Assembly (NCBI RefSeq): GCF_004210375.1
Contig: NC_134832.1
Coordinates: 150,037,592-150,101,591 of the forward strand
DNA length: 64,000 nucleotides
Source: Tachypleus tridentatus
Taxonomy: Eukaryota; Arthropoda; Merostomata; Xiphosura; Limulidae
Direction of reading: 5' to 3'
Both the position numbers and the translations under genes were made by a program. Of the stretch, positions 1 to 64,000 are shown piece by piece. Numbering within the stretch: the stretch's first letter is position 1; the number at the start of each line of letters is the position of its first letter. A model generated the notes under the pieces. It ran no database searches and was not told the DNA's origin. It saw only the letters and a list, made by a program, of their open reading frames with translations.

Positions 1-479
1 TGAACAGGTGATTTAACCTTAGGATTTTCTCTCAAACATGTTAGTCACGACTTTGCTAGAGAGCCCTCTTCAATAATAATTTTTCCAAGTACTGCCACCG
101 ATTGAATGAAACCATGAAGTTCGGCTAGATTATCAAGTCAGAAATATTTTAATCGTTTAGCGACAGTGGCGGCGCCAGGATATTTTCATTGGGAGGCTGA
201 GGTAAACTGTGGAGGGCTTCCCAAAATGCCATCAGTATGAAGTATAGATGGTAAATTATAATAATGTAAATACCAAGGTACACTTCAGAAGGTGTGCTAT
301 TTTGAACTGCGTTTTACCATTAAGAGTAAAGCTGCAAACCAAAAGAAATATAACATAAAGACATAGTTTACATAGCAGAAACGAATTATCCCATGTGAAG
401 TTAATACACTCTGAGGAAAATTAAGGTCATTATCTTTCATCATGTTGTGTTTATAATCAATATTACTTCAAAACAATGC
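1..479. other. Unassigned flank with a possible hAT terminal repeat
   Basis: AT-rich sequence without a supportable gene. At about 164-180 it contains CAGTGGCGGCGCCAGG, which resembles the start of hAT-type terminal inverted repeats (CAGTGGCGGC). It lies on the 3' side of the minus-strand transposase remnant that follows, so it could be that element's left end. I did not find a convincing inverted partner beyond 2700, so the element boundaries are unproven. Confidence 0.3.
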
Positions 480-2690
480 CCCTGTTCTGGTGATTGGCAG
501 CAAAATGTCTATAACAGTATCAATAACGAGTTGCTTTGTCCCTTGGAGTTTACTGATATGACAGCAAGGTTGCTGATAGGGTTGTTACCACTGCTGTTGC
601 GCAAGTATGTCTTGAAAAGCTTTAGACATAAACTTCTCTCACAGGCAGCTGAAGTGACAGACAGGGTCACAGCGATGCATACAAGTTTGTAGAGATCCAT
701 AAAGGCATCCTTGTATGGCTCTAGCATGGTGGCAAGCTCCAATGGTGTGGATACTTTCCTTGTCTTTCTTTCTTGCAATTAGCCGGTTAAACTGGTGGAC
801 CTCCACTGCGAGGTCATCCTCTGCCACACCATAGTTTGCTGCCATTCCTGAGAGTGCTTGCTTGTCCAGAAATGTGGGTGTTTGGGATTCAATGCAGTTG
901 CACCCATCAGAACACTGCAGGCATAAGAGGAGAATCTTCTATTCAGCTCGTTGAGCATCCTGTTTGTGATGGCATAGAAGGTGCGTCTCCTGGCATCTTG
1001 TGTTGGTTCATTTCTTTGGCCAGTATTAGATGTGATTATGAATTCGTTCAGGTGTCTGGGAGCAGATCGTTGTCCACCTTGACGCACTGTCTCAGTGCAT
1101 ATTCCACTTTCTTACATATATCCTCAGCAGACTCTTCCAAGTCGTTCCATGCTGCTTCAGTTCTCATTTCTAAGATACCAGAGATGATAGATTGTACTAG
1201 ATCCTCTGTAGAGGCCAGCTGCAGGTCAGGTGACTGGAGGTGGTCTAATAGCTGTTTTGTCATCAGCAGTAGTTTTTCTATGGCAACTAGACTGGTTACG
1301 AACTGTTGATTTAGGAGGATGCACAGGCCCTTTAATTAAATGGCTCTGTGGACTTTGTCATCCTCCACAAGACGCTTTAGGGTTGTCACAATGGCAGGAG
1401 GGTTCTTTTCACAGCCAGCATATTGGGAGGCCCATCTTGTGTCTAACAGTCGCTTCAACTCTATGTGTTGGTTCACAGGTTCAAGCTCCTTCTGTACCTT
1501 CAGAAATTCTTCATGCACAACCAATGTAGAGAAGAATTTGTACAGCTTCTGAATTGTCACAAAGAACTCTGCTGCAGCCTGGACGTTGTGCACACAATCA
1601 ACTAGCACAAGGTTGAGCCTGAATTCATAGCAGTAGACATACACAGCCTGAGACACATCTCTCCTGAACCTCTCCTGTACGCCACTGGTGTGTCCTGACA
1701 TGACTGCAGCTCCATCATAGCACTGGCCAATGCAGGCATTATGGTCAATACCACATTTAGCCAGAGTCTCCATGATTTTCTTGAGCAATGAATCTGTTCT
1801 TGTTTGCCTCCATCCTTTGTTTCATCCACCATTAGAGCAAAATGCTCAGCTTACATGGCTTCTTTGCTGATATCCTTCCTGATCATTTCAGCTATGATGT
1901 CAAGCAGTTCGTTTTGGATATCATGGTGCGTGTACTTGGCATTACCAGGACCACTCAGCTTCTTCTTCACAATTTCATCATACCTGGAAATCATGTCAAG
2001 AAGTTTCAGGAAATTGCCCCTGCTATCTGACTGATTACCTTCCCTGTGACCTCTATGGGCTTCATTCTGGCAGGCTTTGTAGAGCAGTGCATCTGCCATG
2101 GCTTTCATGTAATGTCTGTTTTTCCTCCCACAGTTTTAGCATGGCTTGCATCGAGAGCATGTTGGATCTTTACACCCTTTGTTTTCTGCAGTTCAAACTC
2201 TGCCCAAGCTTGCATGGCAAACTTGTGTCCTGCAGAGTTATCATGGGACTTTAGTGATGTGGTCGCCTTCTTCTAGTTCCAGAAGCCTTCATGAGTGAAG
2301 GACTTCTCAGTTTTGCTGAAGTGTGTGTGACTGAAAAGACGACATGAAGCAGAAGGCAGCATCTTGGGTCACAGAGTACTCCAACCGCGAGTGCTGATCA
2401 CGCCAATTCTTGTTGAATGACCTTGACTGGCCACTGTATTCTGTGGTCGGGTATCTCTTCAAGTCTGGACAGGTAGGACCACTATCTGGAAGCTGGCTCA
2501 GGTTCTTGAGTCCTGGTGGTAGTTTTTCACCCTGGGTGTGAGTGGTGCCCTCTTGTGGCTGGGGTCCCGCACTAGTCGTGTCCACATTCTCACCATCACG
2601 ATCACCACTGTCCTCCTCACTTGCACCACATGTGCTTGTAGGACCATCTACTGGCTGCCTCTTCTTGGGTAGCAGGTAGTGTTACATAAT
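480..2690 (-). pseudogene. Degenerate hAT-superfamily (ZMYM1/DUF4371-like) transposase
   Basis: Broken open frames on the minus strand follow the order of a hAT-type transposase of the 'zinc finger MYM-type protein 1-like' class. From the N-terminal side they are: 2307-2640, a TTF/BED-like zinc-finger region (WRDQHSRLEYSVTQDAAFCF); 1851-2108, a helical region; 1336-1788, the catalytic part, with GQCYDGAAVMSG and LDTRWASQY; 1048-1263; 779-1087; and 509-778, the C-terminal dimerisation region, with TSAACERS and NLAVIS. Frameshifts and stops separate the pieces, so no intact protein can be made. These elements move by cut-and-paste DNA transposition. The class assignment comes from recognised motifs; the exact family is not certain. 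Confidence 0.8.
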
Positions 2691-2699
2691 CAACCCTAT

Positions 2700-3535
2700 G
2701 TGTAGTATGACCGGTTTATGTTTTGGTGGGTGATGTTTGACTCTTGTCTTGTGTGTTGGTGTCCTTGTTTGAAAACGAGTCGCTGATTTTGATTTTCTTT
2801 TATTAATCTAAACTGAGTGTGTGTTCCAATGTGCTCACAAAAAGAGGTAAAGTCCCATTAGTAGTTCTAGAATTAAAACTATGACTTTTAAGGCTAAACC
2901 ACGTCTAACCATAATTAATCATACTACAATCCCGACCTCTGATTTTAGCGGCCCCATGTTTTTTTAAAAAGTACACTATTAAGAGTGCAGTTATTTGTAA
3001 TGATTTCTGTTAACATTAAAAACAGCTTCATTAACAAAAGTATAGAGAAATAAGGTTATTGTATGGACATTTCCAACTCAGAAAATTTGAACCTTTCTAG
3101 CAAGATAATGATGTATCAAAATCGGCGAGGGTTAATAAATGACAAAATGATCTCAACATAGCCTTGTTTGTTTATATTGGAACTCAGTTTTGGCATGTGT
3201 CAGAATAACAGCTTTTCAGAAACTTAACTCCCTCCATTTTTTAATTTTAAAAAATAGGGCAAAGAAGATTTACAGTCTAGTCAACTCATCTGCCATCTAG
3301 TGAGCCAATATCTAACAACAACATGTTAAATAAAAAAATTCAATTATTTAGGAGGAACCTCAAATCACAGGCCACAGTTTTTTGTACGGTTAAATATAAA
3401 AAAATTCAAGATGTATAGTTTTGACCAAATAATTCTATTATGAAATATCTTACAACAGTATTTATTAGAAAGTTAAAAACAAACTACAATTCGTTGTTTT
3501 GTATTTATAGCAAAAATAATAAGGTTACTTTTCAC
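2700..3535. other. Unassigned AT-rich sequence
   Basis: No coding sequence, RNA gene or repeat that I can name. It may include the 5' non-coding part of the neighbouring hAT remnant. A CTCF-core-like word lies at 3291-3303 on the minus strand (see findings). Confidence 0.4.
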
Positions 3536-3546
3536 TATTCCTAATT

Positions 3547-3828
3547 AGGCCCGACATGGCCAAGTGTGTTAAGGCGTTCGACTCGTAATCTAAGGGTTGC
3601 AGGTTTGGATCACCGTCACACCAAACATGCTCGCCCTTTCAGCCGTGGGGGCGTTATAATGTGAGGGTCAATTCCACTATTCGTTGATAAAAGAGTAGCC
3701 CAAGAGTTGGCGGTGTGTGGTGATGACTAGCTGCCTTCCCTCTAGTCTTACACTGCTAAATTAGGGAAGGTTAGCGCAGATTGCCCTCGAGTAGCTTTGC
3801 GCGAAATTCAAAAATAACAAATAATAAA
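3547..3828 (+). mobile_element. SINE family A (tRNA-headed), full length
   Basis: About 280 bp. It has a tRNA-like head (A box near TGGCCAAGTGTGTTAAGG, anticodon-arm-like GACTCGTAATC, B-box-like GGTTTGGATCACC), then a conserved body (ATGCTCGCCCTTTCAGCCG ... GTGACGGTCAATCCCAC-like ... GTAGCTTTGCGCGAAATTC) and an A-rich tail. It is flanked by an 11-bp duplication with one mismatch (3536-3546 and 3829-3839), supporting insertion by retrotransposition. Non-autonomous; it needs LINE machinery supplied elsewhere. Confidence 0.85.
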
Positions 3829-4102
3829 TATCCCTAATTTTGACCAGAAGAAAGGCAAACAATCACCACCACAGTGTCATCTACCAGCCACACCAAAAAT
3901 TGACTGTCACTCTCATAACGCAGCCATGTATTAAAGTGTGAAGAATATTTTGTGGTATCGCATGTATTCGAACTCTGTTTGACAGATCCGAAGTCCAGAG
4001 CTCCACCAGAGGGCAAATACACCTCTAATAGGTTCAGGTTCGTCATATAATATAATTGTGTGATCTACGGAATACGTAGAAACAGAAATTATCAATTAAA
4101 CA

Positions 4103-4350
4103 GGTCCCGGTATCGTCAGGTGACTAGAGCGCTTAACTCGTAATCTGAGCTTCGCGGGTTCGAATCCCTGTCACACCAAACTTGCTCGCCCTTTAGCCGC
4201 GTGACGTTGTAATATGACGGTCAATCCACTATTCATTGGTAAAAGAGTAGCCCAAGAGCTGGCGGTGAGTCATGATGACTAGCTGCCTTCCTCCCTCTAG
4301 TTTTGAACTGTAGCTTTGCGCGAAATTAGAAAAACAACCAAACAATAAAT
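4103..4350 (+). mobile_element. SINE family A, internally shortened copy
   Basis: Same head and body as the copy at 3547. The head reads GTCAGGTGACTAGAGCGC with a good B box (GGGTTCGAATCCC). The part between CTCTAGT and the terminal GTAGCTTTGCGCG is deleted relative to other copies, losing the TACACTGCTAAATTAGGGAC segment. Ends in an A-rich tail. Confidence 0.8.
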
Positions 4351-4821
4351 TTAATGGATTGTCTCTAACGTTACAACGTACAATCATAAATGAATTATTA
4401 TTAGCTGAGAATATGGGTTCTTCCATAAAGTATGTATTGGAATACAAGTTTATAACACCGATTATTATTGGCATATAATATGGATTCTTTCGTAAAGAAT
4501 GTATTGGGTTATTATTGGTAATAATTTCGTTTATTTTACACCATATCCAATAACTAAACTTATTAAATTTGCCATGCAGCAGTCCCAGGTGGTGCTAAAA
4601 AGGTCATTTGAATGTTAAGTGTAGCTATAAGTGGAAGTTTGCTCCATGTTTATCAAACTCTTCTGTTCTGAGGAAATCAAATTATCATTAAATAAGTGTT
4701 TATGACAATTTCTAGAGAATTATGTCTAATTCTTTTTGCAGAGTGCACGTAGAAACATCTGCTGTTGTATAAACAGATTTTTTCTTTATTTCTTAAGGTT
4801 AATTTTACTTATACTCACAGG
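4351..4821. other. Unassigned AT-rich sequence
   Basis: No gene or repeat recognised. Two short related segments around 4400-4520 (TATGGGTTCTTCCATAAAG and TATGGATTCTTTCGTAAAG) look like a decayed local duplication. Confidence 0.3.
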
Positions 4822-4823
4822 TT

Positions 4824-4931
4824 TGTTTTGAATTAAGTACAATGGGCTATCTGTGCTCTGCCAACGACGGGTATCGAAACCTGGATTTTAGTGTGTAAGT
4901 CGGCAGACATACCACTGTGCCACTGAGGGGT
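4824..4931 (-). mobile_element. SINE family B (tRNA-headed, ~120 bp)
   Basis: On the minus strand this has a tRNA-like head (CCCCTCAGTGGCACAGTGG ... GGTTTCGATACCCGTCG) followed by GCAGAGCACAGATAGCCCATTG-like sequence and TACTTAATTC. It matches the better-preserved copy at 28018-28138. Near-identical flanks (CTCACAGGTT at 4814-4823 and CTCATAGGTT at 4936-4945) may be a diverged target-site duplication. Confidence 0.7.
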
Positions 4932-5169
4932 TACGCTCATAGGTTATAGTTTCAGTTTACCTCGTATGTTGGTGTATCGGGCACAGGAGAGCTCACAGTA
5001 GTGAAGAAAATAATAGCTCACATACTGTGGAAAGTTATAACAATTCACCCAATAGACGAGAGTAATAACAGTTCACCCAGTTATGGAGAGAGAGAGTTGG
5101 TTGGTTTGGTGTTTTATAGCACAAAACAGCTAGGGGGTGGGTGGGGAAGTACAGTGATCGAGTGTTTGG

Positions 5170-5755
5170 CCAAAAACTCACGAGTTCTGAGGCACACATT
5201 TCGCAGCAACGCGGTGTATCTTCAATTTTTCGGTCAAAATCTCGTAACAAGATCCAACTGATATCCCACGCTCTTCAGCAAGCTCCCTGACAGTCAGACG
5301 TCGATTTGCCCGCACCAGGGTGTTGATTTTGTTGACGTGTGGGTCGTCAGTTGACGTGGAAGGACGTCCAGGTCGCTCATCATCTTCAATGGACTGTCGA
5401 CCATCCTTAAAACGTTCATGCCACTTGAAACATGCCGTACGCTTCATAGCAACATCACCGTAAGCTGTGTTAAGCATAGCAAAAGTTTTAGTCGCAGATT
5501 TTCCAAGTTTAACACAAAATTTCACAGCAAGTCGTTGCTCCTTCAGGTCATTCATTCTGAAATCCGCCAAACGAAAATCGCACTTCACTTAAAACCGCGT
5601 AGCTAATACACAAATGAAGATATTTGCAATCAGGAAATGGCGTCGTAATCAACTGATCTGTGCGAACCTAACGACACCAAGCGGATTCCCCTGGAACCAA
5701 CTGGAGCCGCGCAATTCAAACAGTCCGCGTATTTTTTAAACAGACCTCGTATGCT
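5170..5755 (-). mobile_element. Truncated mariner-like element, N-terminal transposase only
   Basis: The minus-strand frame 5178-5588 (136 codons) is open and reads as the N-terminal DNA-binding part of a mariner transposase. It has a helix-turn-helix (HTH_48-like) region, with KFCVKLGKSATKTFAML and KRTACFKWHERFKDGR, then the linker DDERPGRPSTSTDDPHV and a second helix-turn-helix (LTVRELAEERGISVGSCYEI). The catalytic DDD domain is absent; homology stops near 5180. Sequence 5590-5755 looks like the 5' untranslated end plus terminal inverted repeat (ACGAGGTCTGTTTAAAAA on the minus strand, ending near 5750). A 5' fragment left after deletion of the 3' two-thirds is likely. Confidence 0.75.
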
Positions 5756-5759
5756 TACC

Positions 5760-6605
5760 ACAAACAACTTGTTATAGTTACATTTTACTACAATTTAATA
5801 TTATGTATATTTGATATTTTTTGAAGAAAATGCTATTCCTTTCGTGCTTAGCAAATCCAGATAACACATTTTAATTCAGGCTTGTATATCCCTCGACTGC
5901 TTAGAAAACTGTCTTACCTGTCACTAAAGGCATTATAGTTATTCGGTAGCTTCGTATTGGCTTATTAAATATCATTCACACGTTTGATTCGATGATTATA
6001 ACTGGACCTCTTAGAAAACTGTTTTATCTGGTAGGACTGTCATTTTGTATTGCTTATTTTAAATATCGTACACGAACTTAATGTTACTTTTTTAGTCATG
6101 ATGAAAAGATGTCTGAATTATTTTTATTCCCGTTACAGGATGACTCTTTCCAAGTAACTTAACAGCGAGGTAATGGCTAGGTTCAATGGCATACAGTAGC
6201 TGTAAAACATAAGGGCGAAGAAGCCAGTGAACCAGTCACTCTTTTTATTATAGCTAACAAGAGATTTAAAGTCTGCCACTCCCTAATTTATGTATTTTAA
6301 ACAGCAGGAGGCGCTATTATTGTCAGGGTATGTTTGATTGGTAGATTGCTACGGTTACATGCCATAGGAAATGTCGTTTGATACAGGTTCTCACGCTGTT
6401 GAGGTTTTAAAATGTGATTGTTGATCACACAGAATATACTGTCTGTGTGTATGTCTTTCCAGTAATACTAATGTTATCGTTGATACTGAGTCATATGATC
6501 GAATTTAATGTCATAATATTTGTGTATGAACTTTTTATATACATAAGTTACATGTTCAGTCGTCTCTCACAATGGATGAATTACTCGATTCAGCTACTGA
6601 GTACT
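5760..6605. other. Unassigned sequence
   Basis: No supportable gene. The short open frame at 6414-6674 shows no family match that I recognise and overlaps a tandem repeat, so it is not called. Confidence 0.3.
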
Positions 6606-6786
6606 GCTCATGCTCACATGGGTCAAACTGAACCTATGAAGGTTATTTTAAGATGCTCACAGGCGTTAGACTGAACCTACAAATGTCAAGTATGCTCATA
6701 TAGGTTATATTAAACCTATGCATGTTATTTTAAGTATGATCACATGGGTTTGATTGAACCTATGAAGGTTATTTTAAGTATGCATT
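6606..6786. repeat. Imperfect tandem repeat, ~45 bp x 4
   Basis: Four diverged units containing GCTCACATGGGT..GAACCTATGAAGGTTATTTTAAGTAT. The units differ by small indels. Non-coding. Confidence 0.65.
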
Positions 6787-7086
6787 TTTTATGGGTATTT
6801 TCAATATTGTTACTATCAACTATAAACCTAAGTTAAAGCAAACAGAGCACGAAATGTTAGAATTAATCTGAAACCTATATAAACAGCTAATAGTCAACAG
6901 TAATTAACTCATAGGTTCATTAGTTTGTTACTTCTAGAGTTGTTAACAGTTTATATTGCCCTGTCTTTTCATTGTTTTATTGTTGTTGGTACAGGTCAAG
7001 TTCTCATGTGAGTGGCGAGCTGTGAGAAGGGACTGTTTTCAGGTCAGTATTGGAGATTTAGTTCAGTTCTCACCAGATGGCTAATG

Positions 7087-7360
7087 TTTGTTTGTTTGTT
7101 TTGAATTTCGCGCAAAGCTACTCGAGGGCTATCTGCGCTAGCCGTCCCAAATTTAGCAGTGTAAGACTAGTGGGAAGGCAGCTAGTCATCATCACCCACC
7201 GTCTACTCTTGGGCTACTCTTTTACCAACGAATAGAGGATTGACCGTCACATTATAATGCCCCCATGGCTGAAATGGCGAGCATGTTTGGTCTGACGGGG
7301 ATTCGAACCCGCGACCCTTAGATTACGAGTCAAACGCCTTAACACACTTGGCCATACGGG
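7087..7360 (-). mobile_element. SINE family A with a perfect 15-bp target-site duplication
   Basis: Full-length copy in reverse orientation: the T-rich tail (TTTGTTTGTTTG) is at the left and the tRNA-like head (GGCCATACGGG reverse complement) at the right. ACCAGATGGCTAATG occurs at 7072-7086 and again at 7361-7375, a 15-bp perfect duplication bracketing the element. This fixes both ends exactly and proves insertion into pre-existing sequence. Confidence 0.93.
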
Positions 7361-7375
7361 ACCAGATGGCTAATG

Positions 7376-8048
7376 ACACGCTTGTTTCTTTTTTCTTTGT
7401 GTTGTTTGTGCTCGTGAAGTATTTATTGTCAAGTCAATTATCTTTCATTTCGCGAACTGTTTCGGTTTCTAATTATTTCCATATTTCTTATTTGTTCTCT
7501 TTGGGCTTACAGTTGTCCGGATATTTAACACTGAATTCATTTTGTTTCACATGAAGCTACTTGCAGCTTATCTTGTCCACTTTTCATTTGTTAATAATTC
7601 AAATTCAACAATCCAAATCATTTTGAATCACGATTTCTCCATGGTCAACTCATCTCTTTCTATATGACGTGGATTATTATAGCTAAAACAACAAAGAAAT
7701 TGTAACAAATCGCGCTGATTAGTCAAGAAAGATACATATAAATACAATTATCAACTCCACTGTATTCAGTCTGAAGTTCATTACATACCTTACGTTCATA
7801 CGGTATTCTTCAGTTGAATTTCTTAGATTAAACCCAATTATGACTATTTCTTGAAATCTAAGCTTAAGTAATGTGATACTTTACTCAGTGATATTTTTGA
7901 ATACAAAAGTAAAGACGCCAAACCTACCAAAAGTAAACTGAAACCTAAAATATCAAAGTATTATATTTTACTTTCTAACAGCGTATCGTATCGACAGCAG
8001 TTAAACAGTAACACTGTGGAAATATTACAGTGTTAAGGGGTGGTAGGT
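7376..8048. other. Unassigned AT-rich sequence
   Basis: No gene, RNA or named repeat recognised. A 68-codon hydrophobic open frame at 7348-7554 starts inside the SINE and has no family resemblance that I can see. Confidence 0.3.
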
Positions 8049-8292
8049 TTGGTTTGTTTGAATTTTGTGCAAAACTACACAAGGGCTATCTGCGTTAGCC
8101 GTCCCAAATTTAGCAGCGTAAGATTAGATGGAAGGTAGCTAGTCATCACCGCCCACCACCAACTCTTAGGCTACTCTTTTACCAACGAAGGTTATTACGC
8201 CCTTATTACGCCCCACGGCTGAAAGGGTGAGCATGTTTCATGTAACGGGTTTCAAACACCCGAACCTCGGATTACGAGTCTAGTCCCTTAAC
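8049..8292 (-). mobile_element. SINE family A, head-truncated copy
   Basis: Reverse-oriented body matching the other family A copies (GAATTTTGTGCAAAACTAC, GGCTATCTGCGTTAGCCGTCCC, GAGCATGTTTCATG). Homology is lost at the tRNA-head end, after GATTACGAGTCTAGTCCCTTAAC. More diverged than most copies here, so probably older. Confidence 0.8.
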
Positions 8293-8376
8293 AAAATATC
8301 GTTAACACCAGAGGTCATCACTTAGAGCTGTAATCGTGTTGTTCAGTTTCGAACAATCATCAGACAGTTGAAGACC

Positions 8377-8816
8377 TCTCAATCAACAATAACAACAGTA
8401 CCATACTGTCACAGTACCATCAGTTAACAATAACTACAGTACCAGACTGTCACATACCATCAGTTAACAATAACTACAGTACCAGACTGTCACATTTCCA
8501 TCAATTAACAATAACAACAGTACCAGACTGTCACATTCCCATCAGTTAACAACAACAAAAGTACCAGATTGTCAAAGTAATATCAGTTAGCAATAACTAC
8601 AGTACAGGACTGTCACAGTCCGATCAGTTAACAATAACTTCAGAACAAAACTGTTATATTTCCATATTAACAATAACTACGGTGGAAGACTGTCAAGGTG
8701 CAACCAGCCAACAACAATTAGGATACAAGATTGTTACATCTCAACAGCCAACAATAATCACGACATCAGCTACTCATAATCCTATCAGTCAACAATAGCT
8801 TCGGTGCAAGTATATC
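8377..8816. repeat. Minisatellite, ~41 bp x 11
   Basis: Units of about 41 bp containing ATCAGTTAACAATAAC and AGTACCAGACTGTCACA. The left six are fairly similar; units become progressively diverged to the right. Non-coding tandem array. Confidence 0.85.
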
Positions 8817-9417
8817 ATAGAGATCATAGGATGATATTATCTGCTAAGCAGTTGAATTCACGAGGTGATATTCTTCTCTTGTTGGTTATCAAAGATACTT
8901 CCTAGACTTGTTGGTTATGAGACGATACTTGTTAGGGTTATCGGTCATCAGGAGATTGTTGGTTCATGGTGGGGTGAATATGTGTTATTAATATTGGTAT
9001 GTTAAGCCTACTTTAAGTTACAATCTAAGCAAGCCTACATTAAAGTTTAAGTGGCAAACTGTTAAAGTTTTGGGTTAGAGATGTATCACTTACTAGTAAC
9101 ATCTTTAGAGGCATGCTTAATTATTCAATTAAACTTTGTCATAAACTGAGTTACAAAATATGCTAAGAAAGAGTGAGACAGATGAAGACATAGAATGAAC
9201 CAACAGTAAAACGAGTATTTCAAGAACTACACCTAATAAGGTAATAATAAGTACAAATTGGAATTCCTAATAATTCAGTCTCCTGATTCTTACGAACTGT
9301 ACCATTATTTAGTCAATACTGATATAATCACTTTTAAACTACTCGAAAACTATTTGACTTTTGCAACAATAAACCTAAAGTGCTTAATAAATAGTGAAGA
9401 AGCACCACCTGATGACT

Positions 9418-9725
9418 TATCTCACATTTGGTTAAGTTTTATAAACCTGAACCCACAAATGATTTTTTATGATGTCCCCATCTCACATTTAGTTAGGTTT
9501 TATAAACCGGAACCCATAAATTATTTTTTTATGATGACCCCATCTCACATTTAGTTAGGTTTTATAAACCGGAACCCATAAATTATTTTTTATGATGACC
9601 CCATCTCACATTTAGTTAGATTTTATAAACCGGAACCCATAAATTATTTTTATGATGACCCCATCTCACATTTAGTTAGGTGTTATAAACCGGAACCCAT
9701 AAATTATTTTTATGATATCCCGTAA
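9418..9725. repeat. Minisatellite, ~61 bp x 5
   Basis: CTCACATTTAGTTAGG recurs at 9421, 9482, 9544, 9605 and 9665, spacings of 60-62 bp, with AACCGGAACCCATAAATTAT in each unit. The 98-codon open frame at 9258-9554 runs into the array and is not considered a gene. Confidence 0.88.
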
Positions 9726-10240
9726 TATGATTAATTAACTTTATACTCAAACGAACAGCGATAAGTTTTAAAGGTGAACTAAACTACAGCCTTCTTTGAT
9801 GATCTTGAAGAAAGTAGAGTCGAAATTCCAGAAAATATTAACTCTTTACTCTACTGAACGTAAAGGATGCTCGAACCCGTAATCCAGTAATAATAATAAC
9901 ATCGATGACAACGGTGATAATTTGAAAAGGCTTAATGAACATTTGATCCCTCTTTCTAGCCTTATACAGAAAGTACTGAAGTAGCCCAGGTTAACGAAAT
10001 GTTTAGTTCAAAACCACTTACTGACGGAACACCTTACAATCTAACAACGATTTAGTTAGCTGTTAAATTTAAAATAATTAAAGACTTTAAGCACATATTC
10101 TGGATAGCCAACAATAAATTGCGTTTTATTCTTTATGAAAAATTATAAATACTGTTACTTACTGTCCGATCTAAAATATTCTGAGTCATATTTTAACAAA
10201 TTTCAACTTCTTAACTACCTTTAATTATATATTTAAACTT
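9726..10240. other. Unassigned AT-rich sequence
   Basis: No gene or RNA recognised between two tandem arrays. Confidence 0.3.
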
Positions 10241-11995
10241 AGCTAGATCCTTACTTAAATGTAAAGTCCTAGCCTAGTATATAGAATAGGATTATTTAAC
10301 GTACAAGCACCTTTATTTAGATATTTGAATAAACATACCCTTACTTAAATCTAAAATTTAAATTGCCAGTGTAGTGTATGGGACAGGATTATTTAACGTA
10401 CAAGCACCTTTAATTAGATATTTGAACAAACATACCCTTACTTAAATCTAACGTTTTAACTTGCCAGTGTAGTGTATGGGACAGGATTATTTAACGTACA
10501 AGCACCTTTAATTAGATATTTGAACAAACATACCCTTACTTAAATCTAACGTTTTAACTTGCCAGTGTAGTGTATGGGACAGGATTATTTAACGTACAAG
10601 CACCTTTAATTAGATATTTGAACAAACATACCCTTACTTAAATCTAACGTTTTAACTTGCCAGTGTAGTGTATGGGACAGGATTATTTAACGTACAAGCA
10701 CCTTTAATTAGATATTTGAACAAACATACCCTTACTTAAATCTAACGTTTTAACTTGCCAGTGTAGTGTATGGGACAGGATTATTTAACGTACAAGCACC
10801 TTTAATTAGATATTTGAACAAACATACCCTTACTTAAATCTAACGTTTTAAATTGCCAGTGTAGTGTATGGGACAGGATTATTTAACGTACAAGCACCTT
10901 TAATTAGATATTTGAACAAACATACCCTTACTTAAATCTAACGTTTTAAATTGCCAGTGTAGTGTATGGGACAGGATTATTTAACTTAAAAACTTTAATT
11001 AGATATTTGAACAAACATACCCTTACTTAAATCTAAAGTTTTATATTGCTAGTGTAGTGTATGGGACAGGATTATTTAACGTACAAGCACCTTTAATTAG
11101 ATATTTGAACAAACATACCCTTACTTAAATCTAACGTTTTAACTTGCCAGTGTAGTGTATGGGACAGGATTATTTAACGTACAAGCACCTTTAATTAGAT
11201 ATTTGAACAAACATACCCTTACTTAAATCTAACGTTTTAACTTGCCAGTGTAGTGTATGGGACAGGATTATTTAACAAGCACCTTTAATTAGATATTTGA
11301 ACAAACATACCCTTACTTAAATCTAACGTTTTAACTTGCCAGTGTAGTGTATGGGACAGGATTATTTAACGTACAAGCACCTTTAATTAGATATTTGAAC
11401 AAACATACCCTTACTTAAATCTAACGTTTTAAATTGCCAGTGTAGTGTATGGGACAGGATTATTTAACGTACAAGCACCTTTAATTAGATATTTGAACAA
11501 ACATACCCTTACTTAAATCTAACGTTTTAAATTGCCAGTGTAGTGTATGGGACAGGATTATTTAACTTAAAAGCACCTTTAATTAGATATTTGAACAAAC
11601 ATACCCTTACTTAAATCTAAAGTTTTTGATTGCCAGTGTAGTGTATGGGACAGGATTATTTAACTTAAAAGCACCTTTAATTAGATATTTGAACAAACAT
11701 ACCCTTACTTAAATTTAAAGTTTTATATTGCTAGTGTAGTGTATGGGACAGGATTATTTAACTTAAAAGCACCTTTAATTACATATTTGAACATACGTAC
11801 CCTTACTTAAATTTAAAGTTTTATATTGCTAGTGTAGTGTATGGGACAGGATTATTCAACGTATTACAATCTTTATTTAGGTATTTCTACTAAATATACC
11901 CTCACTTAAAATATAAAGCTTTAGATTGCTAGTGTAGTGTATGAAATAGGATTCTTTAATGTACTAGAACCTTTAGTTAGATATTCCAGATCACC
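10241..11995. repeat. Satellite-like array, 98 bp x ~18
   Basis: Unit contains TACCCTTACTTAAATCTAAC, GCCAGTGTAGTGTATGGGAC and AGGATTATTTAACGTAC. Unit starts measured near 10336, 10433, 10531 and 10629 give a 97-98 bp period. Central units are nearly identical while the outermost units (10241-10335 and 11850-11995) are clearly diverged, the pattern expected from unequal exchange. A few units share small deletions (e.g. loss of GTAC near 10984 and 11276). No coding potential. Confidence 0.93.
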
Positions 11996-12252
11996 AAGAG
12001 TCTTACTTAAACGTACATTTTTGTTAGTAATAGTGATTTATATGGAATAGAATTTCTAGATTACAAGCATTTGCTCTGATTGAGAATTAGACGTTATATT
12101 GTGTTCCATCATACATTTCGTGATCAAAACTGCACTGTTGTTGGACCGAGTGAAACACATGATATTCAATTCACACGAAAATCTGTTTTGTAGCTTTTCT
12201 TTCTCATCACTAAGTAATGCTTCCCTCTCCCAGCGGTATATCTGCACACGTA

Positions 12253-12345
12253 CAACTCAAAAACCGGGTTTTGATACCTGTCGTGGGCAAAGCACAGACA
12301 GCCTATTCTTAATCTTTGTGCTCGACTTTAAACAAACACGGTATA
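12253..12345 (+). mobile_element. SINE family B, 5'-truncated
   Basis: Matches the 3' two-thirds of family B (ACCGGGTTTTGATACC, GTCGTGGGCAAAGCACAGAC, CTTTGTGCTCGACTTTAAAC). The A-box half of the tRNA-like head is missing. Confidence 0.6.
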
Positions 12346-12668
12346 ATATTTTTTTCATGAGAATAATTAGCTTTGAATATGAAAATGTAGTTCGAAATGA
12401 ATGCAAAAATGAGAAATATGAATGGAACAGATAATGTGCAGAAACGAATTTCATAACAGTATTTCTTCTCAACAGATCACAATAGCTAGCATCGCTGAAT
12501 GCTCCAATCGTCGTTTTCAATAAAAACGAATTCGAATTGAATGCTTTGTCGTGAAATATTTATACGTGTAACAGTTGGATGTGACAAAATCTTCAAGTAG
12601 TATGAAAAGCTTCACTCGCACGTAAAAAAATCCGCTCAAGATAAAATATAACCGATACTTCTACGTAC

Positions 12669-12945
12669 GGCTCGGCATGGCCAAGCTTGTTAAGGCGTTC
12701 GACTCGTAATCCGAAGGTCGCGGGTTCGAATCCCGGTCGCACCAAACATGCTCGCCTTTTCAGCCGTGGGGGCATTATAATGTGACGGTCAATCCCACTA
12801 TTCGTTGGTAAAAGAGCAGCCCAAGAGTTGGCGGTGGGTGGTGATGACTAGCTGCCTTTCTCTAACCTTACACTGCTAAATTAGGGACGGCTAGCGCAGA
12901 TAGCCCTCGAGTAGCTGTGCGCGAAATTAAAAAACAAAAAAAAAT
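12669..12945 (+). mobile_element. SINE family A, full length
   Basis: Well-preserved head with TGGCCAAGCTTGTTAAGG (A box) and GCGGGTTCGAATCCCGG (canonical B box), GACTCGTAATC anticodon arm, typical body and A-rich tail. The internal Pol III promoter elements look intact. Confidence 0.9.
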
Positions 12946-13837
12946 ACTGAATACAGAACTTAAACTTATCCCGTATTTTGTACGGGTGGTACACTTCATG
13001 GTAAACTTCCCCCAGTTATATCATGACCAAATGTACAAAATTAAGCGTTTTAATATATGTTTATCAACGAAAATGAAACGTAGTTACAACATTTTAATAT
13101 GTATCCGTAGGTTACACATCGTCACTTAACTCTTTCAAAAAAGAAATCATATTTATTCAAGGGAGTTGGCGTGGAGGTTTCAGAAATACTGGTATAATAT
13201 ACAATCCATTCGTGGTAGGTAGTTAGGTTTAATACCCCAGGGATGTATACAGCACGCTAGATGTTTGTACGGTCCTCAAGGTTCGTGTACCATTTAAGAT
13301 TCAGGTGCGATACTTAAGAACACATTGCTTTTGACCTTGTGTGACCAAGCCTTTTAAATTCAAGTGTTCAATTAATAACAAACTGTGTATTTGTTTTTCG
13401 CTAGACACATCTCCAGGCATCGTAAAACTTCGTTGTGCAAAATTAATAATCTTCATCACTCCATTCACCTCGTGTTATCTATCGCGTTATCTTGCTACGC
13501 CTAAATCAGGTACACCTTACTCCACACCTGTGCTGCCGCCTGGTGTGAGCGTCAGATTTCTTTTGACTCCCGATTATTTAGAAGATTAATTGGGTAATAT
13601 GAAGTATGCGTGATCCGTGTTTATTTAAAACGACTCTTAATTATTTGAAGTATTATACTTCTCTGGTTGGCTTTAGCTAGAGTAATAGAATCAATTTGTT
13701 GAGACGGTTACTTCAAGTGTATTGAAGAATAATAAGAAAATAAACTAAGATAGGATTAAATACTTGTTTTGTCTGTATTAAACGATTAATATAATTATTA
13801 TAATAATACTTATTGGTTTTTCGTTTTGTTTTTTTTT
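12946..13837. other. Unassigned AT-rich sequence
   Basis: No gene recognised; open frames at 12917-13129 and 13341-13589 have no recognisable domain. Confidence 0.3.
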
Positions 13838-13910
13838 CCTAAGCGCGAATCTACTCGATAGGCTATCTGTGCTGTTCTTACCATAAGGGTCGAAAACTGC
13901 GTTTCACACT
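13838..13910 (-). mobile_element. SINE family B fragment
   Basis: Reverse-oriented, diverged fragment (AATCTACTCGATAGGCTATC, TGTGCTGTTCTTACCATAAG, GGTCGAAAACTGCGTTT) corresponding to the middle of family B. Both ends are lost. Confidence 0.45.
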
Positions 13911-15849
13911 TGCCGCTGACTCACTAATTCATTTGAATGCGCATTAACAGATGGCGCTGCATTTCTTATTGTAGTTATGAAAGGCTCGGTAACGTAGTAC
14001 GTTCACTTTGTGTACTCAATCACATTACGTTGAATACACGTGTAGTTAACATGTATGTTTGTCGCATTTCTTTATTAGTTTATAACTTATTATGATAAGT
14101 ATTAAAGTTAAGGAAGTCAATTAGCAAGGAGCCAGGGAGATTGTAAGTTCACATTTATTGTGACAGTAGTTATGAGAGAAGTTGAGTTTAGTTAAGAACA
14201 TATAACTGTACCGATTGTAGTTAGATTTCATTTATTTTTCTACCTTAACAAAATTTCTGTTAAATAGCATTTGATGTTTAGAACGAAACGTTTACAAAAA
14301 TTATGATAATTTTGACACCGATACATCTGGTAGAAACCCTAAAACATCTTGTCCAATCTCGTGCACTTAGTCTTATTGAAACACAATACTAGTTAACGAA
14401 AAATATAATGTACTGAAAATAACCAATGAAATCCTGCTACATAATCAAAATAACCAATGAAATTCTACAACATAGTCAAACTAACCAATGAAATTCTTCT
14501 ACATAGTCAAAATTACCAATGAAAGGAACTGTACCACACATAAATACCAGTGGCATTTACCATACACTCAAAACCAAATTCTACCTTTACTAGTAAGCTA
14601 CTAATTTTTTCTCTCACAAACGCAGACGTTTTTAAAGGTAATGCATAATTTTTTAATGTGGAGCAAAGTAAAAAAATTCTAGGATTTATCTATTATTTGT
14701 TCTACAAGTTACTATTACAAAAAATAGGAACTTTGTTATACATCCTAAACCAAAGCGTTCTGAAATGTGGGGACGAACTTCAAATCATTTTCACTCCATT
14801 AAGCCTAACAGTAGAAGTTTTCATGTAATCCTCCTATCGTTTTGGCACACTGATTTCGTATACTTAGGTTCTAACCATTTCCCCTTGAAAGAGTGAGGTT
14901 GTCCAACAACAGGAAAAATATTAGCAAGTAAAATCACTGAAATAGTTTATTAGGTGATAAATGGGTTATTTGCTGTTGTTATGATTAGTGATAAATGTAT
15001 TTATTTTTTCAGGTTTCAGTTTGCTTTGGGGATTCGCGTAGAATTATTTAAAAACTCTTTCTTTTGCTGGACGTAAATTACCTCTGACATTTTAAAACTG
15101 ATTTATTTAGTTTTTCTTGTAATTTGAAAAGAAACGAAGCAAAAAAAAACCTTTAACTCATGACAAATGTTTGTATTATCAACCCGACAACTAGTGTGTG
15201 GAATACTAATCATTATCTACAGGGTGCGAAGATTTGAGTGTTTTAAATTAATGAAAATCTAGCAGGCGACGACGGTGGTTGTTTTTGTTTTACGATTAAA
15301 GCTCCAAGTGTGACCTCTGTCGGTGATTGTCGGAAAACGTCGACAGTTGCTAATAAACTGAAGTTATTGAGTATGCACGAGATGACTGGATACCGACAGA
15401 AAGAAAGAGACCACAAGGTTAAAATATGGATGAAAAGATAATTAGCTCTTATCGTTACAATGCTCCGGAATCTCATTATTTCAGAAGTTAGTTAGTTTTT
15501 TTTTTTAACACCAGGTTTGTGTTTCAGTCTAAAAGACAACGTGATGATTCCAACTTGAAATCTTGAGCAAAGAGAAGTTTAATATTCCACTTGTTTTCTA
15601 AGTAAATCAAACATAATGCAGGAGTATCAGATGATCTAGCTCGTAGTCTTAGCAATTTCAAATGTTCTGGTGCCAAGAAGAAGAAAAATCGACTGGTTTA
15701 TCTCTTTCTATAAACAGATTAAACGTTATTTATCATATTGTTAGGTCAAATTCAAAATTTATATCATAATTTCGGGTCAGATTTAAGCCTTTTTTTTTAT
15801 GAAACTTTACTTATCGTAATAGCAGTTCAGATTTCCTCATTTGTATAAC
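13911..15849. other. Unassigned AT-rich sequence with a small tandem repeat
   Basis: No gene recognised. At 14421-14526 there are four copies of a ~31-bp unit containing AACCAATGAAATTCT and ACATAGTCAAA (starts near 14421, 14452, 14483, 14514). Confidence 0.5.
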
Positions 15850-16080
15850 ATCTTACACATTTCAGAACGTTTCTAGAAGTGTTCTATTACAACTGTGTAT
15901 TTGTGAACATCTCAGAAGGTTCTAGTAGAGTTCTCCTACAATTTGCTATCTGTAAATATCTCGTAAGATTCCTGGTAGAATTTTATACAAAGCTATACAT
16001 GTGAATGTCACAGATAGTTTCTCGCCAATTTCAACTACAATTTTCATGTCAGACGATTTTTAGTAGAGTTCTGCTAATCA
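15850..16080. repeat. Decayed tandem repeat, ~55 bp x 4
   Basis: Loosely repeating units with TCAGAAGGTTCTAGTAGAGT and related forms (GAACGTTTCTAGAAGTG, TAAGATTCCTGGTAGAAT, GACGATTTTTAGTAGAGT). Strongly diverged, so unit boundaries are approximate. Confidence 0.5.
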
Positions 16081-17520
16081 CGGAAATTCAGTTTCATTGT
16101 CTGGCACATTTTAACCGTTGGTCCGCCTGATGAAACAGTTAATACAACTTTGGACAGTTTCATCAAAATATAATATTTATATCGTTATCTTAAACCTTAA
16201 GGTTTTTATTTTTTATTCTTATTTAAGCCAACCGATAATCTTTGAGGTTTTACTAGGGTTAGTTAGTTGGTTTTGCAGTAAATGTCTGTAACTATTCGCC
16301 TAACGCAACTCTCTCTGTTACTGCAGCCTTCTAAATATGTATTCTAAGCGATGTGCATGCTCAAAAGAACGTTAAATACATTACGTATCACATAGGTATA
16401 TCCCTCAACAGTATTTACGTAACCGTTCTTCATTATTATTATTTTTATAAAGAACAGGAACGCGAACAGCGAAAACTATAATTATTAGGTAATATATTAA
16501 TGCTGATGATTTAGAGGCCCATCTTCTTGCATACGTTGCCACCCGCAGTCAAGTAATACAACCAGAAATTAGTCGAAACTTATAATTAGCTATGCCTAAA
16601 TACGAACAGCAAGTTCAAGAGGACAGTTCTAAACTAGGATCGTTAGTGATGAAAACGTTTTGAAAATGCGTCTTTACCCGTGGAATGTGTTAACATATTT
16701 CAACACAATAGCTAGAGTAAAGCATTTCAAAGTCAGGCCCAATCCATCATCACCACCTGCTACTAAAATTCAGGGGCAATTCCTTAGCATTACAGTTACG
16801 GTGATGTAATGGTAACATTACTGAGCTTTATGCATATCGTCCTAAACGAAAAGATTCAGTTCCATCTCTGATAATAATTTCATTTTATGTGCCTTGTTAA
16901 TTTCCCTCATTAATTATTTAAAGAAGAATTAAACATGTTTATTTTACATTCAAAGTGACGGTTTTATGTTATATATAACATGACAATTTATAACATTATT
17001 AGTAAAACACAGTCAAAACTCGGTAGCAACTGACATTAGGATTTATAACAATGACAGGGAAATACATTTAACACTTTTTAGAAACATAGGCTTGAGGATT
17101 TACACAACTAATAGTGGAAAAATCAAAAGTTTTTTTTTAATCTCAAGGTATATGTCCCGTCAGTAGATGATTTTAACTCAATAGCCACAAGCCATTTCCC
17201 ACAATTATTTCTTTCCAATCTGGTAGTCGTTTAATAAAGATAAACATTGAAATTTGATCATTAGCATACCAGTGGTTTCGTTTGGGCTGCTAAATTAATT
17301 AAATGTTTCAAATAATCTCAACTCACCGAGAACCCTGAAGCTCAAACTTCAAAGCAGTAGTTTAATTTAGTAAGCATTTGTATTAAATATTTTACATATC
17401 TGTTTTGTGATAATAGAAGAAAAAACTTTCAAACATTCGTACTAAATGTAATTCATTCATTCTGCACTTTACAGAATAACAATTAGAAATATAAAGGTGC
17501 TTTTGAGGTTTAGCTTGTTT
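16081..17520. other. Unassigned AT-rich sequence
   Basis: No gene, RNA or repeat family recognised. Confidence 0.3.
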
Positions 17521-17703
17521 CTATTTCGTTACAAGACGAAATACCTTTTCTGTGTAGTACAAAATCACGTCTTCCCCATTTACCAAGCTTTCGGTTTCTA
17601 CAGCATATCTTGGTAACATAGGTGCATCTACTCTAAATAATTTATAAGCTGAAACTGTATGACAGTCATCGTAGCGGTACCTTTCATTTCGTTGATAAGG
17701 CCC
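17521..17703 (-). other. Unrecognised 60-codon open frame, possible exon
   Basis: A minus-strand frame is open from 17703 to a TAG at 17521-17523. It includes RYDDCHTVSAYKLF and LVNGEDVILYYTE, which is less biased than the surrounding AT-rich frames. A GT splice-donor-like site (AAAAG/GTATTT on the minus strand) lies near its 3' end. I do not recognise a family. It lies 23 kb from the receptor exons and nothing ties it to that gene. Chance is the default explanation. Confidence 0.15.
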
Positions 17704-18394
17704 TCACAGTCTTCCCTAAAATATAAATTATATTTACTGGACAAACTAGCGCTCTCTGCCATCTGACGTAGAAGATTGATCTAATAATAATCTCATGGAA
17801 ATTCTCACCAGTGAAAAATTAATTGTCTCGTTAGTAGGACAGCTAGATGTCGGATATTCCACATTTGTTAGGTTTACAATACTCTTTTATCACCCATTTC
17901 TCGGTTTTACCGAAATGTCATAATGTAGGCCTGTTGACCGCAAGCTTATTTATAGTCACGCAAAATAAAAAAAACATCACCTTACAATGGAACTTGCAAA
18001 CTGTATTTTTAAACAAACATCTATGTATTAGGTGATTACTATTTCTTGGTTTAAGTTTTAGCAAAGTTGATCATGATACTTTCTGGTACCGGTATCAGCG
18101 GTAAAAAATCTTAGGCTTAGGCAAATTTTCTAATAAAACAGATGAAGCTGTTGTTTAAAAAATGTTTTTCTTATAATTTATTCACAAAATTATTTTAAGA
18201 ATAACATATCTCGTAAAAGTTTGTTTCGTTTTAGATATACACACAGAGTATTATGATTAATATCTATATAATTATTTGCAAGAAAAATGTTGCAACTTAC
18301 AACGTATAGTTAGATTATGCTTTCACAACACCTATGGAAGTTATGTTATAAATGTTGCTGGCAATTTCAAAAAATTAGGCATTAAAAACAAAAC
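17704..18394. other. Unassigned AT-rich sequence
   Basis: No gene or repeat recognised. Confidence 0.3.
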
Positions 18395-18666
18395 TTTGTT
18401 TTGTTTTTTGAATTTCGCACAAAGCTACTCGAGGGATATCTGTGCTAGCCGTCCCTAATTTAGAAGTGTAAGACTAGAGGGAAGGCAGCTAGTCATCACC
18501 ACCCACAGCCAACTCTTGGACTACTCTTTTACCAACGAATAGTGGGATTGACCGTAACATTATAACGCCCCCCTGGAGGGCGAGCATGTTTGGCGCGACT
18601 CGGGCGCGAACCCGCGACCCTCAGATTACGAAGCGCACGCCTTAACGCGCTAGGCCATGCCGGGCC
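18395..18666 (-). mobile_element. SINE family A, full length
   Basis: Reverse-oriented complete copy ending in GCTAGGCCATGCCGGGCC. AAAAACAAAAC flanks it at 18384-18394 and 18667-18677, an 11-bp perfect repeat compatible with a target-site duplication, although the sequence is of low complexity. The body has a short deletion at the AGCCGTGGG position. Confidence 0.9.
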
Positions 18667-19008
18667 AAAAACAAAACACAAAATATTTACATTAAATTCA
18701 TGTTAGATTTATGATAAAAGAATATTATATCAAATATTTGTAATATGCACTCCAAATTAAAACATACCTTTTTGATACAATGTTTGTCTCACATTAATAA
18801 TAAAACTTCTTTTGACTTTACAAAATTTTACTTTCTTCGTATATTATCATTAATTATACGTTATAGCAGCAGTCTTGACGATTACATTACGTTGTTACCA
18901 AAGGCAAGACTTGATAAATTTATCAGCGGGCCCGTGTTTTAATAAAGATGGTGGCATAGCAATATCGTAACAAGTAGGCTTTTTTTTTTAGGCCCGGTGC
19001 CTGTTTTA

Positions 19009-19288
19009 GGCCAGACACAGCCAGGCGGTTATGACGCTCGACTCGTAATATGAGGATCGCGGGTTCGAATCCCCGTTATACCAAACATGCTCGCCCTTTT
19101 AGTCGTGGGGACGTTATAATGTAACGGTCAATCCCACTATTCGTTGGTGAAAGAGTAGCCCAAGAGCTGGCGGTGGGTGGTGATAATTAGCTGCCTTTCC
19201 TCTAGTCTTACACTACTAAATTATGGACGGATAGCGCAGATAACCCTCGAGTAACTTTGCTCGAAATTCAAAATAAACAAAAAAAACT
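19009..19288 (+). mobile_element. SINE family A, full length
   Basis: Head GGCCAGACACAGCCAGGCGG, anticodon-arm-like GACTCGTAATATGAG, B box GGGTTCGAATCCCC, typical body and A-rich tail. Just upstream (18989-19001) a second GGCCCGGTGCC start-like sequence occurs, suggesting a nested or partly duplicated 5' end. Confidence 0.88.
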
Positions 19289-20686
19289 TATCAGTTTTTC
19301 GTATTTTTTATGTAATGCTTACGTGTGATACGACCTGACTTCTGGAAAAGTGAAAAGTCATGCAAGTAGTAAAATTAAACTAACTTAAAATAATCCTTAA
19401 TCATAAGATGATACTTTAGCAGACTACTTGTTATTCACTGGACGATTTTTTCGCCCAACAGGTTAGCCCCTATAGCGAAAGGTTTAAACTGAAAACAAAT
19501 TTATTCATGATGAAATTATGCATTACAATTTTCATAAATTTCAATTCTCTAAAAGATAAGGATGTCATTTAAAGAACTATTATATCTTATAAGAGATATT
19601 CAACAAAGTCGTACGAGATGTTACGGTATATATTATCAGTACTACAAGAGTTATTTTTCTGTCTTACCACTGCGGTCTGCGGTCTCTGCCATCCATTTCA
19701 TTGCGATCATGGCGTGTATGCGACATTCAGAAAAAATGTCTACATAGATACCATGTAACCACGAGTAATTTCAACAGCACGTTTTAAAGGTAAATCTCAT
19801 TATTTTTCAAACAGTCTAGAAATTTCAACTCGAGTTGGTTTTAAAATAAAAAGTAGATTATAATCTGTGTAATTCATCATTCAAGGGTCCAAACATGAGA
19901 AACTTTTATTAACTTTGTTTTTACAAAGCAGTATTCGTATTTCTGAAAATGTTCTGTGTCAAAGTAAAGTCACTCTACAAATATTTATAAGATAAATCAT
20001 ATAAAAATGTAGCTTTTGAAAAAAAATCAGTAAACGGAAGAAATTCTTTCTAATTTCTATGCATGGTTCATTTTCAAAACAAATCGAAGCGAAGCGACTG
20101 CAAACAAAGGCCTGAGAGATATTGGATGGATAAATAATTTATCTGATGTACCAGATATTTCAGTGAGAGACGTTTGATTAGTCATTAAGTTAAGAAGAAA
20201 AAGAATGACGTCGTCTGTGTTTCAAGATCTTCTCTTAAGCTCTCATTCAAAGATGTAACTTTCTGGAAGCCAGAAATCGTAGATTAATGCTGAGAAAAAT
20301 CATGTGTATTATATGCAAGTAATGGTGCATATACATCTCAGTATCTGGCCGTACATAGGCTAATATCTGTTTGTGGACAGACAATGACATGTACATGGAA
20401 AGGATGAGCTTGTGTGGAAAAACGTACTCATTTTTACTTTGAATACTTAACCCACAAGCTTATTTGAACAATGTTTTGGAACCATAATGCCTATTGATAT
20501 GATAATAATTTAATGATTCAGAAAGAAACAAATGAAAGTTATTTTAACTTTTGGATTTATTTACTTTGAAATTTAATTTCAATGAAATAATACACATGAC
20601 AACGAATTTAAAATTTATTTCTGAACTGAGTATAGTGACCAGTTGTAAAGTTGTTTATACTATAAATAGATTCATATTTATTTTCA
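19289..20686. other. Unassigned AT-rich sequence
   Basis: No gene or named repeat recognised. Confidence 0.3.
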
Positions 20687-20953
20687 GGCCCGGAATGGCC
20701 AGGTGGTTAGAGCACTTTCCTCGTAATCTGAGAGTCACGGATTTGAATCCCTATCACATGAATCATGCTTGTCCTTTCAGCTGTGGGGGTGTTATAATGA
20801 TACGGTCAATCCCATTACTCGTTGATAAAAGAGTAGCCCAAAGGTTGGCGGTGGGTAGTGATGAATAGTTGCCTTCCCTCTAGTCTTACATTGCTAAATT
20901 AGAGACAGCTAGCGCAGATAGCCATCGTGTAACTCTGGGCGAAATTCAAAACG
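20687..20953 (+). mobile_element. SINE family A, full length
   Basis: Starts GGCCCGGAATGGCCAGGTGG, with typical body and a short tail. The head belongs to the 'CCAGGTGGTTAGAGC' subtype rather than the 'CCAAGCGTGTTAAGG' subtype seen at 25178 and 33849, so at least two head subtypes coexist. Confidence 0.88.
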
Positions 20954-21346
20954 ATCATACAAGATATTTTCAATTCTGTAATGATCATTGACTCCTTCCA
21001 GTGTTTGAAATATAAAGCATTTGATTGATTTAAATAAAAGACGTGCTTCATTAGGTTAGTGCTGTTTGTCTAAACTCTTTAACGTTTCACTATAATAATG
21101 TTTTACTTACAATATATTTCTCTTAAATTACTTGAAAAATTGAATATTATACATGACGAAAGTTAAAGATTTTCTTTGATTTGGATTCACCACCACGACA
21201 GCTGGCAGCCAGTATTATTCAGATATTGCATGGTAGCACAAAATTACAAAAAATGGTGATTAATGTATATATATATATACATTCAGTCACACATACATAA
21301 TTTTTAATATACTAAAATTAACTTTTTGTTTATATATATAAATATA
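20954..21346. other. Unassigned AT-rich sequence
   Basis: Contains a short TA microsatellite near 21266-21281; otherwise nothing recognised. Confidence 0.3.
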
Positions 21347-22864
21347 CACTGCTGGCCACAATCTTAAGGCCAATGAACATAAAGAAAAGTTGTTTGACTC
21401 AACCACTTATTTGAGTAGAGGTTCGAAAGATGAAAATAAGAAAAAGGGAAAATAAAAATAAAAACTTTTTTAGCATTTAATAGGGAAAATGTGAACACTA
21501 TGACATTAGCCTAAATATTAGCTGATCAAAAGTTGAAGACCATACCAAAAAGAAGCCCTAAACAGGATAGGAAATGCCCAACAAGAGGTCTCAGTAGTGA
21601 GTTGCACGGCCGTCATTGCGAATAACTGCAAACATTCGCTTTTGCATAGTCGATATAAGCGTTTGCAGAAGGCTGGCTAAAATGTTATTCCAAGTGTTTG
21701 GAATTGACGTCCATTTATATAGACCTCCTTGCCATCCACCCCAAACATTTTCAATGGGGTTCAGTTCGAACGTACATGTTGGATGGTCCAAAAGAATCAA
21801 GTTATTTGCCATAAAAGTCCTTCGTCCTGTGGGCATTGTGGATTGCAGCGTTGTCCTGCTAAAAAATCCAGTCATTTTCACACAAGAGAGGGCCATCAGT
21901 CAATAAGAATGCTCTCTCCAACATGGCAGTGTAGCCAGCTGCTGTTTGACGCCCTGTATAACCTGAAGCTCCATTGTTCCATGGAAGGAGAAAGCACTCC
22001 AGATCATGATGGAACCTGTGTCGTGTAGAAAATATCTCTAGTGGGATATCCTTATTGTGCTCGTAACATTGGAAACCATATGGACCATCCAGGCTAAATT
22101 TCTTCTCATCAGAGAACAAAACCTTCTTCCACTTTTCTACGTCCCATGTTTGGTGCTTTCAGCAAAAGCTAAACCGAGCTGTTTCGTGTGGTGTGGAAGA
22201 AGGCGTGGCCTTTGAAGACGTTTACGGTTTTAAAGCCTTTCTCTCGTAGATGCCGTGTTATTGTTTTTGAGCTGCATTCTGAGTCCGTAATGGCCTTAAT
22301 CTGGTTCGACGATCGGCTGGTGTATTACCAAACAACCCGTCGAATTCTCCTTCTCGACGCCGGCGAAATTTTCTTGGGCCGACCACTTGAAATTCTCGTT
22401 CCGAATCCCTCAGAGTCTTTTAAGAAATTTGCAACAGCAGTTTTACTACGCCCAATCTCACCAGCGATGGTACGTTGAGAGAGACTTTGCTTTGTAGCTC
22501 AACAATTCTGCCACATTCAAACTCTGTCAACTTTTATCCTTTGCCATGTTTTTACCTAATGTAACACAGGAGATGTCAGAGGGAGATGTTGAAAACGCTA
22601 ATGCTTGTACACAAATGACAAAATTTCAATACGTGTTTACCGATTAACGCTTCGTTTCAGTATGGTCTTAAACTTTTGACCATATAGTATTTAGGCTAAT
22701 TTCATAGTGTTCACATTTTCCTATTAAATGCTAAAAACGTTTTTTATTTTATTTTCCTTTTCTTATTGTCATCTTTCGAACCTCAAATAAATGGTTGAGT
22801 CTAACAACGCAAAATGCATATTTTTTCTTTATATTCATTGGTCTTAAAATCTTGGCCAGCACTG
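21347..22864 (-). mobile_element. Tc1-like DNA transposon with ~200-bp terminal inverted repeats
   Basis: The left end (CACTGCTGGCCACAATCTTA) and the reverse complement of the right end (CAGTGCTGGCCAAGATTTTA) match imperfectly. The inverted match continues inward for roughly 200 bp, through AATGAACATAAAGAAAA, GACTCAACCA, TTCGAAAGATGA and AAATGTGAACACTATGA. A TA dinucleotide flanks each end (21345-21346 and 22865-22866), as expected for the Tc1/mariner superfamily. The ~1.5-kb length fits a complete element carrying one transposase remnant on the minus strand. Confidence 0.92.
21591..22547 (-). pseudogene. Inactivated Tc1/Tc3-like DDE transposase
   Basis: Would start at the ATG at 22545-22547 and end at the TGA at 21591-21593 (about 320 codons, a normal length). 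The N-terminal helix-turn-helix region is visible (FECGRIVELQSK, GEIGRSKTAVANFLKD, SGRPKKISPASRRR). The catalytic acids survive in three motifs: FSDEKKF (first Asp), QDNAAIH (second Asp) and LNPIENVWG (Glu). At least one frameshift follows the first six codons, and several stops break the frame, including one just before QDNAAIH. Clearly dead in cis, but its inverted repeats could in principle be mobilised by a related active transposase. Confidence 0.9.
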
Positions 22865-22996
22865 TATATATATCATACGCAAATGTGGTTCATGTGAAAA
22901 TGCTGCCATTGACAGTCTTAAAACAGACGTCATGTTACTAGGCAACAGATTAACACAGCTGTAATGCCGAGCTAGCTAAAGATACGACATTCCTTC

Positions 22997-23198
22997 ACAC
23001 GTCTAATAGCCCTTTCAAAATTAATTTATTGGTACAAAATAGTGAAATACATGATATCACTTAACACGCCCAGAAGCCATTTTATGTGAATTTATTAGTA
23101 CAAGATGATGAAATATAAGGTATTGTCTCACGTGTCTAATAGTTCTTTCCACGTGAATCAATCGTTAAAGAGGGTCAAACATATGATATTATTTTACA
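22997..23198. repeat. Decayed tandem repeat, ~67 bp x 3
   Basis: Three diverged units, each with ACACGTCTAATAG-like, AATTTATTGGTACAA-like and GAAATA(C/T)A-like segments, starting near 22997, 23064 and 23130. The sequence from here to 23690 is otherwise unassigned. Confidence 0.5.
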
Positions 23199-23690
23199 TT
23201 TCCAATGGCTCAATGTGCAATTTGACAATTTCTTGTGGTTTCTCCACTTCTTTTGTGAATTGGTTTCTTTGAGACAACAAATGATAAATGTTTTACTTGC
23301 CCATTTTTTTCTTTGTTAAGTCTTCAGTTAAAAACTCTTCAACTGCCACAACCGTTTTTCAAAAGCTGAACAACTCTAAACCGTTTTGTAATCTCTTTGT
23401 TAAAAATGAATCCGGCATGAAGAAACAAATATCACGCATTCCAATATGGAGAAATGCCAAGAATAGTTCTAAAGTCGTTGTACTCTTGTAGTTTGAATAA
23501 AACTCAGAGTTCAGACGGAGTTCTGAGGATGTTTGAACTTTTAGTTTTGTGTCGTCTAGAATTACGTGCGTGGATGGACACACCTCTGAAACATTCGGAC
23601 ATGTGATCATTCACTTTGTTGTACGTAGGCCAGATGGGAAGTAAACCTAACTGGAAATAAAGTTATCATAATACTGCTAACAGTGCATTA

Positions 23691-23961
23691 TTTGTTTGTT
23701 TTGTTTTGAATTTCGCGCAAAGCACGAGGGCTATCTGCGCTAGCTTTCCCTAATTTAGCAGTGTAAGACTAGAGGGAAGGTAGCTAGTTATCACTAACCA
23801 CCGTCAACTCTTGGGCTACTCTTTTTATCAACGAATAGTGAATTGGCACATTATAACATACTCACGGCTGAAAGGACGAGCATGTTTGGTGTTAGGGGGA
23901 TTCAAACCTGGGACCCTCGGATTACGAGTCAAGTACCTTAACCACCTGGCCATGCCGGGCC
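23691..23961 (-). mobile_element. SINE family A, full length
   Basis: Reverse-oriented copy from a T-rich tail to GGCCATGCCGGGCC. Head subtype with CCAGGTGGTTAAGG. A weak flank repeat (TAACAGTG / TAACAATG) may be a decayed target-site duplication. Confidence 0.88.
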
Positions 23962-24032
23962 TAACAATGGAATGTGAAACATTGACTAGAGCTGCTGAAA
24001 TAGGCCTAAGCTGATCTGTACAAAAACAGGTG

Positions 24033-24187
24033 GTCAAGAAATGACAAGTTGTTTCATAATCAAAACAAAGATTTGGTCACTCTGTAGACATTAATACAGT
24101 TTCCTCTTTAATTCCGAAGCTGTGTTCATGTTGACACACTGACCAAGTCTTTGTTTTGATTATGAGACCAACTTGTCATTTCTTCAG
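24033..24187. mobile_element. Fold-back MITE-like palindrome (~155 bp)
   Basis: The left arm (24036-24088, AAGAAATGACAAGTTG ... ATAATCAAAACAAAGA ... TTGGTCAC) is the reverse complement, with few mismatches, of the right arm (24132-24184, GTGACCAA-like ... TCTTTGTTTTGATTAT ... CAACTTGTCATTTCTT). About 45 unique bases form the loop. Arms of ~53 bp with no coding sequence suit a fold-back or miniature inverted-repeat element. The family and target-site duplication are unknown. Confidence 0.7.
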
Positions 24188-24715
24188 CTAATCGGTTTTA
24201 GTAAGTGGAACATATTCAAAAGTAACACTTGTGACAAAAGTTCTGTGTAAAATGTTATGCATCCCTCCGAAACCTCTCTACAGGTGAAATCTGGAGAGGG
24301 TCATTTGTTCCTATTGCTTCTCGAACTGTTCAATATTCTGGAAGCTTCACTTAATTTCTTGTCAGATACGTTTTGTTTTGTTGAAGCAAGGAACTCAAAT
24401 AAGATTGGAGTTGATGTTATCGCTTTCTGGACTTCTGAGTTTTTCTTTCTTACACGAGACTCAAAATGATGAACTTAATTCAAATCTAATTCTTTCCAAA
24501 TCGCTTTGAAGAATATGGAAACATTCCTTTATAATTTTTAATTTTAAACTTTATTAAAAGCGTTGTACGCTTTGCAAAATAACGTGACTCTTAACTGTAT
24601 AGAGAGTAACGAAATTACAAATTAAAAAATAATTATTTTAAAGCATAATAGGCTTGAACAGACCTTTGGCCCTTGAGCGTCGAGCCTACATAAAACCGCC
24701 CCGCAAAGATATTTG
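24188..24715. other. Unassigned sequence
   Basis: No domain recognised in the 70-codon frame at 24257-24469. Confidence 0.3.
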
Positions 24716-24997
24716 TGGCTCGGCATTACCAGGTGGTTAGGGCGCTCGATTCGCAACTTAAGGGTCGCGGATTCGAATCCCTGTCACACCACATATACTC
24801 GATCTTCCAGCCGTGGGATGGGGTCGTTGTAGTGTGACGATCAATCCCAATATTCGTTGCTAAAAGAGAAGAGTTGCTCAAGAGTTGGCGGTGGGTGGTG
24901 ATTACTAGCTTCCTTCTTTCTAGTCTTATACCGCTAAATTAGAGACGGCTTGCGAAGATAGTCCTTGTGTAGCTTTTGCATGGAATTCAAAACAAAC
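24716..24997 (+). mobile_element. SINE family A, diverged full-length copy
   Basis: Head GGCTCGGCATTACCAGGTGG, B box GGATTCGAATCCC, recognisable body with an 8-bp insertion in the AAAAGAG(AAGAGTTG)CTCAAGAG segment. Many mismatches suggest an old insertion. Confidence 0.83.
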
Positions 24998-25177
24998 TAC
25001 TATTGTGGTTCTGCAATTCTAGTTTAAAATGTAACTTAATTGTTCAGTTCGAATACCCTTCACACACAAGCGCTGAACCATCGTGTAGTTACATTGAGGT
25101 ATTAAACCTAAACTTTAAACATCTCACCTTAAGTCCACGTGCGGGGCTGAAGAACGCCCCTGGTTGTCTCTCGGATC

Positions 25178-25460
25178 AGGCCCGGCATGGCAAAGCGTGT
25201 TAAGGCGTGCGACTCGTAATCTGAGGGTCGCGGGTTCGCATTCCGGTCGCGCCAAACATGCTCGCTTTTTCAGCCGTGGGGGCGTTATAATGTGACGGTC
25301 AATCCCACTATTCGTTGGTAAAAGAGTAGCCCAAGAGTTGGCGGTGGGTGGTAATGACTAGCTGCCTTCCCTCTAGTCTTACACTGCTAAATTATGGACG
25401 GCTAGCACAGATAGCCCTCGAATAGCTTTGTGCGAAATTCCAAAACAAACAAACAAACAA
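25178..25460 (+). mobile_element. SINE family A with a perfect 12-bp target-site duplication
   Basis: Full-length copy of the 'AAGCGTGTTAAGGCGTGCGA' head subtype with a simple (AAAC)n tail. GTCTCTCGGATC occurs at 25166-25177 and 25461-25472, exactly bracketing the element. Low divergence from the family and the perfect duplication suggest a fairly recent insertion. Confidence 0.95.
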
Positions 25461-25684
25461 GTCTCTCGGATCTTTGGGCACGTCAAATATAAAACCAAAA
25501 TGGCTGCCATGAATGATGGTGGTAGTAGTGAAACAGATCTTTTAAAATTATGGAAACAACAAAATAGAGAATTTTCTTCTAATCGCTGTGTAGGGGTTTC
25601 AGCTTGGTGTAGCCGCTGTCCAAGGGAGATATAGGAAAACAGCATCTTTGACCAGACAGGACATTTTGCAATCAATGGGCTTAA

Positions 25685-25806
25685 GAGCCCCAGTGGTACA
25701 GTGGTATGTCTGCTGACGTAAACGCCAGAAACCTGCTTTCAATGTCCATAGTGGGCGCAGCACAGATAACCCATTTGTTTCGCTTTGTGCTTAACTACAA
25801 GCGAAA
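25685..25806 (+). mobile_element. SINE family B
   Basis: About 120 bp with GCCCCAGTGGTACAGTGG (A-box region), TATGTCTGCTGACGTAAACG, GGGCGCAGCACAGATAACCC and CTTTGTGCTTAACTACAA. Matches 28018-28138 with many substitutions. Confidence 0.75.
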
Positions 25807-27612
25807 ACTGGACTTAAAGTGTGCAGAACATGTCTTGATGTGAACGTTGACCTGAAATTCTTTGAAATTGAGTATTATACACAGATATAAATGTATAACA
25901 GTCTCTTCACATTTTAATTATATGATCTACAATGGTTTACTACAGATAACATAGTAGTATTTACTTGAACATTAGACCTGGGTGGTGGTGGTTAGGTCAG
26001 TAAAATGAGAATGAGAGGGTGATAGGAAATGGATCCCCAGGATGATAAATATTAAATAATAATGGGTGGATTTTTTAGCCTTGTAAGAGTTGCTTGTAAG
26101 TACTTTTTGCAACTTATACTAGTCTAATAGGCCTAAGCTACCATGGTAACGGGTCAATTCGGACTTTATTGGCTATAATGACTCGATTGCCTTAACCACC
26201 GGGCCATTACGTGTTTTTAACAACGCATTCTTTAACTAGTCTCTTGGAAATTATCTTGAATTCGAAAAAGTGTATGCTTAATTAGAATAATGCTTCGCCA
26301 TATTGAAAAGGACGTTCACACTACAACAATTGTTGTTGTAGCAAATAGCTTATTTGAATAATGTTGCTACCATATTGCGTTTGTTGTGTTCCAGCCGGCC
26401 TGAAGAGCTCTGAGTTGAGCAAAACGCGTCGTGGTTAGTGGCTATGACAAATATTCTGTGGTTGTAATACTATTATTATTGTACACTTTTCTAATGTAAT
26501 GTTAAACAACATAATAAAGATTTTGACAAGTGCAAGAAGTTATTTCTGCTGTAGATTGCTGAAGGAATTTGCAAATTTTGACACCAGGGGCAATCTGCGA
26601 TGGCCTTTCATAATATTGGACTCATAAAGTCGTTAGAAGACAACAGTACTCGCTAGCAACTATAACCGAATAGTGGGATTTAATCATCAATCTCACATCA
26701 CATTCGTGCACTCAAGTGAGGAAAGTCATTTTGTGACAACCGAACACGAGTCATGTACCCTTATATTACCAATCAATCATGCTTATCTACCATGGCATGT
26801 TCCACAAATATCTGATATGTTACTTGAATATGTCTTATAGAATTTAAAACAAACTGAAGCAGTTGAGCATACCTGACCTAAAGTAATCATTTATGTTTAT
26901 TTATAAGTGTAGAACAACGCCATACATCTGGTGCATTGACGTTATTAATCATAAACTATGATATAATAGAAAACTAACTTGATAAAACGTGCTTTGTATT
27001 AATTGCTCTCGTGGTCTTATGAATCATACATTTTTGCCGGTAAACGATTTTAGAGCACATTCTATAAAAATTAACCCTAAGTTGATTCCTCCCTTCACGT
27101 TTCAATCAACTTGTCAGTCTAGCTCGAAGTGGCTGAAGTGGAACAAAGAGGGAGTAGGAGTAAAAGCAGGATTCACCAGATCAAACTCGTTCTTGGCTGT
27201 TACGTGAGGAGAATTACAATGACGTCATGATACTAGCATGGGACCCGGATGAAGCTTACGTATGTGACAAATAAATCTTAACTTACAGTCACAGGGTTCT
27301 AGCGGGTGATAAGTAAAATCTATTGGTTATTATCGTCTAAGCAGATTTCTGATCGAGTTTATTGCTTTAAAGTAACGTTGTTCCTTTGAGAAAAAACTAT
27401 TACTGTTAGATATCAGTTAGGATACTGATGGATAAAACAGGCCGTTATCTTCTGATCCTAAAGTTGTAATCCACTTTAAAAACTTAAATTTATGGTTCTT
27501 TTTTATATTCTCTCCTTTTCGTAGCATTTTATTAACGTCTTCTTTAGTATTTTTTTTTTATTTCCTTAAGTTGATGACCTATTGTAGAAAATCAAGGTTG
27601 ACTACAACTAAG
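25807..27612. other. Unassigned sequence with a SINE head fragment
   Basis: No gene recognised. At 26180-26212 the reverse complement of a family A tRNA-like head (ACTCGATTGCCTTAACCACC) survives without the rest of the element. An open frame at 26989-27207 has no recognisable domain. Confidence 0.35.
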
Positions 27613-27705
27613 ACGCCCCCTCTAGGCTTAGTGGTAAGTATGAAGGTTTACAACGCTGAAGACTAGATTTCGAGGTTTTGCAGACACGTGCTTTTAACAA
27701 ACGAA
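27613..27705 (+). mobile_element. SINE family B, diverged partial copy
   Basis: GCCCCCTCTAGGCTTAGTGG, TTTACAACGCTGAAGAC and GATTTCGAGGTTTTGCAGAC match the head half of family B; the 3' part is unrecognisable. Confidence 0.5.
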
Positions 27706-27938
27706 AACAACTAAGATTCGTAATTAATACTTTGTAATATGAAATGGTGGTTATGGACAGAAATACAGGTCTTTGAAGTCATACATTGTTTTTAAATGGT
27801 TTGATCAGCTTTCCATTTTCACATACCTCTCGACAACAGTAATTAAGATTGACTTAATTAATGATCGAAATCAAATCTTCTGCAGTTTAGTACAGCTTGT
27901 ATTTCTCATGTTATACAGAAGGTTTTATTAAGTTAATA

Positions 27939-27951
27939 CCACTAGATGGCG
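27939..27951 (+). promoter_or_regulatory. CTCF-core-like word
   Basis: CCACTAGATGGCG fits the 13-base degenerate CTCF core CCASYAGRKGGCR at every position. Such words occur by chance and in old repeats, so binding is only a possibility. Confidence 0.2.
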
Positions 27952-28017
27952 ATATTCCTTTTTATCTCGCTTAATCTCTTCTTGGAATCTCGTCGTACAA
28001 AAATACACATTAATATA

Positions 28018-28138
28018 GGCCCCCCAGTGGCTCAGCGACATGTCTGAGGACTTACAACGCTAAAACCGAGTTTCGATACCCGTGGTGGGCAGAGCACAGA
28101 TAGCCTATTGTGTAGCTTTGTGCTTAATTGAAAACAAC
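28018..28138 (+). mobile_element. SINE family B with a perfect 12-bp target-site duplication
   Basis: Best-preserved family B copy: GGCCCCCCAGTGGCTCAGCG head, GGACTTACAACGCTAAAACC, TTTCGATACCCGTGGTGGGC (B-box region), AGAGCACAGATAGCC, then TGTGTAGCTTTGTGCTTAAT. CACATTAATATA lies at 28006-28017 and 28139-28150, defining both ends. It works as the reference copy for the other family B fragments in this window. Confidence 0.92.
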
Positions 28139-28150
28139 CACATTAATATA

Positions 28151-28651
28151 GTTTATTTTATTTTTTATGCAGAAATTTAGCTCAGTGCAGTGAATATTTA
28201 TTTTAGTACAGTGTATATTCTTCCCTTTAGTGTATATTCTCAGTATATTTGTTTAGTAAGATATGTGCGTGTGGTTTGCTCTTTTGTTATTGTTTTCTTA
28301 TCCAGACGCGTTGTTTAGAGTAGTGTATATTACTATATGTGATACCATATTTTTATTACTTTTGAAAACATAAAGTTTAATTAACTTCTTTTTGTTCAAC
28401 ACAAATGCAACTTTCAGTTTTAAAGTTTAAATTTCATTCTTAAACAGATATATGACTTAGAATAAATAGTGTGTGTATTGCATTTTGATATTAAATATTA
28501 TTTAGTATAGTGTATATTCTCTGTTTTACATATAAATTGGGCTTAATAACAGTGTATACTGCTCTTGTCATATGTAGCGAAGAACAGCATGTTTGCTGCT
28601 ATTTGTCGTTGTTAGATTTTGATATGATTGGGCTGGAGTCATTCCATACTA
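28151..28651. other. Unassigned AT-rich sequence
   Basis: Contains several loosely repeated AGTGTATATTCT words (28205-28560) suggestive of a decayed repeat; no gene. Confidence 0.35.
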
Positions 28652-28739
28652 GGTGTCTGTAACTTGTTTGCGATAAATGTCAACAATAAACGGACAGTAC
28701 ACAATCCACTTGTTTTACACTCGTTACACTATCGGTTAT

Positions 28740-29021
28740 GCCCGGCATGGCCAAGCGTTGTAAGGTGTGCGACTCGTAATCTGAGGGCCGTGGGTTCGCA
28801 TCCCCGTTGCGCCAAACATGCTCGCTCTTTCATCCGTGGGGCGTTATAATGTGACGGTCAATCCCATTATTCGTTGGTAAAAGAGTAGCCCAAGAGTTGG
28901 CGGTGGGTGGTGATGACTAGCTGCCTTCCCTCTAGTCTTACACTGCTAAATTAGGGACGGCTAGCACAGATAGCCCTCGAGTAACTTTGTCCGAATTTCA
29001 AAAACAAAAACAAACAAACAT
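28740..29021 (+). mobile_element. SINE family A inserted in Gypsy copy 1
   Basis: Full-length, 'AAGCGTTGTAAGGTGTGCGA' head subtype, (AAAC)n-like tail. TATCGGTTAT (28730-28739) and TATTGGTTAT (29022-29031) form a 10-bp flanking duplication with one mismatch. It interrupts the homology between the two Gypsy-derived blocks, so it is younger than the retrotransposon. Confidence 0.9.
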
Positions 29022-29219
29022 TATTGGTTATCACCATTGTATCTAAAACTCTAAATAATTATATTTTCTAATTAAAATTTGACATTGGCTAGTTCAGTTA
29101 CTTTAGAATCCAACTGATGAGACGAATTATTTCTGATCTCCCCTTATATCATATATAATAGTGATAAATTCACTTACAAGACCCCATGAGTTATTGCTGC
29201 TGTAACTAGAACTTTAAAT

Positions 29220-29339
29220 GTCCTCCGCTGGTATAGCGGTAAACCTAAGGATTTACAACGCTAAAATCAGGGGTTCGATTCTCCTCGATAGACTCAGCGG
29301 ATAGCCTGATGTGCCTTTGCTATAAGGAAACACAAACAT
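29220..29339 (+). mobile_element. SINE family C (third tRNA-headed family)
   Basis: 120 bp: GTCCTCCGCTGGTATAGCGG (A-box-like head), GGATTTACAACGCTAAAATC (anticodon arm), AGGGGTTCGATTCTCCTCG (B box), then GACTCAGCGGATAGCC and an AC-rich end. A perfect 11-bp duplication, GAACTTTAAAT, flanks it (29209-29219 and 29340-29350). The anticodon-arm region resembles family B but the body differs, so I treat it as a separate family. Confidence 0.88.
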
Positions 29340-30214
29340 GAACTTTAAATAATTTTCGTCAAAGTCCACAGATACGGGTTCAATTATTTTAGAACACTTT
29401 GACAGATTCCTCTTCTTATCTTTGTTAAACTGTGAAACTCACTTTAAATGTTACCTGTTATGGTTAAACTAACAGTCATGCAATTTAACTTCATTTTCAC
29501 CTAACTTAACCTTTACTGACTTAACTTTTTTCCAACATATTAATTTAATTTGCGATCACTATACCACATATATATATAGACATACATCCAAATGAGGCCT
29601 GTAAATTTCTATGATGTAACAATACTCACTTAAGGTAACGCGAAAATGCCTAACATTCGAGTACTGTGACGTTTAATTACAACAGTTAAAACTACCTGCA
29701 CAATGACAACTCTTACAGAGTTACGTAAGGGAATTTGTTATAACTAATTCCTTTAAAATAATCTACTTTTCACAGTTGTCATGAAACTAGATAATTTTAT
29801 TAAATATTATATCAATAAATACTCTGAATAATAACTCTTACGCTAAACAGTCTTTTATATCAACATTAAGCCTCTCTTCAAGAAAGAAATATTTATAATA
29901 TTTTTACGCTATATACAACAATTATTTTTCAGTTCATATCCTAAGGTAGGGATTCATCTTGATAGAATCCCTTGTCTTCATCGTGATCATGTGTCTCTAT
30001 AGTTCGTCTTTCCTGTTCTATCTAATTAACAGTATGGTGTTGTATCTCTTTCTTCAGTTCTTCACTTATGTTGACGTTTCTGTACGTCTCATCTCCAACC
30101 AGTGGTCTTAGGCCTAATATGTTTTTATTTCCTATAACAAAGTCACTGTCTTCAGATATTGTTTCTATGACAAACACACCTGCCATGTTCATCTGTACTT
30201 CAATAGCTCTACTT

Positions 30215-30403
30215 GTGAGGCCCTCTCACAGTACCTTTTCAACATATTGTCATGGTAGACCTTGGTCTTCCCATTCACTTTCATTTTATAGTGCATCTTG
30301 TTGACCACTTTCCGTACTGCAAAAGGTCCTTTCTACTGCCAGTTGTATTTGTTGTTGACTGTGGGTAGCAGAATTATGACTTTTTGTCCGACCTCAAAAT
30401 GTC
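30215..30403 (-). pseudogene. Gypsy integrase C-terminal tail fragment, copy 1
   Basis: The minus-strand frame shows the typical Gypsy integrase tail: a strand-rich segment with FEVGQKVIILLPT, then KGPFAVRKVVNK, then KVNGKTKVYHDNMLKRY. One in-frame TAG falls just before KGPF. The integrase catalytic core is not present. In a working element this part binds DNA during integration. Here it is a dead relic. Confidence 0.8.
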
Positions 30404-31215
30404 AATCCTTGTTTACTAACTGATCTACATTGTATTGATAAAATACCAGTCTGGTGGTTGTCTGTAGTTATACTGACTGATCTATCCTGTTTCAGGTTTT
30501 ATAGGACCACATTCTTTACAGTAAGTGTCTGTTATTTGTTTGCAATGAAGTTCAACAATAAACTGATAGTACACTATCCACTTCTTTTAAAATACTATAT
30601 TTAAAACAAGTCAACGTATTTACAAAATTTTGCTATATAACTGTTTAACTACACTTGAATCTACAACTTTAAATAATGCTCTTTTTTGTGTCAAAAAGTC
30701 CACACAGAATAATGATTTAGTTGTTTTAGAACTCAATTGACAAGACACATTTTTATTCTCCAGCAATGTTGTTACAATACAGTCTGTGATACTTTCACTT
30801 TAGAAATCACCCGTTACAGACAGTCATGCAATCTAACTTCACATTTTCACTTTTACTTTCATTAAATTACTTACTTTCTCTGTTTACACGTATTTATAAC
30901 ACGTGGAAGAAAAACCTATATATATATATATATCCGTCCCGTAATAACAATATTATTAAAACATAGTGCAACAATTAAATTACACACACACAACGTACTA
31001 TTCGTATAGAGTTATATAACGAAACTTAATATAACTATCGTTTTTAAAATAATTAACTTGTTAAACTTTTTCATGAAACTATATAATCATTAAATATTCA
31101 ATCACTGAATAAACTAAATAATACGTTTTAAAATAAACAGTCTTCTCCATCCAAAAGTAAGTTCGTCTTCAAGAAAAATATTTACAATATTTTTACACAA
31201 TAGTTGGCTGGTCAG

Positions 31216-31284
31216 AATTAAGCACAAAGTTACACAATAGGCTATCTGTGTTCTGTCCACCACGGGTATCGAAAGCTGGTTTAC
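31216..31284 (-). mobile_element. SINE family B fragment in Gypsy copy 2
   Basis: GAATTAAGCACAAAGTTAC, AATAGGCTATCTGTGTTCTG and ACCACGGGTATCGAAAGC are the reverse complement of the 3' half of family B. Absent from the corresponding place in Gypsy copy 1 (about 29925), so it is a later insertion, 5'-truncated. Confidence 0.65.
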
Positions 31285-31437
31285 ACTATATACAAAGACT
31301 ATTCTTAGTCCGTACTCAAAGTCTCTTCATGTGTGGTCTTTATCAACTCTTGTTGGTTTCTCATCTGGTAGGACCTCACCTTGACAGGATCCCTTGTTAT
31401 AGTCTCGATCTTGTGTTGACCAAGGTCTTTTTTTCCA

Positions 31438-31710
31438 GGCCCGGCATGGCCAGGTGGTTAAGGCACTCGACTCATAATCTGAAGTTGCGCGTTCAAATCT
31501 CCATTATACTAAATATGCTCACCATTTCAGCCGTGGGGAAGCTATAATGTGGCGGTCAATCCCATTATTCTTTGGTAAAAGAGTAGCCCAAGAGTTGGCG
31601 GTGGATGGTGATGACTAGCTGCCATCCTTCTTGTCTTACACTGCTAAATTAGGGACGGCTAGCACAGATTGCCCTCGTATAGCTTTACACGAAATTCGAA
31701 AATAAACAAA
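31438..31710 (+). mobile_element. SINE family A inserted in Gypsy copy 2
   Basis: GGCCCGGCATGGCCAGGTGG head, CTCATAATCTGAAG anticodon arm, diverged B box (GTTCAAATCTCC), typical body and A-rich tail. It sits inside sequence colinear with 29940-30060 of copy 1, where no SINE is present. Confidence 0.88.
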
Positions 31711-32479
31711 GAAACCTTTCTTTTCTAATCTATTTATATACTGGAACAGTAGTTTTCTGCTTCTTTCTTCTGCTTTCTAGTCAGTTATTCACTTATGTTG
31801 ACGTCTTTGTACGTCTCATCTCCACCAATGGTCTTAGGTCTCGTGGGTCTTTATCTTCTATAACAAAATCATTGTCATTAGGTTCTGCTACTGGGACAAC
31901 CACACCTGCCATGACCATTTTCACCTAATAGTTTCATCTGTTTTGTTCTCTTCCCTCTCGATGTTCCTCTTCAAAAGATTGGTTCTGTTTATCTTTGTAT
32001 TTCTGTCCACTTTCACCTGATCGTACCTTCTACTGATAATGTCTTGCACTTCTCAAGGTCTTTTCTACTAGAGGGTTAGTTTGTTGTTGTCAGTATGTAG
32101 CAGGACAAAGATCTTCTGTCTGACCTTTAAATGTCGTTTGTGGTCTTCTTATTATAGAAGTGCTTCTTTACTGTCTTCGATGGGGTTTCCCTCCCCAGTA
32201 GAACTGTCTTGATAGATCCAATACACAACTCCTTTCTGTAGGTTTTATTTCTTTGATATTTTGCTTCACTTTTTTTCGGTGACCTTAAAAGGTTTCTGCA
32301 GTGACAGGTCTTTCTTTTGTACTTTATTTAGTTATCTTAAACTTACATCCGGAATATCACTTTTTGTTATTTGTAACAGCATGATATCTCGCTTGATCCT
32401 CTTTCCTTGAGTTCTAGTGGTGACTGTAGATGCTTCAGGTCTTTTTTATAGTTCCAGTTCCTTCAATTTCTATTAAGTT

Positions 32480-32853
32480 GTATGTTTTCAATTACCAAGT
32501 CGTTTATTGGTGCCTCCACACACATGATCTCAAGGTCTCCTATATAGTATAGGCCCTGTACTATAGGGTATCCACTTTCATTTGGGCTATGGGAAAATTT
32601 CTCAGTGTTTTGTCAATTAGCACACACAGGTGTACTTTCCTCTAATTTGTCCACCAGATACTAGACTGCTTCTTATTACTGTGCCATTGCACCCAGTGTC
32701 TTGTAGGACTTTCACTTTCTTGTCTCTTACATATCCTTTACCTATTGACATGTAATTTTTTTTATCATCTCTTGCCATATGAAGCACGCTTCGATCACAA
32801 TTGGTAATGTTGCCCAATTTAGGTCGACTGTTAGTCGTACACTGGTTAATCAT
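32480..32853 (-). pseudogene. Gypsy aspartic protease fragment
   Basis: Minus-strand frame 32853-32617 contains KVLQDTGCNGTVIRSSLV, the retropepsin active-site region. The usual D-T/S-G triad reads DTG, followed by the expected hydrophobic stretch. Further on, in a shifted frame, the C-terminal half (VDTLYCTG, VCVEAPINDLVIENI-like) is still recognisable down to about 32480. In the intact element this enzyme processes the gag-pol polyprotein. Here frameshifts and loss of downstream pol make it inert. Confidence 0.75.
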
Positions 32854-32994
32854 GGAAACGTCACTTTCTTTCTGTGATGAGTTGTCTCCATTATATTTCT
32901 TCTGGCAGTAACATCCTTGGTGACTATTTTCTTGTATCTTATTAGCACTATCTTTGTAAGTAGCTTCAGCTACTTTATGTTGAAATTTTCACTG

Positions 32995-33189
32995 CTACTT
33001 GTTGGCATTAGATTTGCACTCTTTTACAATGTGTTCGAAATTATAACAAATACAGCATCTCTTCTCCCATTCGTCCATTGAGTTGTTATTATCTTTGATG
33101 GTTTTCAGTTTCTGGACAACCATCACTGGTTTCGACTTTAACTGGGCATTCTTGGACCTGCCAGTTATGTTACCTCCATGGACTTCCAT
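32995..33189 (-). pseudogene. Gypsy gag zinc-knuckle fragment
   Basis: Contains CCICYNFEHIVKEC, a perfect CX2CX4HX4C retroviral-type zinc knuckle, preceded by a lysine-rich stretch. It is the nucleic-acid-binding end of gag and lies between the gag core and the protease, as in Gypsy elements. Confidence 0.8.
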
Positions 33190-33289
33190 ATATACTGTTC
33201 TGCCAGCTTTATAACCTAGTCCACTTCTTTTGGTGCTCTCGACTTTAGGGACAGTGATAAGTCAGTTGAGCACGTGATTATGAACTATT

Positions 33290-33830
33290 CACATATTAGT
33301 ACATCAGCCAGTCCTTCAAAAACGACGTTGTCACATTTGTTGAGCACGTTAGTCCATCTCGTGAAGCATTACCGTTGACGTGCCACAAACTGAAATGCAG
33401 TTTCTCTAGTGAAGGGTTTGACTTCTTTGAACTTTCAAAGAAAACCTTCTTCAGCCACGTCACTTTTAACTTGTCGTAGTCCACGGCATCTTCTGACGCC
33501 ATGCCTGCGTATACCTGTAGGTCTTTTCTTGTGAGAAGTGGCCTAAGATAAACTGTCCAGTCACCTTTGCCCCAGTTATGACCTTGGGCGAATTTTTTCA
33601 TGTGTCTGTTCATCATATTTGGGCAGCTTGGGCTCATTCTGTTCAGACATCTCCATTTCTAGTCTGTCTTCTCTCATCTTCCAGTCTTTATTTACTGTTT
33701 TCATTTCTCATCCTCCCACTGCTCTTTCTAGTTCTTGTTGTTGTGTAACAAACTCTTTTAGTTCATTGTATTCTAACCCAAGATGTTTAGCTCTTTCAAC
33801 CTGTTATCAAAATCGGTTGAAGTGGTTGCA
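33290..33830 (-). pseudogene. Gypsy gag core fragment
   Basis: The frame 33637-33296 has WTVYLRPLLTRKDLQVYAGM and DYDKLKVTWLKK, matching the helical gag/SCAN-like core of Gypsy elements. Upstream on the minus strand (33830-33640) a charged coiled-coil-like segment (EFVTQQQELERAVGG) continues with one stop. It would assemble the particle in a live element; this copy has stops and frameshifts. Confidence 0.75.
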
Positions 33831-33848
33831 TAACACGATTTTCAACCT

Positions 33849-34128
33849 GGCCCGGCATGGCCAAGCGTGTTAAGGCGTCCGACTCGTCATCTGAGGGTCG
33901 CGGGTTCGCATCCCCGTCGCGCCAAACATGCTCGCCCTTTCAGCCGTGGTGGCGTTATAATGTGACGGTCAATCCCACTATTCGTTGGTAAAAGAGTAGC
34001 CCAAGAGTTAGCGGTGGGTGGTGATGACTAGCTGCCTTCCTTCTAGTCTTACACTGCTAAATTAGGGACGGCCAGCACAGATAGCCCTCGAGTAGCTTTG
34101 TGCGAAATTCAAAAACAAAAAACAAATC
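33849..34128 (+). mobile_element. SINE family A with a 9-bp target-site duplication
   Basis: Full-length, close to family consensus (GGCCCGGCATGGCCAAGCGT; GCGGGTTCGCATCCCCG). TTTCAACCT lies at 33840-33848 and 34129-34137. The insertion falls in the second unit of an older ~46-bp tandem duplication (see findings). Confidence 0.92.
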
Positions 34129-34137
34129 TTTCAACCT

Positions 34138-35600
34138 GTTATCAAAACCTGTTGAAATAATTACACAACATGATTGTAATATCTACACTGTTTTCACCGC
34201 TACTAACAACGAACACCAATTTTAGTAATAAAAATAAGATTAAAAAGTAAGATAATTCATTATTTTAAACAGTTTAACTAATATTATTAATTTCCTTCGA
34301 AAACGCCACCTAGTGTATAGCAACATAAGTAATTTAAAACGACACTCGTGCAATACATACATATATATAAAATTAACAGAAGTACAACGCTGAAATAGCT
34401 ATAAAAATACATATTTTATAAAAACAGGAACTGGCTCTGAAAAAAGCCTACATGTTACGGTGTTGTTACGCCACCATCTTTATTGAAACACGTAAGGTTT
34501 TTAGGGTTAGCTCCTGTTTTATTAATTGTTTATTTTGTAACTGTTTTAGCGATGTACATATTTTAATTGTACATACAGTATTTAACATGCCTGATTTTTT
34601 CTAACTCTTTATAAGACGTCGTTTGACCAATGAAATCTCTGCAATGTGCCTTTGGAGGAAAGAGGCATCTGTGGATATGACAAATATAAGATGACATATT
34701 ACTACGTAAACTGCATTGAGTCAGTAATTTACATATAGTGCAATCAAAATGTAATGTTTATGAAAATACAAAATTATAGATAAAAAGTATGTTTGATTCC
34801 TCCATGAAATATAAGAATGTTAAACGTTAGACAATTGTGTAAAGAATAAATAAATATAATTTGAAACAACTTTGGTTTACATGTTAAAATGATATCATTT
34901 GAAACTGATATGCATAACCAATATACACCACGTGTTTCCACACGCCATCTTCCTGAGAACTTTAGATACTTTATTTTTACAATCACGTGACATCCATGTG
35001 TTTTGTACAAAAATCACGCTATCTGCGCACAACTTTGCCCCATTAACCCTTCTTTGTTCAAATCATTATTGTGCCCTGAAGAATTCGTGTTGATAGAGGA
35101 AACTTCAGTGTTTCCTTTTAGTGGAAAACTTTGTGTAATTAAGCCTGTCGATCAAAAGTGATAAATCACACATTTACTGTTGCTTCTAAGAATTCAACGT
35201 TTTTAGTGACGCAGTATGATTTTTGAACACCTCAATTCTTATGTAGCGAGTCAATTTATAAGGTACTGTAGTCGTAAGTCATTTAGGCGTAACGATTTAT
35301 TAACACAGCTTGTTAGTTAGACAAAATCAACTTATTAACAGAGGTTAACTGTACGCTAACTAGATAAAAAATTATAAAGATATATTAGGTGTTCCTTAAT
35401 CAACTTACCAAGATAGATTAATGTTCGTTAGGTAGACAAAAAACAACATATTAATTAAATAGCTGTAAGTTAGCTACACAGCAACAACTCAAGATATATT
35501 AACTGAATGTTAATTAGAAAACAACAACATATGAAGATATACCAGCTTTATGTTAGTCAGACGAAAACACTAATTTACCATACGTGTAAAACGTGACGTA
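34138..35600. other. Unassigned AT-rich sequence
   Basis: No supportable gene. A CTCF-core-like word (one mismatch) lies at 34304-34316 on the minus strand. Near 35330-35570, loosely repeated 'AACTTATTAACAGAGGTTAACTG'-type units suggest a decayed repeat of about 60 bp. Confidence 0.35.
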
Positions 35601-35752
35601 GGAATGTTATTATGTGACAGTCAATCCCACTATTAATTAGTAAAAGAGTAGCTCAAGAGTTGTCGGTGGGCGGTGATAACTAGCTGCCTTCCCTCCAGTA
35701 TCACTCTGCTATAGCGCAGATAGCCTTTGTGTAGCTTTGCACGAAACTCAGT
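35601..35752 (+). mobile_element. SINE family A, 5'-truncated
   Basis: Only the 3' half is present (ATGTGACAGTCAATCCCAC ... AAGAGTTGTCGGTGGGCGG ... TAGCTTTGCACGAAA). The tRNA-like head is missing and the TACACTGCTAAATTAGGGAC part is shortened. Confidence 0.82.
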
Positions 35753-36832
35753 TAGTTATTTATAAAGTTATAACTTAACGTCAAGGGATAAGTGACATGT
35801 CTTGATGTAACGAAGTAAAATAAATGAGATATGTAGCAGAGTACACTTGTCAACGTGCTCATATATTTTCATGTTAGGCTTCACGGACGACAACCAAACG
35901 TATACGTGACGTATTTCAGTAGAAACACATTAACAATTAGTAATTGTTTAAAAAGACAGTACCTCACTTATTCGACTATTGAAATATTTAAGATTTTCTT
36001 GTACTTGTTTGAAGTAGTCGTTTTTTTTGTCAGATAGAATCAATTTACGTGAAATGTTGGTAGAGGAAGTGGTACACCGTTCTTTCTACACACCATCTAC
36101 AAGACAAATTATTGTTTCGAGGAAAACGGTTTGAGAAAACTTGGTGTTCGTGCGGTGACTGCTCTGGCACGTCAGTATCTTGACAAATGGAACTGAAAAT
36201 GGGAGAAGACTTGAGATATCAATCTGTGAAGCCCGAAGATAAAGACTCACTTTGAAATATCTTCCCAATTTACTATTTCTACACAATTTATATCAAATGT
36301 CGATATTTGTGCAAAACATCATTGAAATTCAAATCTCGTAAAAGACGTTTCACCTAATCGACTAAAACGGCCTGTTGGATCACGGAAAGATGATTGGAGA
36401 AGAATTGTAATTGGTTATTTATGACTTTAGGATCAATATCAGTAGATTCATATAATACGAAATGAATTTACTTTGATAATATACTCGCACGTAAATAATT
36501 TTAATACATTTTTTCTCGTGATACAGAAGTAAGTTTTTATTTAAAATATTACATGGAATGTTATCACTTAGAGATTACGAGAAATAAATGGAAAGGATAT
36601 GAATTGTCAACCTTTAACAACGATGTTGCTTATCGACATAATATGAATGATGTGGTTGCTAAATGCTCTTCTAATAAACTGTTTATTAATTTATATAACA
36701 TAGAGAAGTTTTATTTAGCATGTGTGTGTATATACAATGAACCCAACAAGCAGTAATCTCTAGCTTAGCAAACTTTACTAAAACTATATTTAAATGTTAA
36801 CAAATAAACACTAATGATAAAAATACCTATGC
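35753..36832. other. Unassigned AT-rich sequence
   Basis: Short frames at 36086-36286 (minus) and 36553-36756 (plus) show no recognisable domain. I looked here for the missing receptor M3/S2 exons and did not see a convincing match. Confidence 0.3.
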
Positions 36833-37800
36833 AGAGGAAGAATATTATTTATAATTAAAACAGAGGACGAATATTGTCTCTAATTAAAACAGGAGAAGAA
36901 TATTATATGTAATTAAAACAGAAGAAGAATATTATATCTAATTAAAACATGGAAGAATATTATATCTAATTAAAACATGGAAGAATATTACATCTGATTA
37001 AAACATGGAAGAATATTATATCTAATTAAAACATGGAAGAATATTATATCTGATTAAAACATGGAAGAATATTATATGTAATTAAAACAGAAGAAGAATA
37101 TTATATCTAATTAAAACATGGAAGAATATTACATCTGATTAAAAACATGGAAGAATATTATATCTAATTAAAACATGGAAGAATATTATATCTGATTAAA
37201 ACATGGAAGAATATTATATGTAATTAAAACAGAAGAAGAATATTATATCTAATTAAAACATGGAAGAATATTATATCTAATTAAAACATGGAAAAATATT
37301 ATATGTAATTAAAACAGAAGAAGAATATTATATCTAATTAAAACATGGAAGAATATTATATGTAATTAAAACAGGGAAGAATATTATCTCTAATTAAAAC
37401 AGAAGAATAATATTATATCTAATTAAAACATGGTAGAATATTATATCTAATTAAAACAAGGAAAATATTATATCTAATTAAAACAGGGAAGAATATTATC
37501 TCTAATTAAAACAGGGGACGAATATTATATTTAAGTGAACAGGAGAAGGATACTATATGTAATTAAACAGGAGATTGATATTATATCTAATTACAACAGG
37601 AGATTGCTATTATATTTGATTAAAACAGATGATGAATATCATCTCTAATTAAAACAGGCGAAGAATATTATATCTAATTAACATAGAGGACGAATATTAT
37701 CTCTAATTACAACAGGGAAGAATATTATATGTAATTAAAACAGGGAAAGAAAATTATTTCTAATTAAAACAGGAGAAGGATATTATATATTAAACAGGAA
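36833..37800. repeat. AT-rich minisatellite, 28 bp x ~34
   Basis: Unit GAAGAATATTATATCT plus AATTAAAACATG (28 bp), repeated with small length changes. The middle (36930-37480) is most regular; both ends are diverged (GGACGAATATT, GGAGATTGATATT variants). Non-coding. It lies ~3.3 kb left of the last visible receptor exon. Confidence 0.92.
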
Positions 37801-38603
37801 ACAAATATCTCTATTCAAAACTGATGACCAATGTGTTGGGATTTAAAACAGAGCTTCTACAATGTGTACAAATAAAACGTTCAGGATTTTATACTTATTT
37901 TGAGTGAAGTGTGACGTGATTTTGAATACTCACACATTTATTATAAACTTTTTTTTTATTTTTTCAAGTTGGCAGAGATATAAACGGAAACGAATGTTGT
38001 AATGCAAAATATATTATTCAGTTGACAACGTGTTAACAATAATGTTCGGTGCTATTAGATATTTAGCTGTGTTAGCAATAAAATACACGAAGAATAAACT
38101 TAGTTTTGTGGTAGTGCCACAGTAAGATAAGGTTGAAATGATTTAAGGATATTGTGAAGACTAAAATGGCGTTTCAGAACAGCAAGTACTGATAAATACA
38201 GGACATCAATTTTGTTAAAGAAAATGTATCATGAACTCTGTAAGAAATGAATACGATATAAGTAAACATAAAGAACTAGTGAGAAAGTTTTGATAATCTT
38301 TGAGAATTTAGAAGGCTTATTTGAGATAACGAAATTAATTATTATACTCTTCTAAGCTCGTTTTGGAATAAAATAATCATATATATATATATATTATTTG
38401 TGATAAAATTTATTAGTAAATTAATGTTATTATCAGGTACAAGCTAAAAACTTTACTGTTTAATTATGATCTATATTTACTGTTGCCAGTAATAATTCTA
38501 AAAAAATGTTTTACATCACATTAAAATTGTATGTAGGAAAAATAAACAAACAAACATACATAATTAAGGAAATATTTAAGATGAATTGTATGCTAGAAAA
38601 TTT
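37801..38603. other. Unassigned AT-rich sequence
   Basis: Includes a TA microsatellite at about 38380-38396. Nothing else recognised up to the assembly gap. Confidence 0.3.
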
Positions 38604-39103
38604 NNNNNNNNNNNNNNNNNNNNNNNNNNNNNNNNNNNNNNNNNNNNNNNNNNNNNNNNNNNNNNNNNNNNNNNNNNNNNNNNNNNNNNNNNNNNNNNNN
38701 NNNNNNNNNNNNNNNNNNNNNNNNNNNNNNNNNNNNNNNNNNNNNNNNNNNNNNNNNNNNNNNNNNNNNNNNNNNNNNNNNNNNNNNNNNNNNNNNNNNN
38801 NNNNNNNNNNNNNNNNNNNNNNNNNNNNNNNNNNNNNNNNNNNNNNNNNNNNNNNNNNNNNNNNNNNNNNNNNNNNNNNNNNNNNNNNNNNNNNNNNNNN
38901 NNNNNNNNNNNNNNNNNNNNNNNNNNNNNNNNNNNNNNNNNNNNNNNNNNNNNNNNNNNNNNNNNNNNNNNNNNNNNNNNNNNNNNNNNNNNNNNNNNNN
39001 NNNNNNNNNNNNNNNNNNNNNNNNNNNNNNNNNNNNNNNNNNNNNNNNNNNNNNNNNNNNNNNNNNNNNNNNNNNNNNNNNNNNNNNNNNNNNNNNNNNN
39101 NNN
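38604..39103. other. Assembly gap (500 N)
   Basis: Exactly 500 undetermined bases. The round number suggests a fixed-size scaffolding placeholder rather than a measured gap, so the true missing length is unknown. Open frames that run through it are artefacts. Confidence 0.99.
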
Positions 39104-39394
39104 TTTTTCTTATTCCTAGGCATAAAGTGTTATTTCCCAATTGCTTATGCCTATTTCTCTTAAAACTTTGCTTTTGTTATTTGGGAAACGAAATTTTCAA
39201 ATCTGCCCATTTACCAGAACATTCCAAGTAGATTCAGTGCTAAGTAGCTGATAGAGAATTTTCTCAAACTTACAAGAATTTTCAAGAACCTTTTAGAATT
39301 TTCTAGAACTTTCCATAGTAATATATATATATACAGGGCTCACCACTCACCACTTCAATTTAGTTCTAGCTGCCTAAGTAAACACATAGACCTA

Positions 39395-40230
39395 TCTGAT
39401 TTTATCAGAGATGACATCAAGAAGCTGCAAGCATTCTGATATGTATGTGGCCAATTTATCAAAGCAAGAGTGAAAAAGTATTCTGTGACAGTATCTGTTA
39501 AATGTGTGAAGCCTACAAGGCATATTTCGACATGCCTGTCAGGGATCTAAACAAACCCTGGGCACCTCATTTTACCTGCGAGCACTGCAAAAACACTAGA
39601 AGGTAAGACAGACAATTTTTTCTTGTTTGAATAGTAAAATTTTATATTATAAAAGTTTTAGATCTTTTAAAATTCGGTGCACCTCAAAGATGAATACAAC
39701 AGTGTCAAGACCTTCCTTGAAGCCTTGTAGTATGATGAGTATTGCTGGTAGGTTACCGGAGACTTCAAAATGGTGGCATTCCTGATGGATCTCCAAGGAG
39801 GCTTTACCAAGTTTTCCTGTTATCTTTGCCTTTGGGACAGAAGGGACATAAAATTGGGTCTTTTGAAACAATTTGCCACAGATCTTGATAAGAAGTCTGC
39901 AGTCTTCAAGTACTTTCAAGACTTCTTTCTAAACTATCTGAGGCAAAAGTCAAAGCTGGTGTCTTCATTGGACCACAAATAAAGAAGATCATTGAGTGCG
40001 CAGAATTCCCAAGAAGCTCAGTAGGAAGAAACATAAAGTTTGGGGCAGCTTTGTCGCAGTGGTTCCAGGAGCTTCTTGGGCAATCACAAGGCCGAAAATT
40101 ATGTGGAACTGGTCGAGGCTCTGGTGAAGAACTACAGCAAAATGGGCTGTAGGATGTTACGAAATAAGAACATTAGCCGAGCACGTTAACCAGTGGGCTG
40201 TGCTAAGACCCAAGCACATGATGATATGGA
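39395..40230 (+). pseudogene. Degenerate copy of an unnamed repetitive protein family
   Basis: Broken plus-strand pieces follow the order of a protein family I recall as multicopy in arthropod genomes, without a defined function. They are: a cysteine-bearing segment (39510-39603, KPWAPHFTCEHCKNTRR); 39680-39770 (HLKDEYNSVKTFLEAL, two stops nearby); 39771-39980 (MVAFLMDLQGGFTKFSCYLC, then LWDRRD and IKLGLLKQFATDLDKKSA); and 39990-40170 (NHKAENYVELVEALVKNY). LWDRRD runs straight into IKLGL, whereas I recall several dozen residues between them, so an internal deletion is likely. Stops and frameshifts make it non-functional. Function unknown. Confidence 0.65.
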
Positions 40231-41147
40231 CTGTAACGAGGTGTTGAAGTTTCGATATTGCTGGCAAATAACGTAATGGTCCTCTGTATACGTCACGTCT
40301 TTTAGGAAGAATGGTTTTAAACACTTTTAAACTTGACTTACTTTTCTATATTTGAAGAGATGACCATGTTACAGTTGAGAGAAATTTAAAAAATTATACA
40401 CCAAAAAATTATGTTTAACTCATAATTAACAAAATATCCTAAAAAAATTCAACAAATTCTGTTTTATTTTTTGGTTTATTATATTTGAATCTTTGAAATG
40501 TAATTAATTATCACAGTAACTGCTCCATGATGTACACTTGGAGTGATAATAAAAATAATAACTAACAAATTAGTATCTTTGTTGCTATAGTACGTCTTTA
40601 AAAACAGGATTTCTCAAACAAATCTAATCGCAGACACTAAAGTCTAGAAATCCACTTGTCTTAGGCCTAATATTAACTAACCCTTTATTTAGTATATTCG
40701 ATAGAGAAAAATTGACAAAATAACTTTTTTGGTAAAGTTTAGTTAGGGTTGAACGTTGCCACACTTAAAAGTATCAATAAATAAACTTATAATGTTACTC
40801 CACGATCTAACGTTAGACCTTTTAGAAAACTTTGACAGGCTTTTAATGTGTTGTTGTACAAAATGTCAACTAAAGTATACTTGCATCTGATTTTTGTTTT
40901 ACATCCGTACAAAAAAAAAGTGCGTACACATGCGCATTTAGACAGTAAGGTGTGTGAGCACATTTTCAGGTCAGCAAAAACTGAGCATTGTTGTAATAGT
41001 TTGAAAAATTAACTATTCAACCTGCAAATATCGTATAAATATTAGTTTATGATTTTTAAGCGTAACAATGAATTTTAAATGCGCCAATGTTATTAATTCG
41101 GGACCTAAAGAACGTTTTATTTAAACTAAATGTTTTCCAGTTTTCAC
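40231..41147. other. Unassigned; downstream side of the last visible receptor exon
   Basis: Receptor intron sequence is expected here on the minus strand. No tandem array and no recognisable exon. Confidence 0.35.
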
Positions 41148-41307
41148 CTTGTAGTAGGAATGCACCAAATATTGTCCAACACGACTTGGATGTCATCTGA
41201 GAGACAGATACTTGGCTGTTTCTTGGGTCGACTGATGCAATAATGTGATTCAAGGCCGTGTAGGCAAGAGCGCTGAAGACGAGACTAACCAGAATAGCCA
41301 CCCATAC
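41148..41307 (-). CDS. Ionotropic glutamate receptor-like exon: M1 and pore loop
   Basis: A 160-nt exon (53 codons plus 1 nt) on the minus strand, with acceptor TTTTGTAG at 41308-41309 and donor CAAG/GTGAAAA at 41147. It encodes membrane segment M1 (VWVAILVSLVFSALAYTAL), an extramembrane linker, and the re-entrant pore loop KSCWTIFGAFLLQG, matching the W-x-x-x-GA-F-x-x-Q-G pattern of iGluR/IR channels. Aligned with GluA2, the Q/R-site residue is leucine. The previous exon (43492-43650) ends in phase 0 and joins as ...LGLFTSE + VWVAILV..., as expected for the family. The following M3 exon is not found. It is one internal part of a cation-channel receptor at the cell membrane; ligand unknown. 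Confidence 0.9.
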
Positions 41308-41578
41308 CTACAAAAGAACGTAACAATTCTAAGATTGTGGTATTTTTAGATAGCAGTGATTTCTCCTATAAGTAACGAGATGGGTCCGCTTAAAAAGGAA
41401 CATATGTCAAGATATTTACTATTAAATAAATTTATATTTTCTAATTAATTGAGCTTGCGAGAAGTAAAGACAGACTGAATGCATTTGTACATTTACAATA
41501 TACAATGATTACTTAAATAAACACTGAAAATTAATTTTCTTTGCGAGGATAACTATTATTTTTTGCTTAGAAAAGACA

Positions 41579-41642
41579 AGAATTGAACCCGGATTTTAAT
41601 ATTTTACATCTGTGTACTCATCTCTGACCCACCAGGGGACTG
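41579..41642 (-). mobile_element. SINE family B fragment
   Basis: AATTGAACCCGGATTTTAA ... ACATCTGTGTACTCATCTCT ... CCACCAGGGG is a diverged reverse complement of the family B head. It lies in the intron between the two leftmost receptor exons. Confidence 0.45.
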
Positions 41643-41869
41643 CTACAGTGGACTACATAATTAGTTTATAGATCTACATATCACCGATTAACAGTAATAA
41701 TGCATGAATAATTAGTTTTTAAGACTTCCATATTACTGATTAACAACAATAAAGCATAAATCATTAGCTGTATATATATTAAGATAATAGTTGTGCTAAT
41801 CATACTATAATGAACTCTTGCTTGAATGATACTGGAAAAAAGTTCTTATTATACCACTTGTAACTCTTA

Positions 41870-42423
41870 ACTTTGTGAAATTTGTATGCAGTATGTATGT
41901 AGATTTGCAATAGGGGCTACGATTTTCCTTTTACGTCTCCATTTCCCGTGACGAAGAACTTTATTTTTCTCCATTCTCAGGGTGCATGTATGACGTAATG
42001 AATACGGCATACTTGGATCTAATGCGCTTGCGCCATCTATATCAATATAATAGTACTGTTTGTTGTATATCCATGTAAATACTACGCAGGGTGTGGATGG
42101 ATCTTCACCAAACTTGGTATGGAGGCTCCACAGGTACATGGGAAAATGCACACAAATTTTCAGTTTTGCATTTTGAGGTGTTTTTTTTACCACAACTTCG
42201 CCCTGTTGATGCATCTTCACCTAATTTGGTATGAAGGTTTGTTGAATCTATGAGAAGATATATGCAAATGTAAGGTTTCACATTTTGTGTTTTGCTGTTT
42301 TTATGGGCGTTTTGGGCTTTTTCAAAAATGATATATAAAGGAAACAAGTTTTCATCCTAAGATAAGCTTTCATTAATCATGAATTTACATAACTTCCGAC
42401 CAGGGTACGGATACCCCAGCTAG
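41870..42423 (+). mobile_element. Possible non-autonomous Helitron
   Basis: The right end reads CCAGGGTACGGATACCCCAG followed by CTAG (42420-42423) and T. It contains a GGGTA-loop-TACCC hairpin just before a CTAG terminus, the signature of a Helitron 3' end. Inside are two diverged copies of a segment (ATCTTCACCAAACTTGGTATG at 42100, ATCTTCACCTAATTTGGTATG at 42206). The 5' TC end is not defined. The 117-codon minus-strand frame at 41867-42220 is a by-product of the repeat, not a gene. It sits inside a receptor intron. Confidence 0.5.
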
Positions 42424-42875
42424 TAGGTATAAGTCATATTCATGACACAAATATTACATGTACTATTAAACAAGAAAATCATAACTGTTGTATTAGAAAG
42501 CTTTAATGACAACTGAAATTGATTAAAATAGTTAACTTTTGAAACAGCTGATCTACCTTATCTGAAGGCCTATAGACCTAAACCTTTTTAAAAACCAGAT
42601 GTCGATATTGTGTGGGGTACATCACATATATCTCATTTTGAAGCCTTTTGCTTAACAGCAAGGCAAACGAACAAACAAATATTCCGAAGTGTGAGGCTGG
42701 TAACTCAATATTTTTTCTTAATGACATCAGTTGAATGGTAATAACCCAAACCAGCGTTTCAATGACCACATTTTAAAAGTGATTCCAGTTTTGTATTTTT
42801 TATTTTTATTGTTATCAAAACTAGAGTGTGAATGTATACGTCACCCGAAAACATTAATTATACATACTGTGATAC

Positions 42876-43154
42876 TTGTTTGTTTGTTTCGAATTTCGCG
42901 CAAAGCTACCCGAGCGCTACCTGCGCTAGCCGTCCCTAATTTTGTAGTCTAAGGCTAGAGGGAAGGTAGCTAGTCATCACCACACACTGCCAACTCTTGG
43001 GCTACTCTTTTACTAACGAATAGTGGGAATGACCGAAACATTATAACGCCCCCACCGCTGAAAGGGCGAACATGTTTGATGCGATCGGGATTCGAACCTG
43101 TGACCCTCAGATTACGAGTCGAACGCCTTAACTCACCTGTACATATCGGGCCAG
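42876..43154 (-). mobile_element. SINE family A with a 9-bp target-site duplication
   Basis: Reverse-oriented full-length copy. CTGTGATAC occurs at 42867-42875 and 43155-43163. It lies in the receptor intron between exons 43492-43650 and 41148-41307, in the sense orientation of that gene. Confidence 0.92.
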
Positions 43155-43214
43155 CTGTGATACAATAGCATAAAGAAATACATGAATGAATATTTTATTC
43201 AAGTATAGTAGATC

Positions 43215-43480
43215 AGTGTGGCAAAAATCCCAAGACGGCTAAAATGCATATGAAATCCTCTTGTGTCAAAATATGCATATACAAATCCCTGGATAGTGAA
43301 ATATACATATGAAAATCATCACGTGTCAAAATGTTCCGATAAAAATACCCATGTATCGAAATGTGCGTATAAGAATCCAAGAATATTGAAATATGCATAC
43401 GAAAATCTTAGCATATCGAAACGTGCATGTGTCAAACAGTTTCGATAAAAACACCCATGTAACGAAATGTGCATGTATAA
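43215..43480. repeat. Decayed minisatellite, ~30 bp x 9, abutting a splice donor
   Basis: Units resemble CATGTATCGAAATGTGCGTA, with AAAATAC or AGAATCC spacers (43215-43480), and are strongly diverged. The array ends about 12 nt from the donor of exon 43492-43650, so it forms the 5' start of that intron. Its open frames are by-products. Confidence 0.75.
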
Positions 43481-43491
43481 TTCCTCCTTAC

Positions 43492-43650
43492 CTCCGAGGT
43501 GAAGAGCCCCAATATTACCCCAGCATCGACAGAGGAGTACGGAGCACGAGTTATGAAAGTCAGCGAACTCACGTGGAATATGTGAGTAAAATCAATGGCC
43601 TTTTCTCTGTCTTCGGTCCATTCCAGAGGTCCAATGGCCAAATCTTTTTC
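43492..43650 (-). CDS. Ionotropic glutamate receptor-like exon: ligand-binding S1 core
   Basis: A 159-nt exon (53 codons, phase 0 at both ends), acceptor ATTTTATAG before 43650 and donor GAG/GTAAGG after 43492. It encodes EKDLAIGPLEWTEDREKAID followed by FTHIF, the hallmark DxAxxPLxxTxxRxxxxDF segment of iGluR/IR ligand-binding domains, then the lead into M1. The arginine that contacts the ligand carboxylate in glutamate receptors (R485 of GluA2) is kept (TEDREKAIDF). The nearby threonine (T480 of GluA2) is replaced by glutamate (PLE for PLT). This suggests an amino-acid-related but probably non-glutamate ligand, as in many IRs. It joins the preceding exon (…MVGELNRK) and the next exon in phase. 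Confidence 0.94.
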
Positions 43651-43672
43651 CTATAAAATATAAAGGAGTTCG

Positions 43673-45432
43673 CAGCTGGTAAATATCCAACGCTAGATAC
43701 ATGTATACTAATCAGGGGTGTGAATCAACTGGTAAATATGCAAGTTTTAGACACATGCATACTAATCAGGGATGTGAATCAACTGGTAAATATGCAAGTT
43801 TTAGACACATGCATACTAATCAGGGGTGTGAATCAACTGGTAAATATGCAAGTTTTAGACACATGCATACTAATCAGGGGTGTGAATCAACTGGTAAATA
43901 TGAAAGTCCTAGATACATGTATACTAATCAGAGGTGTGAATCAACTTGTAAATATGAAAGTCCTAGATACATATATACTAATCAGAGATGTGAATCAACT
44001 GGTAAATATCAAAGTCCAAGATACATGTATACTAATCAGAGGTGAGAATCAACTGGTAAATATGAAAGTCCTAGATACATGTATACTAATCAGAGGTGAG
44101 AATCAACTGGTAAATATGAAAGTCCTAGATACATATATACTAATAAGGAGTGTGAATCAACTGGTAAATATGAAAGTCCTAGATACATATATACTAATCA
44201 GGAGTGTGAATCAACTGGTAAATATGCAAGTCCTAGATACATGTATACTAATCAGAGGTGTGAATCAACTGGTAAATATGAAAGTCCTAGATACATGTAC
44301 ACTAATCAGAGGTGTGAATCAACTGGTAAATATGAAAGTCCTAGATACATGTATACTAATCAGGAGTGTGAATCAACTGGTAAATATGCAAGTTATATAC
44401 TAATCAGGAGTGTGAATCAACTGGTAAATATGCAAGTCCTAGATACATATATACTAATCAGGAGTGTGAATCAACTGGTAAACATGAAAGTCCTAGATAC
44501 ATGTATACTAATCAGGAGTGTGAATCAACTGGTAAATATGAAAGTCCTAGATACATATATACTAATCAGAGGTGTGAATCAACTGGTAAATATGAAAGTC
44601 CTAGATACATATATACTAATCAGAGGTGTGAATCAACTGGTAAATATGATAGTCCTAGATACATGTACACTAATCAGGAGTGTGAATCAACTGGTAAATA
44701 TGCAAGTCCTAGATACATGTATACTAATCAGGAGTGTGAATCAACTGGTAAATATGAAAGTGCTAGATACATATATACTAATCAGGAGTGTGAATCAACT
44801 TGTAAATATGAAAGTCCTAGATACAAGTATACTAATCAGAGGTGTGAATCAACTGGTAAATATGAAAGTCCTAGATACATGTATACTAATCAGAGGTGTG
44901 AATCAACTTGTAAATATGTAAGTCCTAGATACATGTATACTAATCAGGAGTGTGAATCAACTGGTAAATATGATAGTCCTAGATACATGTACACTAATCA
45001 GGAGTGTGAATCAACTGGTAAATATGAAAGTCCTAGATACATGTATACTAATCAGAGGTGTGAATCAACTGGTAAATATGAAAGTCCTAGATACATGTAT
45101 ACTAATCAGAGGTGTGAATCAACTGGTAAATATGAAAGTCCTAGATACAAGTATACTAATCAGAGGTGTGAATCAACTGGTAAATATGAAAGTCCTAGAT
45201 ACATGTATACTAATCAGAGGTGTGAATCAACTGGTAAATATGAAAGTCCTAGATACATGTATATTAATCAGAGGTGTGAATCAACTGGTAAATATGAAAG
45301 TCCTAGATACATGTATACTAATCAGAGGTGTGAATCAACTGGTAAATATGAAAGTCCGAGATACATGTATACTAATCAGAGGTGTGAATGAACTGGTAAA
45401 TATGAAAGTCCTAGATACATGTATACTAATTG
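43673..45432. repeat. Satellite array, 54 bp x ~32 (array 1)
   Basis: Unit contains CCTAGATACATGTATACTAA, TCAGAGGTGTGAATCAACTG and GTAAATATGAAAGT; the 54-bp period was confirmed from TGAATC at 43721 and 43775. As 54 is 18 codons, two plus-strand frames stay open for hundreds of codons (e.g. 43720-44403 and 44501-45391). They are perfectly periodic and show no start context or domain, so I do not call a protein. The array begins about 20 nt intronic of the acceptor of exon 43492-43650. Confidence 0.96.
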
Positions 45433-45585
45433 TATACAAACAAATTGTAACGTGCGAAGGTGGTCGTGAACACTGCACACACAGATACGGATGCTGGTTT
45501 ACGTGCTTTTTAGTGAAATCGGGAATTTAATTATGATAACGTTTTTGTTTTTTCTAATTGCCGTCTTTGGTTTAAGACTAGAAGG

Positions 45586-45815
45586 GTTTGTTTTTTAATT
45601 TCGCGTAAAGCTACACGCGGGCTATATGTGTTAGCCGTCCCTAATTTTACAGTGTAAGACTAGAAGGGAAGGCAGCTAGTCGTCATCACCCATCGCCATC
45701 TTTTGATATATTCTTTTACCTACAAATAGTGGGATTGACCGAACATTATCACGCCACCACACCTTAAAGGGTAAGAATGTTTCGTGTGACAGGGATTCGA
45801 ACCCGCCCGTCCTTA
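45586..45815 (-). mobile_element. SINE family A, head-truncated
   Basis: Reverse-oriented body (AATTTCGCGTAAAGCTACAC ... GACAGGGATTCGAACCCG) ending before the start of the tRNA-like head. In the receptor intron, beside array 1. Confidence 0.82.
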
Positions 45816-45827
45816 TGTTACAGGACT

Positions 45828-45882
45828 AATAGTCAAGAGTTGACGGTGGATGTTGTTAACTAGTTGTGCTTCATTTAGCTTA
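45828..45882 (+). mobile_element. SINE family A fragment in opposite orientation
   Basis: AGTCAAGAGTTGACGGTGG ... TAACTAGTTGTGCTTCATTT resembles the CAAGAGTTGGCGGTGGGTGG ... GACTAGCTGCCTTCC part of family A. It directly follows the reverse-oriented copy, giving a head-to-head arrangement. Confidence 0.5.
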
Positions 45883-46179
45883 TCATTTCAAAATAATGCA
45901 TGGTTAGGGAGACTATACGAAACCAAATCAACCCATTTTGGCTTCGAATTAGATCATTTATCTGATTCGCAACTTACGTGATCTGTTTAATTTTGGGATC
46001 TACATTAACATAATTGTGTTACGGACTTACATGTTTCAATGTTGAATATTTCAACGTTGAATGTTAGTTTTATATCTTACAGTTTTAAATATTACCATAT
46101 TGAATGTTAGTGTTGCATGTTGGCTTCAAATGAAAATTTCTTACTGAACTACAGACTGCCTCAAACCTGTGCAGTACGA

Positions 46180-46800
46180 AGTAGTTACGTCACAAAGGTT
46201 GTAATTAGTGGTATATTGTGAACGAAACTTACGTTACAAAGATTATAACTAGTGGTATGTTGTGAACGAAACTTACGTTATAAAAATTGTAACTAGTGGT
46301 ATATTGTCAACGAAACTTCTGTTGCAAAGGTTGTAATTAGTGGTATATTGTCAACGAAACTTCTGTTGCAAAGGTTGTAATTAGTGGTATATTGTCAACG
46401 AAACTTATGTTACAAAGGTTGTAATTAGTGGTATATTGTGAATGAAACTTACGTTATAAAGATTGTAACTAGTGGTATATTGTAAATGAAACTTACGTTA
46501 TAAAGATTGTAACTAGTGGTATATTGTCAACGAAACTTATGTTACAAAGATTGTAACTAGTGGTATATTGTCAACGAAACTTCTGTTGCAAAGGTTGTAA
46601 TTAGTGGTATATTGTCAACGAAACTTATGTTACAAAGGTTGTAATTAGTGGTATATTGTCAACGAAACTTATGTTACAAAGGTTGTAATTAGTGGTATAT
46701 TGTCAACGAAACTTCTGTTGCAAAGGTTGTAATTAGTGGTATATTGTCAACGAAACTTCTGTTGCAAAGGTTGTAATTAGTGGTATATTGTCAATGAAAC
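46180..46800. repeat. Minisatellite, 44 bp x ~14
   Basis: Unit contains GGTTGTAATTAGTGGTATAT and TGTCAACGAAACTTCTGTTG; the 44-bp period was measured from 46207 to 46251. Two alternating subtypes (CTTCTGTTGCAAAGG and CTTATGTTACAAAGG) form short runs. In the receptor intron. Non-coding. Confidence 0.93.
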
Positions 46801-46949
46801 TAATTCTTAACCCATTTTAATAAATAAGATGTTGTTTCGTGTGGCAGGTGAATAATTATGACATTATTTTCAGGAGTTCTCTTACCCTTAAGTATCCTAC
46901 AGAACAAAGACTTAATAAACTCCTCCCCCGTAAAAAAAGAAAAAAAAAC

Positions 46950-47185
46950 TATTTTGATTGCTTATTTCAGATATTTGCACAAAGATACACAAGGGCTATC
47001 TGCGCTGTTTGTGATAATCATGACAAAAAAGGATACAGTTAACCAAAAATATCCACCGCCATCTCTTGGGTTATTCTTATAACACACCAAAGAACCCAAG
47101 GTTTGGAGCTCGATGTTGCTTTAATGGGACACAAGCAACAGATTCACAGTACAGCACGGTAGCCACTAGGTCACGCATGGCGCGA
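46950..47185 (-). mobile_element. Probable decayed SINE
   Basis: The left part (TATTTGCACAAAGATACACA, AGGGCTATCTGCGCTG) matches the reverse complement of the family A 3' end; the right part (GCACGGTAGCCACTAGGTCA) looks like a different tRNA-like head. It may be a diverged relative of family A or a composite. Confidence 0.45.
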
Positions 47186-47194
47186 GAAAGAAGA

Positions 47195-48183
47195 GGTAAA
47201 GGTTAAACCTTCTGTTGTCTATAAATAATGATTACTTAAGCCTCATATGGATTATGTTTAACCTTCTGTTGTCTATAAATAATGATTACTTAAGCCTCAT
47301 ATGGATTATATTTAACCTTCTGTTGTCTATAAATAATGATTACTTAAGCCTCATATGGATTATGTTTAACCTTCTGTTGTCTATAAATAATGATTACTTA
47401 AGCCTCATATGGATTATGTTTAACCTTCTGTTGTCTATAAATAATGATTAATTAAGCCTCATATGGATTATGTTTAACCTTCTGTTGTCTATAAATAATG
47501 ATTACTTAAGCCTCATGTGGATTATGTTTAACCTTCTGTTGTCTATAAATAATGATTACTTAAGCCTCATATGGATTATGTTTAACTTTCTGTTGTCTAT
47601 AAATAATGATTACTTAAGCCTCATATGGATTATGTTTAACTTTCTGTTGTCTATAAATAATGATTACTTAAGCCTCATATGGATTATGTTTAACTTTCTG
47701 TTGTCTATAAATAATGATTACTTAAGCCTCATATGGATTATGTTTAACTTTCTGTTGTCTATAAATAATGATTACTTAAGCCTCATATGGATTATGTTTA
47801 ACCTTCTGTTGTCTATAAATGGTGATTACTTAAGCCTCATGTGGATTATGTTTAACCTTCTGTTGTCTATAAATTATGTTTAACCTTCTGTTGTCTATAA
47901 ATTATGTTTAACCTTCTGTTGTCTATAAATAATGATTACTTAAGCCTCATATGGATTATGTTTAACCTTCTGTTGTCTATAAATAATGATTACTTAAGCC
48001 TCATATGGATGATGTTTAACCTTCTGTTGTCTATAAATGATGATTGCTTAAGCCTCATATGGATTATTTTTAACCTTCTGTTGTCTATAAATAATGATTA
48101 CTTAAGCCTCATCTGGATTATGTTTAACTTCTTTCTGTTATCTATAAATAATGATTACTTAAGCCTGATATGGATTATTGTGG
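47195..48183. repeat. Satellite array, 54 bp x ~18 (array 2)
   Basis: Unit contains TATAAATAATGATTACTTAA, GCCTCATATGGATTATGTTT and AACCTTCTGTTGTC; the 54-bp period was measured from 47220 to 47274. No similarity to array 1 despite the same period. Plus-strand frames stay open (e.g. 47470-47883) because 54 is a multiple of 3. They are not considered genes. Two shortened units lie near 47870-47910. The array ends about 40 nt before the donor of exon 48223, i.e. it starts that intron. Confidence 0.96.
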
Positions 48184-48222
48184 GACTGTCATTTTTATGA
48201 CAGCATGAAACAAACTCTGTAC

Positions 48223-48310
48223 CTTTCTGTTTAACTCTCCAACCATTCCTGTCCAGTTGCCGTTTTCCAAGCTTCCAAATGCCCAGTCTGATCGTTGTGT
48301 CACGTGCGGT
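48223..48310 (-). CDS. Ionotropic glutamate receptor-like exon: start of ligand-binding domain
   Basis: The minus-strand exon ends at a GTACAG donor (48222 downwards) and encodes TQRSDWAFGSLENGNWTGMV, then GELNRK. This matches the W-G...NG-W-x-GMVGEL signature in iGluR/IR ligand-binding domains. It joins 43492-43650 in phase 0 (…GELNRK + EKDLAIG…). Two acceptors are possible. GCTTCGTAG gives 48310 as the first base and fits the phase of the upstream exon at 61602-61669. ATTTTAG gives 48330 as first base and adds FGCVLRR, which looks family-like but does not keep the preferred frame of the upstream exon. I list the first, with the second as an alternative. Confidence 0.85.
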
Positions 48311-48330
48311 CTACGAAGCACACAACCAAA

Positions 48331-48890
48331 CTAAAATAAGAATTGTTAGTCGCAAAAGACAGCTCACACTTCATTATGTTAATTAGTACCACGCTGGTAC
48401 GAATATGCTTAGAGATGGATAGAATTCTACTATCAGTAAATGACTGGATAACCATGTGTTTGTTGTGCACATGCGCGTATTAAAAATTATTAAATGCCTT
48501 TCAAAATAAACTGGACATTCGTGTAGTATGGTCTCGCAATATTTCAAGGTGATATGATGCTAAATACGTTTCACACTTAGCTGAACACTTGTATGTGCAA
48601 AATACATCATTTTAACACTAATGACACTTAAAAGTATTATTTATTTTGCAATTAAGGCTACCCACGAAGACAGGACATTCTGGAAACACGAACAGAAGGT
48701 TTTCTCTGTCACACATTTACAGAATTCCTAAGGATAAAATACACATATGAGGAGGGTTTAAAAGAACACAAAAACACAGGTGTTTTATTCCAGTTGCCGC
48801 ATACTTTAAAAATAAATTCTCTGATCTTGTGGTTTATTAATTAGTTTTAGTATTTTAAATCGAAACAACAACAAACAGATATACACAGGA
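48331..48890. other. Receptor intron, unique part
   Basis: AT-rich sequence between the exon at 48223-48310/48330 and the 47-bp satellite. No other feature seen. Confidence 0.4.
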
Positions 48891-51800
48891 TATATAGCTA
48901 TAGTTATAGTATGTTTATATATTAAACATGATACTACACTACAGCTATAGTTATAGTATGTTTATATATTAAACATGATACTACACTACAGCTATAGTTA
49001 TAGTATGTTTATATATTAAACATGATACTACACTACAGCTATAGTTATAGTATCTTTATATATTAAACATGATACTACACTACAGCTATAGTTATAGTAC
49101 GTTTATATATTAAACATGATACTACACTACAGCTATAGTTATAGTATGTTTATATATTAAACATTATGTATACTACAGCTATAGTTATAGTATGTTTATA
49201 TATTAAACATGATACTACACTACAGCTATAGTTATAGTATGTTTATATATTAAATACAATGTTACACTACAGCTATAGTTATAGTATGTTTATATATTAA
49301 ACATGATACTACACTACAGCTATAGTTATAGTATGTTTATATATTAAATACAATGTTACACTACAGCTATAGTTATAGTATGTTTATATATTAAACATGA
49401 TGCTACACCACAGCTATAGTTATAGTATGTTTATATATTAAACATGATGCTACACCACAGCTATAGTTATAGTATGTTTATATATTAAACACAATGTTAC
49501 ACCACAGCTATAGTTATAGTATGTTTATATATTAAACATGATACTACACTACAGCTATAGTTATAGTATGTTTATATATTAAACATGATGCTACACCACA
49601 GCTATAGTTATGGTATGTTTATATATTAAACATGATGCTACACCACAGCTATAGTTATAGTATGTTTATATATTAAACACAATGTTACACTACAGCTATA
49701 GTTATAGTATGTTTATATATTAAACACAATGTTACACTACAGCTATGGTTATAGTATGTTTATATATTAAACATGATACTACACCACAGCTATAGTTATA
49801 ATATGTTTATATATTAAACATGATACTACACTACAGCTATAGTTATAGTATGTTTATGTATTAAACATGATGCTACACCACAGCTATAGTTATAATATGT
49901 TTATATATTAAACATGATGCTACACCACAGCTATAGTTATAGTATGTTTATATATTAAACATGATACTACACTATAGCTATAGTTATAGTATGTTTATAT
50001 ATTAAACACAATGTTACCCTACAGCTATAGTTATAGTATGTTTATATTAAACACAATGTTACACTACAGCTATAGTTATAGTATGTTTATATATTAAACA
50101 TGATACTACACCACAGCTATAGTTATAGTATGTTTATATATTAAACATGATACTACACTACAGCTATAGTTATAGTATGTTTATATATTAAACATGATGC
50201 TACACCACAGCTATAGTTATAGTATGTTTATATATTAAACATGATGCTACACCACAGCTATAGTTATAGTATGTTTATATATTAAACATGATACTACACT
50301 ACAGCTATAGTTATAGTATGTTTATATATTAAATATGATACTACACTACAGCTATAGTTATAGTATGTTTATATATTAAACATGATACTACACCACAGCT
50401 ATAGTTATAGTATGTTTATATATTAAATATGATACTACACTACAGCTATAGTTATAGTATGTTTATATATTAAACATGATACTACACCACAGCTATAGTT
50501 ATAGTATGTTTATATATTAAATATGATACTACACTACAGCTATAGTTATAGTATGTTTATATATTAAAGATGATACTACACTACAGCTATAGTTATAGTA
50601 TGTTTATATATTAAACATGATACAACACCACAGCTATAGTTATAGTATGTTTATATATTAAATATGATACTACACTACAGCTATAGTTATAGTATGATTA
50701 TATATTAAACATGATACTACACTACAGCTATAGTTATAGTATGTTTATATATTAAATATGATACTACACTACAGCTATAGTTATAGTATGTTTATATATT
50801 AAACATGATACTACACCACAGCTATAGTTATAGTATGTTTATATATTAAATATGATACTACACTACAGCTATAGTTATAGTATGTTTATATATTAAAGAT
50901 GATACTACACTACAGCTATAGTTATAGTATGTTTATATATTAAACATGATACTACACTACAGCTATAGTTATAGTATGTTTATATATTAAATACAATGTT
51001 ACACTACAGCTATAGTATGTTTATATATTAAACATGATGCTACACCACAGCTATAGTTATAGTATGTTTATATATTAAACATGATGCTACACCACAGCTA
51101 TAGTTATAGTATGTTTATATATTAAACACAATGTTACACCACAGCTATAGTTATAGTATGTTTATATATTAAACATGATACTACACTACAGCTATAGTTA
51201 TAGTATGTTTATATATTAAACATGATGCTACACCACAGCTATAGTTATGGTATGTTTATATATTAAACATGATGCTACACCACAGCTATAGTTATAGTAT
51301 GTTTATATATTAAACACAATGTTACACTACAGCTATAGTTATAGTATGTTTATATATTAAACACAATGTTACACTACAGCTATAGTTATAGTATGTTTAT
51401 ATATTAAAGATGATACTACACCACAGCTATAGTTGTAATATGTTTATATATTAAACATGATACTACACTACAGCTATAGTTATAGTATGTTTATATATTA
51501 AACATGATGCTACACCACAGCTATAGTTATAGTATGTTTATATATTAAACATGATGCTACACCACAGCTATAGTTATAGTATGTTTATATATTAAACATG
51601 ATACTACACTATAGCTATAGTTATAGTATGTTTATATATTAAACATGATACTACACTACAGCTATAGTTATAGTATGTTTATATTAAACACAATGTTACA
51701 CTACAGCTATAGTTATAGTATGTTTATATATTAAACATGATACTACACTACAGCTATAGTTATAGTATGTTTATATTAAACACAATGTTACACTACAGCT

Positions 51801-54800
51801 ATAGTTATAGTATGTTTATATTAAACACAATGTTACACTACAGCTATAGTTATAGTATGTTTATATATTAAACATGATACTACACCACAGCTATAGTTAT
51901 AGTATGTTTATATATTAAACATGATACTACACTACAGCTATAGTTATAGTATGTTTATATATTAAACATGATGCTACACCACAGCTATAGTTATAGTATG
52001 TTTATATATTAAACATGATACTACACTACAGCTATAGTTATAGTATGTTTATATATTAAACATCATACTACACTACAGCTATAGTTATAGTATGTTTATA
52101 TATTAAACATGACACTACACCACAGCTATAGTTATAGTATGTTTATATATTAAACATGACGCTACACTACAGCTATAGTTATAGTATGTTTATATATTAA
52201 ACATGACGCTACACTACAGCTATAGTTATAGTATGTTTATATATTAAACATGATACTACACCCACAGCTATAGTTATAGTATGTTTTATATGTTAAACAT
52301 GATGCTACAACCACAGCTATAGTTATGGTATGTTTATATATTAAACATGATGCTACACTACAGCTATAGTTATAGTATGTTTATATATTAAATATGATGC
52401 TACACTACAGCTATAGTTATAGTATGTTTATATATTAAACATGATACTACACCACAGCTATAGTTATAGTATGTTTATATATTAAATATGATACTACACT
52501 ACAGCTATAGTTATAGTATGTTTATATATTAAACATGATACTACACCACAGCTATAGTTATAGTATGTTTATATATTAAATATGATACTACACCACAGCT
52601 ATAGTTATAGTATGTTTATATATTAAACATGATACTACACTACAGCTATAGTTATAGTATGTTTATATATTAAACATGATACAACACCACAGCCACATGG
52701 TTATGGTATGTTTATATATTAAATATGATACTACACTACAGCTATAGTTATAGTATGTTTATATATTAAACATGATACTACACTACAGCTATGGTTATAG
52801 TATGTTTATATATTAAACATGATACTACACCACAGCTATTGTTATAGTATGTTTATATGTTAAACATGATAGTACACTACAGCTATAGTTATAGTATGTT
52901 TATATATTAAACATGATACTACACCACAGCTATAGTTATAGTATCTTTATATATTAAACATGATACTACACCACAGCTATAGTTATAGTATGTTTATATA
53001 TTAAACATGATACTACACCACAGCTATAGTTATAGTATGTTTATATATTAAACATGATACTACACTACAGCTATAGTTATAGTATGTTTATATATTAAAC
53101 ATGATACTACACCACAGCTATAGTTATAGTATGTTTATATATTAAATATGATACTACACTACAGCTATAGTTATAGTATGTTTATATATTAAACATGATA
53201 CTACACCACAGCTATAGTTATAGTATGTTTATATATTAAATATGATACTACACTACAGCTATAGTTATAGTATGTTTATATATTAAAGATGATACTACAC
53301 TACAGCTATAGTTATAGTATGTTTATATATTAAACATGATACAACACCACAGCTATAGTTATAGTATGTTTATATATTAAATATGATACTACACTACAGC
53401 TATAGTTATAGTATGTTTATATATTAAACATGATACTACACTACAGCTATGGTTATAGTATGTTTATATATTAAACATGATACTACACCACAGCTATAGT
53501 TATAGTATGTTTGTATATTAAACATGATACTACACCACAGCTATAGTTATAGTATGTTTATATATTAAACATGATGCTACACTATAGCTATAGTTATAGT
53601 ATGTTTGTATATTAAACATGATACTACACTACAGCTATAGTTATAGTATGTTTGTATATTAAACATGATACTACACCACAGCTATAGTTATAGTATGTTT
53701 ATATATTAAACATGATGCTACACTACAGCTATAGTTATAGTATGTTTGTATATTAAACATGATACTACACCACAGCTATAGTTATAGTATGTTTATATAT
53801 TAAACATGATGCTACACTATAGCTATAGTTATAGTATGTTTGTATATTAAACATGATACTACACTACAGCTATAGTTATAGTATGTTTGTATATTAAAAC
53901 ATGATACTACTACCACAGCTATAGTTATGGTATGTTTATATATTAAACATGATGCTACACTACAGCTATAGTTATAGTATGTTTATATATGAAACATGAT
54001 GCTACACTACAGCTATAGTTATAGTATGTTTATATATTAAACATGATGCTACACTACAGCTATATTTATAGTATGTTTATATATTAAACATGATACTACA
54101 CTACAGCTATAGTTATAGTATGTTTATGTATTAAACATGGTGTTACACCATAGCTATAGTTATAGTATGTTTATATATTAAACATGATGCTACACTACAG
54201 CTATAGTTATAGTATGTTTATATATTAAACATGATGCTACACTACAGGTATTGTTATAGTATGTTTATATATTAAACATGATGCTACACTACAGCTATAG
54301 TTATAGTATGTTTATATATTAAACATGATACTACACTACAGGTATAGTTATAGTATGTTTATATATTAAACATGATACTACACCACAGCTATAGTTATAG
54401 TATGTTTATATATTAAACATGATACTACGCTACAGCTATAGTTATAGTATGTTTATATATTAAACATGATACTACAACACAGCTATAGTCATAGTATGTT
54501 TATATATTAAACATGATACTACACCACAGCTATAGTTATAGTATGTTTATATATTAAACATGATTCTACACTACAGCTATAGTTATAGTGTGTTTATATA
54601 TTAAACATGATGCTACACTACAGCTATAGTTATAGTATGTTTATATATTAAACATGATGCTACACTACAGCTATAGTTATAGTATGTTTATATATTAAAC
54701 ATGATGCTACACTACAGCTATAGTTATAGTATGTTTATATATTAAACATGATACTACACTACAGCTATAGTTATAGTATGTTTATATATTAAACATGATG

Positions 54801-57800
54801 CTACACCACAGCTATAGTTATGGTATGTTTATATATTAAACATGATGCTACACCACAGCTATAGTTATAGTATGTTTATATATTAAACACAATGTTACAC
54901 TACAGCTATAGTTATAGTATGTTTATATATTAAACACAATGTTACACTACAGCTATAGTTATAGTATGTTTATATATTAAACATGATACTACACCACAGC
55001 TATAGTTGTAATATGTTTATATATTAAACATGATACTACACTACAGCTATAGTTATAGTATGTTTATATATTAAACATGATGCTACACCACAGCTATAGT
55101 TATAGTATGTTTATATATTAAACATGATGCTACACCACAGCTATAGTTATAGTATGTTTATATATTAAACATGATACTACACTATAGCTATAGTTATAGT
55201 ATGTTTATATATTAAACATGATACTACACTACAGCTATAGTTATAGTATGTTTATATTAAACACAATGTTACACTACAGCTATAGTTATAGTATGTTTAT
55301 ATATTAAACATGATACTACACTACAGCTATAGTTATAGTATGTTTATATTAAACACAATGTTACACTACAGCTATAGTTATAGTATGTTTATATTAAACA
55401 CAATGTTACACTACAGCTATAGTTATAGTATGTTTATATATTAAACATGATACTACACCACAGCTATAGTTATAGTATGTTTATATATTAAACATGATAC
55501 TACACTACAGCTATAGTTATAGTATGTTTATATATTAAACATGATGCTACACCACAGCTATAGTTATAGTATGTTTATATATTAAACATGATACTACACT
55601 ACAGCTATAGTTATAGTATGTTTATATATTAAACATGATACTACACTACAGCTATAGTTATAGTATGTTTATATATTAAACATGACACTACACCACAGCT
55701 ATAGTTATGGTATGTTTATATATTAAACATGACTACACTACAGCTATAGTTATAGTATGTTTATATATTAAACATGACGCTACACTACAGCTATAGTTAT
55801 AGTATGTTTATATATTAAACATGATACTACACCACAGCTATAGTTATAGTATGTTTATATGTTAAACATGATGCTACACCACAGCTATAGTTATAGTATG
55901 TTTATATATTAAACATGATACTACACTACAGCTATAGTTATAGTATGTTTATATATTAAACATGATACTACACTACAGCTATAGTTATAGTATGTTTATA
56001 TATTAAATATGATACTACACTACAGCTATAGTTATAGTATGTTTATATATTAAACATGATACTACACCACAGCTATAGTTATAGTATGTTTATATATTAA
56101 ATATGATACTACACTACAGCTATAGTTATAGTATGTTTATATATTAAACATGATACTACACCACAGCTATAGTTATAGTATGTTTATATATTAAATATGA
56201 TACTACACTACAGCTATAGTTATAGTATGTTTATATATTAAACATGATACTACACTACAGCTATAGTTATAGTATGTTTATATATTAAACATGATACAAC
56301 ACCACAGCCATAGTTATAGTATGTTTATGTATTAAATATGATACTACACTACAGCTATAGTTATAGTATGTTTATATATTAAACATGATGCTACACTACA
56401 GCTATGGTTATAGTATGTTTATATATTAAACATGATACTACACCACAGCTATTGTTATAGTATGTTTATATATTAAACATGATAGTACACTACAGCTATA
56501 GTTATAGTATGTTTATATATTAAACATGATACTACACCACAGCTATAGTTATAGTATGTTTATATATTAAACATGATACTACACCACAGCTATAGTTATA
56601 GTATGTTTATATATTAAACATGATACTACACCACAGCTATAGTTATAGTATGTTTATATATTAAACATGATACTACACTACAGCTATAGTTATAGTATGT
56701 TTATATATTAAACATGATACTACACCACAGCTATAGTTATAGTATGTTTATATATTAAATATGATACTACACTACAGCTATAGTTATAGTATGTTTATAT
56801 ATTAAACATGATACTACACCACAGCTATAGTTATAGTATGTTTATATATTAAATATGATACTACACTACAGCTATAGTTATAGTATGTTTATATATTAAA
56901 GATGATACTACACTACAGCTATAGTTATAGTATGTTTATATATTAAACATGATACAACACCACAGCTATAGTTATAGTATGTTTATATATTAAATATGAT
57001 ACTACACTACAGCTATAGTTATAGTATGTTTATATATTAAACATGATACTACACTACAGCTATGGTTATAGTATGTTTATATATTAAACATGATACTACA
57101 CTACAGCTATGGTTATAGTATGTTTATATATTAAACATGATACTACACCACAGCTATAGTTATAGTATGTTTATATATTAAACATGATACTACACTACAG
57201 CTATAGTTATAGTATGTTTATATATTAAACATGATACTACACCACAGCTATAATTATAGTATGTTTATATATTAAACATGATACTACACCATAGCTGTAG
57301 TTATAGTATGTTTATATATTAAACATGATGCTACACTACAGCTATAGTTATAGTATGTTTATATATGAAACATGATGCTACACTACAGCTATAGTTATAG
57401 TATGTTTATATATTAAACATGATGCTACACTACAGCTATAGTTATAGTATGTTTATATATTAAACATGATACTACACTACAGATATAGTTATAGTATGTT
57501 TATGTATTAAACATGGTGTTACACCATAGCTATAGTTATAGTATGTTTATATATTAAACATGATGCTACACTACAGCTATAGTTATAGTATGTTTATATA
57601 TTAAACATGATGCTACACTACAGGTATTGTTATAGTATGTTTATATATTAAACATGATGCTACACTACAGCTATAGTTATAGTATGTTTATATATTAAAC
57701 ATGATACTACACTACAGCTATAGTTATAGTATGTTTATATATTAAACATGACACTACACCACAGCTATAGTTATAGTATGTTTATATATTAAACATGACG

Positions 57801-60800
57801 CTACACTACAGCTATAGTTATAGTATGTTTATATATTAAACATGATACTACACCACAGCTATAGTTATAGTATGTTTATATGTTAAACATGATGCTACAC
57901 ACCACAGCTATAGTTATGGTATGTTTATATATTAAACATGATACTACACTACAGCTATAGTTATAGTATGTTTATATATTAAACATGATACTACACTACA
58001 GCTATAGTTATAGTATGTTTATATATTAAACATGACGCTACACTACAGCTATAGTTATAGTATGTTTATATATTAAACATGACGCTACACTACAGCTATA
58101 GTTATAGTATGTTTATATATTAAACATGATACTACACCACAGCTATAGTTATAGTATGTTTATATGTTAAACATGATGCTACACCACAGCTATAGTTATA
58201 GTATGTTTATATATTAAACATGATACTACACTACAGCTATAGTTATAGTATGTTTATATATTAAATATGATACTACACTACAGCTATAGTTATAGTATGT
58301 TTATATATTAAACATGATACTACACCACAGCTATAGTTATAGTATGTTTATATATTAAATATGATACTACACTACAGCTATAGTTATAGTATGTTTATAT
58401 ATTAAACATGATACTACACCACAGCTATAGTTATAGTATGTTTATATATTAAATATGATACTACACTACAGCTATAGTTATAGTATGTTTATATATTAAA
58501 CATGATACTACACTACAGCTATAGTTATAGTATGTTTATATATTAAACATGATACAACACCACAGCCATAGTTATAGTATGTTTATATATTAAATATGAT
58601 ACTACACTACAGCTATAGTTATAGTATGTTTATATATTAAACATGATACTACACTACAGCTATGGTTATAGTATGTTTATATATTAAACATGATACTACA
58701 CCACAGCTATTGTTATAGTATGTTTATATATTAAACATGATAGTACACTACAGCTATAGTTATAGTATGTTTATATATTAAACATGATACTACACCACAG
58801 CTATAGTTATAGTATGTTTATATATTAAACATGATACTACACCACAGCTATAGTTATAGTATGTTTATATATTAAACATGATACTACACCACAGCTATAG
58901 TTATAGTATGTTTATATATTAAACATGATACTACACTACAGCTATAGTTATAGTATGTTTATATATTAAACATGATACTACACCACAGCTATAGTTATAG
59001 TATGTTTATATATTAAATATGATACTACACTACAGCTATAGTTATAGTATGTTTATATATTAAACATGATACTACACCACAGCTATAGTTATAGTATGTT
59101 TATATATTAAATATGATACTACACTACAGCTATAGTTATAGTATGTTTATATATTAAAGATGATACTACACTACAGCTATAGTTATAGTATGTTTATATA
59201 TTAAACATGATACAACACCACAGCTATAGTTATAGTATGTTTATATATTAAATATGATACTACACTACAGCTATAGTTATAGTATGTTTATATATTAAAC
59301 ATGATACTACACTACAGCTATGGTTATAGTATGTTTATATATTAAACATGATACTACACCACAGCTATAGTTATAGTATGTTTATATATTAAACATGATA
59401 CTACACTACAGCTATAGTTATAGTATGTTTATATATTAAACATGATACTACACCACAGCTATAATTATAGTATGTTTATATATTAAACATGATACTACAC
59501 CATAGCTGTAGTTATAGTATGTTTATATATTAAACATGATACTACACTACAGCTATAGTTATAGTATGTTTATATATTAAACATGATGCTACACTACAGC
59601 TATAGTTATAGTATGTTTATATATTAAACATGATACTACACCACAGCTATAGTTATAGTATGTTTATATATTAAACATGATGCTACACTACAGCTATAGT
59701 TATAGTATGTTTGTATATTAAACATGATACTACACCACAGCTATAGTTATAGTATGTTTATATATTAAACATGATGCTACACTATAGCTATAGTTATAGT
59801 ATGTTTGTATATTAAACATGATACTACACTACAGCTATAGTTATAGTATGTTTGTATATTAAACATGATACTACACCACAGCTATAGTTATAGTATGTTT
59901 ATATATTAAACATGATGCTACACTACAGCTATAGTTATAGTATGTTTATATATTAAACATGATGCTACACTACAGCTATAGTTATAGTATGTTTATATAT
60001 TAAACATGATGCTACACTACAGCTATAGTTATAGTATGTTTATATATTAAACATGATACTACACTACAGATATAGTTATAGTATGTTTATGTATTAAACA
60101 TGGTGTTACACCATAGCTATAGTTATAGTATGTTTATATATTAAACATGATGCTACACTACAGCTATAGTTATAGTATGTTTATATATTAAACATGATGC
60201 TACACTACAGGTATTGTTATAGTATGTTTATATATTAAACATGATGCTACACTACAGCTATAGTTATAGTATGTTTATATATTAAACATGATACTACACT
60301 ACAGGTATAGTTATAGTATGTTTATATATTAAACATGATACTACACCACAGCTATAGTTATAGTATGTTTATATATTAAACATGATACTACACTACAGCT
60401 ATAGTTATAGTATGTTTATATATTAAACATGATACTACAACACAGCTATAGTCATAGTATGTTTATATATTAAACATGATACTACACCACAGCTATAGTT
60501 ATAGTATGTTTATATATTAAACATGATTCTACACTACAGCTATAGTTATAGTGTGTTTATATATTAAACATGATGCTACACTACAGCTATAGTTATAGTA
60601 TGTTTATATATTAAACATGATGCTACACTACAGCTATAGTTATAGTATGTTTATATATTAAACATGATGCTACACTACAGCTATAGTTATAGTATGTTTA
60701 TATATTAAACATGATACTACAATACAGCTATAGTTATAGTATGTTTATATATTAAACATGATACTACACCACAGCTATAGTTATAGTATGTTTATATATT

Positions 60801-61594
60801 AAACATGATACTACACCACAGCTATAGTTATAGTATGTTTATATATTAACCATGATACTACACCACAGCTATAGTTATAGTATGTTTATATATTAAACAT
60901 GATACTACACCACAGCTATAGTTATAGTATGTTTATATATTAAACATGATACTACACCACAGCTATAGTTATAGTATGTTTATATATTAAACATGATGCT
61001 ACACTACAGCTATAGTTATAGTATGTTTATATATTAAACATGATGCTACACTACAGCTATAGTTATAGTATGTTTATATATTAAACATGATGCTACACTA
61101 CAGCTATAGTTATAGTATGTTTATATATTAAACATGATGCTACACTACAGCTATAGTTATAGTATGTTTATATATTAAACATGATACTACACTACAGCTA
61201 TAGTTATAGTATGTTTATATATTAAACATGATACTACACTACAGCTATAGTTATAGTATGTTTATATATTAAACATGATACTACACCACAGCTACAGTTA
61301 TAGTATGTTTATATATTAAACATGATACTACACTACAGCTATAGTTATAGTATGTTTATATATTAAACATGATACTACACCACAGCTACAGTTATAGTAT
61401 GTTTATATATTAAACATGATGTTACACTACAGCTATAGTTATAGTACGTTTATATATTAAACATGACGCTACACTACAGCTATAGTTATAGTATGTTTAT
61501 ATATTAAACATGATGTTACACTACAGCTATAGTTATAGTACGTTTATATATTAAACATGATGTTACACTACAATTATAGTTATAGTATGTTTAT
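48891..61594. repeat. Large intronic satellite, 47 bp x ~270
   Basis: Unit contains ACAGCTATAGTTATAGTATG, TTTATATATTAAACATGATA and CTACACT; the 47-bp period was measured from 48941 to 48988. The array runs 12.7 kb without interruption by any SINE. Monomer variants (CATGATGCTACACC, CACAATGTTACACT, TATGATACTACACT, GATGATACTACACT, and a 2-bp-shorter TTTATATTAAACAC form) recur in the same order at long range, showing higher-order duplication (see findings). It fills nearly all of one receptor intron and reaches within a few nt of its splice donor. Non-coding. Confidence 0.98.
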
Positions 61595-61601
61595 TGTTTA
61601 C

Positions 61602-61669
61602 CTTAAATTGGTTCTGTTGGTAATTTCTTCTAACAGCTGAAAGAACTTGTCGTACTTGCCGTTTCGATA
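61602..61669 (-). CDS. Ionotropic glutamate receptor-like exon: N-terminal part of ligand-binding domain (probable)
   Basis: A 68-nt minus-strand exon with acceptor TTTTTTTCTTGATAG and donor TTTAAG/GTAAAC. In the frame starting at its first base it encodes YRNGKYDKFFQLLEEITNRT then NL, like the D-LL-x-E-L-x-x-x-x-N-F helix at the beginning of iGluR/IR S1. It starts in phase 0, as exon 62114-62203 requires, and ends 2 nt into a codon. The alternative frame is also open (RQVLSAVRRNYQ) and would fit the longer form of the next exon, so the exact frame needs transcript evidence. Confidence 0.65.
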
Positions 61670-62113
61670 CTATCAAGAAAAAAACAGTTCTCATGAAAAC
61701 TTTCACGAACGTTTCTTTCCGGCTGTAATAAAAAGATGACAAAACTGTTTACGACTAAAACAAAGATAACATTTTATCGTGAGGAGAAGAAAAAGAAAAA
61801 TATGTGTTTATTGTATAATTTAATCAGTGGTACAGAGATACAGCTTTTGAGTGGGTCGTTTATTTTTATATTTTGTTGAACTTAATTTCAGCGTTTCGAC
61901 CACTCGTGACCATCAGTAACTGTTGTCTATTGTGTGAAATAATAGGTGAGCATTTCATTTTTATTCAATGAGTTTTGATTTAAGTTAGATTTTAGTTCAA
62001 AATAATTAATGTTTTTCTTCCATTTGTGATTTTTGTGTTGAATAATATTTTAAAGTTGTAAGTTTTATATGAATATTGGTTTATTATACACGTTATTTCA
62101 TCTAAATACTTAC
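61670..62113. other. Short receptor intron (444 nt), no array
   Basis: If both flanking exons are real, this is a 444-nt intron without satellite DNA, unlike the three introns to its left. No other feature. Confidence 0.4.
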
Positions 62114-62203
62114 GTTGCGTCCCGTTTCGCCTATTTCCATGCTATGGGATTGATACTTGTAGATACTTCCATCATCGAAGTTATCACCATAACGTTTCGT
62201 TAG
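62114..62203 (-). CDS. Candidate upstream exon of the receptor gene
   Basis: A 90-nt minus-strand open segment (30 codons) from an AAAGTTCAG acceptor to a strong donor, CGCAAC/GTAAGTATTT. It encodes LTKRYGDNFDDGSIYKYQSH, then SMEIGETGRN, and ends in phase 0, matching the exon at 61602-61669. I do not recognise a specific domain. Its position suits the stretch just before the ligand-binding core or the end of an amino-terminal domain. Only the frame used is free of stops. The call rests on splice sites and phase rather than homology. Confidence 0.45.
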
Positions 62204-64000
62204 CTGAACTTTGATTTTTAGTGTTTAGTTTTTGAATAAAAATAAGTTTATTGTTTAGTTTGTGTTTACCTGATATATGTTTACAAATGTTTATGACATT
62301 TTTAGTTACATAACTATGGTATGGTAAGACATCTTTTAGTGTATCTCAGTTTGTACGTTTTGTTTCCTTCGTGAAATTTATGTTGTTTTCATTTTTTTTT
62401 CTCTTTGTGTCATCAACTTTGGCTAAATTCCAGTATATTTGACTATGGTTCTAGTGACAACGTTAATAAATGTATATGTGTAAAAGGATTTAACGTTATA
62501 CGTTTATTTTAATACGTACGTGTGTTCCAGTTTGATGCATGTGATGCATATTGTTGGATGTATATTGCACAAGTTCAGTCTGTTCTCTAAATATGTAGAT
62601 TCTCGAGAGTAGGAATCAACAATATGTGGTTTACTTGCTTTTGAACATTCGAGAACCTAGCGTGATTGGTGTATGAAACCGACGTGCCAAGAAACAACTA
62701 TTATTATATCAGTATAATATATGCCTCTGAAGCTATAATGATTAACGCTCTTTTTATTAATCGGAAAACTACAGAATTTGAAGGAACGTTTATAAATTTT
62801 GAACATTACGAACCGTTCAGCTTCAGAGAATTAACTTCGAACGTTAGCATTTCTACGAGGATATCGGATATCTTCATCGGTAAGAAGTGAGCTTGTAAAT
62901 CGCGTGATGCCAACCAAGAAAAGGGAGTGCTAGCTTAAGCGAGGTGTGATAATATCAACTCAGAATCACGTTGCTCGTCGTGGAACTGAACCATCAATAA
63001 AATATTTAGTTTTAAACAAGGTGTAAGACTCGGTATATTTGTAAGTTTGTAAAATTGTTGTATATAAACGATTATTTGTATTAACTATTAGTAATAGCTA
63101 TTATGATAAATTGTATTGTCTTTTGTATATTAAAATATATTTGTTTTGAAATAGAAACTTGTATGTATATATCTTCTTAGCAAATATAACAAATTTAATA
63201 ATTATTAACATCTAATCAGCTTCTAAATTAAAATTAAAATTTCCGGCTATTTGAAATCGTGATTCGTAATATAATAAATCGGAGACTCGTCCTGGAGAAA
63301 TTATAACATGTAACAACTGGATATTGACTCCAGTTTATTCTGTATGTTATTGCTCTCATACACGTGTTAAATATTGTGTTGTAAATGTATGATAATATGA
63401 CAGTTTTTTCTTGTGTTTAGTGAAATGAATTGGATTTTATGTGGTTGTTAGCACTGTCAGATTTATGGAAGATTTTTGTGTTAAAACTGTTGGAGTTCCT
63501 TTCTGTTGTTCATGTAATTTAAAACCTAGTTTCATTCCCTTCTTTGTAAGTAAAGTTGATGTTAGGGCTGACGTAGCTTATGTGCTGTAGAAGTGATTAT
63601 TGATGGTTGCTGTCTTTAGATCCACAAAATACATTATTGACATATGTAAACCAGCGAGTAACAAATCAGTATAATATAAGCCTCGGAAGCTATAATAGTA
63701 TCAATGTACAGCATCAACGAGGTTAAACATCCGAATATCTATTAACCAGTGTAACTTCTCTAAACCATATCTGTATAAACTAGAACCTTACCCAGATGTA
63801 AATACATGCTCAATAACAAAATAAAACTGAAATCGAAAACAACATAAACTCCACAAAGGAAATAAAAAATGCACATGGTTACGTAACTAAAACATGTTAA
63901 AGCAGAATAGAATTTAAACAGTAAAATTATTTTTATTGAGAAACCAAGTACTAAAATCGAAGGTCATCTAAGGAAAGTTCATTGTGACAACGTTGGAAGT
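62204..64000. other. Unassigned AT-rich sequence
   Basis: The 74-codon plus-strand frame at 62666-62890 shows no recognisable domain and is not called. A 32-nt sequence recurs with two differences at 62708-62739 and 63665-63696. Further upstream exons of the minus-strand receptor gene may begin here but none could be identified. Confidence 0.35.

What the first reader, a model, noticed from the sequence alone, without database searches (positions are those of the whole stretch)
41148..62203. Successive introns of one receptor gene begin with different tandem arrays right at the splice donor
The gene is read on the minus strand. After exon 61602-61669, the 47-bp array starts about 3-6 nt beyond the GTAAAC donor. 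After exon 48223-48310, 54-bp array 2 starts ~40 nt in. After exon 43492-43650, a ~30-bp array starts ~12 nt in. 54-bp array 1 also ends ~20 nt from an acceptor. The arrays are unrelated in sequence, so this is not one satellite spreading. Seen directly: the positions. Inference: tandem amplification may be seeded at, or tolerated right up to, intron ends in this gene, and the first monomer of each array may derive from the intron's own 5' end.
Basis: partly seen in the sequence, partly recalled or inferred. Interest (0 to 1): 0.75.

Follow-up and report, generated by a model that had tools for sequence, protein, structure and literature searches.

The report
Tandem repeats crowding a receptor gene's introns
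Several introns of a horseshoe crab receptor gene are packed with unrelated short repeats that run almost to the splice sites, which is best read as a repeat-prone neighbourhood tolerated by splicing, although elsewhere in the same genome a repeat array really has copied an exon end together with its splice site many times.

Summary
The positions are right. Five exons of an ionotropic glutamate receptor gene check out; arrays start 7, 44 and about 12 nt after three donors, and one ends about 22 nt before an acceptor. Both assembly copies of the locus (probably alleles) keep the same edges, though the 47-bp array has 270 units in one and 44 in the other. "Unrelated monomers" and "tolerated right up to intron ends" hold. 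"Seeded at donors" is not supported: around 44 donors and 40 acceptors of related genes in this genome, array coverage falls towards both splice sites, more at acceptors. A within-intron test gives a borderline twofold donor excess (P=0.04, uncorrected). Repeats carrying a donor word are no commoner, array by array on one scaffold, than repeats carrying the reversed word, although single matches are. Array load is a property of the gene (P<0.0002) and rises towards scaffold ends. No window array shows a significant copy of its exon end. Elsewhere it happens: at L058 a 74-bp unit holds the last 26 coding nt plus the donor; the exact exon-donor 22-mer occurs 16 extra times. Ordinary intronic minisatellites, with one striking splice-site array as a by-product.

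The parts
62114..62203 (-). iGluR exon, first of the five seen (90 nt), donor GTAAGT
   Evidence: GT-AG, phase and open frame across exons
61602..61669 (-). second exon (68 nt), donor GTAAAC
   Evidence: identical in the second copy
48896..61594 (.). 47-bp array, 270.5 copies, 95.5% of its intron; starts 7 nt after the donor; 44.5 copies in the second copy with the same edges
48223..48310 (-). third exon (88 nt), ends ...GMVGELNRK, donor GTACAG
47202..48178 (.). 54-bp array 2, 18.0 copies, starts 44 nt after the donor (16.0 copies in the second copy)
46185..46801 (.). 44-bp array, 14.0 copies, middle of the same intron (12.0 in the second copy)
43693..45430 (.). 54-bp array 1, 32.4 copies; decayed edge reaches about 22 nt from the acceptor (29.4 copies in the second copy)
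43492..43650 (-). fourth exon (159 nt), EKDLAIGPLEWTEDREKAIDFTH..., donor GTAAGG
43232..43480 (.). degenerate 30-bp array starting about 12 nt after the donor
   Evidence: lag-30 self-match; TRF core 43244-43332
41657..41767 (.). 52-bp unit x 2.2 in the same intron as the 30-bp array
41148..41307 (-). fifth exon (160 nt), M1-pore region ending FGAFLLQ
38604..39103 (.). 500-N assembly gap at which the near-identical second copy stops matching; the gene's 3' part is not seen in the window

Best explanation
These are ordinary intronic minisatellites in a locus where tandem duplication is frequent. Short stretches of intron are duplicated in tandem and then grow and shrink by unequal exchange or slippage, each intron amplifying its own sequence. 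Selection sets where they may lie: exons and, usually, roughly the last 200 nt before an acceptor are kept clear, but a donor needs only a few intron bases, so an array may begin directly behind it. If a duplication happens to straddle a donor, splicing at the first donor still gives the same protein, so such arrays can also persist (L058). Several introns of one gene are affected because array load is a property of the locus, higher towards scaffold ends, not because donors seed repeats. Shown: positions, exons as open and conserved reading frames, unrelated monomers, conserved edges with variable copy number between the two copies, gene-level clustering, fewer arrays near acceptors, donor-containing monomers elsewhere. 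Inferred: allelic status of the second copy, the duplication mechanism, use of the first donor, scaffold ends as chromosome ends.
For:: anatomy and unrelated monomers; the second copy at C8:148.09-148.12 Mb keeps both edges of the 47-bp array but has 44.5 instead of 270.5 units; the 54 (2), 44 and 54 (1)-bp arrays have 16.0, 12.0 and 29.4 units against 18.0, 14.0 and 32.4; array coverage by distance from 44 donors .055.077.135.148 out to 200 nt, then .19-.20; from 40 acceptors .025 to .051 out to 200 nt, then .14-.20; 2 of 39 acceptor flanks have an array within 200 nt against 5.59 expected, P=0.017; 70 flanks in 23 genes, between-gene variance reached in 0 of 5000 permutations; rank correlation of gene load with distance to scaffold end -0.51 (23 genes, permutation P=0.008), -0.47 (18 regions, P=0.02). 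L058.
Against: In this gene the three donor gaps are smaller than random placement gives (combined P=0.0012, post hoc). In the other genes there is a borderline donor excess within 60 and 100 nt (4 of 40 against 1.59 and 5 of 40 against 2.47, P=0.037 and 0.040), though not within 30 (2 against 0.70, P=0.15) or 200 nt (5 against 3.64, P=0.24). The exon end finds its best match in its own intron in 4 of 44 donors, 1.0 expected, and in 2 of 40 acceptors, 1.0 expected. Donor-word triples exceed reversed-word triples when single matches rather than arrays are counted: 3154 to 1264 and 2260 to 941 at 38-54 bp spacing. One window array reaches 22 nt from an acceptor, inside the zone that is usually clear. 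The difference between donors and acceptors in edges within 200 nt (9 of 44 against 3 of 40) is not significant (P=0.12). The sample is one gene family.
Confidence: 0.75

Rival explanations
1. Donor seeding: tandem duplication starts preferentially at the exon-intron junction, so the first monomer is exon end plus intron start, and introns grow from their 5' ends; older arrays lose the resemblance because the exon cannot change with them.
For: L058 (74 bp, 20 further units in the 1.5 kb held) and L048 (32 bp, about 8 units) straddle donors; L019 and L063 carry one exon-end copy 29 and 54 nt into the intron. The exon end ranks first in its own intron in 4 of 44 donors, 1.0 expected. Borderline excess within 60 and 100 nt, and this gene's three donor gaps. 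Match-level donor-word excess of about 2.4-2.5, against 1.13 for single words.
Against: No significant exon-end or donor copy in the window's arrays. Tandem copies straddle donors in 3 of 44 cases at score 26 or more, against 6 to 10 at each of the eight intronic offsets tested (n 44, or 41 at +1000 nt). Arrays with the donor 8-mer on scaffold C1: 13 against 16 for the reversed word, or 13 against 13 when merged over 50 kb; 10-mer 200 against 190 matches. The acceptor equivalent exists too (L013).
Confidence: 0.13
2. One mobile satellite or transposon-derived repeat spread into successive introns.
For: Arrays lie in several introns of one gene.
Against: The monomers are unrelated. A DNA search with three units of the 47-bp array listed only the second copy of this locus (that search skips common words and did not list the window's own array, so it is a lower bound).
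Confidence: 0.02
3. Assembly artefact: the arrays, or their lengths, are produced by misassembly.
For: The locus exists twice on one scaffold, inverted, with the block edge at a 500-N gap; the 47-bp array length differs sixfold.
Against: Both copies hold all the arrays, and both edges of the 47-bp array are the same in each; arrays of this kind are common in other genes. Exact copy numbers may still be wrong.
Confidence: 0.05
4. The arrays are kept near donors for a function, such as splicing regulation of the receptor or intron length.
For: Position near donors in three introns; edges conserved between the copies.
Against: 10 of 23 related genes have no array in any flank held; copy number varies sixfold between the copies; the monomers share no sequence.
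Confidence: 0.04

Closest known systems
Subtelomeric minisatellites (VNTRs) such as human HRAS1, CEB1, CEB25
   Same: Units of tens of bp, copy number differing between copies of the locus, load higher towards scaffold ends. PMC3486850: only the title and start of the abstract seen in a search listing, which calls these human subtelomeric minisatellites GC-rich arrays
   Different: Here AT-rich units, very dense inside introns of particular genes; allelic polymorphism and recombination origin not tested
[quoted passage not shown]
   Same: The L058 monomer carries a 5' splice site, so one exon is followed by many donors
   Different: Only the title was seen, in the reference lists of PMC2572611 and PMC2915984; the paper is not held. 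The L058 unit is 74 bp and includes 26 coding nt; use of the extra donors is unknown; the window's own arrays show no significant donor copy
[quoted passage not shown]
   Same: A tandem duplication of sequence holding splice signals can leave the protein unchanged
   Different: No new intron arises here; an existing intron gains a duplicated exon end and donor

Membership tests
Minisatellite / VNTR | Head-to-tail units of about 10-100 bp | tested here: met
   TRF: 47, 54, 54, 44 and 30-bp units
Minisatellite / VNTR | Copy number varies between alleles | tested here: inconclusive
   270.5 against 44.5 units between two copies in the assembly; allelism inferred from the N-gap edge
Donor-carrying minisatellite (Turri 1995 type) | Monomer contains a 5' splice site derived from the adjacent exon junction | tested here: not met
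   Window arrays: junction versus unit P 0.98 (47 bp) and 0.46 (54 bp array 2); last 40 nt of each exon versus the next intron P 0.73, 0.98, 0.087, 0.25, 0.30. Met at L058 and L048, which are outside the window
Donor-carrying minisatellite (Turri 1995 type) | Transcripts use several of the donors | not testable with these tools
   No RNA data
Tandem-duplication intron gain (Rogers model) | A new intron is created | tested here: not met
   For one of the introns concerned: the intron after ...GELNRK is at a position shared with other kainate-type genes of the genome (read). The other introns were not compared
Ionotropic glutamate receptor | Lig_chan-Glu_bd domain and M1-pore segment | tested here: met
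   PF10613 1.3e-15; FGAFLLQ exon read; an M3-type exon with Lig_chan match in the second copy at C8:148132686-148132868
Horseshoe crab genome | Coagulogen gene (recalled as specific to horseshoe crabs) | tested here: met
   PF02035 exons covering model positions 1-70 and 75-174 at C11:9016804-9022066

The most novel reading that the evidence does not exclude
In horseshoe crabs tandem duplication is preferentially initiated at the exon-donor junction, so introns lengthen from their 5' ends through arrays whose first monomer is the exon end plus donor; L058, with twenty donor copies behind one exon, would be a young example and the window's arrays old, decayed ones.
Probability: 0.13. Interest if true: 0.75.

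Novelty: new member of a known kind. Interest (0 to 1): 0.4.

Why it matters
It shows how close an expanding repeat can come to a splice site before selection stops it: about 7 nt at a donor here, and usually about 200 nt at an acceptor in this sample. The L058 exon is followed by 20 units carrying its own end and donor (the 26 coding nt exact in 14, one mismatch in 3, diverged in 3), 11 of them with a higher matrix score than the real donor: a natural test of how the spliceosome keeps to the first donor. The gene-level clustering and the rise towards scaffold ends make the question of regional duplication rate directly testable in a horseshoe crab.

Tried and rejected
Spread of one satellite: rejected on unrelated monomers. 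First monomer from the exon end in the window's arrays: tested by local alignment with shuffles. Last 40 nt of the five exons against the next intron gave P 0.73, 0.98, 0.087, 0.25, 0.30; first 40 nt of four exons against the previous intron gave 0.31, 0.05, 0.75, 0.42; junction against unit gave 0.98 and 0.46. The weak match of exon 48223-48310 to array 2 (P 0.087, then 0.46) was dropped. Raw first-edge rates near donors (0.8-1.0 per kb within 200 nt against 0.24-0.30 beyond) were set aside because introns differ strongly in array load, which alone makes such rates fall with distance; the within-flank test replaced them. That test left out 4 of 44 donor and 1 of 40 acceptor flanks that were too short or nearly filled with arrays. 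Match-level enrichment of donor triples (3154 to 1264; 2260 to 941) was not trusted because a few large arrays hold many matches; array-level counting on C1 gave 13 against 16, the 10-mer 200 against 190. The scaffold-end test on pattern hits (16 of 44 within 12 Mb against 6.1 expected) rests on the donor-word lists (7 of 17 and 5 of 8); the control-word list alone shows nothing (4 of 19 against 2.6, P=0.25), and some duplicate pairs remain. Gene means and places were typed. Of the 60 loci, L018, L035, L053 and L064 got no splice sites, and L037, L063, L065 and L071 only donors; 56 donors and 52 acceptors were assigned by hand from codon patterns, and 12 of each were dropped as near-identical second copies. 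Some related paralogues remain (for example L022 and L041). A first donor assignment for L044 and L047 was wrong and mended. The Pfam ANF_receptor search did not complete and not repeated, so upstream exons were not mapped.
Full report
WHAT IS THERE. The window is C8:150037592-150101591 of a 2.17-Gb genome in 205 contigs, some of them chromosome-sized scaffolds. It is a horseshoe crab: the coagulin family, which I recall as specific to them, matches in exons that cover model positions 1-70 and 75-174 of 174 at C11:9.017-9.022 Mb. On the minus strand lies an ionotropic glutamate receptor gene. Its five exons (62114-62203, 61602-61669, 48223-48310, 43492-43650, 41148-41307) have GT-AG borders and matching phases and join into one open frame. 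The spliced ligand-binding part matches Pfam PF10613 at 1.3e-15, and its best PDB match is kainate receptor 4 at 2.2e-10. At 38604-39103 there is a 500-N gap. The Lig_chan search, which scored 150 of 249 candidates, lists an M3-type exon for a second copy of the gene and none for the window.

THE SECOND COPY. The block from the base after the gap to beyond the right edge of the window recurs inverted at C8:148.09-148.122 Mb, as far as I fetched. The large aligned pieces are 93.7-98.4% identical. The five exons differ at 1 of 565 nt. Because the shared block ends exactly at the gap, I take the copies to be two alleles left in the assembly; this is inference. Both copies hold all the arrays. The 47-bp array has 270.5 units in the window and 44.5 in the other copy, with the same bases at both edges.

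THE ARRAYS. Arrays begin 7, 44 and about 12 nt behind three donors, and one ends about 22 nt before an acceptor. By TRF, arrays fill 95.5% of the largest intron, 73% of the next and 9% of the third; the first short intron (444 nt) has none. The 47, 54, 54, 44 and 30-bp monomers are unrelated, with one of ten pairs at P=0.045. If each intron's own arrays are placed at random, the three donor gaps have P=0.012, 0.103 and 0.013 (combined 0.0012) and the acceptor gaps 0.988, 0.052 and 0.345 (combined 0.23). These introns were picked for the pattern, so the figure overstates the case. No array shows a significant copy of the exon end before it.

A CONTROL SET FROM THE SAME GENOME. Two family searches gave 150 and 107 exon matches, of which the 30 best of each were fetched with 1.5 kb on each side. 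I assigned donors and acceptors by hand from conserved codon patterns and kept 44 donors and 40 acceptors after dropping near-identical second copies. Tandem arrays are common there too. Coverage next to donors is 0.055 at 0-30 nt, 0.077 at 30-60, 0.135 at 60-100, 0.148 at 100-200 and 0.19-0.20 beyond. Next to acceptors it is 0.025-0.051 out to 200 nt and 0.14-0.20 beyond. Comparing each donor with points deeper in the same intron, an array lies within 30 nt in 2 of 40 flanks against 0.70 expected (P=0.15), within 60 nt in 4 against 1.59 (P=0.037), within 100 nt in 5 against 2.47 (P=0.040), within 200 nt in 5 against 3.64 (P=0.24). For acceptors within 200 nt it is 2 of 39 against 5.59, a deficit with P=0.017; at 30, 60 and 100 nt it is 1, 1 and 2 against 0.97, 1.85 and 3.06. 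The two sides differ in the expected direction, but 9 of 44 donors against 3 of 40 acceptors with an edge within 200 nt is not significant (P=0.12). An exon's last 40 nt match their own intron better than all other introns in 4 of 44 donors (1.0 expected), and the first 40 nt in 2 of 40 acceptors (1.0 expected).

GENOME PATTERNS. Three successive copies of the donor word AGGTAAGT at 24-54 bp spacing occur 3154 times, against 1264 for the word read backwards; single words occur 92449 and 81715 times. At 38-54 bp spacing the triples are 2260 and 941. Matches pile up in large arrays, so I compared arrays on scaffold C1 with spacing about 38-54 bp: 13 with the donor word and 16 with the reversed word, or 13 and 13 when merged over 50 kb. 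A 10-base donor word gave 200 against 190 matches. There is no array-level sign that donors are preferred seeds, but the C1 count is small and could not exclude a mild effect.

WHY ONE GENE. Array load is a property of the gene. In 70 non-overlapping flanks of 23 genes (grouped by place, 40 kb), between-gene variance was never reached in 5000 permutations; 10 of the 23 have no array in any flank held, while the gene at C3:115.15 Mb has coverage of 0.48-1.0 in all six. Load falls with distance from the scaffold end (rank correlation -0.51, permutation P=0.008; -0.47, P=0.02 when neighbouring genes are pooled into 18 regions). In a heavily loaded gene, arrays near several donors are expected.

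WHERE A MONOMER REALLY IS THE EXON END. At L058 (C5:2.677 Mb, a kainate-type gene) a 74-bp array starts 26 nt inside the exon. In the 1.5 kb held, 20 further units follow the real donor. The last 26 coding nt are exact in 14, have one mismatch in 3 and are diverged in 3 (the two nearest and one other). By a simple matrix 11 of the 20 donors score higher than the real one (6.5 against 5.2), 5 the same, 1 at 4.8 and 3 at 1.9. The exact 22-mer across the junction occurs 17 times in the genome, all within C5:2677324-2678973. The exon's frame meets a stop 54 nt after the donor, within the first unit, so any decoy use would truncate the protein. L048 shows the same with decayed 32-bp units; L019 and L063 have a single exon-end copy; L013 has an acceptor with exon start in a unit repeated 2.9 times. 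Straddling a donor is therefore possible, but rarer (3 of 44) than tandem copies inside introns (6 to 10 at each of eight offsets).

CONCLUSION. The best reading is frequent tandem duplication in certain loci plus selection by splicing: little room is needed behind a donor, more in front of an acceptor. Seeding at donors remains possible but unproven. Precedents are known: a human minisatellite that provides several splice donors (title seen in reference lists) and intron gain by tandem duplication (passages of PMC4974935). Paper searches on the combination (two found nothing) and on horseshoe crab repeats listed no title or abstract start that describes this case. I read passages of one of the horseshoe crab papers only: the Tachypleus tridentatus genome paper gives repeats as 34.83% and does not contain the word satellite.

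Noticed in passing
L058 (C5:2675631-2678882) and C5:2677324-2678973: A coding exon end with its splice donor repeated about twenty times in the following intron, 11 of 20 copies with a higher donor score than the real one.
   Followed up: yes
L013, acceptor at locus position 1345: A 40-bp unit repeated 2.9 times contains the acceptor and the first exon bases: the mirror case at a 3' splice site.
   Followed up: partly
window 38604-39103 and C8:148.09-148.12 Mb: Near-identical inverted second copy whose edge coincides with a 500-N gap; many other receptor exons also occur as close pairs on one scaffold, which suggests unpurged alleles in the assembly.
   Followed up: partly
23 receptor genes of the genome sample: Intronic array load differs sharply between genes and rises towards scaffold ends.
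   Followed up: partly
L045, donor at 1711 (oriented to the match): The S1 exon seems to end with a GC donor (GAAAAG then GCTAGT) where relatives have GT.
   Followed up: no
window 10288-11985 and 36832-37788: Further large arrays (98 bp x 17; 28 bp x 33) outside the five exons; their consensus units share a weak similarity (P=0.005, one of 21 pairs tested).
   Followed up: no
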